NCBI GenBank assembly: GCA_006226755.1
Contig: SBGE01000071.1
Span: 1-44,536 of the forward strand
Reading direction: 5' to 3'
DNA: 44,536 nt
Source of the DNA: Deltaproteobacteria bacterium
Lineage (GTDB): Bacteria > Bdellovibrionota > Bacteriovoracia > Bacteriovoracales > Bacteriovoracaceae
Positions 1 through 44,536 of this stretch are shown piece by piece; the first letter of the stretch is position 1, and every line of letters starts with the position of its first letter. A model generated the notes under the pieces. It was not told the DNA's origin. It ran no database searches and was given only the letters and a program-made list of their open reading frames with translations. Made by a program: the position numbers and the translations under genes.

Positions 1-71
1 GGACAATAACTACAGGCCATATTACAGGCACTGTTGATTTCAATTTCAACAGCTTCTGGAAATTTACTCAT
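1..71 (-). CDS. Radical SAM protein, N-terminal 23 codons only
   Basis: The first ATG after the stop of the upstream phospholipase D-like gene lies 9 bases downstream of that stop and opens a frame that runs off the left edge. Its 23 codons contain C16-x3-C20-x2-C23 (SACNMACSYC), the cysteine triad that binds the 4Fe-4S cluster in radical SAM enzymes. The preceding strand-like EIEI segment and the Asn before the first Cys resemble MoaA/SPASM-type members. The frame upstream of this ATG is closed by the neighbour's TAA, so no earlier start is possible. No clear ribosome binding site precedes it, so it may be coupled to the gene above. Substrate and reaction cannot be inferred from this fragment. 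Confidence 0.72.
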   Translation of the reverse strand, partial: MSKFPEAVEIEINSACNMACSYC

Positions 72-80
72 GAATCTATT

Positions 81-1517
81 TTACAACAGAAAGTCGAAGA
101 GCGAGGCAAAAAAGGTGACTGCAACGTGCTTGAATCGCTTATAAAAACCTACACCAAGCATCAGATCGTCGTGTCCAATTGGGTTTCCATTTTGGTCGAG
201 ATCTACGCCGGCCGTGTTTTTTCTATGTTCAATATCTGCAATTACATATTCAGCAATTTCAGGACTGTTGTTACAAATAATGGCATTCTCCGCTGAGTAG
301 AGAAAAGATCTTGGATCAAGATTGTACGATCCAATCAATGTATCTTTTTTATCAAAGACAACTGTCTTCGCATGTGTTCCCCAAGGATTTTTCAAAGCAT
401 GTTCCTTCAAAATTTCCCACGGTTTATTCACAGGATTTCCATAATGTATGGAGACGTCCATTCCTTTTTGTGTAAAAAAATCAATTCGATGATTGAAGTT
501 GTTCACAATTAAAATATTGTCAGAAGACCTGATACTATTGGTGAAGAGTTTTACATCAACACCTTTTGCCAGAATAATGCTGTATAGTTCTCGTTCTCTA
601 TCTCGTGTTACAAAGTAAGGAGATTCAATTTCCAAATCATGAGTAACGTTTGTCATCTTTTCATAGATTAGCTCACCCATGTAGCGGGCGTTACCACTTC
701 CACCAGGACCATCTGAAGCATACTCAATATCATTACACAAAAATGTAGGGTAGCTTTCAAGTTGCTTGAGCCCTGTTTCCATGATGTGCTCTCTTCTCTC
801 CAGAATCTTTTCATCTTCTGTCATGAAAGCCTTCGCTTCTTTTGTGTGTTTCTTATAGATACGAAGTTGCTGGAAATATTTTTTCCTAAGTGCAGGACCA
901 AGTCTTCTAAGAGATGCCATTGGTCTAACTTTTTTTTCAGCGTCTTCTGAAACCTTATGATTCCAAAAATAATTGAAAGTTTCCCTCACGTTTTCCACAA
1001 TTGGTCCAGCAAACCACGCATCTCGATCATTATAATTGTAGTTTTTGTAGTTAAAGAAATACTCGTCACCAAGATTTCTTCCACCCAGCAAAGCTTCTTT
1101 GCCATCAATAATTAAAACTTTCTTATGATTTCTAAACTGATAAGACTTAACTCTTAGGATACTTTTTCTGTTGTAATACTTTACTTCAATTCCAGCTTTC
1201 AAAAGCTCCGTTGCATCATAATCGTTAAAAAATAAAAACGGACTCTTGTCGATTAACATTCTGATTTTCACACCTTCAGCATGCTTCTTTAAAAGTGCAT
1301 GAGTCAGAATACGTGCAGTTTCGTCTCGATTGTACATGAAGTATTCAAAGTCGATGGATTCCCTTGCGCGTTCGATCATCTCGATCCGCTTGGCGAAAGC
1401 CGCGGGACCGTCATTTAAAACCATAAACTCGTGGGGAGCTTTCACTTGATAATGAAAACCCTGATCCCCCCAAGCCACTTGGCATAGGAATAGGCAAAAA
1501 AATAGTAACTCTCTCAT
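81..1517 (-). CDS. Secreted phospholipase D / cardiolipin synthase-like protein
   Basis: This 478-residue protein has two HKD motifs, the catalytic pair of the phospholipase D superfamily: H131-x-K133-x4-D138, followed by GGRN, and H382-x-K384-x4-D389, followed by GSYNLDPRS. The second motif with its NLDPRS tail is typical of the cardiolipin synthase and YmdC/ClsC-like branch. A short hydrophobic N-terminus (about residues 1-17) looks like a signal peptide, which suggests a periplasmic or exported enzyme rather than an integral membrane synthase. Residues 200-250 form a Lys/Glu-rich helical insert. Phosphatidyl transfer, phospholipid hydrolysis and nuclease activity are all possible in this superfamily; the sequence does not decide between them. 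A radical SAM gene follows after 9 bases. Confidence 0.85.
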   Translation of the reverse strand: MRELLFFCLFLCQVAWGDQGFHYQVKAPHEFMVLNDGPAAFAKRIEMIERARESIDFEYFMYNRDETARILTHALLKKHAEGVKIRMLIDKSPFLFFNDYDATELLKAGIEVKYYNRKSILRVKSYQFRNHKKVLIIDGKEALLGGRNLGDEYFFNYKNYNYNDRDAWFAGPIVENVRETFNYFWNHKVSEDAEKKVRPMASLRRLGPALRKKYFQQLRIYKKHTKEAKAFMTEDEKILERREHIMETGLKQLESYPTFLCNDIEYASDGPGGSGNARYMGELIYEKMTNVTHDLEIESPYFVTRDRERELYSIILAKGVDVKLFTNSIRSSDNILIVNNFNHRIDFFTQKGMDVSIHYGNPVNKPWEILKEHALKNPWGTHAKTVVFDKKDTLIGSYNLDPRSFLYSAENAIICNNSPEIAEYVIADIEHRKNTAGVDLDQNGNPIGHDDLMLGVGFYKRFKHVAVTFFASLFDFLL

Positions 1518-1600
1518 CTCTGGACTATTGGTATCTTTTGAAACTTAGTTTTTCAAAGGTTGTGAAAAAATTGCATGAAGTACTTTAGAAAAAAGAAAAA

Positions 1601-1688
1601 TGGCGGAGAACAGGAGATTCGAACTCCCGATACCCGGAGGTATACACGCTTTCCAAGCGTGCGCCTTCGACCACTCGGCCAATTCTCC
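1601..1688 (-). tRNA. tRNA-Ser(GGA)
   Basis: An 88-nt cloverleaf with a long variable arm, as expected for serine. The acceptor GGAGAAT pairs with GTTCTCC, followed by discriminator G and an encoded CCA. The anticodon loop is TTGGAAA, giving anticodon GGA. The T arm contains GTTCGAATC. A T-rich stretch follows the CCA on the transcribed strand but no convincing hairpin. Confidence 0.96.
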
Positions 1689-1744
1689 GCATTTTTGGGA
1701 ATTAATTAAGTAACATGGGTGCAAGTTATCGACAATAGGGGGAA

Positions 1745-2233
1745 TTAAAGAAACTTGGTCTTATGCTTATATCGACCGCGCTTATCCCGAAAAAAATTAC
1801 TGATCAGCTGGCTGCACTCAAAATGCATCAAACCACCGACAATTCCAAGCCTGTGATTAAGCCTCGCGTCATTATTGAATTGATAGCCCAGACTAAGAGA
1901 TCCACCTTTAGGGTCATAGGCTCCAAACATCACAGTTTTCACCCGTGCCTGAAGTGCGGCCGAAAGGCACATCGGACAAGGCTCAAGTGTTACATATAGA
2001 GTTGTATCAACAAGTCTCCATTGACCTAACGTTTGTGAAGCTTCTCTAATGGCCAAAATTTCTGCATGTCCACAGGGATCATTATTTTTTTCTTTATTAT
2101 TTCGTGCCTTCGCCAAAACCTTTCCACCAGCATCCACAATCACAGCACCAACTGGCACCTCGTCTTCGCGATAAGCTTCCTCAGCAAGAGTAAGCGCAAC
2201 ACCCATGTTCCATAAGTGATCTTTAAAATTCAT
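1745..2233 (-). CDS. tadA: tRNA-specific adenosine deaminase TadA
   Basis: This cytidine/deoxycytidylate deaminase-fold enzyme (162 aa) converts A34 to inosine in tRNA-Arg(ACG). The zinc site is complete: H56-A-E58 (in PCGHAE) and P-C86-P-M-C89. The segment following the zinc motif (FGAYDPKGGSLSL) and the C-terminal FFRDKR are typical of TadA. Length is normal. The ATG overlaps the stop of the upstream PilZ-like gene as ATGA, so the two are probably translated together. Its expected substrate, tRNA-Arg(ACG), is encoded about 2 kb away at 4230-4306. The only real alternative is a guanine deaminase-like member, which the motif context makes less likely. Confidence 0.93.
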   Translation of the reverse strand: MNFKDHLWNMGVALTLAEEAYREDEVPVGAVIVDAGGKVLAKARNNKEKNNDPCGHAEILAIREASQTLGQWRLVDTTLYVTLEPCPMCLSAALQARVKTVMFGAYDPKGGSLSLGYQFNNDARLNHRLGIVGGLMHFECSQLISNFFRDKRGRYKHKTKFL

Positions 2234-2946
2234 GATGTCGTCTTTTTAAATTTGTCTTTCGTCTTTAGAAGTTTTTCATTCTTATAGGAAAGCATCAACT
2301 CTTCATAGACATGCTTTTCTTCTGCGTTCTCAAGATAGAATTTGAAACCATAAGTCCAAGGCCTGCCAACAGAGTAGCGACGCTTGCTCATAATCTCACC
2401 TTTGAATTTATTTTCACCATATTGAACGTCTAACTTTGAACCAATAGCAAGATCTTCAAAGAGTTGCAGTCCAGCCGACTCTCTTCTTAAATCATTAAGG
2501 CGACCTTTAATTTTCTCATGATTCTCAGTGCTTACTGTGACTTTCAGATCGTGCCTGTAACGAAAGTCGTATTCCCACCACGAAACAATAGGGTAGTAAA
2601 TCGGATTGTGGAGAATATACATCTCCATCACGATGAAAATGACAGCTAAGGCATACAAGTAAAATTGGACCTGTGAGATCTCTGCAAAAACAATCTTCCC
2701 AACCAAGGAGAGGATTAAAACTATTGAGAAGGTCCAAAAGGTATAGAAAAGTTTTTTAATCGTCAGGTAATAAAGCCTGTAGAAAGTAATAAGGAGGCCT
2801 AGTAGTACGAGATCATAGATTGGAGTTTCAAACTTGATAAAACTTGTCAGAATCGAGAGACACAAAAGGCCAAAGTGGGTCCAGTGCAGAACAAATACTC
2901 TGTCCAGTTCTTGTCTCAATTTCCAATCTGTAATTGTAATCCTCAT
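2230..2946 (-). CDS. Membrane protein with C-terminal PilZ-like domain
   Basis: A 238-residue protein with about four hydrophobic segments between residues 20 and 120 and a soluble C-terminal half. That half begins with a basic stretch (FRYRHDLKV) and then DLRRESAGL, which together resemble the RxxxR and D/NxSxxG c-di-GMP-binding motifs of PilZ domains, here in a degenerate form. Similar membrane-PilZ architecture occurs in cyclic-di-GMP effectors. The sequence does not prove ligand binding because the first motif is imperfect. It overlaps tadA by four bases downstream and lies 13 bases from the divergent msrA start. No good ribosome binding site is visible before the ATG. Confidence 0.6.
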   Translation of the reverse strand: MRITITDWKLRQELDRVFVLHWTHFGLLCLSILTSFIKFETPIYDLVLLGLLITFYRLYYLTIKKLFYTFWTFSIVLILSLVGKIVFAEISQVQFYLYALAVIFIVMEMYILHNPIYYPIVSWWEYDFRYRHDLKVTVSTENHEKIKGRLNDLRRESAGLQLFEDLAIGSKLDVQYGENKFKGEIMSKRRYSVGRPWTYGFKFYLENAEEKHVYEELMLSYKNEKLLKTKDKFKKTTS

Positions 2947-2959
2947 GCTACTATTCTAA

Positions 2960-3556
2960 ATGATGATGACTATTAGACGCAATTTCTTGTTTTTATTGTT
3001 CATGTTTTCTCTTTCTTCCAATGCTTTTGCAGATGGAAAGGCGACCATTGCAGGTGGTTGTTTCTGGTGCATTGAAGAGGCCATGGAGAAAGTTGATGGT
3101 GTTAAGGAAGCAGTAAGTGGCTTTTCTGGCGGTGACAAAGTCAATCCATCATACAAAGAAGTCGCATCAGGACTAACAAAGCATATTGAAGCAGTACAAG
3201 TTTCTTTTGATGAAAAGAAAGTTAGTTACGAAACAATTATCCGAAAGTTTTTTATGAATATTGATCCTACAGATGATGGGGGACAGTTTGTCGATCGAGG
3301 TCCTCATTATGCTCCTGCGATTTTTTATCACAATGATGAGCAAAAAAATATTGTCGATAAGATCATTAAGGAATTTGAAGAAAAGAAAATTTTCGGTAGC
3401 AAAATCAAAGTCGCCGTTAGGTCATATAAAAACTTCTATCCCGCAGAAGAGTATCATCAAGATTATTATAAAAAGAGTCCCATCAGGTACAAGTTCTATA
3501 AGTTCAACAGTGGGCGAACTCAGTATGTGAACAGTATTTGGAAAGATAAGAAATAA
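2960..3556 (+). CDS. msrA: Peptide methionine sulfoxide reductase MsrA, exported
   Basis: MsrA reduces the S epimer of methionine sulfoxide in proteins. The catalytic motif GCFWC is at residues 33-37 with C34 as nucleophile; the DPTDDGGQFVDRG and AEEYHQDYY segments are family signatures. A hydrophobic N-terminus ending near NAFA (residue 24) is a signal peptide, so the enzyme should work in the periplasm. The only cysteines are C34 and C37; the separate C-terminal resolving cysteine found in many MsrAs is absent. Three ATG codons in a row start the frame and the first is used here; none has a clear ribosome binding site. The stop abuts the convergent CPBP gene. Confidence 0.93.
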   Translation: MMMTIRRNFLFLLFMFSLSSNAFADGKATIAGGCFWCIEEAMEKVDGVKEAVSGFSGGDKVNPSYKEVASGLTKHIEAVQVSFDEKKVSYETIIRKFFMNIDPTDDGGQFVDRGPHYAPAIFYHNDEQKNIVDKIIKEFEEKKIFGSKIKVAVRSYKNFYPAEEYHQDYYKKSPIRYKFYKFNSGRTQYVNSIWKDKK

Positions 3557-4159
3557 TCAATAAAGAAAGTATGCACCAATTCCAAATCCTAAGTTAAACA
3601 AGATGTGATAAATCACCGGAACAGAGATGGATTTACTTTGGATATACTTTTCTCCCCACCAGAAGGATACCAATAATACATAAATGAACTGAAATGAAAT
3701 AAAAGTCATATAGGGAGCAGATACCATTAACACTGACTTAAAATGGGCGAGAGCAAATAATACAGATGTTAAAAACAGTGTTCCCCTCTGGCATTTTGTA
3801 ATGGATTCAAAACCATGCCAAAGAGCAAATCTAAATACAAGTTCCTCAAGCAAAGGCCCAACCAGAACGAGAAAGAAAAGAACAAACGTATTATTCATGG
3901 CAAATGGAAGTTCTGTATTCAAACCTTTCGCCAAAAGAATTGTCAGAACTCCTGCAACAAGTGACCCCAGAAACCCTTTGCCGTACTTGCTGAAATCTAC
4001 TTTAAACTCCAGTTTTTTACTGAACAAAACAAACGCAATAATGACGTAGGCCACTTCATAGTAGTAGGGGATAAACCCTTTCCAAAAAGGAAGTAGAAGT
4101 TCACCAAAAAAGGCGAGAAAGAGATACGTTAAAACGAGAATTATGTTTAAAGCTTGCAT
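3557..4159 (-). CDS. CPBP-family intramembrane metalloprotease
   Basis: A 200-residue polytopic membrane protein of the CPBP/Abi (Rce1-like) family. The three family motifs are visible: EELVFR at 105-110 (EExxxR), ALAHF with H139 (FxxxH), and HILFN at 185-189 (HxxxN). In Rce1 these residues form the glutamate-activated catalytic site. Bacterial members act in prenylated-peptide processing, bacteriocin immunity or membrane protein processing; the substrate here cannot be told. Its stop codon directly abuts the stop of msrA on the other strand, leaving no room for a terminator between the two genes. Confidence 0.82.
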   Translation of the reverse strand: MQALNIILVLTYLFLAFFGELLLPFWKGFIPYYYEVAYVIIAFVLFSKKLEFKVDFSKYGKGFLGSLVAGVLTILLAKGLNTELPFAMNNTFVLFFLVLVGPLLEELVFRFALWHGFESITKCQRGTLFLTSVLFALAHFKSVLMVSAPYMTFISFQFIYVLLVSFWWGEKYIQSKSISVPVIYHILFNLGFGIGAYFLY

Positions 4160-4229
4160 GTATTCATTTTATCGCTTTGTGAATTTTTCTCAAGTGAGTG
4201 ATGGGATAAGTAATTTTGAATTTTAAAAG

Positions 4230-4306
4230 TGGCGCAACCGGCAGGATTCGAACCTGCGACCACTTGATTCGTAGTCAAGTACTCTATCCAGCTGAGCTAC
4301 GGTTGC
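4230..4306 (-). tRNA. tRNA-Arg(ACG)
   Basis: A 77-nt cloverleaf with acceptor GCAACCG pairing with CGGTTGC, discriminator G and encoded CCA. The anticodon loop CTACGAA gives ACG, which needs A34-to-inosine editing by TadA to read CGU, CGC and CGA. The T loop GTTCGAATC is standard. It is the third gene of the local tRNA cluster in the direction of transcription. Confidence 0.96.
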
Positions 4307-4323
4307 ACTATTGAATTAAAAAA

Positions 4324-4411
4324 TGGCGGAGAAGGCGAGATTTGAACTCGCGGTACCCGAAGGTACGACACCTTAGCAAGGTGCTGGATTCGGCCACTCT
4401 CCCACTTCTCC
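4324..4411 (-). tRNA. tRNA-Ser(GCT)
   Basis: An 88-nt tRNA with a long variable arm. Acceptor GGAGAAG pairs with CTTCTCC, followed by G and encoded CCA. The anticodon loop TTGCTAA gives GCT, reading AGU and AGC. It lies 17 bases upstream of tRNA-Arg(ACG) and 12 bases downstream of tRNA-Ser(TGA), so the three are probably one transcript. Confidence 0.96.
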
Positions 4412-4423
4412 GAAGATAAAAAA

Positions 4424-4511
4424 TGGCGGAGGACACAGGATTTGAACCTGCGGACCCGTTAAGGTCAATGGTTTTCAAAACCACCGCTTTCGACCACTCA
4501 GCCAATCCTCC
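4424..4511 (-). tRNA. tRNA-Ser(TGA)
   Basis: An 88-nt tRNA with a long variable arm. Acceptor GGAGGAT pairs with GTCCTCC (with one G-T), followed by G and encoded CCA. The anticodon loop TTTGAAA gives TGA, reading UCN codons with U34. It is the first gene of the tRNA cluster and has a good promoter just upstream. Confidence 0.96.
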
Positions 4512-4523
4512 GCGAATTGCATG

Positions 4524-4552
4524 ATAATAAGGCCACTTAGACCTTTTGACAA
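4524..4552 (-). promoter_or_regulatory. Sigma70-type promoter of the tRNA cluster
   Basis: On the minus strand TTGTCA (-35, five of six consensus) and TATTAT (-10, five of six) are separated by exactly 17 bases and end 12 bases before the mature 5' end of tRNA-Ser(TGA). It sits in the gap between the GYF/TPR gene and the tRNA cluster, and would drive Ser(TGA)-Ser(GCT)-Arg(ACG). Confidence 0.7.
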
Positions 4553-4575
4553 TATCTCATCTATGAAATTGTGCA

Positions 4576-7500
4576 TTATCTGAGTTCTTTTACAAGGGCC
4601 TCGACCTGCCCTCTATCAGGGGCGTTCGGGTAAATTTGCAAGTATGTTTCGAAAGATTCTACGGCCAATCCAGACTGTCCTGAGGACCGATAAACATAGC
4701 CAAGCTGCTTGTGGATTTCTGGGTTGCCTTCCTCTCGTTTTTTGGCGCGAAGCAACAATTCTCTCGCTTCATCAAAAAAGTTCTGTTTAAATTTAATATA
4801 CGCTAGTCCCAAGAGGGCCTCGACGTATTTACCATTTATTGAAATCGCTTTCTCATAGTTCTTTGTGGAATCAAGCCATTTCTTTAAACCTTTGTTGGCT
4901 TCTCCTCTAACAAAATAACCAAACTCCAAAGTAGGGTTGAGTTTAACTTCTAATTCAGCGTACTCGAGTGCTTTATTGAAATCTCCCATGGCCATATAAA
5001 TTTTTGCCAAATAGTAATGAGTCTTTGGGAATGACTTCAATCTTTCTGTAATGGATAGAAAAATTTCAATCGCAGATTGATATTGTTTTTCTCTGAAAAG
5101 ATATTCTCCAAGAGTCATTCTTGTCTCAAGGTCACCTGGATTAACTTTGATCAATTCGCGTGCATATCGAATTACATCTTTATATCTCTCGTCCAATTTT
5201 GCAGCTTTAATCAAGAATTCATAGAAAGACTGATCCTTCTTGGGAAGATCTTCGACTCGTTTTCTGTATTCTTCAAAAAACTTCATCTGCCCGCTTTTAT
5301 AATAATAAATGGCCATTTCACCAATCAATTGCGGGTTGTCCTTGTTTTCACTTAGAACATCTCTAAGATAACCGAGTGCTGCATCGATATCTGATCTTTC
5401 ATACAGAATTCGTGCATAAGTAATTCGATAGTTGATATTCTTTGGGTCAAGCGAGATGGCCTCTGACAGCATTTGTTTTGAGAGACTGTACTTTCTTGCT
5501 TTTAGATATACTTGTGCCAATAAAAAGTAATCGGCATCATTTAAAGGATATCTCTTAATCGACTCTTTTAACCACTTTACTGTGAGAACTGTATTATCTC
5601 TCTTTTCATAGTAGCGCCCAAGCACAGAAGCATATTGATAAGAAGCTCTGAACTTTGTTTGAGAAACGATATTAATGAGTCTGTTTGCATCAGCTAATTT
5701 CATGGCATTGATATAGGCCATGATCAGTTTGAAGTTGATACCAATATTTAGAGGGTTTTCAGTTCTTAGTTTTTCCAGAGTACTAATTGCAGACTCGAAG
5801 TAACCTCTCATTACTTGAATTTCTGATAGAAGAAGTTGAGCGGGGATATAGCCTGGTGCCATGTCTGCCGCTTCAATGGCCTGCTTGAAGGATTTCTCCC
5901 ATTCTTTCTTTTGGGCAGACAAACGTGCCTGCTTCATGAGATTGATTACTTTACTTTGAAGGATGAGATTTTCAACAGATTGAGTGCCACCCAAACTTAA
6001 TGCTGCCAACCTAGACCGAAGTACATCAGACTCTTGAATCTTCAAGGCTAAGTTGAATAATTCAGCAGCTTTTGTTTGATTCTTGTTAATTGCAGAAAGC
6101 ATCCCCATATTTTCTAAGAATTTTGCATAGTAAACAGGGCTTCCTTCACTTCCGAGTTCTTCAACCCTCTGTAATAGAATTTTATATTTTCTATAATCTG
6201 CTTTTTGAACCTGATAGTCTGAGAATTTCAAAAGAAGTGGTACAGAATTGGGAAATTTCTTGAGTCCTTCTGCAACCAACTCATAACTCTCATCTAATCT
6301 TTCATCTAGCTCGAGAAAACTACTGAGAGCAAGGTAGACATCTATAGTTTTTTTAGGAAGATCTTTTAGTTTGTCATAAACTTTTCTTGCTTTTGGCAAT
6401 TCTCCTGCTTCCCTTAGGACATCCATATAAAATGCCATGAGCTTTACGGAAGGCTTTGAAACACGGATAAAGTTTTCAATGATATTAATAGAGGTTTGAT
6501 ACTTCTCGTATTCAGAATAAAATCTCGCAGCACCCATCGCAACGTTTATGTCACTCAACAATTTTGTCTTGGCGATTTTAATAAGTTTAAAAAGTGTATT
6601 CGCAGCACTAACTTTGTCAGTCGCGTTTTGATAAATCTCGGCATAGGTCAGGATTAACCAGCCTAAGGCCTTATTGTCTCTAAATTTAAAACTAAGACTC
6701 TGCTTGAAGAACACTGCAGCCTGGACAGTATTCATATATCCACCCTTCGAATACGTCTCCACACCTTTGGCCAAAAACTCATTGGATTTCATTTCGTCCA
6801 TCACCTCAACGGCAACAGGAAAATTAATCGCAATTCTTTGTGGAATTGGCTTTTCTTTAGGCTCGTCTTCCCAAAGAAACCATATGACAACGAGAAAAGC
6901 GAAAGCAACTATTGGCTTCATTGGCTTTTTCTTGGGCTCTTTGTCTTCTTTTTTTTCTTTTGGCTCTTTTTTCTTTGGTCGCTCAATTTTTTCTTTTTCT
7001 TCAATGATTCTTCTTTGGAATTCTTTTTCAGCGACAAGAGATTCATTCTTCACAGAGGGGAGAAGTTCATTTAGATTTGCAACAACAGTCGCCTCATTTG
7101 TATCGACGAGATCTTCTTCCTCTTCCGGCTCTTCTTCCTCTTCAGGAACTTCTTCGACTTCTTCTTCCTCTGTCTCATCTTTTATTGGTTCGAGTGGTTT
7201 AAGAACACGTGTCTTCTCTATATCATCCATTACTGGTCTTCTAAGGACGACCGTCTTTTCTACTCCGCTATCATCTTCCTCGTCTTCTTCCTCTATTTCA
7301 TCATCCAATTCATCGAGTTCTGCTTTTTTCTCTTCGTATTTTTTTTCTAGCTCATCATAATTGACATCAACTGCCTGCTCTCCCTCTTTTGAGAATTTGA
7401 ACTCTTCCATCTGTTCATGAGGCTCATCTTCGACCTCCTCTTTAGCAGATTTCAATTTTTTAACCAGATTCATTCTGGCCAATGTATCAACAGTTGTTTT

Positions 7501-7722
7501 TTCTTGGAGTTCTTCAGCGGCTTTTTGCTTTGAAATTATTTGCTTGATCACATCTGTAATGGCTGAAAAATCTTTTACTTTTTTCCAATCTCCACCAGGA
7601 AACATTTGGCAGGGTTCATTTCCACTCACATGGCCTTTTTCATATAGCTCTCCAATTTGACCAGCGTCAAACGGACCGACTATACGGCCTGATGATAATT
7701 TCACCCTGTATTTTTTTTTCAT
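4576..7722 (-). CDS. GYF-domain, membrane-anchored TPR protein
   Basis: A 1048-residue protein. Residues 3-55 match a GYF_2-type domain (GPF at 16-18, then a G-D-W near 44-46), a protein-interaction fold. Residues 95-265 are highly charged and probably disordered, with long Glu runs and a Lys-rich end. Residues about 269-284 form one membrane segment. From about 310 to the end there are many TPR-like helix pairs with typical ALxLxP spacing. The topology is probably a cytoplasmic GYF and acidic region with the TPR superhelix in the periplasm. Three E-[KA]-T-x-V motifs (155-160, 169-174, 210-215) look like short binding or phosphorylation sites. The start overlaps the stop of the NuoN-like gene as ATGA, which suggests co-translation with that module. 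Specific function is unknown; scaffold or assembly factor is an inference. Confidence 0.85.
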   Translation of the reverse strand: MKKKYRVKLSSGRIVGPFDAGQIGELYEKGHVSGNEPCQMFPGGDWKKVKDFSAITDVIKQIISKQKAAEELQEKTTVDTLARMNLVKKLKSAKEEVEDEPHEQMEEFKFSKEGEQAVDVNYDELEKKYEEKKAELDELDDEIEEEDEEDDSGVEKTVVLRRPVMDDIEKTRVLKPLEPIKDETEEEEVEEVPEEEEEPEEEEDLVDTNEATVVANLNELLPSVKNESLVAEKEFQRRIIEEKEKIERPKKKEPKEKKEDKEPKKKPMKPIVAFAFLVVIWFLWEDEPKEKPIPQRIAINFPVAVEVMDEMKSNEFLAKGVETYSKGGYMNTVQAAVFFKQSLSFKFRDNKALGWLILTYAEIYQNATDKVSAANTLFKLIKIAKTKLLSDINVAMGAARFYSEYEKYQTSINIIENFIRVSKPSVKLMAFYMDVLREAGELPKARKVYDKLKDLPKKTIDVYLALSSFLELDERLDESYELVAEGLKKFPNSVPLLLKFSDYQVQKADYRKYKILLQRVEELGSEGSPVYYAKFLENMGMLSAINKNQTKAAELFNLALKIQESDVLRSRLAALSLGGTQSVENLILQSKVINLMKQARLSAQKKEWEKSFKQAIEAADMAPGYIPAQLLLSEIQVMRGYFESAISTLEKLRTENPLNIGINFKLIMAYINAMKLADANRLINIVSQTKFRASYQYASVLGRYYEKRDNTVLTVKWLKESIKRYPLNDADYFLLAQVYLKARKYSLSKQMLSEAISLDPKNINYRITYARILYERSDIDAALGYLRDVLSENKDNPQLIGEMAIYYYKSGQMKFFEEYRKRVEDLPKKDQSFYEFLIKAAKLDERYKDVIRYARELIKVNPGDLETRMTLGEYLFREKQYQSAIEIFLSITERLKSFPKTHYYLAKIYMAMGDFNKALEYAELEVKLNPTLEFGYFVRGEANKGLKKWLDSTKNYEKAISINGKYVEALLGLAYIKFKQNFFDEARELLLRAKKREEGNPEIHKQLGYVYRSSGQSGLAVESFETYLQIYPNAPDRGQVEALVKELR

Positions 7723-9065
7723 TTCAAACTATCTAAGAGTAACGTTGGATTAATACTGAAAAGTATTAGTCCCAATAATACTATTGCACTGTATAATTGT
7801 AACCCAATTGTATTTTTCAACACAGTGTAATTATTGGGGAGGGGGGAAGTTCCAATCTTGAAAAATTTGATAATTTGAATACCGAAAATGATAGTTAAAC
7901 ATGAAGCAAGTAAGTCAGGTATATTTTTCTGTAGCACCAATGACTTCATGATCAGGATCTTAACTTCGTAACCAGGAAAAGAAGGAATACCCAACATAAT
8001 CCCTAGGGTAAACAAGGCCCAGATAACTGGTAAAGGCTTCGCTGGATAGTGAATCTCTTCTGAGTTCTGATTCAGATATTTTGAGGTATGAGATAAAAAA
8101 AGTACAAGTCCGGCACCACTGATAATGATGTAAACAAATGAAATCTCTCTAATTTGAATACTGTTATCAATTGAGAATACAAAGGCCAGAAATCCCATTA
8201 AGACAACATAGAGATAACTGACAGAATCAAAAAAATTCTTGGCCCACGTACTAATAAGCCCTGCGTAAATAATAGTCGCAATCCCCAATATCCTAAATAT
8301 AAAAACCAGATATTCCATATGAAGCTTATTCATGTGTATTTGTAGCACTGAATAGATTTTGAAAGAGGCGAAGAGTAATCCCCCCTTAAGTAAGATCAGT
8401 CCAAATGAACACATATCAAGCTTGGTGGTTCTAATAATATCTGTGTCATTACTATGAAATGGAAAGATACCAAATCTCGAAAAGAAGTAACTTATAAACA
8501 TGACACCCGAGAGCGAAAATAGGTTAACTGACTGTATTTGAATATTTTCAAGGGACATAGACCCCGTCGCCAAGTAGAAAAAAAGAATAAAGAGTAAAAA
8601 GAAACCATTATAGAATTCATTCTTCATGAATATTCGAAGGGCATTCAAACTGACTTTTCCACCTTTATCCATCGCCATCGCACCAAGGAACGAATACGTC
8701 GCTAATTGTGCAGCCAGAATAAAAATCAACAGAGAGTTTGAGGCAATCGATATAATAATTCCCAAAACCATCAAACAAGATAAAATCGCCTTAAAAAAGC
8801 TTTGCCTTGTATCAGGCAGTAAAAAGAACGAAGTTATCTGAATTGCAATGAGAAGGGATGATACATTTAGATCGACCTTGTTCAGCACCAACATATTGGC
8901 GATATTCAATTCATCCAAGTGAAAGATCTTATAAAGCAATATTAACTGCAAAGCTCCGAGAAGGAGCTTAGATATTCCCCAATGTCCAAACCTAGAAACA
9001 CCAAACAATGAAACTGCAAAAAACAAAGACATATATATCGTCAGAAAGCTGAGCATATCTATCAT
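7719..9065 (-). CDS. Divergent NuoN-like membrane protein (N')
   Basis: A 448-residue polytopic membrane protein that aligns by eye with the NuoN encoded at 13985-15454. N110-S-L-L matches NNLL before TM5, R197-x4-PFH matches K224-x4-PFH of TM7, and GIPSFPGYEVK matches the GMPPLSGFVAK of TM12. The TM5 glutamate is replaced by Q120, the TM7 lysine by R197, and the TM8 lysine has no counterpart; the TM12 lysine is kept. This indicates an antiporter-type subunit with a damaged or altered proton path. It is last of seven nuo-like genes in canonical order; ATGA overlaps link it to the genes on both sides. Too divergent to be given the nuoN symbol safely. Confidence 0.78.
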   Translation of the reverse strand: MIDMLSFLTIYMSLFFAVSLFGVSRFGHWGISKLLLGALQLILLYKIFHLDELNIANMLVLNKVDLNVSSLLIAIQITSFFLLPDTRQSFFKAILSCLMVLGIIISIASNSLLIFILAAQLATYSFLGAMAMDKGGKVSLNALRIFMKNEFYNGFFLLFILFFYLATGSMSLENIQIQSVNLFSLSGVMFISYFFSRFGIFPFHSNDTDIIRTTKLDMCSFGLILLKGGLLFASFKIYSVLQIHMNKLHMEYLVFIFRILGIATIIYAGLISTWAKNFFDSVSYLYVVLMGFLAFVFSIDNSIQIREISFVYIIISGAGLVLFLSHTSKYLNQNSEEIHYPAKPLPVIWALFTLGIMLGIPSFPGYEVKILIMKSLVLQKNIPDLLASCLTIIFGIQIIKFFKIGTSPLPNNYTVLKNTIGLQLYSAIVLLGLILFSINPTLLLDSLK

Positions 9066-10225
9066 GACAATGCTCCTTCTTTTCTCTCAAACATACCCGC
9101 AGGAATTAGACTCAACATAACGACAACGGCCATGCTGGCAACGATACCATTCAATGTATCAGCCACATATATTTGCTTAACATTTGTAATCAGTTCCTTT
9201 TGTAAGGGTAACAAAGGAATTGGGCCAATCAGAACAATTACCAAAAACCATTTGATTTTTTCAACAAGGCTGTTTTGATGATCAACTTTATTCAACAGCT
9301 CCCAAACAAAATAGAAAACATACAATTGAATAAAGGGAAGAAGACCCGCTGACTCGCTTGTTTTGACAACCATTGCCAGAATTAAAAACATATACTTCAA
9401 CTGTGACAATCTCATGAATCGGCTGGTCAGCGTTCTATTCAAAATGAAGTATAGAACGGAAGCGAAAATAACGAAGGCCAAGAAGGCAAAGTTTTGGAAA
9501 TAAACATCATTCCACCCAAGCCCAATCACAAAGTCATGCACTACTGCGACAAGTACAATCGTTGAGAAAAACTGTTCAACTTCTCCAGCTGTATTATCTT
9601 TCTTATTAAAAGATGGGATAAAGAACTCTCTCAATATTCCTAGTCTGAATATTAAATAGACAAACAATGTTCCATTGAACATCGCTCTATGGACCTCAAT
9701 ATCTTCAGTTAATCTCATCACCAGCATCAACAGGGTGCTCCCGAGACAAAATGAATTCAAGATAAGCGTAAAACGCTTTTGTGCCTCAAATCTCTTAGTG
9801 AAATAGCTAGTTGAGTTTATTAGTATCAAAAGCTCCAAAATGATGATCTTTACAAAGATATCTTCAACAAGGAATGCCAATAGCAAAAATAAGTTCAACA
9901 ATGGATAGGTAATCGACTTGGTTTTACTCTTAATCGAGTACCCTGAAACGGTCCAGCAACCCAAGAGATATGAAAAAGTAGCCAATACTAGATTAAAGTA
10001 ACTGACGTGTATCTTGAAAGGTATATTAAGCAAGCCACCAAGGTACAGTTCTTTTGTCACTAAATCTGCGTTCAATGGTATGGAAAAAAACAAAATAGCA
10101 GAGTTCACAATGCCAATGACAACGGAAAGCCAGTCTTTCGAAAATCTATTTTCAAAATAGGAATAGAGAAGGCCATTAAGCACAGCGAGTATTGAAGAAA
10201 TTATAATAATCGTAAATGCACTCAT
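9062..10225 (-). CDS. Divergent NuoM-like membrane protein (M')
   Basis: A 387-residue hydrophobic protein, much shorter than the 515-residue NuoM upstream. The best match to NuoM is gapless around TM5: D-I-F-x6-E131 corresponds to D-F-F-x6-E144, so the key TM5 glutamate is kept. A later GPIPLLPLQKE corresponds to GLPGLSGFISE, so the TM12 glutamate is probably kept too. The FHTWLP segment after TM7 is not conserved (a YLIFRLGILRE segment is in its place). The gene overlaps both neighbours by ATGA. Family assignment rests on gene order and these two local matches; on its own the sequence would be an unknown membrane protein. Confidence 0.66.
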   Translation of the reverse strand: MSAFTIIIISSILAVLNGLLYSYFENRFSKDWLSVVIGIVNSAILFFSIPLNADLVTKELYLGGLLNIPFKIHVSYFNLVLATFSYLLGCWTVSGYSIKSKTKSITYPLLNLFLLLAFLVEDIFVKIIILELLILINSTSYFTKRFEAQKRFTLILNSFCLGSTLLMLVMRLTEDIEVHRAMFNGTLFVYLIFRLGILREFFIPSFNKKDNTAGEVEQFFSTIVLVAVVHDFVIGLGWNDVYFQNFAFLAFVIFASVLYFILNRTLTSRFMRLSQLKYMFLILAMVVKTSESAGLLPFIQLYVFYFVWELLNKVDHQNSLVEKIKWFLVIVLIGPIPLLPLQKELITNVKQIYVADTLNGIVASMAVVVMLSLIPAGMFERKEGALS

Positions 10226-11838
10226 AACAATTTCCTCAAATAGAAAATTAATACAAATGCCGTGACAATAATTGTATATAGAAGGTTAGAATTTATCCCC
10301 TTCGGCCGCATTCTGCCGAGATATGCCCCCAAGGTTCCAATTGCCTCAAATGCAAATACCGTTGGACTAAACAGCACACCTCTTAAGATAAGCTCGCTTC
10401 TGTTTCTGACATTTACACTGATAAGATGTGACTTGACCGCCATTCCCTCTTCAAAAAATGGAAGTCTTCCAATAATAAATCCTTGAATTTTCAATTTGTA
10501 TCTATCAACAACCTCATCAAATTGAGAAAGCTTGGCTTGCTTCCAATAAACCCAAGCAAAAACCAACAGAGGAATCAAAATGGATGACATGAATATCAAA
10601 TTCTTAGTTCTCCATGGGGTTTGCGCCTGAAAAACAGACCCTTTTTCTAACACAACCAAAAACTTAAATGCATTCGATTCAGAAAAAATATCTGGTAACG
10701 TCGCATAGTACATAAAACTTGTAATCAAAACCGTTAGCAATAGATCGATTACATCACCTGCTTCATTATCCTCGACAATGGGATCCTTCTTTACTGTCTT
10801 AAAAGCTTTTTCAAGTCCATAATAAATCACAATCAAAATTGCGAAGAACGGAATAATCAGATTCAATGCTTTGATCGGTGAAGATCCTATTTCGTTTAGT
10901 AACATGTTTAAAGACCAGCCCCCCGGGGTAAAAGGGGACAAGCCAAGACAAAATAGAATTATCAAGACATTTATTTTATTCACTGATGTAAATTCAACTT
11001 TTGATTCATCTTCAACCAGAAGAAAATACCAGAACAATGGTATCAGCAAAGCTACATTTGATATGATTCCAAATTGAAAAAATGACGGTATCAAAATTAA
11101 TGAGATAGAAGGAACAAGCCCAAAAACTCCTGGGCGTTTTCTCATCACAATTTCATAAATCAATAAGAGAGCCCCGAGTATGGAAAATGCTATTAACCCC
11201 TCCATGAAAACTCTATCACGTCCGATTGACTCCAAAAACGGAACGCAACCCACAAGTGCCCACATGAACGATGGGAACATCGAGAAACTCTCTTCCTGGT
11301 GGTCATAGTTGAATCTCAACAATACAGAAAAAGTCAAAAGGGTAAGCAGTATGCCATCGACGGTTGAAAAGAATGGAATTTCGAGTACGTGGATAATTAA
11401 AAGAATACTAAGCAACAGATAAATTATTCTTACCGCCGCTTTGTTCTTTTCTTGAGACTTTGGTAAAAAACTTACAATCAATCCAATCAGCAGAATGAAA
11501 GTTGTAAAGTTTGATACAAAAAACAACAACCCTGCAAACACGCCAGAAAGTTGATAGGGTTGATTTTCCTGATTAATGCCCTTGGTGGTTAATAAGATCC
11601 ACATTGTAAAAAATAGCATTCGCGAACTACTACTTTCAAATACGATCAAGTCGGGAATCAGACTGTATTGAAACTTGCCATAAACATTAAAAACCAACAA
11701 TCCCAATGATGTAGCAAAAAGGAGCTTAGTTGACACAAGAAGCCAGCTTTTATTGGCTAAATAAAACGTCATGCCCTTCTTGTTACAAACAAGAATCATG
11801 AAGAGATAGAATAGAGAGATAATTACCAACGCCGTCAT
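10222..11838 (-). CDS. Divergent NuoL-like membrane protein (L')
   Basis: A 538-residue polytopic protein in the NuoL position, against 723 residues for the NuoL upstream. Weak matches to NuoL are seen near TM5 (SNFTTF for DNLLSV, with Gly where NuoL has E154), at LGLSPFTPGG for the AGFPLFSGF of TM12, and at the C-terminus, where a G-x-x-x-R...G...Y pattern precedes a last hydrophobic helix ending LRKLL, as NuoL ends in WKLV. The NuoL C-terminal amphipathic HL helix is probably represented by residues about 420-500. The TM7 lysine and TM8 histidine motifs (KSAQFP, LIHAATM) are not recognisable. ATGA overlaps on both sides. Assignment depends strongly on context. Confidence 0.62.
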   Translation of the reverse strand: MTALVIISLFYLFMILVCNKKGMTFYLANKSWLLVSTKLLFATSLGLLVFNVYGKFQYSLIPDLIVFESSSSRMLFFTMWILLTTKGINQENQPYQLSGVFAGLLFFVSNFTTFILLIGLIVSFLPKSQEKNKAAVRIIYLLLSILLIIHVLEIPFFSTVDGILLTLLTFSVLLRFNYDHQEESFSMFPSFMWALVGCVPFLESIGRDRVFMEGLIAFSILGALLLIYEIVMRKRPGVFGLVPSISLILIPSFFQFGIISNVALLIPLFWYFLLVEDESKVEFTSVNKINVLIILFCLGLSPFTPGGWSLNMLLNEIGSSPIKALNLIIPFFAILIVIYYGLEKAFKTVKKDPIVEDNEAGDVIDLLLTVLITSFMYYATLPDIFSESNAFKFLVVLEKGSVFQAQTPWRTKNLIFMSSILIPLLVFAWVYWKQAKLSQFDEVVDRYKLKIQGFIIGRLPFFEEGMAVKSHLISVNVRNRSELILRGVLFSPTVFAFEAIGTLGAYLGRMRPKGINSNLLYTIIVTAFVLIFYLRKLL

Positions 11839-12146
11839 TGCACTTTTATTTTCATCTCATCAGTTATTAATGTTTTCTTCTCTTTATAGAACCGCATTGC
11901 AAGAAGCACTCCGACAATGATTTGAAATAAACTGTACATCACAAGAACCGAAGGCGAAGCAATTCCACTGATTTTAACCCCTTGTTTTTGAGAAAAGAGA
12001 AGCATTAGTGAAATAGATATCGTCATCACGTTCAAGCAAAGTATAGACGTGAGAATATTTCTTCTAAGCAACACTCCCGCCATCGCCATGAAAAAGAGTA
12101 CCAATAATGGATAGATCTCTTTTTCAATCATTTCTAAACATCCCAA
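11835..12146 (-). CDS. Divergent NuoK-like protein (K')
   Basis: A three-helix membrane protein of 103 residues aligning without gaps to NuoK at 19224-19529: RRNILTSILCLN against RKNIIAILLGIE, and QIIVGVLLAMRFY against EAAVGLAIVIRFF. The two membrane glutamates required for proton transfer in NuoK (E36 and E73 in the upstream copy) are N39 and Q75 here. The frame can start at residue 1, overlapping J' by 23 bases, or at Met6 (12131), overlapping by 8; the sequence does not decide. MnhC/MrpC-type antiporter subunits are relatives, but the A-H-J-K-L-M-N order points to complex I. Confidence 0.8.
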   Translation of the reverse strand: MGCLEMIEKEIYPLLVLFFMAMAGVLLRRNILTSILCLNVMTISISLMLLFSQKQGVKISGIASPSVLVMYSLFQIIVGVLLAMRFYKEKKTLITDEMKIKVQ

Positions 12147-12585
12147 TCAACATCACAACACCCATAAAAACCAGCATTCCTGTTACGAAAACCAATGAAC
12201 TTTCAAAGGCCAAGTTGGTTTTTTTAACAATTTGAACCAATCTTTGATTTTTCTCTTCAGAATAAACAACTAGTCCAATTGCACCCAAAATAAATGCTGT
12301 GAACATCATCGTAATGACGGGGGTCATATTTCTCTTATAAACTTTTTGAAACTCCTTCTCGAGATCAACATTCATAAAAAGCTGCAACGTTATAATCAAG
12401 GATGTGATTATCATTACAAACAACACAACCGATGATTCAAGAATTTCACCCTGAATAAGATAGGCTACAAATATCACTAATCCAAAAGCTGCATAGACGA
12501 AACCGGCAAGCTGGGGGAGGCGAGTAAATACAACAATTCCACCGATAATCAAGAGAGTAATGGCTAGATAAAACATCAAACCCAT
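12124..12585 (-). CDS. Divergent NuoJ-like membrane protein (J')
   Basis: A 153-residue protein with about five membrane helices in the NuoJ position. The early TRLPQLAGFVYAAFGL segment corresponds to the NuoJ helix pair after the first hydrophobic segment. The TM3 region of NuoJ, which in the upstream copy reads VVYVGGVVILM and carries the glycine-rich pi-bulge, is replaced by VVLFVMIITSLI, so the Tyr and both glycines are gone. A strong AAGGAG ribosome binding site five bases before the ATG fixes the start, inside the end of H'. Assignment rests on position, length and helix pattern. Confidence 0.68.
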   Translation of the reverse strand: MGLMFYLAITLLIIGGIVVFTRLPQLAGFVYAAFGLVIFVAYLIQGEILESSVVLFVMIITSLIITLQLFMNVDLEKEFQKVYKRNMTPVITMMFTAFILGAIGLVVYSEEKNQRLVQIVKKTNLAFESSLVFVTGMLVFMGVVMLIGMFRND

Positions 12586-13625
12586 TGCATCTCCTTTGCG
12601 AGAAGGTATACATAACTTAACAATGTGTTAAAAATTATCAGTGGTGTCCAAAACTTCCACGCTTTATCCAACAGCTGATCAGATCTTAACTTGGGAATCA
12701 ACCATTTTATACTTGATGCCAGAGAGTGAACAAAGATGGCCTTAAATAAAATGCTAGCGACTTGGACGAGATAGAGTGTATTTGGAAAATTTTCAATTAT
12801 AAAAGAAGTCCCAGGTAACACATCGTATCCCCCGAGAAATAAGTGCGAAAATATGACAGCATGTGCAAATGTATGAACTCTTTCTGCAAGTGTTGTTAAC
12901 AGCAAGCTTAGTGAATTTGTATAGAAGCCCAAGTTAAATCTTGTTCCTGACAATTCAAAAGTGAACATGTTTTTCAAATAAAGTGATTTAACTGTAATGT
13001 AATAGAAATAAGCCAATGCCATGACTGGCTGTAAATAAAACCCATTCAAGTCTAATGAATTAAACAATACTTTATTTTGAACATTGTTAATCTGATGTAA
13101 ATCGGATGCCTGATAAGTAATAGAAAGATTCACCACAACTAGAATAAATATCAACTCTACTGAAAAAAACTGCATCACTTTTTTTAGATTCCCAAGAATT
13201 GATAGGTTGTTATTTATAGACCAGCCTACAAGAATATGTGTTAACACCCCGGCCTCAACTAGCGCCATAAATATATATAGTCCGTTTTCTCCTGTATAAA
13301 TCTCTGATCTAATAATTGTTCTATTTAATACCATAGGCTCACAGAAAGTGAGGGCGGCCAATGGTATGAAGCAAACACCCAGGTGGATTACTGGAAAGAA
13401 AATTGATTTTAATTTGCTCCCAGTCTCAATCCATGAAAACTCTTTTCCAATTGCATGAAAAAACGAAACAAAAAATTTTTTAAAGCCTCTATTCTGTGAT
13501 TTTGGAGTCCCTCCAGAATAGAGATTGACCATGATTCTTTCGAGATTCGTCACCAAATAAAGAGATGGTGCTAATATCACAAAGAGAAAGATAATTTTTG
13601 TGAAAAGGATCATGCTCTCATTCAT
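12576..13625 (-). CDS. Divergent NuoH-like membrane protein (H')
   Basis: A protein of about 349 residues that matches NuoH in several places: LERIMVNLYSGG for AERKISADIQMRQG, GWSINNNLSILGNL for GYSSNSKWSMLGGM, FELSGTRF for TEFTGMRF, SHLFLGGY for AALYLGGY, and IPKLRSDQLLDKAWKFWTP for LPRLRVDQLMTLCWKYLTP. Missing are the GPNRVG and QFLADGVK signatures and the acidic ETNRAPFDL...E...E loop that lines the quinone cavity. The start chosen is Met7 of the longest frame, 11 bases after a GGAGG; the longer form begins at 13643. Its 5' end overlaps the A' stop, its 3' end the J' start. This is the clearest family match in the second set. Confidence 0.82.
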   Translation of the reverse strand: MNESMILFTKIIFLFVILAPSLYLVTNLERIMVNLYSGGTPKSQNRGFKKFFVSFFHAIGKEFSWIETGSKLKSIFFPVIHLGVCFIPLAALTFCEPMVLNRTIIRSEIYTGENGLYIFMALVEAGVLTHILVGWSINNNLSILGNLKKVMQFFSVELIFILVVVNLSITYQASDLHQINNVQNKVLFNSLDLNGFYLQPVMALAYFYYITVKSLYLKNMFTFELSGTRFNLGFYTNSLSLLLTTLAERVHTFAHAVIFSHLFLGGYDVLPGTSFIIENFPNTLYLVQVASILFKAIFVHSLASSIKWLIPKLRSDQLLDKAWKFWTPLIIFNTLLSYVYLLAKEMQWV

Positions 13626-13968
13626 CAAGAGATATACCTCCACAAATTCTTGCTAAAAAATATGAAATCAAGATTGTTATAACAATCCAAATGCTCATGA
13701 GGTAATACGGCCAGTTTTCTTTACCAAACTCAACTTTAGGAGTGAGCATAATCAACAAAAAGCCGGCGATGGAAAAAAGTCCGAATATTATGGAGAGAGA
13801 AAAGTAATTGTTTTTGTGACGATTGGTTTTTCTAACATAAGATTGGAGTCCACTTTCAAGGGACTCCAGTTTTCTTTTCGTTATCTTTTTCGAATTGATA
13901 TAAAGGGCAATCAGTATTGGTAAACCCAAACAGAGAGCCAGAAATACCAAAAAGTGATGAAGCTCCAT
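13618..13968 (-). CDS. Divergent NuoA-like protein (A')
   Basis: A three-helix membrane protein of 116 residues aligning with NuoA at 21294-21743. The loop motif YECG is LESG (Ser39 in place of the Cys), and the second helix FIIFDVEGA is FGLFSIAGF, so the Asp and Glu of the FDxE motif are Ser66 and Ala68. The loop between is shortened and basic. An AAGGA four bases before the ATG supports the start. It follows nuoN by only 16 bases with no terminator, so the second set is probably co-transcribed with the first. Confidence 0.78.
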   Translation of the reverse strand: MELHHFLVFLALCLGLPILIALYINSKKITKRKLESLESGLQSYVRKTNRHKNNYFSLSIIFGLFSIAGFLLIMLTPKVEFGKENWPYYLMSIWIVITILISYFLARICGGISLDE

Positions 13969-13984
13969 CTAGTCCTTTGTGCTG

Positions 13985-15454
13985 TTATGGCCCAAGGAAA
14001 ATTGAAGCCCCCTCAGTAAGTCTCATGATTCCACTCCAGAACAGACCAAGTGCCAGCACTGGAACAGTCAAGACAAGAATAATACTCTGATTCATGACTC
14101 CAAAACCTATAATAGGCTCCATGGATTCTACGTCTTTCAAGACCATCAGCCTGATAATCTTCATATAATAGTATAGAGATACAACAGAGTTAAGAACAGC
14201 AATCAACGCTAACATGTAATGCTTTTCTGAAAGAAGAGCACCAAGAATGTTAAATTTGGCTACAAAACCACTTAGTGGTGGCATACCGGCCAAAGAAAAC
14301 ATCACGACTGTCATCATAATTGCCATAAGCGGATATCTTTTAATTAAACCGCTGAATCTTTCAAAATGATCATTGCCATACTTATCCGCCACAAAACTTG
14401 TGACGTAGAAAGCCACCAGTGTCATAAACAAATATGTGATTGCATAAAAGAGAATGGATCTGGTTCCAAGCTCATTAATAACGACAACACCCATCATCAT
14501 CATCCCAGCATGGGAGATTGAACTGTAGGCCAGCATTCTTTTAACTGATCTTTGCCCAATGGCCGAAACGTTACCAACGGTCATAGTAAGTGCCGATATA
14601 ACGGACAGGGCCCCAACCCAAGTAACCTGCAGAGCACCTTCTTGTCCAAAGAAGGTCATTGTTACTCTAAGTAGAATTGCCAAGCCGGCAACCTTCGGAA
14701 CAATGCTGAAGAAAGTTGTAACAGGAAGTGGAGAACCCTCGTAAACATCTGGTGCCCACATATGAAATGGAACACAAGCGATTTTGTACCCAATTCCAGC
14801 AAAGAACATAATAAATGAAGGAAGTAGTACAGCTAGCTGTGCTGTCGATAGTCCATTCAATCCCGCAATAATGTCTGCAAACTGGATTGACCCAAATACA
14901 CCAAAGATGTGACTCATACCAAAAAGCATAATACCTGAAGAGATTCCACCATAAAGTGAGTACTTCAGTCCGGCCTCACTTGATCTTTCTTCATTCTTTT
15001 TAAATGAAGCAAGTGCATAGGAGAGAATCGAAAGTGTTTCAATACCAATGTAGACCATCAACAGGTTATTGGCAGAAGCTAGAATCATCCCACCAATCAT
15101 TACCCCAACCGCCATAATGGCGAATTCTGATTTTAGATTGTCATAAATATCTTTTGATTCCTTTGAAAGATAGATCGCTCCCATCGTTCCAAGAACCATC
15201 AACATCTTTGACAGGGTTGAAAATGGATCAATGGTCATTGATCCAGTAAATATCATGGTCGCTGGTTTGCTTAAGTCGGCAGCCAAATTTACAAAAACAA
15301 AAGTTAATCCAAAGAATGCCGCCAAGTAGAAGAAAGGCTTCTTCTTTTCTTCTCTATCATAACAAGCTTCAATGAAAATCAAGCCCACCATAATCACCAC
15401 AGACAAAAGCTCTGGTACATATCTGGAAATACTAGCTAAATAATTCAGTGCCAT
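13985..15454 (-). CDS. nuoN: NADH-quinone oxidoreductase subunit N
   Basis: An antiporter-like proton-pumping subunit of the complex I membrane arm, 489 aa. The key charged residues are present: E139 in TM5 (YIGIET), K224 in TM7 (GYKIACVPFH), K254 in TM8 (VPKVAG), and the TM12 lysine in SGFVAK. WAPDVYEG after TM7 is the family hallmark. It is the last gene of the canonical set; nuoM ends ten bases upstream and the divergent A' gene begins 16 bases downstream. Confidence 0.96.
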   Translation of the reverse strand: MALNYLASISRYVPELLSVVIMVGLIFIEACYDREEKKKPFFYLAAFFGLTFVFVNLAADLSKPATMIFTGSMTIDPFSTLSKMLMVLGTMGAIYLSKESKDIYDNLKSEFAIMAVGVMIGGMILASANNLLMVYIGIETLSILSYALASFKKNEERSSEAGLKYSLYGGISSGIMLFGMSHIFGVFGSIQFADIIAGLNGLSTAQLAVLLPSFIMFFAGIGYKIACVPFHMWAPDVYEGSPLPVTTFFSIVPKVAGLAILLRVTMTFFGQEGALQVTWVGALSVISALTMTVGNVSAIGQRSVKRMLAYSSISHAGMMMMGVVVINELGTRSILFYAITYLFMTLVAFYVTSFVADKYGNDHFERFSGLIKRYPLMAIMMTVVMFSLAGMPPLSGFVAKFNILGALLSEKHYMLALIAVLNSVVSLYYYMKIIRLMVLKDVESMEPIIGFGVMNQSIILVLTVPVLALGLFWSGIMRLTEGASIFLGP

Positions 15455-15464
15455 ACTTCAAACC

Positions 15465-17012
15465 TTAATTAAATTTTGCAAGCAACGAAACTAGGTTGCC
15501 TACAGATACCTTCATTACGTCAAGGATTGGAGATGGATAAATTCCAAATACAATCACTGCAATAATAAGTGGTGACATGTAAAAGATTTCACGTGCATTC
15601 ATGTCAGTGTAACTCTTGCAATCATCAAGAACTTCTCCAAAGAACATTCTCTTGAACATCCAAAGAAGATAAGCCGCACCGATTAGAAGTCCAAGTAGCG
15701 CAATTACAGTAATAGTTGTGTATTTCTGATAAATTCCAAGAAAGATCAAAGCTTCTGAAATGAATCCAGAAAGTCCAGGCAGACCCATGGATGCAAACAT
15801 CGCAATGATGAACACGATACTATACTTAGGCAACTGAGTATAAAGACCACCGTAACCCTTAGTTCCGTCAGGTCTAACAATCCATCTATGGTGAGATCTT
15901 TCATAAAGAATCCCGACCAAAAGGAACATCATCGCTGTTGAAGTTCCGTGGTTGAACATCTGAAGTACAGCACCATTCATACCTTGAACTGTCATTGCAG
16001 CAAGACCAAGCATTACAAATCCCATGTGGGATACTGAAGAGTAAGCAATAAGTTTTTTAACATCCGTTTGGGCCATGGCACAGAGTGCACCGTATACCAC
16101 GTTGATAAGACCTAGCCATGCAATCGCATCAGCAAAGTAAACTGATGCTTGAGGAAAGATAGGGAAAGCGATTCTTAGGAACCCATAAGTACCCATTTTC
16201 AAGAGAACACCGGCCAGAATAACTGAAATTGCAGTTGGGGCCTGAACGTGAGCATGCGGTAGCCACGTATGGAATGGGAACACTGGAACCTTGATAGCAA
16301 AACCGATAAACATCATCACAAAGAAGAACTTCGCAAAACTAATATCTACTCCGAAGATTCTGAGCGACAGATCAGTAAACTTACCACCTGATAGAGCTAG
16401 AATATCAAAAGTGTTTTGACCAATTGATGGGTTATCTGCGGAAACAAAATAAAGAGCAACCATACCAACAAGCATTAGTACGGATCCAAAAAAGGTATAA
16501 AGGAAAAATTTAACCGCAGCATATTCTCTGTTTTCCCCACCCCAGATACCGATAAGGAAAAACATTGGAATCAACATAACTTCCCAGTAAACGTAGAATA
16601 GGAAGAAGTCGAGCGACATAAAAACACCAAACACTGTCGACTGTAGGAATAAGAAAAGAGCAAAGTAAGCCTTCACACTTTTAGAAATTGTCCAGCTACA
16701 AAGTACACAAAGTACACACAGTAGTGATGTCAAAACAATCATCGGTAGAGAAATACCGTCTACTCCTAAAGAGTAGTTGATGTTGAACTGACTAATCCAT
16801 GGGTGAAGTACTTTGAAGTATTCTTGCATTCCCGGCGTCGTAGGATCGAACTTCATATAAAGTACAATCGACAGGGCGAAAGTAATGATCGAATTGATCA
16901 ATGCTGTGTATCTAATAACTCCCTCTTTATTCCTTGGAAGCAACAACACGACCAGAACACCAATCATTGGCATCCACAAAATCCAGTTCAACAAATTAGA
17001 ATGACCGTTCAC
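15465..17012 (-). CDS. nuoM: NADH-quinone oxidoreductase subunit M
   Basis: Central antiporter-like subunit of complex I, 515 aa. Diagnostic features are E144 in TM5 (YVYWEVMLIP), the TM7 lysine in FAIKVPVFPFHTWLP followed by HVQAPT, the TM8 lysine in LLKMGTYG, and the TM12 glutamate in LSGFISE. The start codon is GTG, seven bases after AAGGAG; there is no better upstream ATG. About 28 bases separate it from nuoL. Confidence 0.96.
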   Translation of the reverse strand: MNGHSNLLNWILWMPMIGVLVVLLLPRNKEGVIRYTALINSIITFALSIVLYMKFDPTTPGMQEYFKVLHPWISQFNINYSLGVDGISLPMIVLTSLLCVLCVLCSWTISKSVKAYFALFLFLQSTVFGVFMSLDFFLFYVYWEVMLIPMFFLIGIWGGENREYAAVKFFLYTFFGSVLMLVGMVALYFVSADNPSIGQNTFDILALSGGKFTDLSLRIFGVDISFAKFFFVMMFIGFAIKVPVFPFHTWLPHAHVQAPTAISVILAGVLLKMGTYGFLRIAFPIFPQASVYFADAIAWLGLINVVYGALCAMAQTDVKKLIAYSSVSHMGFVMLGLAAMTVQGMNGAVLQMFNHGTSTAMMFLLVGILYERSHHRWIVRPDGTKGYGGLYTQLPKYSIVFIIAMFASMGLPGLSGFISEALIFLGIYQKYTTITVIALLGLLIGAAYLLWMFKRMFFGEVLDDCKSYTDMNAREIFYMSPLIIAVIVFGIYPSPILDVMKVSVGNLVSLLAKFN

Positions 17013-17040
17013 CGGTTAACTCCTTATTAAATAATTACCT

Positions 17041-19212
17041 TTAAACCAATTTCCAAATATAACCAACCATAACAAATAGGAAGACAATGAAGTAAAACTG
17101 AATCTTCCCGTTTTGAAAGGTTCTTAAAATAACATTGAAAAATCTTACTGATGCACCAGTACCATCAACACCAATACTGTCGACGATTACGTTATCTACC
17201 CATCTCGCAATTCTATAGAAAAATCTATTAACCGCTTCCCATCCATCGATCGCGTATTTGTCGTAAACACCCATATCGAATCTGGCGAGTAGATTATTGA
17301 AAGGCAGAAGACCTCTTTGAAGAACGCCTTTCACGTAAAGATCATCAAAGTAGTACTTGTTTTGAAGCGCTCTATACCAACCGCTGAAAGTATTAACCCA
17401 ACGACCAGGATTCCAAGATCTTTTGGAATACATCATGAAAGCAATAAACCATCCTGATAGGGCAATTACGATAGACGCCCAAGCACCAATATTGTGAATC
17501 AAGTGAACATGATGAGCTTCTTCCTTACTCATTCCATGGTCTGGATCGTAGTGAGACTCTTCGAATACTCTATCTGCACCAGTATCAACACTACCAAAAG
17601 GAAGTGACTTATATGCTTTGAATTTTTCAACATGTGGTTTTTCAATAAGAGTCGCAAACCACTCTTTATGTTCTACTCCAGGAACTTTTACCCAAGCACC
17701 AAAGAAGTTACCAGAATACCAAGCGCCTAGAGTAAAGACAGTCAGGATAAGAAGGGGAACGTTTCTGTTCCAGCTCAATTTCTCAACATGAGTATGATCA
17801 TAAAGATCTTTATCTCTTGGCTCACCAAAGAAAGTCAGGAACATCATTCTGAACATATAGAAAGCTGTTAGAAGTGCTGCAGTAAATCCAAGGAATGCAG
17901 GGATCCAATAAGCTTTACTATGTGAAGCCATAACGAGTGCATCACCAAGAATTCTATCTTTAGAAACAAAACCACTAAAGAGAGGGAAGCCAGCAATGGC
18001 GAATGTACAACAAAGCATGGCCAAGAACGTGAGTGGCATTTTCTTTCTTAAACCACCCATGCGAGGCATTTCTTGAACGTGCGCATGTGTGTGGTGATCG
18101 TGAAGTGAATGAATTACAGATCCGGCAGAAAGGAACAAACAAGCTTTGAAAACAGCGTGTGTAATCAAGTGCATGAAAGCTGCGTTGTAAGCACCAACAC
18201 CAATACCGAGTACCATGTAGCCAAGCTGTGAAATGGTCGAGTAGGCCAAAACTGCTTTAATATCTGTCTGAACCAAAGCAATAGTTGCAGCACCAAAAGC
18301 AGTAATCGCACCAATATACGCTATAAAGGTAGTGATTCCACCGAGCTCCATGAGCGGATACATTCTAAGTGATAGATAAACACCAGCAGCAACCATGGTT
18401 GCTGCGTGAATCAGAGCTGAACATGGTGTTGGACCCCACATCGCATCTGGTAGCCAAACCTGTAGTGGAAACTGAGCCGACTTTCCAATCGTTCCCATGA
18501 AGATTGAAAATGCTGCGAATGTTGCCAACGGAATACCGACTGCGGTCAAACCATCAAAAGCACCACTTGAAATAGCTGCATAAATATCTGTGAATCTTAC
18601 TGAACCAACAGTGGTCCAAATCGCCAGAATACCGACCAGGAAGAAAACGTCTCCAATTCTTGTCGTCATAAAGGCTTTCATCGATGCATTTCCTGCACCT
18701 TCTTTCTCGTAATAGAAACCAATCAACGAGTAAGAACAGAAACCCATAAGTTCCCAGAAAATAAAAACAGACAGAAGGTTGTCAGAAAGAACTAGTCCCA
18801 ACATTCCAGTAGTAAAGAGAGAAAGATAAACAAAAAATCTTCCAAATCTCTTATCTTCGGCCATGTAATAGGTAGAAAAGATGTGAATTAAAAAAGCACA
18901 TCCAGCGACCATGAAAAGCATGACTGCTGACATATTATCTAGATAGATACCCATATCTACAGCAAAGTCAGAAATACCGGCTGCCTTTAGGTCAAACCAT
19001 GTAAATACTTTGTGTACATAGTAGTCTGTCGAATACTTTCCAAAAACAAAGTCTTTGAAAATTCTAAAAGAATAGAAAAGAGAGACAAACATACCAAAAC
19101 AGCTGAGAAAGACTCCCAACTTGGTCCATCGCTTAACTAGGAATACATTGACCGCAAAGGCCAAAAAAGGTCCGAGTACGATTGGTAAAATGCTTCCGAG
19201 TGTATACTCCAT
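17041..19212 (-). CDS. nuoL: NADH-quinone oxidoreductase subunit L
   Basis: Distal antiporter-like subunit, 723 aa, longer than the common 610-660 because of a loop after TM14 containing many His, Asp and Glu residues (about 535-580). Conserved residues include E154 (FWELMG), K243 (GKSAQFPLQVWLPDAM), H268 (LIHAATMVAAG), the HAVFKA lysine of the central helix, and the lysine in FSGFVSKD. The C-terminus carries the long lateral helix and final anchor. An AAGGA seven bases before the ATG supports the start. Confidence 0.96.
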   Translation of the reverse strand: MEYTLGSILPIVLGPFLAFAVNVFLVKRWTKLGVFLSCFGMFVSLFYSFRIFKDFVFGKYSTDYYVHKVFTWFDLKAAGISDFAVDMGIYLDNMSAVMLFMVAGCAFLIHIFSTYYMAEDKRFGRFFVYLSLFTTGMLGLVLSDNLLSVFIFWELMGFCSYSLIGFYYEKEGAGNASMKAFMTTRIGDVFFLVGILAIWTTVGSVRFTDIYAAISSGAFDGLTAVGIPLATFAAFSIFMGTIGKSAQFPLQVWLPDAMWGPTPCSALIHAATMVAAGVYLSLRMYPLMELGGITTFIAYIGAITAFGAATIALVQTDIKAVLAYSTISQLGYMVLGIGVGAYNAAFMHLITHAVFKACLFLSAGSVIHSLHDHHTHAHVQEMPRMGGLRKKMPLTFLAMLCCTFAIAGFPLFSGFVSKDRILGDALVMASHSKAYWIPAFLGFTAALLTAFYMFRMMFLTFFGEPRDKDLYDHTHVEKLSWNRNVPLLILTVFTLGAWYSGNFFGAWVKVPGVEHKEWFATLIEKPHVEKFKAYKSLPFGSVDTGADRVFEESHYDPDHGMSKEEAHHVHLIHNIGAWASIVIALSGWFIAFMMYSKRSWNPGRWVNTFSGWYRALQNKYYFDDLYVKGVLQRGLLPFNNLLARFDMGVYDKYAIDGWEAVNRFFYRIARWVDNVIVDSIGVDGTGASVRFFNVILRTFQNGKIQFYFIVFLFVMVGYIWKLV

Positions 19213-19223
19213 TCGGGTTTCCT

Positions 19224-19529
19224 TTATTGCAACAACTGGGTCGCATCATCAATGTGAATGCTTTCCCTGATTTGAAAAAATCTAATAACAATAGCAAGTC
19301 CAACAGCTGCTTCAGCTGCGGCAATAACTATAATGAAGAGTGACATAATGTGACCATCAAGGTTGTGGTTCACAAATCTTGTATAGGCAGCGAAATTCAA
19401 GGCTGCTGAATTTAGGATCAACTCAATCCCAAGAAGAATCGCAATAATATTTTTTCTGGCGATCATGACAGCAATGCCACATACGAACAGAGCAAATGAA
19501 ATAGCTAGATAACTTGATAGTGTAATCAT
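19224..19529 (-). CDS. nuoK: NADH-quinone oxidoreductase subunit K
   Basis: A three-helix membrane subunit, 101 aa, with both essential membrane glutamates: E36 (LLGIELILN) and E73 (AAEAAVGL). It overlaps nuoJ by four bases (ATGA) and is followed by nuoL after 11 bases. It serves as the intact reference for the residue losses in the second NuoK-like protein. Confidence 0.96.
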   Translation of the reverse strand: MITLSSYLAISFALFVCGIAVMIARKNIIAILLGIELILNSAALNFAAYTRFVNHNLDGHIMSLFIIVIAAAEAAVGLAIVIRFFQIRESIHIDDATQLLQ

Positions 19530-20062
19530 TCTTCTCTTCTCCTTGGTCTGGCGATTAGTGCCGCACCAATAAGTGCTCCGAGCAATAGAACTGATGAAAT
19601 CTCAAAAGCAAGAACATGATCGGTGATGAGTAGTTCGCCAATTTTTTCAACAGTCGTTTCATAGGGCGGTAATTCTGTTTTTGGGGTAGCTTTGTTGACA
19701 TTGGCGATGATCTTCAAAATGACCAAAGCCATAATCAATGCTGAAAAACCTGCAAGAGTAAACGTTTTCGCGTTACCCATGGGAGCCACTTTTTCAATAC
19801 CGAATTTATTGACCGACTTATTGTCATTTCCACCAGTAAGCATGATGGCAAACAACATAAGAATGACAACTCCACCGACGTAAACAACTAATTGAGTCGC
19901 GGCCAAAAAGTCAGCAGACAGTGTTACATAAAGTCCGGATACACCAATAAGTGTTGTAAGGAGATAAGTACATGCGTGCATAAGATTTGGTGCCAAAACT
20001 ACGGCCAAGGCACCACAAACTGTAAGAGCAGCAGAAGAAAGAAATAAAAAATTATCAAACAT
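19526..20062 (-). CDS. nuoJ: NADH-quinone oxidoreductase subunit J
   Basis: A five-helix membrane subunit, 178 aa. The TM3 segment LVVYVGGVVILMLFAIML contains the conserved Tyr and the glycine pair that form the pi-bulge linked to the E-channel. The C-terminal region ends in a basic tail. GGAG eight bases before the ATG supports the start. In most bacteria nuoI lies between nuoH and nuoJ; here nuoH precedes nuoJ directly. Confidence 0.95.
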   Translation of the reverse strand: MFDNFLFLSSAALTVCGALAVVLAPNLMHACTYLLTTLIGVSGLYVTLSADFLAATQLVVYVGGVVILMLFAIMLTGGNDNKSVNKFGIEKVAPMGNAKTFTLAGFSALIMALVILKIIANVNKATPKTELPPYETTVEKIGELLITDHVLAFEISSVLLLGALIGAALIARPRRREE

Positions 20063-20080
20063 CTTTATATCTCCAATATA

Positions 20081-21280
20081 TTAATGATGTCCCGCCGCTG
20101 CAGCACCTGTCTTGAAGACAAGGTTCCACATAGACTCACCATTAAAAAGGTAAATCCATACAGCAATACCAACTAAATTAAATAGAGCAATCGGAGTGAG
20201 GTATTTCCAACAAAGAGTCATAAGTTGATCAACTCTAAGTCTTGGAAGCGTCCATCTAATCCAAATCACCACATAATAAAGAAGAACTGTCTTGGTTACA
20301 AAGCCACCAATTTCCAAAAATTGTCCAATCATTCTAGCTGGAGCCATTGGAAGGCCGACTTTAGTATGAAGAAATTCTAGCGAACTCAATCCAAAAGGAA
20401 CCTGGTATCCGCCAAGATAAAGAGCTGCGGCTACACCACAAACCACGAATACCTCAACGTATTCAGCTAACGCAAAGAAAGCAAATCTCATTCCAGTAAA
20501 TTCTGTGTGGTAACCAGAAACAAGTTCTGATTCCGCTTCTGGTAGGTCAAATGGTGCTCTATTTGTTTCAGCAAGCATACCGATGAAGAAAACAACAAAG
20601 CTTATGATTGTGAATGGGTTGTGAAAAATAAACCACTGATGTGGAAGTCCACCTTGCCCGTCAACGATCGTTTGAAAGTTAAGTCCACCACCAAGCATAA
20701 CCATTGCAATGATTGAAAGAGTAACCGGGACCTCATAACTGATAATTTGTGAAGCACCTCTCATACCACCAAGCATAGACCACTTGGAGTTAGACGAATA
20801 ACCACCAAGAAAAATACCTACACCGACAAGTGATGAAACACCCAGCACGTAGAACACACCAATATTTAGGTGCGTAAGAGTAAATCCTGATGAGAATGGA
20901 AGTACTGCTAATGTTGCAAACACACCAACCATGCACAGGATTGGCGCGATAAAGAACAAATACTTGTCAGCGGCCTTTGGAAGAATATCTTCCTTCATGA
21001 TCATTTTCACACCGTCAGCAAGAAATTGAAGAAGTCCAAACGGCCCTACTCTGTTTGGACCTTGTCTCATCTGGATATCTGCAGAAATTTTTCTTTCGGC
21101 ATATGTTCCAAGACCACCAATTAGGGCCATGACGTTAACAACAACAAAAGCTGCTACAAAATAAACAACAAATGCCATCATTCCACGCGTATCAAAATTT
21201 AAAAGATACGTGAGCTTTTCATTTAGAGCTTGATAAGGAGGGGCTTCTGAGAAAAAAGAAACTACGTTATCATTCATCAT
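20081..21280 (-). CDS. nuoH: NADH-quinone oxidoreductase subunit H
   Basis: Quinone-site and E-channel subunit, 399 aa. Diagnostic segments are AERKISADIQMRQGPNRVGP (61-80), QFLADGVKMIMKED (85-98), the acidic loop AETNRAPFDLPEAE and onward to TEFTG (237-263), LAEYVEVF (271-278) and the PRLRVDQLM near the end. All acidic positions expected for a working enzyme appear to be present. Start is the first of two ATGs with a weak GGA upstream, so a one-codon-shorter form is possible. nuoA ends 13 bases upstream. Confidence 0.95.
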   Translation of the reverse strand: MMNDNVVSFFSEAPPYQALNEKLTYLLNFDTRGMMAFVVYFVAAFVVVNVMALIGGLGTYAERKISADIQMRQGPNRVGPFGLLQFLADGVKMIMKEDILPKAADKYLFFIAPILCMVGVFATLAVLPFSSGFTLTHLNIGVFYVLGVSSLVGVGIFLGGYSSNSKWSMLGGMRGASQIISYEVPVTLSIIAMVMLGGGLNFQTIVDGQGGLPHQWFIFHNPFTIISFVVFFIGMLAETNRAPFDLPEAESELVSGYHTEFTGMRFAFFALAEYVEVFVVCGVAAALYLGGYQVPFGLSSLEFLHTKVGLPMAPARMIGQFLEIGGFVTKTVLLYYVVIWIRWTLPRLRVDQLMTLCWKYLTPIALFNLVGIAVWIYLFNGESMWNLVFKTGAAAAGHH

Positions 21281-21293
21281 TCACATCCAGTAC

Positions 21294-21743
21294 TTATGCT
21301 GTTTTTCGCTCAGCCTGAGCTTGATCTCTGTCATGGTGATAAGATTCAAGGGTAAAACTCTTGACCCAATCAAGGTCACCTTTTTTCCAGCAATAAACGA
21401 TTCCTGAAACCAACACACCAATAAATAGGAGTAGGGAAGCGAGAACCAATCCACCTTGAGCAATCCCATTAAACTTCTTAAAAATCGCCGCAACAGGAAA
21501 CATCAATGCTCCTTCAACGTCGAAAATAATAAAGATCAACGAGACAACGTAAAATCGAACGTTGAAGTTTGACCAAGCTGTACCAACTGGATCTTCACCA
21601 CATTCGTACGCCTGTTCCTTAAGTTCAGATGGGTTGTGAGGTCTTAATAGTTTACCAACCAGAAGTGCTCCGACTACCATAACTATGGCAATCACCATGA
21701 GAATCACTACTGGCATGTATACATCTAGATTGTATGCCGGCAT
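21294..21743 (-). CDS. nuoA: NADH-quinone oxidoreductase subunit A
   Basis: A small three-helix membrane subunit (149 aa) at the junction with the peripheral arm. YECG with C48 and FDVE with D75 and E77 are intact. The longest frame begins at 21779, but the ATG at 21743 has GGAG eight bases upstream and gives the usual NuoA N-terminus. It is the first gene of the operon; unusually, nuoH follows rather than nuoB, so no peripheral-arm genes are present in the window. Confidence 0.95.
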   Translation of the reverse strand: MPAYNLDVYMPVVILMVIAIVMVVGALLVGKLLRPHNPSELKEQAYECGEDPVGTAWSNFNVRFYVVSLIFIIFDVEGALMFPVAAIFKKFNGIAQGGLVLASLLLFIGVLVSGIVYCWKKGDLDWVKSFTLESYHHDRDQAQAERKTA

Positions 21744-21881
21744 GAGACACGCTCCATTATAATGAAAAGTAAGCCTCACAAGATTACTCGATTTGTAACA
21801 TCATGGAAACACTTTGATATCTATTTTCTGGCCGGACAAAGGCCGACTTTAAACGTGGTTTTCTTGCGTCACTTTCTTTAA

Positions 21882-21910
21882 TTTACACATGGGTTAAACT
21901 GTCTTAGTTT
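21882..21910 (+). promoter_or_regulatory. Candidate mfd promoter in the nuoA-mfd divergent gap
   Basis: TTTACA and TAGTTT are 17 bases apart in the 192-base gap between the divergent nuoA and mfd genes. The first hexamer is good, the second weak. A start about 18 bases before the mfd ATG would still include its GGAG ribosome binding site. Nothing else clear, and no gene, is seen in this gap. Confidence 0.3.
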
Positions 21911-21935
21911 CATTCGCTACGCACCGGAGCTATCC

Positions 21936-24900
21936 ATGTTTGATACACTCAAAAATAGAATTCAAGATTGGCTATCTCAAAGCGATCACGAGCTTGAATT
22001 AAATGGAGTCAACGCTCAGCAATGGAGTTGGATTCTACGCTCATGGCTAGAAGCAACAATTACAGAAAGTGCGATCAACAAAGGCCATCAAGTTTTTGTT
22101 GCACCAACACAAGAGCTTGCCGAAAATCTTTACGCAGAGCTAAGCCAAACTGTTCCCGGTTACCAGGTTCGCTTTTACCCAGGGCTTGAAACTTCCCCTT
22201 ATGGTGGCGCAGTGTCATCGGAGGTCAATCTTTTTAAACGATTTCGGGTTTTGGAAGAACTGCATCAATCCAAAGAGCGACTTTTTATCATTACGCTTTT
22301 TGATGCGCTTCCACTCAGAGTCCCTCCAAAAGATTTCTTTACGCACAATGCGCTAAATATAGAAATCAGCGACGTTGTTTCACCATACGAGCTGGCACAA
22401 AAATTAACTGATCTTGGCTACACCTCAAGTACAAGCGTCGAAGAACCTGGAACTTTTTGTCGAAAAGGTGAAGTTTTTGACATTTTTCCACTGGCCCATA
22501 GTCCAATTCGAATTCATTACTTTGATGACATGATCGAAGAAATTTTTGAAATCGATCCAGACACTCAGCGAACGATAAGAGATCGAACCTTTCAATCGTT
22601 AAAAATTGGTGTGACTCCTGGTGCATTAATGAAAGGGGAGCTGCCTCAAAATTTAAGAACGCATCTGCCAATTCCGGGTCCACGATTCAAAGAAAAATTT
22701 GAAAACAGAAAAGAGATTTTTCAAAAAATTTCTGATGGTTACCTTTTTGAAAATTATCCAGTCTACTGTCCTCTTTTTTTCACTGAATCACTCACACTTC
22801 TAGATTATCTCGATGATTTTTCTCTTTTCTCAATTTTCCAAGAGTTGGAAGTTCAACAAAATTTTGCTTCTTTGATGGACCTCTATCAATCCGAATTCGA
22901 GATAGATAAAGAAGACATTGAAAGTGATGGTATATTGCCTGACCCTTCATTTTTGTTTGACTTGAAACTATATGAAAATCTTGATCAATATAAAATTTTA
23001 AAGATTAATGACGTAAACATTCTTCAAGACATTGAAGTTGATAAGCCGAAGATTGATTTACATCTCGAAAATGCAAAGACCTGGTTCAATAAACATATAA
23101 ATCCAGCTCTTCCAAAAGTAGAATACGTCAAAGAGTCTCTGAGTTTTATTAAAAGAGAATTTAAACATAAAGGTGATCTGATTTTCAGTGTTAAGACCGA
23201 AGCTGGTAAAAAGGAGATTGAACATCTTTTAGATATTCTTGAATTCCCTGAAGAGTTAAAGCGAAGGGTTAAGTTTGTAAAACATAGAATTGGCAGCGGC
23301 TTCTACTATGGCACAGGGCCTGTTCTTGTGCTTTCTGAAGGAGATCTCTTTGCCAACAAGCAAACAAAAGCCAAGCATGTTCGCCAGCAAGATCTTGATC
23401 TCTTTGCTGAGCAATTAGGTACTCTGAAAGAGGGCGATTTCGTCATCCATAACGATCACGGTATTGGTAAGTATATCGGAATGGAAAGTTTGAACCATGG
23501 AGGACAGGAAGCTGACTTTGTTGTTCTAGAATATACTTCACAAGATAAAGTTTACGTTCCAGTGTATAAACTCAATCTTATACAAAAGCATGCTGATTCA
23601 GGTGCAACTGTTCACATCGATTCCCTACGAACTGCCCGATTTAACAAAGTTAAGGAAAGAGCTCGTTCGGGTATCAAAAAGCTTGCAATAGATTTGCTAC
23701 GCTTACAGGCCGAAAGACAGACTGCCAAAGCATTTCAATTTTCAGAGCCTGATCATGACTTCAAAGAATTTGAACTCAGTTTTCCTTTTGATGAAACTCC
23801 TGATCAGCTAGCTGCTATTGATGATGTTTTGGCCTCAATGCAAAGACCTACACCAATGGATCATTTAGTATGTGGTGATGTTGGTTTTGGGAAAACTGAA
23901 GTTGCCATGCGAGCTGCTTATAAAGCGGTTCTTGATCACAAGCAAGTCGCGGTTTTAGTACCAACAACAGTTTTAGCTCTTCAGCATTTTTATTCCTTTA
24001 AAGAGAGATTTAAAAATTTCGCAGTCAATATAGAATTTCTCAGTCGGTTCAAATCACCCAAGGAAACTACAAAGATTAAATCTGATCTAGAGAAGGGCGA
24101 GATAGATATTGTAATTGGTACACATAAACTTCTTTCCGATAAAATCAAGTATGCAGATCTTGGTTTGGTTGTTGTTGATGAGGAACAACGTTTTGGCGTT
24201 GGACACAAAGAGAAATTGAAAGTTCTAAAGAAGTCTGTTGATTTTTTGACAATGACGGCAACCCCAATCCCACGAACTCTTCAATTAGCATTTTTAGGCC
24301 TTCGCGAACTTTCACTCATTAAAACCGCTCCACCAAAACGACAGTCTATCAAAACATACCTTATTAAAGAGGATGATCGAACCATTCAAGCTGCAATTGA
24401 TAAGGAGCTCATCCGTGGCGGCCAGGTTTTCATTGTTCACAACAAAGTTCAGGACATGGAAAATTATGTTGCTTACATAAGAGATCTTGCTCCTTCTGCC
24501 AAAATTATTTTTGCTCATGGGCAACTTCCAGAAAAGGAGTTGGAAACCAGAATGCAAAAATTCTATAACAATGAATATCAAATCCTTATTTCGACAACTA
24601 TCATTGAGTCAGGAATTGATATTCCAAACGCGAACACCATGATTATTGATCGAGCAGACACTTTCGGTCTTGCTCAACTTCACCAACTCCGAGGAAGAAT
24701 TGGTCGAAGTGACAAGAAAGCTTATGCCTATTTTGTCATCCCAAAGCATCGTTCATTAACTCAAATTGCAGAGAAAAGACTTAAGGCCCTTCAAACATAT
24801 GCTGAAGTTGGGTCGGGATTCAATATCGCCACTTGTGATCTGGAAATCAGAGGAGCTGGTGACATTCTCGGAGGTGAACAATCGGGTCATATAGAGGCCA

Positions 24901-25430
24901 TTGGTCTCGAACTTTATATGGAACTCTTAAAAGAGGCGATTGCTGAACTCAAAGGCGAAAAGAGAATTGGAAATCGTAATATTGAAATTTCTGCACCTTT
25001 TCCAAGTTATATTCCAAATGATTATATTGAAAATTCCGGTGAAAGACTTAAAACATACAAGAAGCTTTCGAACTGTACCGATATTGAATCTCTAAAAAAG
25101 ATGGAAGAGGATCTTCTTGATATCTATGGTGCTCATCCTACACCACTTAAAAATCTTTTTGCGCTACTTGAATCAAGAAATATCCTCCAAGAAACAGGGC
25201 TTTCATCTTGTAAGGTAGTAGGCACTTCTGTGATTTATCAGTTTGATAAAGGAATTCTTGACAGCGATGTTCAACTAAGAAACAAAGTTGTCGAAATTTT
25301 CTTATCTCAACCAAAAAAATATCAGTTCACCCCCGACTACAAGGTTCATTACAGCCACGGGTCAGAAGTTGACGGAGATACTCTGATAAGTCTTGCTCAA
25401 AATATTGCGGGGCAAATTCAACCATGTTAG
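21936..25430 (+). CDS. mfd: Transcription-repair coupling factor Mfd
   Basis: Mfd removes RNA polymerase stalled at lesions and recruits UvrA. The 1164-residue protein shows the family order: a UvrB-homology N-terminal region, a CarD-like RNA polymerase interaction domain (about 490-560, with GDFVIHNDHGIGKY), a RecG-like translocase with Walker A GDVGFGKTE (about 646-654), DEEQ (about 747-750) and TATPIPRTL, then RGRIGRS and the C-terminal TRCF domain. GGAG six bases before the ATG supports the start. It heads a plus-strand block that includes uvrA six kilobases downstream. Confidence 0.97.
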   Translation: MFDTLKNRIQDWLSQSDHELELNGVNAQQWSWILRSWLEATITESAINKGHQVFVAPTQELAENLYAELSQTVPGYQVRFYPGLETSPYGGAVSSEVNLFKRFRVLEELHQSKERLFIITLFDALPLRVPPKDFFTHNALNIEISDVVSPYELAQKLTDLGYTSSTSVEEPGTFCRKGEVFDIFPLAHSPIRIHYFDDMIEEIFEIDPDTQRTIRDRTFQSLKIGVTPGALMKGELPQNLRTHLPIPGPRFKEKFENRKEIFQKISDGYLFENYPVYCPLFFTESLTLLDYLDDFSLFSIFQELEVQQNFASLMDLYQSEFEIDKEDIESDGILPDPSFLFDLKLYENLDQYKILKINDVNILQDIEVDKPKIDLHLENAKTWFNKHINPALPKVEYVKESLSFIKREFKHKGDLIFSVKTEAGKKEIEHLLDILEFPEELKRRVKFVKHRIGSGFYYGTGPVLVLSEGDLFANKQTKAKHVRQQDLDLFAEQLGTLKEGDFVIHNDHGIGKYIGMESLNHGGQEADFVVLEYTSQDKVYVPVYKLNLIQKHADSGATVHIDSLRTARFNKVKERARSGIKKLAIDLLRLQAERQTAKAFQFSEPDHDFKEFELSFPFDETPDQLAAIDDVLASMQRPTPMDHLVCGDVGFGKTEVAMRAAYKAVLDHKQVAVLVPTTVLALQHFYSFKERFKNFAVNIEFLSRFKSPKETTKIKSDLEKGEIDIVIGTHKLLSDKIKYADLGLVVVDEEQRFGVGHKEKLKVLKKSVDFLTMTATPIPRTLQLAFLGLRELSLIKTAPPKRQSIKTYLIKEDDRTIQAAIDKELIRGGQVFIVHNKVQDMENYVAYIRDLAPSAKIIFAHGQLPEKELETRMQKFYNNEYQILISTTIIESGIDIPNANTMIIDRADTFGLAQLHQLRGRIGRSDKKAYAYFVIPKHRSLTQIAEKRLKALQTYAEVGSGFNIATCDLEIRGAGDILGGEQSGHIEAIGLELYMELLKEAIAELKGEKRIGNRNIEISAPFPSYIPNDYIENSGERLKTYKKLSNCTDIESLKKMEEDLLDIYGAHPTPLKNLFALLESRNILQETGLSSCKVVGTSVIYQFDKGILDSDVQLRNKVVEIFLSQPKKYQFTPDYKVHYSHGSEVDGDTLISLAQNIAGQIQPC

Positions 25431-25438
25431 CGTTTTTA

Positions 25439-25467
25439 TTAGCAACTATTTCATAATTTGTTAAAAT
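25439..25467 (+). promoter_or_regulatory. Candidate promoter of the parvulin gene
   Basis: TTAGCA and TAAAAT are separated by exactly 17 bases just after the mfd stop. A transcript would begin near 25475, about 30 bases before the parvulin start. Confidence 0.45.
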
Positions 25468-25503
25468 AGTTATAACTACGAACCATTTTTACGGGGAATG
25501 CCA

Positions 25504-26319
25504 ATGCTTCGCCTTATTACAATTGTCGCCTTTATGATTTTTCCTTTTGTCGCTGATGCAGCTAAGAGTGATGCTGTGGTAGCAACAGTTAATGGATCCA
25601 AAATTACTAAAGATGAACTTGATGAAGCCTACAGACAAAGACTGCTCTTTGTTAATGATAAACCAGCCAGAAAAGAAGATGTTTTAAATGAACTCATCAA
25701 TAGAAGGCTGGGGATTTCTAGAGCTAGAAAAAACAAGCTCGATGAAGATCCTACGGTCAGATATAAGATGGAAGACATCATGTATCATGCTCAAATCTCA
25801 AAAGACCTTGAGCCTAAACTCAAGAAAATTTCAGTTACTGATGATGATGTAAAAAAATATTACGAAGATAATCCTGAGTACAGAACTGCTCACATTCTCT
25901 TTAGAGTTAGGGCCCAACCAGATGATGTAGAAGTTGAAGAGGCTCTAAAGAAAGCGATTGAAGTATACAATACTCTTAAAAAGAATCCTGGAAAGTTTGC
26001 TGAACTTGCCAACAAGTTCTCACAAAGTAGTACTGCTCCAAGTGGGGGAGATATGGGATTCCAACCGGCCATCAGATTGGCTCCAGAATATTTTGAAGCC
26101 ATTAAAGGTAAGGCCAATGAGTATATTTCTCCACCAGTTAGAACTCAGTTTGGTTACCATATCATCAAGATCCTAGCTAAGAAGGATTTCAAGTCAGTTA
26201 ACATGCCGCTCTATAAGAAAATTGTCTATGACAAGAAAAGAGACTCAGTTCTTGCTAAATATTTCGATGATTTGAGAAAAGGCGCCAACATCTCAGTTGA
26301 AGATAAGCTGATCAAATAA
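25504..26319 (+). CDS. Exported parvulin-type peptidyl-prolyl isomerase
   Basis: A periplasmic folding factor of the PpiC/PrsA/SurA class. After a signal peptide ending near ADA comes a SurA_N-like helical region and one parvulin domain with the family motifs AHILFR, GGDMG and FGYHIIK. The start chosen, ATG at 25504, has GGGG seven bases upstream; an in-frame ATG at 25498 is only one base from it. The mature protein is about 250 residues. It is followed by a strong hairpin terminator and a second SurA-type protein, so the two probably serve outer membrane protein folding together. No lipobox is seen, so it is probably soluble. Confidence 0.88.
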   Translation: MLRLITIVAFMIFPFVADAAKSDAVVATVNGSKITKDELDEAYRQRLLFVNDKPARKEDVLNELINRRLGISRARKNKLDEDPTVRYKMEDIMYHAQISKDLEPKLKKISVTDDDVKKYYEDNPEYRTAHILFRVRAQPDDVEVEEALKKAIEVYNTLKKNPGKFAELANKFSQSSTAPSGGDMGFQPAIRLAPEYFEAIKGKANEYISPPVRTQFGYHIIKILAKKDFKSVNMPLYKKIVYDKKRDSVLAKYFDDLRKGANISVEDKLIK

Positions 26320-26350
26320 TCTAAGATTACACTTTCTATGTATATTAAAG

Positions 26351-26380
26351 AAAAGCGGCTTGTAGGAGCCGCTTTTTTTA
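26351..26380 (+). terminator. Intrinsic terminator between the two chaperone genes
   Basis: An 8-bp GC-rich stem (AAGCGGCT with AGCCGCTT, loop TGTAGG) is followed by a run of T. The complementary strand also has a T-rich flank, so it could work in both directions. It separates the parvulin gene from the SurA-like gene 17 bases further on. Confidence 0.9.
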
Positions 26381-26396
26381 TCTATTTTATATCTCT

Positions 26397-27317
26397 ATGA
26401 TGAGATCACTTAAAACTTTATTGTTCGCTGCACTATTATTCTCAACCCAATCGCAAGCCAAGCTGCTCGATAAGGTTGTTGCTGTCTTCAATGACAAAGT
26501 CATTACACATTCTCAAGTTAAGAGAATTTCTTCCAATATGCCGGCTAGAAGAAATATTTCTCCTGTCATTTATAACAAAGCTAAAATGAGTGAAATGGAG
26601 TTGGCTGAATTGATCACTCATCGTTATATGATCAGGGCCAGACTAAGTGAAATTGGTTACATCATTGAAGATGATCAGGTTGAATCTCAAATTAAGTCTA
26701 CTGAGAAAAGACTTAGACTAAATAGAGCGGCACTTCTTCAATTTTTGAATTCAAACAATATGACCTTTGATGAATATTTTGAAATCATTAGAGAAACAAT
26801 TGAGTTCAATATTTTTAATTCCAGAATTATTCAGCCACTAATCTCAATTACGGATCAAGAAATCAAAAATAGATTCTATAGAATGAATGTCAATAACAAG
26901 ACACTCAACTTCAGATACAATTTGGTTGATTTCTCATTCCCTAGAAACAAGATGAGTGGAGCTATGAAGGGTAACTTCAAAGAGATGCTTACAAAGTTTC
27001 AAACTACTGGAATCCTTCCAGAGCGTTTTAAAGAATTAACTACAAACGTTTTAGGTAATATAACTGAAGATGGACTTACCAATGACCTAAAGAGACTATT
27101 GAAAAGAACTGACGAAGGTAGTTTTAGTAGTGTCATTCTAATTGGTGATGCATACCACGTTTTCTTTGTTAAAAAGAAAGATCTTGTTGCCAGTGAAGTT
27201 TTCAAGCGGGCCAAGCCTCAAATCAAACAGCAAATTTTCGAAGAGGAAGCTCAAAAAGTAACCGAACTGTGGTTCAAAAGAGAACAAAACAGGCATTACC
27301 TCAAATATTTTCTCTAG
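26397..27317 (+). CDS. SurA-like periplasmic chaperone
   Basis: A 306-residue protein with a signal peptide (cleavage near SQA, residue 21) and a SurA-type N-terminal domain: KVVAVFNDKVITHSQV followed by a long helical region. The C-terminal part is in the position of a parvulin domain, but the HILxR, GGDxG and FGYHI motifs are absent, so it probably acts as a chaperone and not as an isomerase. The following gene resembles pdxA, as in the surA-pdxA pair of E. coli, which supports the identification. The two consecutive ATGs have no ribosome binding site and lie just after a terminator. Confidence 0.75.
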   Translation: MMRSLKTLLFAALLFSTQSQAKLLDKVVAVFNDKVITHSQVKRISSNMPARRNISPVIYNKAKMSEMELAELITHRYMIRARLSEIGYIIEDDQVESQIKSTEKRLRLNRAALLQFLNSNNMTFDEYFEIIRETIEFNIFNSRIIQPLISITDQEIKNRFYRMNVNNKTLNFRYNLVDFSFPRNKMSGAMKGNFKEMLTKFQTTGILPERFKELTTNVLGNITEDGLTNDLKRLLKRTDEGSFSSVILIGDAYHVFFVKKKDLVASEVFKRAKPQIKQQIFEEEAQKVTELWFKREQNRHYLKYFL

Positions 27318-27325
27318 AGGCATAA

Positions 27326-28240
27326 ATGATTCTGGTTACCCAGGGTTCTAGGCCATCTATTGGTTTAGAAGTCTTCTTTAAAAGCTTTCTCTCTATTGAA
27401 AAGCTCTATCAGAGTCATTTTAAGCTTTTTGCCTGCAAGTCTGATGTTGAAAAAACCCTTTCTTCATTAAACATTCCATATTCAATTGAAAAAGATTCAT
27501 TAAAATTATCTACTCGTTCAATCAATACAAATTGGGTAGAAGATTCAAAGCCAACACTCAACTCTCTACTGTCGGCGCTTTCTGAAATCAGTTCAACAGA
27601 TACGCTCGTCACACTTCCTAGTGATAAAAAATCTTTCCAGCATGGAGAGACCAATTACAGTGGGTATACACAATTTTTTCGATATCATTTCAAGAAAGAA
27701 AACCTTTGCATGGTTTTTAAGGGTCGGGAAAATTCAATTGGTCTCATTACAGATCATATTGCTCTCAAAGACGTTCCAAGTATTTCTTCAGAACTTATTA
27801 TTAAACGGGCCCAAACAATGCTCGAATCGAGTCTCTATAAAAGTACCCAATCAATACTATTTTCAGGATTGAATCCACACTGTGGAGAAGATGGACTCAT
27901 TGGATCAGAAGACTCTGTAGTGACTGAAGCTTTACATGAACTTGAAAAAGCATATCCTTCCAAAAAGTTTATTGGCCCATTACCAGCAGATACCATCTGG
28001 AAGCATGACTCGTTCAGCAAATCTGATTCATTCACTTTTTTCATGTATCACGACCAAGGTCTTGGTGTATTCAAGACTAAGAATAAACTCATTGGTGCGA
28101 ACATCACTCTAGGCTTGGATTTTTTGAGAATGAGCGTTGACCACGGAACCGCACCTGATATTGCTTATAAAAATTCTGCTGACTACAGTGGATGCTTGTT
28201 TGTTTTAAAAGAAGCTATAAAGAGGGAGATTGGTCAATGA
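27326..28240 (+). CDS. pdxA: PdxA-like 4-phosphohydroxythreonine dehydrogenase
   Basis: PdxA oxidises 4-phosphohydroxythreonine in pyridoxal phosphate synthesis. The protein (304 aa, about 25 shorter than usual) has the three metal-ligand histidine regions: TDHIALKDVP (H144), NPHCGE (H185) and MYHDQG (H242), plus GPLPADT and SVDHGTAPDIA. The N-terminal GDPxGIGPE motif is changed to GSRPSIGLE, and the substrate-loop GHTE is GYTQ, so activity or substrate range may differ. AGAGG seven bases before the ATG supports the start. It overlaps uvrA by ATGA. Confidence 0.82.
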   Translation: MILVTQGSRPSIGLEVFFKSFLSIEKLYQSHFKLFACKSDVEKTLSSLNIPYSIEKDSLKLSTRSINTNWVEDSKPTLNSLLSALSEISSTDTLVTLPSDKKSFQHGETNYSGYTQFFRYHFKKENLCMVFKGRENSIGLITDHIALKDVPSISSELIIKRAQTMLESSLYKSTQSILFSGLNPHCGEDGLIGSEDSVVTEALHELEKAYPSKKFIGPLPADTIWKHDSFSKSDSFTFFMYHDQGLGVFKTKNKLIGANITLGLDFLRMSVDHGTAPDIAYKNSADYSGCLFVLKEAIKREIGQ

Positions 28241-31047
28241 ACCAAGATTCAATCAACGTCACGAAAGCGAATGTTCACAATCTTAATGAAGTATCCATTA
28301 AAATACCGAAGAACACCCTTACTGTTATTACAGGGCCTAGTGGCTCTGGAAAGTCATCTCTTGCATTTGATACCATCTATGTAGAAGGACAGAGACGTTA
28401 TATTGAAAGTTTAAGCAGCTATGCCAGACAATTTTTGGGACAATATCAAGCCCCGGACGTAGAGAGTATTACCGGTCTTTCTCCAGCAATTGCTATTGAT
28501 CAAAAAACGAGTTCAAGAAATCCTAGATCAACCGTTGGTACCATAACTGAGATTTTTGATTACATGCGTGTTCTCTTTGCTCGCGTTGGAACTCTTTATT
28601 GTCCAGAATCAGGAGAGGAAGTCAAAAGACATACTCCTCCTGAAATCGTCAGAGATATCTTGAAGCACAAAGAGAAATCTAAAGTCTTTATCCTTTCAAA
28701 AATCGTTGATGGAACACATAAAGAGTTGGATTTTCAGATCAAAAAGTTTCTTTCATTAGGTTTTTCAAGAGTTAGAATTGATGGTGAAGTCATGACCATC
28801 GATGATGAGATTAAGCTACCAAGGACAGGAACTCACTCCCTTGAACTGGTTGTTGATAGAATTCTTCTCAAAGAAGGTGTTGAAAAAAGACTAACTGATA
28901 GTGTCGAGCACGCCTTAAAGCTTGGTGACGGAATCATTACCGTACTAGTCGAAGAAAAAGAGTTTGTTTATTCCGAAAAAAACATGGCACCCAAAAGTGG
29001 TAATGTCTATCCCGATCTGGAGCCAAGACTTTTCTCATTCAATTCACCACTAGGTGCTTGTCCTACTTGTAATGGACTTGGCGAAAGTAAGACCTTTGAT
29101 CATGATCTACTACTATTCGATGAAAATCTCTCTATCCCTGATGGGGCCATTCCTGTCATCACTAAAAGGAATTCATTTCTTTTTAAGATGGTAGAAAATA
29201 TGGCAGAGCAGGAGAAAATCGATTTTGACACTCCTTACAAGAAATTGCCCAAGAAATTTAAAGATCTTCTTTTTGAAGGCTCAGACACCATTTATGAATT
29301 CAATTTCCAAAGTGAAAACTCAAAATTTCAATTCAAAAAATCATTCCCAGGCTTAATCACCTGGCTTGAGAAAAAGTTTCTTGAAACTGGATCTGAAAGA
29401 GTGAGAAAAAGTCTTGAAGAATATATGAACATCAAGACCTGTCGAAGTTGTAATGGGTTGAGATTGAATAAAGTGGCACTCTCTACTCTTATTGATAAGA
29501 AAAACATTATGGAACTTTGTGTTTTCAGCATTGAAGATGCATCAAAGTTTTTCAGCACCCTTAAGCTTGAAGGTGAAAAGAAATTGATTGGTGAAAAGCT
29601 TATAAAGGAAGTTTCGAATCGACTCAACTTTCTTGTCGACGTAGGACTTGGCTACCTTTCACTTAATCGTTCCGCTGCTTCACTCAGTGGGGGAGAGAGC
29701 CAGAGGATTCGTCTTGCCACCCAAATTGGTTCAGCTCTTTCTGGTGTTCTCTACGTACTTGATGAGCCATCAATTGGTCTGCATCAAAGAGATAATCAGC
29801 GACTTATTGAAACCATGAAAAATCTTAGAGATATTGGAAATACTGTTCTCGTTGTTGAACATGATGAAGAAACAATGCGTGAATCAGACTATATTATTGA
29901 CATGGGACCAGGTGCAGGGATTCATGGTGGAACTATTGTAGCTCACGGCACTCCAAGCGAAATCCTAAAGAAGAAAACTGTCACCAGTAATTATCTCAAT
30001 GGTAATGTAGAGATAACAATTCCAGACACTAGAAGAGCTGCAAAAAAGTTCATCAAGCTATTAGGCGCAAAAGATAACAACCTTCAAAAAATCGATGTTG
30101 AAATTCCACTATCTACTCTCACGTGCATTACTGGAGTTAGCGGAAGTGGCAAGTCTACACTTGTTCACAATGTTCTAACACCTGCTGTTCGGGCCTATCT
30201 TTCACGCAAAGACAAGCAGCTCTATCATCGCAATAATTACCGTGCGATTACGGGTCTGTCGGATATTAAGAGTATTATTGAATTGGACCAGAGTCCTATT
30301 GGGCGAACTCCACATTCAAACCCTGCTACATACTCTGGCGTTTTTGATGAGATCAGAACCCTTTATAGCAAGACTCCCGAATCCCAAGTTCGTGGTTATA
30401 AACCAGGTCGCTTTAGTTTCAATGTGAAAGGCGGTCGATGTGAAGCTTGCGAAGGTAATGGTGTTAAAAAAATTGAAATGCATTTTCTTCCTGATGTTTT
30501 TATCGAATGTAGTGAATGTAGAGGAACTCGTTTTAACAAAGAAACTCTATCGATTCTTTACAAGGGTAAAAGTATTTCTGATGTTCTAAATATGACTATT
30601 GAAGAAGGTCATGATTTCTTCTCCAATCACACAAAGATGAAAAGAATTTTGGGCACCATGGTTTCTGTGGGTCTTGGTTATATGAAGCTTGGTCAACCTG
30701 CCACAACTCTTAGTGGGGGAGAGGCCCAGCGATTAAAACTGAGTAAAGAACTAGCGAAGAAGACTCGAGGGCATACTCTTTATATTCTTGATGAGCCAAC
30801 CACCGGTCTACACTTTGAAGACATTCGAGTACTTCTTGATGCAATCAACTCACTAGTTGCTGATGATAACACTGTCATAATTATTGAGCACAATCTTGAT
30901 GTAATCAAATCAGCTGACCATGTCATTGACTTAGGTCCAGAAGGTGGCCAGGGTGGTGGAGCAATTGTCGCTACAGGGACACCAGAAGAGGTTTCAAAAG
31001 TTAAGGGAAGCTTTACTGGAAAATATTTAAAAAAAGTTCTTAAGTGA
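28237..31047 (+). CDS. uvrA: Excinuclease ABC subunit UvrA
   Basis: DNA damage-recognition ATPase of nucleotide excision repair, 936 aa. Tandem ABC modules are clear: Walker A GPSGSGKS (33-40), signature SLSGGESQRI and DEPSIGLH, then a second Walker A GVSGSGKST, TLSGGEAQRLKL and DEPTTGLH. Zinc-binding CxxC pairs occur in CPTCNG/CRSCNG and in CEACEG/CSECRG. The frame is open upstream to 28192, but ATG at 28237 has GGGAG about nine bases before it and overlaps the pdxA stop (ATGA). The expected partner Mfd is encoded upstream in the same block. Confidence 0.97.
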   Translation: MNQDSINVTKANVHNLNEVSIKIPKNTLTVITGPSGSGKSSLAFDTIYVEGQRRYIESLSSYARQFLGQYQAPDVESITGLSPAIAIDQKTSSRNPRSTVGTITEIFDYMRVLFARVGTLYCPESGEEVKRHTPPEIVRDILKHKEKSKVFILSKIVDGTHKELDFQIKKFLSLGFSRVRIDGEVMTIDDEIKLPRTGTHSLELVVDRILLKEGVEKRLTDSVEHALKLGDGIITVLVEEKEFVYSEKNMAPKSGNVYPDLEPRLFSFNSPLGACPTCNGLGESKTFDHDLLLFDENLSIPDGAIPVITKRNSFLFKMVENMAEQEKIDFDTPYKKLPKKFKDLLFEGSDTIYEFNFQSENSKFQFKKSFPGLITWLEKKFLETGSERVRKSLEEYMNIKTCRSCNGLRLNKVALSTLIDKKNIMELCVFSIEDASKFFSTLKLEGEKKLIGEKLIKEVSNRLNFLVDVGLGYLSLNRSAASLSGGESQRIRLATQIGSALSGVLYVLDEPSIGLHQRDNQRLIETMKNLRDIGNTVLVVEHDEETMRESDYIIDMGPGAGIHGGTIVAHGTPSEILKKKTVTSNYLNGNVEITIPDTRRAAKKFIKLLGAKDNNLQKIDVEIPLSTLTCITGVSGSGKSTLVHNVLTPAVRAYLSRKDKQLYHRNNYRAITGLSDIKSIIELDQSPIGRTPHSNPATYSGVFDEIRTLYSKTPESQVRGYKPGRFSFNVKGGRCEACEGNGVKKIEMHFLPDVFIECSECRGTRFNKETLSILYKGKSISDVLNMTIEEGHDFFSNHTKMKRILGTMVSVGLGYMKLGQPATTLSGGEAQRLKLSKELAKKTRGHTLYILDEPTTGLHFEDIRVLLDAINSLVADDNTVIIIEHNLDVIKSADHVIDLGPEGGQGGGAIVATGTPEEVSKVKGSFTGKYLKKVLK

Positions 31048-31811
31048 TGATTTCTGATCCCAATCACCCAGACTTGGCAATTTATAGTACTCTTAGAAAA
31101 GATTCATTAAATGACGGGCTCTTTGTTGCTGAAAGCTTGAAGGTAGTCAAGAAGCTAATCGATTCAGATTATGAATTGGTTTCTCTTCTTGTTTCAGAAT
31201 CTTTCTTAAGTGAAAATTCTGACTTTCTTTCTGATAAAGATTATCAGGTTGTTTCTGACGCTGTTTCCGAAAGTATGACCGGTAAAAAATATCACAAGGG
31301 AATTATGGCCATTGGTAAAATGAAGCCATTCATATCCCTTGAAAATTTGGATGGACCAATTCTTGTCTTAAATGGATTAACTTCACCTGAGAATGTCGGG
31401 GCAATGATGAGAAATGCCGCGGGCTTTGGGGTCAAGAATGTTCTATTTGATCACAGGACTTGTCATCCTTTTCTTAAGCGATGCATTCGTGTCGGTATGG
31501 GAAATACATTCTTTTTGAATTTTTATGAGTCACATGATCTTAGATCAGATTTGTTAGAGCTCAAAGAATTTGGCTACCAAATCATAGGCACGGCCAATGA
31601 GAGTAATTCAATCTCATTAAGAGAATTCAAGTTCCCAAAAGATTCTGCATTAATTATCGGTAGTGAAGGAGACGGGATGGATGAAGAAATCAAGGCATGC
31701 AGTGATGTCCTATTGAAGATTCCTATGATTGAAGGAGTTCAACATTTCAACGCTGCATGCGCATCAGCAGTTTTTCTCTACGAAATCTCTCAGAGTTCAA
31801 ATCTTCTGTAG
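31047..31811 (+). CDS. TrmH/SpoU-family RNA 2'-O-methyltransferase
   Basis: A 254-residue SPOUT methyltransferase for tRNA or rRNA ribose. Motif 1 [14 protein letters not shown], motif 2 [10 protein letters not shown] and motif 3 [17 protein letters not shown] are present; in motif 3 a His occupies the place of the usual Ser. The N-terminal region resembles the substrate-binding domain seen in RlmB/TsnR-type enzymes. The ATG overlaps the uvrA stop by one base; a GTG three bases upstream is an alternative. The 3' end overlaps ribH on the opposite strand by 22 bases. The exact target nucleotide cannot be inferred. Confidence 0.85.
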
Positions 31812-32260
31812 AGACTTCCCATTTCGATGGCACTCATTGCTGCGTCCCATCCCTTGTTTCCTGCTTTGGTTCCAGCTCTCTCAATGGCTTGTTCTAGATT
31901 ATCAGTTGTAATCACACCAAAGATCACAGGAATTTCAGTATCAAGACTTACTTTTGAACAACCCTTTGCAACTTCTGCTGATACAAAATCAAAATGCGGA
32001 GTTGTTCCTCTGATAACTGCACCAAGGCAGATGATCGCATCATATTTTTTTGTTTGAGCTAGTTTTTTTGCGGCCAATGGAATTTCAAAGCTTCCTGGAA
32101 CCCATGCTGTATCAACATTATTAAGATCGGCCTTATGTCTTTTTAGACAATCATAAGCACCGTCGAGAAGTTTTCCAGAAATAAATTCATTAAAACGTCC
32201 TACAACGATTCCAAATTTTAGACCTTCAGCGTTTAAATGACCTTCAAGTATTTGAGCCAT
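31790..32260 (-). CDS. ribH: 6,7-dimethyl-8-ribityllumazine synthase
   Basis: Condenses the ribitylamino pyrimidine with dihydroxybutanone phosphate in riboflavin synthesis, 156 aa. Recognisable segments are [45 protein letters not shown] and [16 protein letters not shown]. The ATG at 32260 has GGAG seven bases upstream, better than the longer frame from 32275. The gene begins inside the last 17 bases of ribB. Its end overlaps the convergent methyltransferase gene. Confidence 0.95.
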
Positions 32261-32897
32261 AGTGATTCTCCACATTTGAATAGAAAGAGTTTGATAAGAT
32301 CTTTCTTTTATAATCGATTAAATCTTCGATTGAGATAATTTTTAAATTATGTGTTTTCGCAAACTCCAAAAGTTGCGGAAGTCTTGCGAGTGTTCCATCT
32401 GGATTAAGGATTTCACAAATAACACCACAAGCTTTGAAGCCGGCCATTCGTGATAAATCAACTGCTGCTTCTGTGTGACCAGGCCTCTCAAGAACCCCAC
32501 CATCTTTTGCAATCAATGGAAAAATGTGTCCAGGACGACAAAGATCATCTGCACCCATATTGTCATCTACCAGAGTTTTTACAGTGAGGGCCCTGTCTGC
32601 AGATGAAATTCCCGTACCGCCGTGAACTGAATCAATCGAAACTGTAAATGCGGTAGAGTGAACTGAATCATTATCTTTTACCATTGGGTCGAGTTGATAC
32701 TTCTTTGCAATGGCAGATGAAACCGGAGCGCAAATCAAACCTTTTCCATAATTTGCCATAAAAGTAATATCGTCAGCTGTACACTTTTCAGCGGACATGA
32801 TGAGATCACCTTCGTTTTCACGATTCTCATCATCAACTACGATAACCATTTTACCGTTTTCAATTTCAAGAATAGCTTCTTCGATTTTATTCAACAT
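32244..32897 (-). CDS. ribB: 3,4-dihydroxy-2-butanone 4-phosphate synthase
   Basis: Makes the four-carbon riboflavin precursor from ribulose 5-phosphate, 217 aa. The acidic motif [10 protein letters not shown], the [12 protein letters not shown] and [10 protein letters not shown] segments are diagnostic. The protein stops after the DHBP synthase domain; the GTP cyclohydrolase II half of the common RibBA fusion is missing, so RibA must be encoded elsewhere. The ATG follows the ribE stop directly. Confidence 0.94.
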
Positions 32898-33551
32898 TTA
32901 AAAACCCTGTTCAGAAAGCCAGTTCATCGTAATTTTTGATTCTGGATTCTGTTTGTTGGCATAATTAAGCATGTTTTCCACATATTTAGCCAATATATCA
33001 ACTTCAATATTTACGAGATCCCCAACTTGTCTGTGTTGTAAGATCGTGTTTGCCCAAGTGTGTGGAATTATTGAAAGCCTAAACACACATTCATCCATCT
33101 GATGTTCTGCAATAGTCAAACTGATACCATCGATAGCAACTGAACCTTCGGCAACAAAGTAGCGACCTAGCTCCTTTGGGTAAGAAACACTAAGCATATA
33201 GTTTTGCCCAAGATTCCTGATTTCAGAAATTTTTCCAAAACCATTAACGTGACCCTGGACCATATGGCCACCCAAACGATCACTTGCCCTTAGGGCAAGC
33301 TCTGTATTCACAACATCATTTGGTTTCAAATTACCAAGTGTCGTTTTCTCAAGTGTTGTATGAACGGCCTGAAAAGTGACGAGATCACCATTAATCTGAG
33401 TCGCTGTCTGGCAGACTCCGTTTACTGCTACTGAATCATCAATTTTGATTTGTTTATCAGCACCTTTAAATTCAATCGTAAAAGTCTTTCCTTCCTTGTT
33501 AGGATGGATCTCTTTTACTTTAGAAATTTGCTGAATCAATCCCGTAAACAT
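32898..33551 (-). CDS. ribE: Riboflavin synthase, alpha subunit
   Basis: Dismutates ribityllumazine to riboflavin, 217 aa. The MFTGLI start and the two repeated lumazine-binding halves are clear (DSVAVNGVCQTA near 38-49 and GSVAIDGISLTIA in the second half). GGHMVQGHVNG is characteristic. Its ATG shares one base with the ribD stop. Confidence 0.95.
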   Translation of the reverse strand: MFTGLIQQISKVKEIHPNKEGKTFTIEFKGADKQIKIDDSVAVNGVCQTATQINGDLVTFQAVHTTLEKTTLGNLKPNDVVNTELALRASDRLGGHMVQGHVNGFGKISEIRNLGQNYMLSVSYPKELGRYFVAEGSVAIDGISLTIAEHQMDECVFRLSIIPHTWANTILQHRQVGDLVNIEVDILAKYVENMLNYANKQNPESKITMNWLSEQGF

Positions 33552-34666
33552 CAGTTCAAACCTTCAGCTTCAATGATGATTTGATTGTTAATCATCTCGT
33601 ATCTTGGATTTCTAAGACTTAATGCCTCTTCCATATTTTCTGTATCACTTTCAAAAAAGCTTCTTCCATTTCCAATCACTTTTGGGGCAATGAAAATCGA
33701 GAGCTTGTCATATTCTTTGGCTTCTATAAACTGAGTGAGAAGGGTTGGTCCACCTTCAATCAAAATGCTTCCAATTTTTTCACTGGCAAGGGCAGTCAAT
33801 ATTTCAGATGGCTTAAGCCAATTACCTTCTCCTGAAACGGGAATAAACTTCACTCCTCTTTCTTCTAGGAGTTTGATTTTTGCCTCTTCGGTCACAGAGT
33901 ATTTTCTCTTTCTAAAAACCATCATGGTCTTTGAAACATACTTGTCATTAAAGAGATTATAATGAGTTTCAAGTCCGGCAGGATCGCCAATTACAATACG
34001 CCAAGGAACTTTTCCCTTATCTAGGCCATAACGAATCGTGAGACTTGGGTTATCATTAATTAATGTTTCTTTACCAATAACAACCGCGTCGTACTTGAAT
34101 CGCAATTCATGAACTTTTTTTCTGGCATCTTCATCAGTTATCCACTTTGAAGAACCGGTACTCGTCACCATTTTTCCATCAAGAGTTTGGGCGAGCTTCA
34201 AGTGAACATATGATTTTTTTTCGACAATAAATTTTTCAAAAGCAGCATTTAGTTCGTGGCAATCATTGGCCAGAACACCAACATCAACCTTGAAACCTTG
34301 ATTGCGAAGATAGTCTACACCTTTGCCGGCCACTTCAGGATTGGGATCAAGTGCTCCCACAACAATTCTCTTTAGAGGCAAGTCTTTCAAAGCTTCAGTA
34401 CAGGGTGGTGTTTTTTTATTTGTGTGACAGCACGGTTCCAGGGTGACATAGAGTGTTGCATTATCGATTGACTCAGTTGCACTCTTAATTGCATTTATCT
34501 CCGCATGAGCTTCGCCACATCTCTCGTGATAACCTTTTCCAATGACCCTAGAATCTTTAACTAGCACCGCTCCCACCATAGGGTTAGGGGAGACCATTCC
34601 TTCGCCTTTACGGGCGAGGTAGAGCGCTTCCTGCATGTAGATGGTATCGAGCGTTTTGTCCTTCAT
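33551..34666 (-). CDS. ribD: Bifunctional riboflavin biosynthesis deaminase/reductase RibD
   Basis: Carries out deamination and reduction of the pyrimidine intermediate, 371 aa. The N-terminal deaminase domain has SPNPMVGAV, AHAEINAI (H54, E56) and EPCCH...TPPC for zinc. The reductase domain follows with KLAQTLDGK, SSKWITDE, NPSLTIR and ILIEGGPTLLTQF. It is first of four rib genes, which run ribD-ribE-ribB-ribH with overlapping ends. No FMN riboswitch is visible in the short upstream region. Confidence 0.95.
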   Translation of the reverse strand: MKDKTLDTIYMQEALYLARKGEGMVSPNPMVGAVLVKDSRVIGKGYHERCGEAHAEINAIKSATESIDNATLYVTLEPCCHTNKKTPPCTEALKDLPLKRIVVGALDPNPEVAGKGVDYLRNQGFKVDVGVLANDCHELNAAFEKFIVEKKSYVHLKLAQTLDGKMVTSTGSSKWITDEDARKKVHELRFKYDAVVIGKETLINDNPSLTIRYGLDKGKVPWRIVIGDPAGLETHYNLFNDKYVSKTMMVFRKRKYSVTEEAKIKLLEERGVKFIPVSGEGNWLKPSEILTALASEKIGSILIEGGPTLLTQFIEAKEYDKLSIFIAPKVIGNGRSFFESDTENMEEALSLRNPRYEMINNQIIIEAEGLN

Positions 34667-34750
34667 AGGCGCTCTTTAAACCTTTTCTTTTGCGCAATGT
34701 CATTGTGCAGAGTTTCAATAGTTGTGGTTCAAAATTTAGGCAAGGGTCTT

Positions 34751-34781
34751 AAAATGAAAAAGCACCCTGAGCGGGTGCTTT
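34751..34781 (-). terminator. Intrinsic terminator after atpE
   Basis: A 9-bp stem (AAAGCACCC with GGGTGCTTT, five-base loop) is followed by TTTTT on the minus strand, about 30 bases past the atpE stop. It would end the dnaN-to-atpE transcript. The remaining gap to ribD (34667-34750) has no other clear feature. Confidence 0.88.
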
Positions 34782-34810
34782 CGTATGTATAAATCTACGT
34801 AATTTCGAAA

Positions 34811-35110
34811 TTATACTAGGAACACTGAGATAAGTGTAAAGATCACAAGTGATTCCATAAGTGCAAGACCAAGAATCATTGGAGTTTGGATCTTATCAGC
34901 AGCTGAAGGGTTTCTAGCGATCCCGTCAAGAGCTACAGAAGCAGCAGCTGACTGAGCAGCAGTACCACCAAAAGCAGCGATAGCCATTGCGAAGAAATAA
35001 GCTACGTACTTAACAGATGTGTCAGACATTCCACCTGTAGCACCAAAAGCGGTAGAAGCTACAAGCATTAGTGGAAGAACAAAAGCAAAACCAAGTGCAA
35101 GATTTTTCAT
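34811..35110 (-). CDS. atpE: F0F1 ATP synthase subunit c
   Basis: Ring-forming ion-carrying subunit, 99 aa: a signal-like leader (about residues 1-24) followed by two helices joined by the polar loop ARNPSA. The ion-binding glutamate is E86 in ALMESL. Q53 and S87 occupy the positions of Gln32 and Ser66 of the Na+-binding Ilyobacter tartaricus c-subunit (13 residues before and 21 after the loop Arg), while Thr67 and Tyr70 are Leu and Phe here. A strong AAGGAG precedes the ATG. The next gene in the usual order, atpF, is absent; a terminator follows. Confidence 0.95.
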   Translation of the reverse strand: MKNLALGFAFVLPLMLVASTAFGATGGMSDTSVKYVAYFFAMAIAAFGGTAAQSAAASVALDGIARNPSAADKIQTPMILGLALMESLVIFTLISVFLV

Positions 35111-35134
35111 TTTAATACTCCTTAAATGAAATAA

Positions 35135-35923
35135 TTAATGGGCATGAGCTTCATCATGATCGTGATGTGCCGTAGCCAGACTTATATAAACCATTGATAA
35201 CATCGTGAACACATAGGCCTGAATAAAACAAACCAAGAGTCCAAGAATGTAAAAAGGCATTGGAACAAAAAGCGAAAGCTTAAGCCCTAGAACCTCAAGT
35301 CCAGAGAATGTTTCCAAAACCTTGTGGTCACCCATCATGTTCCCTTGCAAACGTAGTGCAAGTGACATTGGACGGATGAAGTTAGAAAGAATTTCAATCG
35401 GGAAGATAAGGAATGCCAAGTACCATAGAGGTCCTGCAAAGTGCTTCAGGTAATTAATTGTCCCAAGCTCCTTACAACCTTTAACGTTATAGTAAAGAAA
35501 TGAAAAACAACCCAAAGCAAGAGTTGTGTTCAAAGTTTCAGTTGGAGGAAGAAATCCTGGAAACAAACCAATAAGGTTAGAAAGGAAAATCAAAATGAAA
35601 ATAGTCGCAACAAACTGGAAATACTTTGGAGCGTCTCTTTCACCTAAAACAGCATTACACTGAGTATAGATAAACTTTCCATAGAGTTCGACCATGTTTC
35701 TAAAAGTGATTCCTTTGTCAGGAATAACAACATTGGAAACTTTTGCAATTTTTGCTCTGTAAGTAAGACCTACTACAGACAAAAGCAAACCAATGAAAAT
35801 AAAAGTAAGAATGTGCTCTGGAATATGGAAAGAGTGGGCAACTGTCCCGATCCATCTGAATCCAGAACCTGCTTGAGAATCAAAGCTCAGAAATAATAAT
35901 GAAAGCGCAGCAAGTTTTTTCAT
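35135..35923 (-). CDS. atpB: F0F1 ATP synthase subunit a
   Basis: Stator subunit that forms the ion half-channels, 262 aa. The essential arginine is in LALRLQGNMMGDH, and the last helices read FIQAYVFTMLSMVYIS. The protein begins with a hydrophobic leader and ends in a histidine/acid-rich tail. The ATG overlaps the stop of the atpI-like gene (ATGA). Confidence 0.95.
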   Translation of the reverse strand: MKKLAALSLLFLSFDSQAGSGFRWIGTVAHSFHIPEHILTFIFIGLLLSVVGLTYRAKIAKVSNVVIPDKGITFRNMVELYGKFIYTQCNAVLGERDAPKYFQFVATIFILIFLSNLIGLFPGFLPPTETLNTTLALGCFSFLYYNVKGCKELGTINYLKHFAGPLWYLAFLIFPIEILSNFIRPMSLALRLQGNMMGDHKVLETFSGLEVLGLKLSLFVPMPFYILGLLVCFIQAYVFTMLSMVYISLATAHHDHDEAHAH

Positions 35924-36294
35924 TTTTTCTCTACCGGTTCACCCTGCTTCAAGCTGAAGCCGAGCGCAAATATTTGAATTACGTAATTAAGTACCGGAAT
36001 GATTATCCTATTCCCCATAAAATGTACACCCAAAGTTATCCCTGCTATCAGGACGACTAACTTACCGATGCCCAGTGTTATCATTGATCCCTTGCTATAT
36101 ATCTTCTCTTCTTCGGGAGCAGTCATCTCCAAAACAATTTCGGTTAACATCATCTGATTTAGAAGTGCTGCAACATAAATAATGAATATGCCCACAACTT
36201 CTGAGGTGTTGCGAGCGAAGAGACAGCAGAATGCCGTAGAAATCATTGTAATTACAATGTACTTACGAAAATCAACCTTTGTTTTTAAACGCAT
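35920..36294 (-). CDS. AtpI-like ATP synthase-associated membrane protein
   Basis: A 124-residue protein with four hydrophobic helices in the position of atpI, directly before atpB. AtpI helps assemble the c ring in other bacteria and is poorly conserved in sequence. Position, length and helix count support the call; no single motif proves it. It overlaps atpB by four bases and the small upstream gene by 23. Confidence 0.6.
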   Translation of the reverse strand: MRLKTKVDFRKYIVITMISTAFCCLFARNTSEVVGIFIIYVAALLNQMMLTEIVLEMTAPEEEKIYSKGSMITLGIGKLVVLIAGITLGVHFMGNRIIIPVLNYVIQIFALGFSLKQGEPVEKK

Positions 36295-36511
36295 AATAAA
36301 CCATAAGAAAAAGGATATTTCCTATTACTAGTAAAAAGACCAAGATGGCCACCAGCTTAGAAATATATCCCTGTCCTACGGCCCAAAAGAGTGATGCCGC
36401 TGCGCCAAAAATTGTCGAAGGGAGGCTAAGAGCAAGGCCTAAGGTTTTTACCCATTTGCGATCTATTTTCAACTTATCGTTTCCTGGCAATTCTTCGTTG
36501 ATAGATAGCAT
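36272..36511 (-). CDS. Small AtpZ-like membrane protein
   Basis: A 79-residue protein with two hydrophobic helices and a basic N-terminal stretch (DRKWVKTLGLALSLPSTIFG) that resembles the AtpZ family, a partner of AtpI in F0 assembly. The ATG lies 38 bases inside the end of the TPR gene and has no good ribosome binding site. A TTG at 36472, preceded by AGGA and just after the TPR stop, would give a 66-residue form. Confidence 0.55.
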   Translation of the reverse strand: MLSINEELPGNDKLKIDRKWVKTLGLALSLPSTIFGAAASLFWAVGQGYISKLVAILVFLLVIGNILFLMVYYAFKNKG

Positions 36512-37271
36512 TGAGTCGACTCTGAATAACTTCAGTGTTTGGGTATTCGCCCAGAATTGAATAGTAGATATTGTAAGCCTTTTTTAAGGCCTCAAGTGTT
36601 TCATAAGCATTGGCCATTAAAAATTTAGCTTCAACTACATAATCCTTACGATCTTCTCTTTGAACATATTGATTCCAAAATGAAATCGCCTGTCTCCATT
36701 CCTTTTTTTCGAAATGAATCATCCCCATTTGAAAAAGAGAATCGACCTGATGTTCATGTCCTTTGGAATTTAAGATCTGTTTGAATTTTTCAATCGCTTC
36801 ATCATATTTTTTCATTTTGGACAAAGAAAGGGCCCAGCGATACTGATAGAAATCTTGTTCGTTAAGTCTCGGTTCAAAGTTTGAAAGTCTTTGATAACTA
36901 CTGACTGCTTGAGTGAAGTCTTTCAAGTAAGTGAAAGATATATCGCCTAATTTCTCTTCAGACTTAACAAGCCAGAGGGGGTCATCTGTGGTTTCTTTAA
37001 CTTTTTTATAATACTCAACAGCTTTTCTGTTATTCCCCATGTTGATTGAGTAAACCTCACCAAGCTGGTAATAAATTTTTACTTTGAGTTCTTTTTCTGG
37101 GTTTGCTTCCAGGATACTTTGATAAATTGCAATTGATTCGTTGTAACGTTGTTCTTGGAGAAGTTTCTGTGCCTCAAGAATTCGTTTGTGAAATCTTGGT
37201 GTAAAGTCGGCAACAAGAATAAGAAGGAGGAGTGCAACGACTCCTCCTAAAATTGTTTTTCTAAGACTCAT
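36474..37271 (-). CDS. Membrane-anchored TPR protein
   Basis: A 265-residue protein with one N-terminal membrane helix (about residues 5-23) followed by TPR-like repeats, for example [16 protein letters not shown] and [12 protein letters not shown]. The longest frame starts at 37319 inside gyrA, but ATG at 37271 has GGAAG three bases upstream and overlaps only 11 bases of gyrA. Topology suggests a periplasmic TPR domain. It lies between gyrA and the F0 genes; what it binds is unknown. Confidence 0.75.
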
Positions 37272-39732
37272 CTTCTTCCGGATCGACGATTTTTTCAATC
37301 GCCACAACCGATTCTCCATCTTTCAATTTGATGATTCGAACACCTTGAGTTGCTCTACCCATCAAGCTGATTCCAGAAATTTTAGTTCTAATCACCTGAC
37401 CTTTGTCAGTAATGATCATAAGATCATCTTTATCAGTAACAGGTTTAATGGCTATGATCTGACCATTCTTTTCAGTCAATCTCATTGCAAGAATACCTTT
37501 ACCGCCTCTTGTTTGCTTTCTGTATTGTGATGTTGATGTACGTTTACCGTAACCTTTTTGAGTCACAGTAAGGATCTCAACAGAATCATCGATAATTTCC
37601 ATACCGATAATTCTCTCTTCATCATCAAGCTGAATGCCTTTTACACCTTGAGATACTCTACCCATTGGTCTTGCATCACTCTCAGCAAATCTGATGATTT
37701 TTCCTGATGTAGAACAGAGAAGAACATCTTTTTTACCGTCAGTAACTTTAACTTCAAGTACCGAGTCTCCATCCATTACTTTGATTGCTCTAAGACCTGA
37801 TTGCTTGATGCGCTTGTATTCTGCTAGTTCCGTTTTCTTCACGAGGCCTCTCTCAGTTGAGAACATGAGAAATTTTCCGTCGAAATCAGAATCTGATTGG
37901 ATACAAACAATTGCTTTGACCTTTTCACCAGATGGAATCTGGATAAGGTTGGCAATATTTCTTCCCTTGGTTGTTCGTGCACCTTCAGGAATTTGATAAA
38001 CTTTTTGCGAGAAAACTTGTCCACGAGTAGTAAAGAAAAGAATTGTGGAGTGAGTATTGGCAATAAAGATATCAGTAAAGAAATCCTCATCTCCTCCAGA
38101 ACCTTTAACTCCTGTTCCGCCTCGTTTTTGAGTTTTATAAGTATCAGTTGGCATTCTCTTGATGTAACCCTTGTGAGTAATTGTGACGATTACATCTTCT
38201 TCTTTAACAAGATCTTCCATCTGGATCTCGTCGGCCTTGCCAACAATTTCAGTTCTTCGCTCATCACCGTAAGACTCAACAACTTCCTGGAATTCTTCCT
38301 TGATGATACTTCTAATCAGTTCTTCACTATTCAAGATACCTTCAAGTCTGGCGATTTCTTCCATGATAGCTTTGTAGTCAGCGATGATTTTATCTCTTTC
38401 AAGACCAGTAAGCCTTTGTAGTCTCATATCAAGAATGGCTTGAGCTTGAATTTCAGACAACGTGTATGTCGTCATCAATTTAGTTTTAGCTTCAGCCGGG
38501 CCTTGAGATTTTTTAATCATCTCAACGATTTCATCGATATTTTCTACAGCTGTTTTCAAACCTTCAAGAATATGAGCTCTTTCTTTGGCTTTTTTAAGTT
38601 CATAAACTGTTCTTCTGATAACAACTTCACGTCTGTGATCAATAAAACAATTCAGCTGCTCTTTAAGATCAAGAACTTTTGGTGAACCATTACTAATAGA
38701 AAGAAAAATAATCCCGAAAGATGTTTGAAGCTGAGTCATTTTGTACAATCTGTTCAAAATCACACTGCCGATTTCACCTTTCTTCAGATCGATGGCAACT
38801 CTGATACCTTCACGAGAAGATTCATCTCGTAGATCCGAGATACCTGTAATTTGTTTCCCGTTAACAAGCTCAGCAATTTTTTCAATCAACTTGGCTTTGT
38901 TAACCTGATAGGGGAGTTCTGAGATGACAATTCTTTCTCTATCTCCACTTTTCCCATATGTTTCAATATCAGTTTTCGCTCTGATCTGAATTACACCTTT
39001 ACCAGTTTTATAGGCTGATTTGATTCCTTCAGTTCCATGAATTGATCCCGCAGTAGGGAAGTCTGGACCTGGAATGTATCTCATAAGAGCATCAACGGAG
39101 AGAGTTGGATCGTCTAGAAGAGCAATCAACCCATTCATCACTTCAGTCAAGTTATGTGGAGGAATGTTTGTGGCCATACCAACAGCGATACCTGCAGAAC
39201 CGTTAACTAGAAGGTTTGGAACTTTCGTTGGAAGAACTTTTGGCTCTTTTAACGAGTCATCGTAGTTTGGTTGCCAATCAACTGTTTCTTTATCCAGGTC
39301 ACGAAGAAGTTCTTCTGAAAGTTTCTTCATTCTGATTTCGGTATACCTCATGGCGGCTGCGTTATCACCGTCAATTGAACCAAAGTTACCTTGTCCATCA
39401 ACGAGCGGGTATCTCATTGAGAAATCCTGAGCAAGACGGACAATCGTATTATAAACGGCAGAGTCACCATGCGGGTGATACTTACCAATCACGTCACCAA
39501 CAACCCTGGCTGACTTAAGGAATGGTTTATTATGGTAGTTTCCAAGTGAGTGCATGGCATAGAGTACTCTTCTATGCACAGGCTTTAGACCGTCTCGAAC
39601 ATCTGGAAGGGCACGCCCAACAATTACCGACATGGCATAGTCGAGGTAACAGCTTCGCATTTCATCTTGGATGGCGATTGGTGCTACTTTACCGTCATTT
39701 GGATTTTCTGGTGTGTTATTTTCGTCACTCAT
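37261..39732 (-). CDS. gyrA: DNA gyrase subunit A
   Basis: Breakage-reunion subunit that introduces negative supercoils with GyrB, 823 aa. The catalytic tyrosine is Y130 in [10 protein letters not shown]. The C-terminal beta-pinwheel contains the GyrA box in the form QKRGGTG, which separates gyrase from topoisomerase IV. In the quinolone-determining region S91 is present, and Asn95 occupies the position of E. coli Asp87. It follows gyrB by 15 bases with AGGAAAG upstream of the ATG. Confidence 0.96.
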
Positions 39733-39747
39733 ATTTAGTCTTTCCTA

Positions 39748-43330
<3,583 letters not shown>

Positions 43331-43331
<1 letters not shown>

Positions 43332-44446
43332 TAGAGCTTAAGTGGCATAATGATCCCCAGATAATTTGGAATCTTGTCTGATTTCAAAATAATGGGAGTA
43401 AGTTCATTATTTATTTCAAATTCAACATCACCTTCATCAAAAGTTGCTAATGAATCCATGAGATACTTGGCATTAAAACCAATTTCCATCTCATCTCCAT
43501 CATAATTAACTTGAATTGTTTCTCTGGCATCTCCAAGAGAAGGGTGATTAGCAGATAGAGTAAGTTCTCTATTTCCAATATGCATTCTTACACCATTGGA
43601 TTTTTCATTAGACATGATTTTGATTCTTCTAACCGCATCTAAAAATAAATTTCTATCAGCAACCATTTTGAAGCTGGTTTTGTTTGGTATAACGGCTTGG
43701 TACTTTGGATACTCTCTCGCAATCAATCTGATAGACAGATAATATTTGTCTTCAGCTGAAATATACATGAATGAATCATCCATTGAGATTTTAAGATCAT
43801 TACTTGGAAATGCTTCAGCAATCTTCTTAAGTTCAGCTACACCTTTTCTTGGAACAATGACTCCATTAACAAGCGTGTCGATATTCGGTTGAGAAATTTC
43901 TGAATCGATTAAAGAAAGTCTGTGTCCATCTGTTGCTACAGCTCTAAGCTTTGAATCAATCTCCTGTAGAAAGATACCATTTAGGTACAATCTAGTTTCA
44001 TCATTTGAAATAGCATAGGAAGTCTTATTGATGATTTCCATTACTTTATCAGATCCAATAAGAAATTCATTTTCAATCTTGCTGAATACCAAGTGTGGAA
44101 ATTCCTCATTGTTGTAAATGAGTAACTTATAGTGGATATCTCCAAAATTTAATTTCAAATTATTTTCGTTCTCATCAACATCCAAAGTAACTTCTCCATC
44201 TGGAAGTTCTCTAAGAATGTCGAATAAATTTTTAGCATTTACACAAAAGATTCCATTGCTGTCTGAAGAAGCATCGATAACTACTTTTGCAGATACTTCT
44301 AAATCTGTTGCAGTAAATTCCAAACGATCTGGATGTGCTTCAATTTGAGTGTAAGTCAAAATAGGTCTCGTATTCTTTTTATCGACTACGGTGAGTATTT
44401 TATTGAGAGCATCTCTGAACTGATGGGTATCTAGTCTGATTTGCAT
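43331..44446 (-). CDS. dnaN: DNA polymerase III sliding clamp (beta subunit)
   Basis: Ring-shaped processivity clamp, 371 aa, built from three repeated folds. Segments such as ATDGHRLSL, VPRKGVAELKKI and the C-terminal IIMPLKL are typical. AAGGA lies just upstream of the ATG, with a short spacing. Position beside recF and gyrB is the classic origin-proximal arrangement. Confidence 0.97.
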
Positions 44447-44536
44447 CCATGATCCTTTTAATTGGTGTGTTTATAAGATTTTTATAATGTCAGTTAGGCT
44501 TAATCAAGGTGATGTTTCTCTTATCTCCTTTCCTTC
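44447..44536 (-). promoter_or_regulatory. Region upstream of dnaN, possible promoter
   Basis: This 90-base right-edge segment has TTGATT and TATAAA 15 bases apart on the minus strand (44502-44507 and 44481-44486), a short and uncertain promoter spacing. It may also hold the last codons of dnaA running in from beyond the edge; two short minus-strand frames are open to the edge and neither is recognisable. Confidence 0.25.

Follow-up and report, generated by a model that had tools for sequence, protein, structure and literature searches.

An eroded second complex I gene set in the Bacteriovoracaceae: a native respiratory complex probably turned redox-dead

Gene content of the locus

The window, by which we mean the whole stretch of 44,536 nucleotides analysed (contig SBGE01000071.1 of a Deltaproteobacteria bacterium in the family Bacteriovoracaceae), carries an ordinary set of membrane-arm genes of complex I (set 1), the proteins of which share 67-93% identity among congeners. 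Immediately past its nuoN, which ends at 13985, seven ORFs occupy minus-strand positions 7719-13968 in the order A'-H'-J'-K'-L'-M'-N', and their coordinates show overlaps of 4 to 26 bases between neighbours (Table 1). The initial annotation had read them as another membrane arm, strongly diverged and placed in tandem with the normal one, and had proposed a survey of relatives. The ORF coordinates agree with its gene order, and 33 family genomes were found to hold these genes in unchanged order at the corresponding site, so that chance is excluded.

Table 1. Features of the window (prob., probability in profile-profile comparison)
Feature	Position	Strand	Remarks
Set 1 nuoN-M-L-K-J-H-A	13985..21779	-	Ordinary complex I of the 11-subunit type; flanked by mfd and the native arm (ORFs)
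A' (NuoA-like)	13618..13968	-	116 aa, 3 predicted TM; Pfam PF00507, E 3.5e-6; prob. 91% to intact set-2 A profile
H' (NuoH-like)	12576..13643	-	355 aa; Pfam PF00146, 3e-28; prob. 99.8% to intact set-2 H profile
J' (NuoJ-like)	12124..12585	-	153 aa, 5 predicted TM; without Pfam NuoJ match; prob. 97% to less eroded set-2 J profile; position
K' (NuoK-like)	11835..12146	-	103 aa, 3 predicted TM; Pfam PF00420, 1e-10; prob. 97% to set-2 ortholog profile
L' (shortened NuoL-like)	10222..11838	-	538 aa; without Pfam match; prob. 91-95% to less eroded set-2 L profile
M' (shortened NuoM-like)	9062..10225	-	387 aa; position and helix pattern only; same slot in 33/33 genomes
N' (NuoN-like)	7719..9065	-	448 aa; prob. 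99.8%, E 1.7e-27, to less eroded set-2 N profile
GYF-like N-terminus + TPR protein	4576..7722	-	1048 aa, 1 TM; TPR families by Pfam, GYF-like reading by eye
mfd-like gene	21936..25430	+	Marker of the conserved site, outside the complex; named from size and sequence

The subunit identities were evaluated by profile-profile comparison with less eroded orthologs of the same subunit (A', H', J', K', L' and N'). The names that the initial annotation had given to H', K', A' and N' by eye are borne out, and its positional assignments of J' and L' gain profile support, although M' is detected neither by profile nor by fold. A Pfam search matched J', L', M' and N' to no complex I family, and H' used as a query against the contigs of the genome retrieved nothing. 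In a low-confidence AlphaFold model of L', the top 23 Foldseek PDB matches are antiporter-type subunits of complex I, formate hydrogenlyase and Mrp (best E 2.3e-3), while the model of M' was too poor for use. Profiles thus back six of the seven identities, and M' is placed by position and helix pattern only; with that reservation for M', the second set has a counterpart of every membrane subunit of respiratory complex I (A, H, J, K, L, M and N).

The flanking genes are conserved as well. In other families (L152, L158) the native arm has the mfd-like gene as its neighbour, and so it does in genomes that lack set 1. Set 1 and the second set are probably co-transcribed in many genomes. The gene of the TPR protein, which overlaps the stop of N' by 4 bp, stands next to N' in every region read; where the second set is absent, it follows N1 or mfd. 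The second set was considered as a platform that binds this protein or the lipoprotein encoded upstream of B'; since both remain where the whole set has been deleted, they are neighbours rather than obligate partners.

The peripheral half of the complex

Both sets had been noted to lack B, C, D and I. This holds within the window but not for the genome, in which each has its own: those of set 1 lie on contig C267, and a second B', a fused CD' and an I' are encoded on contig C33 (Pfam PF01058, PF00329, PF00346 and Fer4). With B, C, D and I, the peripheral part of respiratory complex I, represented in this form, the second set can no longer be seen as a separate membrane arm without partners. 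Nor is it a Mrp antiporter, whose operon has no NuoB/D/H/I partners, given the presence of H', B', CD' and I'. A Group 4 [NiFe] hydrogenase was likewise rejected, because no NiFe-binding CxxC motifs were seen by eye in CD', which groups with NuoCD in the tree. No genes of the NADH module (E, F, G) lie beside CD', and a PF01512 search of the genome gave a single match, which adjoins a hydrogenase large subunit in a hydrogenase cluster; the second set is thus without a NuoF of its own.

Descent from the native complex I

Other families of the phylum possess a B-CD-E-F-G-I plus A-H-J-K-L-M-N complex at the same mfd-adjacent site. In the window's family, an intact version with NADH-module genes persists in one genus and two further genomes; that of G014 comprises lipoprotein-B-CD-E-F-G-I together with an A-H-J-K-L-M-N block in which the antiporter TM5 Glu and TM7 Lys are kept. 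The intact family version is a much closer match to the complex of the other families than the upstream set is, both in CD (5e-213 versus 7e-88) and in L (1e-148 versus 2e-107). The CD' sequences of the family form a single clade of 46 (100% SH-aLRT) apart from the upstream NuoD. Judged by sequence, the second set is orthologous to the other families' complex and is thus the native complex I of this lineage, and the upstream "normal" set is a different complex I of the 11-subunit type. The initial annotation had instead favoured an origin of the second arm by tandem duplication from the upstream one, with divergence afterwards, and the shared gene order and adjacent position do speak for a recent event of this kind. 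Such an event is nevertheless highly improbable, as the intact family members are orthologous to the complex of other families, the CD clade is separate, and the eroded arm exists without set 1. A duplication may still have taken place in ancient times, before these families diverged.

Graded loss of catalytic residues

None of the remaining scored family members has an intact E-F-G module or retains the NuoD histidine of the quinone site. The quinone ligands His38 and Tyr87 (T. thermophilus numbering), both of which the intact relatives keep along with E and F, are Lys and Ser in the window genome, and His38 is altered in all scored genomes of the family that lack an intact E-F-G module. The four Cys of NuoB that bind cluster N2 (CCCC) read FSED in the window genome and G066 and SSES in G033; all four are gone in the window's genus, and many other eroded family members have lost N2 cysteines too. 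Parsimony on the CD' tree places the loss of the quinone site once and the full loss of N2 at least six times. Several eroded lineages, such as G002, still carry N2, and part of the redox chemistry may therefore survive in some members. Set 1 has its N2 and quinone-site residues.

Erosion extends to the membrane arm, where N' has Gln and Arg at the TM5 Glu and TM7 Lys positions, and L' and M' cannot be aligned at these motifs. Recognisable antiporter motifs are missing in many eroded family members, a claim limited to recognisability because residue-level alignment of L' and M' is unreliable in the most eroded genomes. The C-terminal Asp-Arg of NuoD is invariant.

The losses coincide with another enzyme. 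Na+-NQR is present in 20 of 20 eroded and in 0 of 5 intact genomes of the scored set (n = 25), an association that is based on one quinone-site loss on the tree.

Probable retention under selection and alternative explanations

Having been stripped of its chemistry, the set is still inherited as a complete gene set, and it probably has another job. We judge it probable, from the sequence evidence, that the native complex I has turned redox-dead and been kept for a non-catalytic role. It could instead be in slow neutral decay, a functionless leftover drifting to loss since the arrival of Na+-NQR made it redundant. The graded loss of modules and residues would fit such decay, as would the very fast evolution of L' and M' (27-28% identity between closest congeners), the complete absence of both blocks in g7, g33 and G018, and the state of G004, in which A, H, J and K are kept and only a 214-aa remnant follows K. 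However, the reading frames of A'-N' are intact and their order is unchanged in 33 family genomes of many genera, and the two dispersed blocks are lost all-or-none (Fisher 1.6e-4, uncorrected for relatedness). Structural residues of CD' are invariant, and purifying selection is visible in B', H', A', K' and N' by congener comparison. B' is under purifying selection: in the closest congener pair its second codon positions differ by 16% and its third by 57%, with synonymous sites so saturated that a clean dN/dS is unobtainable. We therefore assign neutral decay a low probability.

An altered redox enzyme or sensor, in which electrons from ferredoxin or flavodoxin enter I' through N6a/N6b and are used differently, N2 being dispensable or replaced, is also unlikely. 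Both CxxCxxCxxxC motifs of I', which correspond to these clusters, are kept in the window's genus and in several other N2-less lineages, but they are lost in G016, G021 and G035 and partly in G004 and G057, and the residues replacing the quinone ligands and N2 cysteines differ between lineages. A regulatory or accessory partner that binds or modulates the set 1 complex seems more doubtful still. Tandem placement and probable co-transcription would suit such a partner, yet in five genera (G009, G015, G017, G022, G037) the eroded set is the sole arm beside mfd, no set 1 NuoN was found in G022 and G037, and the fused gene is the only NuoD-like gene found in G009, G043 and G060. The genomes with only the eroded arm beside mfd likewise contradict an obligate form of the hetero-assembly with the normal arm that the initial annotation had suggested. 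Of its guesses, "uncoupled" comes nearest, since the coupling residues are gone.

A probable redox-dead membrane complex

The reading of a redox-dead native complex can then be put together as follows. The second set is the membrane half of the native complex I, with B', CD' and I' as the other half elsewhere in the genome. Its sequence points to a redox-dead state, as E, F and G are absent and the NuoD quinone ligands and all four NuoB N2 cysteines are replaced; L' and M' are shortened, with their conserved Glu/Lys motifs unrecognisable. The remaining ten proteins may still assemble into a complex-I-shaped membrane complex, which would carry out no NADH oxidation, quinone reduction or proton pumping and would be retained for a structural or regulatory membrane role. 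The two intact [4Fe-4S] motifs of I' in the window's genus could provide a response to redox state. A likely route begins with the transfer of quinone reduction to Na+-NQR and, in genomes that have it, to set 1, after which catalysis no longer constrained the old enzyme.

Complex I is the textbook case of a proton pump driven by redox chemistry. The chances are about even that, across a large bacterial family, a respiratory complex of many subunits has been converted as a whole into a membrane machine that neither performs redox reactions nor pumps and that is kept for a new role, while intact, half-eroded and fully redox-dead forms coexist today. A natural series losing the NADH module, quinone site, terminal cluster and proton channels stepwise would reveal which parts are needed beyond catalysis, and in what order coupling can be dismantled. 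For genome interpretation, a seemingly complete nuo gene set in these bacteria does not equal complex I activity.

Comparison with known systems

No description of an eroded complex I set was found in the open-licence literature. Its closest counterpart is the respiratory complex I (NuoA-N, in two blocks) of other families of the phylum, with which the second set shares its subunits, two-block split, fused CD and mfd-adjacent site by direct descent; it differs in having no E, F, G or quinone ligands, no N2 ligands in the window's genus, and short L' and M'. The 11-subunit complex I without NADH module (ferredoxin- or F420H2-type), which set 1 resembles, is likewise without E-F-G, but these enzymes retain N2 and the quinone site, both absent in the second set. 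The energy-converting hydrogenase-related (Ehr) complexes, kin of complex I and group 4 hydrogenases, have lost their catalytic-metal ligands and are suspected of coupling another cytoplasmic redox reaction to ion transport (PMC6349859). Loss of catalytic ligands is common to Ehr and the second set, although the latter is also without the N2 cluster, the quinone site and recognisable antiporter motifs. In pseudoenzymes the fold is retained and catalysis is gone; the second set shares this property, but in its case the affected unit would be an entire ten-protein membrane complex with living intermediates.

The second set of complex I genes

The initial annotation placed seven genes, A'-H'-J'-K'-L'-M'-N', directly after nuoN, and seven open reading frames in that order, with overlaps between neighbouring frames, bear this out. 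Among them, Pfam recognises A', H' and K' alone as complex I subunits; profile-profile comparison with less eroded orthologs of the family confirms the proposed identities of A', H', K', J', L' and N', leaving M' assigned by its slot and helix pattern only. The AlphaFold model of L' is of low confidence (pLDDT 55, pTM 0.49). Its top 23 PDB matches are all antiporter-type subunits of complex I, formate hydrogenlyase and Mrp, none below E 1e-3, and the underlying alignment contained less eroded orthologs that may have steered the fold. The M' model was too poor for use and gave no identity.

Locations of the features discussed
Feature	Location	Strand	Remarks
GYF-like/TPR protein, 1048 aa	window, 4576-7722		overlaps N' by 4 bases
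A'-H'-J'-K'-L'-M'-N' (second set)	window, 7719-13968	minus	
Upstream set (nuoA-H-J-K-L-M-N in the window)	window, 13985-21779; L035:7850-10651	minus (window)	11-subunit type, without E-F-G
mfd-like gene	window, 21936-25430	plus	
F-type ATPase-like genes	window, 34811-36294		
Ordinary B, C, D, I	contig C267		
B' (178 aa), fused CD' (528 aa), I' (165 aa)	contig C33		554-aa lipoprotein-like gene ahead
Lipoprotein-like family, ~500 aa	L036:7553-9217		
Hydrogenase cluster	L141:3506-8358		
Reduced second set of G004	L052:1384-3743; L177:2453-4854		
Genes behind CD' in G044	L181:156-2395		
Extra B-D-I-like group, G174 and G185	L149:4453-6576; L150:3424-5650		

The absence of B, C, D and I from both sets is true of the window but not genome-wide: the genome has two NuoD genes, and each set has its partners on another contig. 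Neither complex I of this genome possesses an E-F-G module, the sole NuoF-like gene adjoining a hydrogenase large subunit. That cluster, which also includes small-subunit and NuoG-like genes, is probably an NAD-linked [NiFe] hydrogenase. Nearly every genome of the family with B'-CD' has a member of the lipoprotein-like protein family upstream of B'; this protein family has no significant Pfam match and was not found in the other families tested or in one group of genomes, g33. Genes elsewhere in the window were read by eye as F-type ATPase-like: a subunit a, an I-like protein and a 99-aa subunit c, which has a signal-like N-terminal stretch and carries Gln and Glu-Ser where some species bind Na+.

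Origin

An ordinary-looking, intact second set, with NADH module and quinone site, occurs in one genus of the family (G014, G082, G089 and others) and in G031 and G028. These family genomes have the order B-CD-E-F (L111-L116), with PF01512 matches adjoining CD and, in G014, G and I following (L135). They also carry A-H-J-K-L-M-N, readable in G031 and G028 to K only, where the contigs end; a TPR gene comes after N in G014 and G089. The order B, fused CD, E, F, G, I is shared by other families of the phylum (F of G152 was masked in ORF calling), whose CD is much nearer the second set than the upstream set (G152: 5e-213 vs 7e-88). In G152 and G260 of these families the membrane block adjoins mfd (L152, L158), the site used in the window. 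In a tree of 59 NuoD/CD sequences, all 46 family second-set CDs form one clade (100% SH-aLRT), with short branches for intact and long ones for eroded sequences. Nearness to the other families' complex, the mfd site and the single CD clade together argue that the second set is the native complex of the lineage. In G097, of another family, the upstream set and not the second lies near mfd (L155); either arm may have been there first, and the two sets may be very ancient sisters.

At L157, in another family, an operon like the upstream set is followed by genes resembling 2-oxoacid:ferredoxin oxidoreductase, a hint that ferredoxin serves as electron donor. G174 and G185 carry an extra B-D-I-like group behind the ordinary nuo operon. 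Its D protein, 340-350 aa long, gives NuoD matches of only about E 1e-6 to 1e-10, and the group may encode a further assembly resembling complex I or a hydrogenase.

Erosion

Residue states were read off alignments, with T. thermophilus numbering for NuoD. Intact genomes have the quinone ligands His38 and Tyr87 and every readable N2 cysteine. His38 is replaced in all other scored family genomes, by substitutes that differ by lineage, and is already gone in G005 and G051, where the NuoF match is weak. FSED stands in place of the four N2 cysteines in G066 and the window genome, and SSES in G033; the four were also lost in G004, G010, G021, G027, G035, G043, G056 and G060, and single ligands in G001, G016 and G040. 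Parsimony on a quick tree, whose many weakly supported forks make the counts estimates, gives a single loss for the quinone site and six or more full losses for N2 (eight with single ligands included). Both [4Fe-4S] motifs of I' are retained in the window's genus and not in G016, G021 and G035.

The N' of the window has Gln for the TM5 Glu and Arg for the TM7 Lys, and in alignments of L' and M' these motifs were unrecognisable. From the intact genus to the window to G015, L' measures 656-675, 538 and 217 aa, M' about 493, 387 and 245 aa, and N' 460, 448 and 310 aa. G004 retains B', CD' and I', its A', H', J' and K' slots are still occupied by genes, and a 214-aa remnant replaces L', M' and N', a complex I cut down to its core. 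G044 has a NuoG-like 449-aa ORF and a 297-aa ORF behind CD', possibly NADH-module remnants.

Na+-NQR is an alternative NADH:quinone oxidoreductase. In a scored set of 25, it is present in none of five intact and all 20 eroded genomes, the window genome included; it was not seen in the incomplete genomes G051 and G072, which that set does not include. It is known from Bacteriovorax marinus (PMC4014512). Since the tree has a single loss of the quinone site, this correlation counts as one event, not twenty. Na+-NQR may be the reason for the erosion, if it came first.

Retention and possible function

The seven-gene order is unchanged in 33 genomes (27 plus six more), many of the compared genomes being drafts. 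The eroded arm adjoins mfd without the upstream set in G009, G015, G017, G022 and G037, and for G022 and G037 a NuoN search found no upstream-set ortholog. The contigs of G043 and G060 stop short of mfd, and the sole NuoD-like gene found in each is the fused one. The two blocks, B'-CD'-I' and A'-N', are present or absent together in 30 of the 31 genomes compared (Fisher 1.6e-4, a guide only, as the genomes are related); in the exception, G093, the lipoprotein gene is missing too, which suggests an assembly gap. Both blocks are gone in groups g7 (G006, G052) and g33 (G032) and in G018; the TPR gene stays in all three and the lipoprotein gene in g7 and G018, and an anchoring role of the second set for either protein was rejected because both persist where it is gone. 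Across most of the family, complex I genes are followed by the gene for the GYF-like/TPR protein, which has one TM helix; this gene remains in place even without the eroded arm or the upstream set.

As read from gene content and alignments, the second set has lost its NADH module, quinone ligands and N2 ligands, and its antiporter subunits are eroded, with the ten-gene set complete. The ten proteins would still assemble, into a complex without redox or pumping activity, whose role may be structural or regulatory and might respond to redox state through I'. The main rivals, of about equal weight, are neutral decay and an altered redox chemistry. Dozens of CD' residues are invariant, a C-terminal Asp-Arg among them, and B' differs between the closest congeners at 28% of first, 16% of second and 57% of third codon positions, a pattern pointing to purifying selection on B', with dS saturated; L' and M' are much looser than B' in the same comparison. 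A second set acting as partner of the upstream set is less likely than either rival.

The open-licence literature searched gave no description of such a complex. By descent the second set is complex I, and judged by defining features it has ceased to be one; the nearest concept is that of the Ehr complexes, which lost their [NiFe] ligands (PMC6349859).
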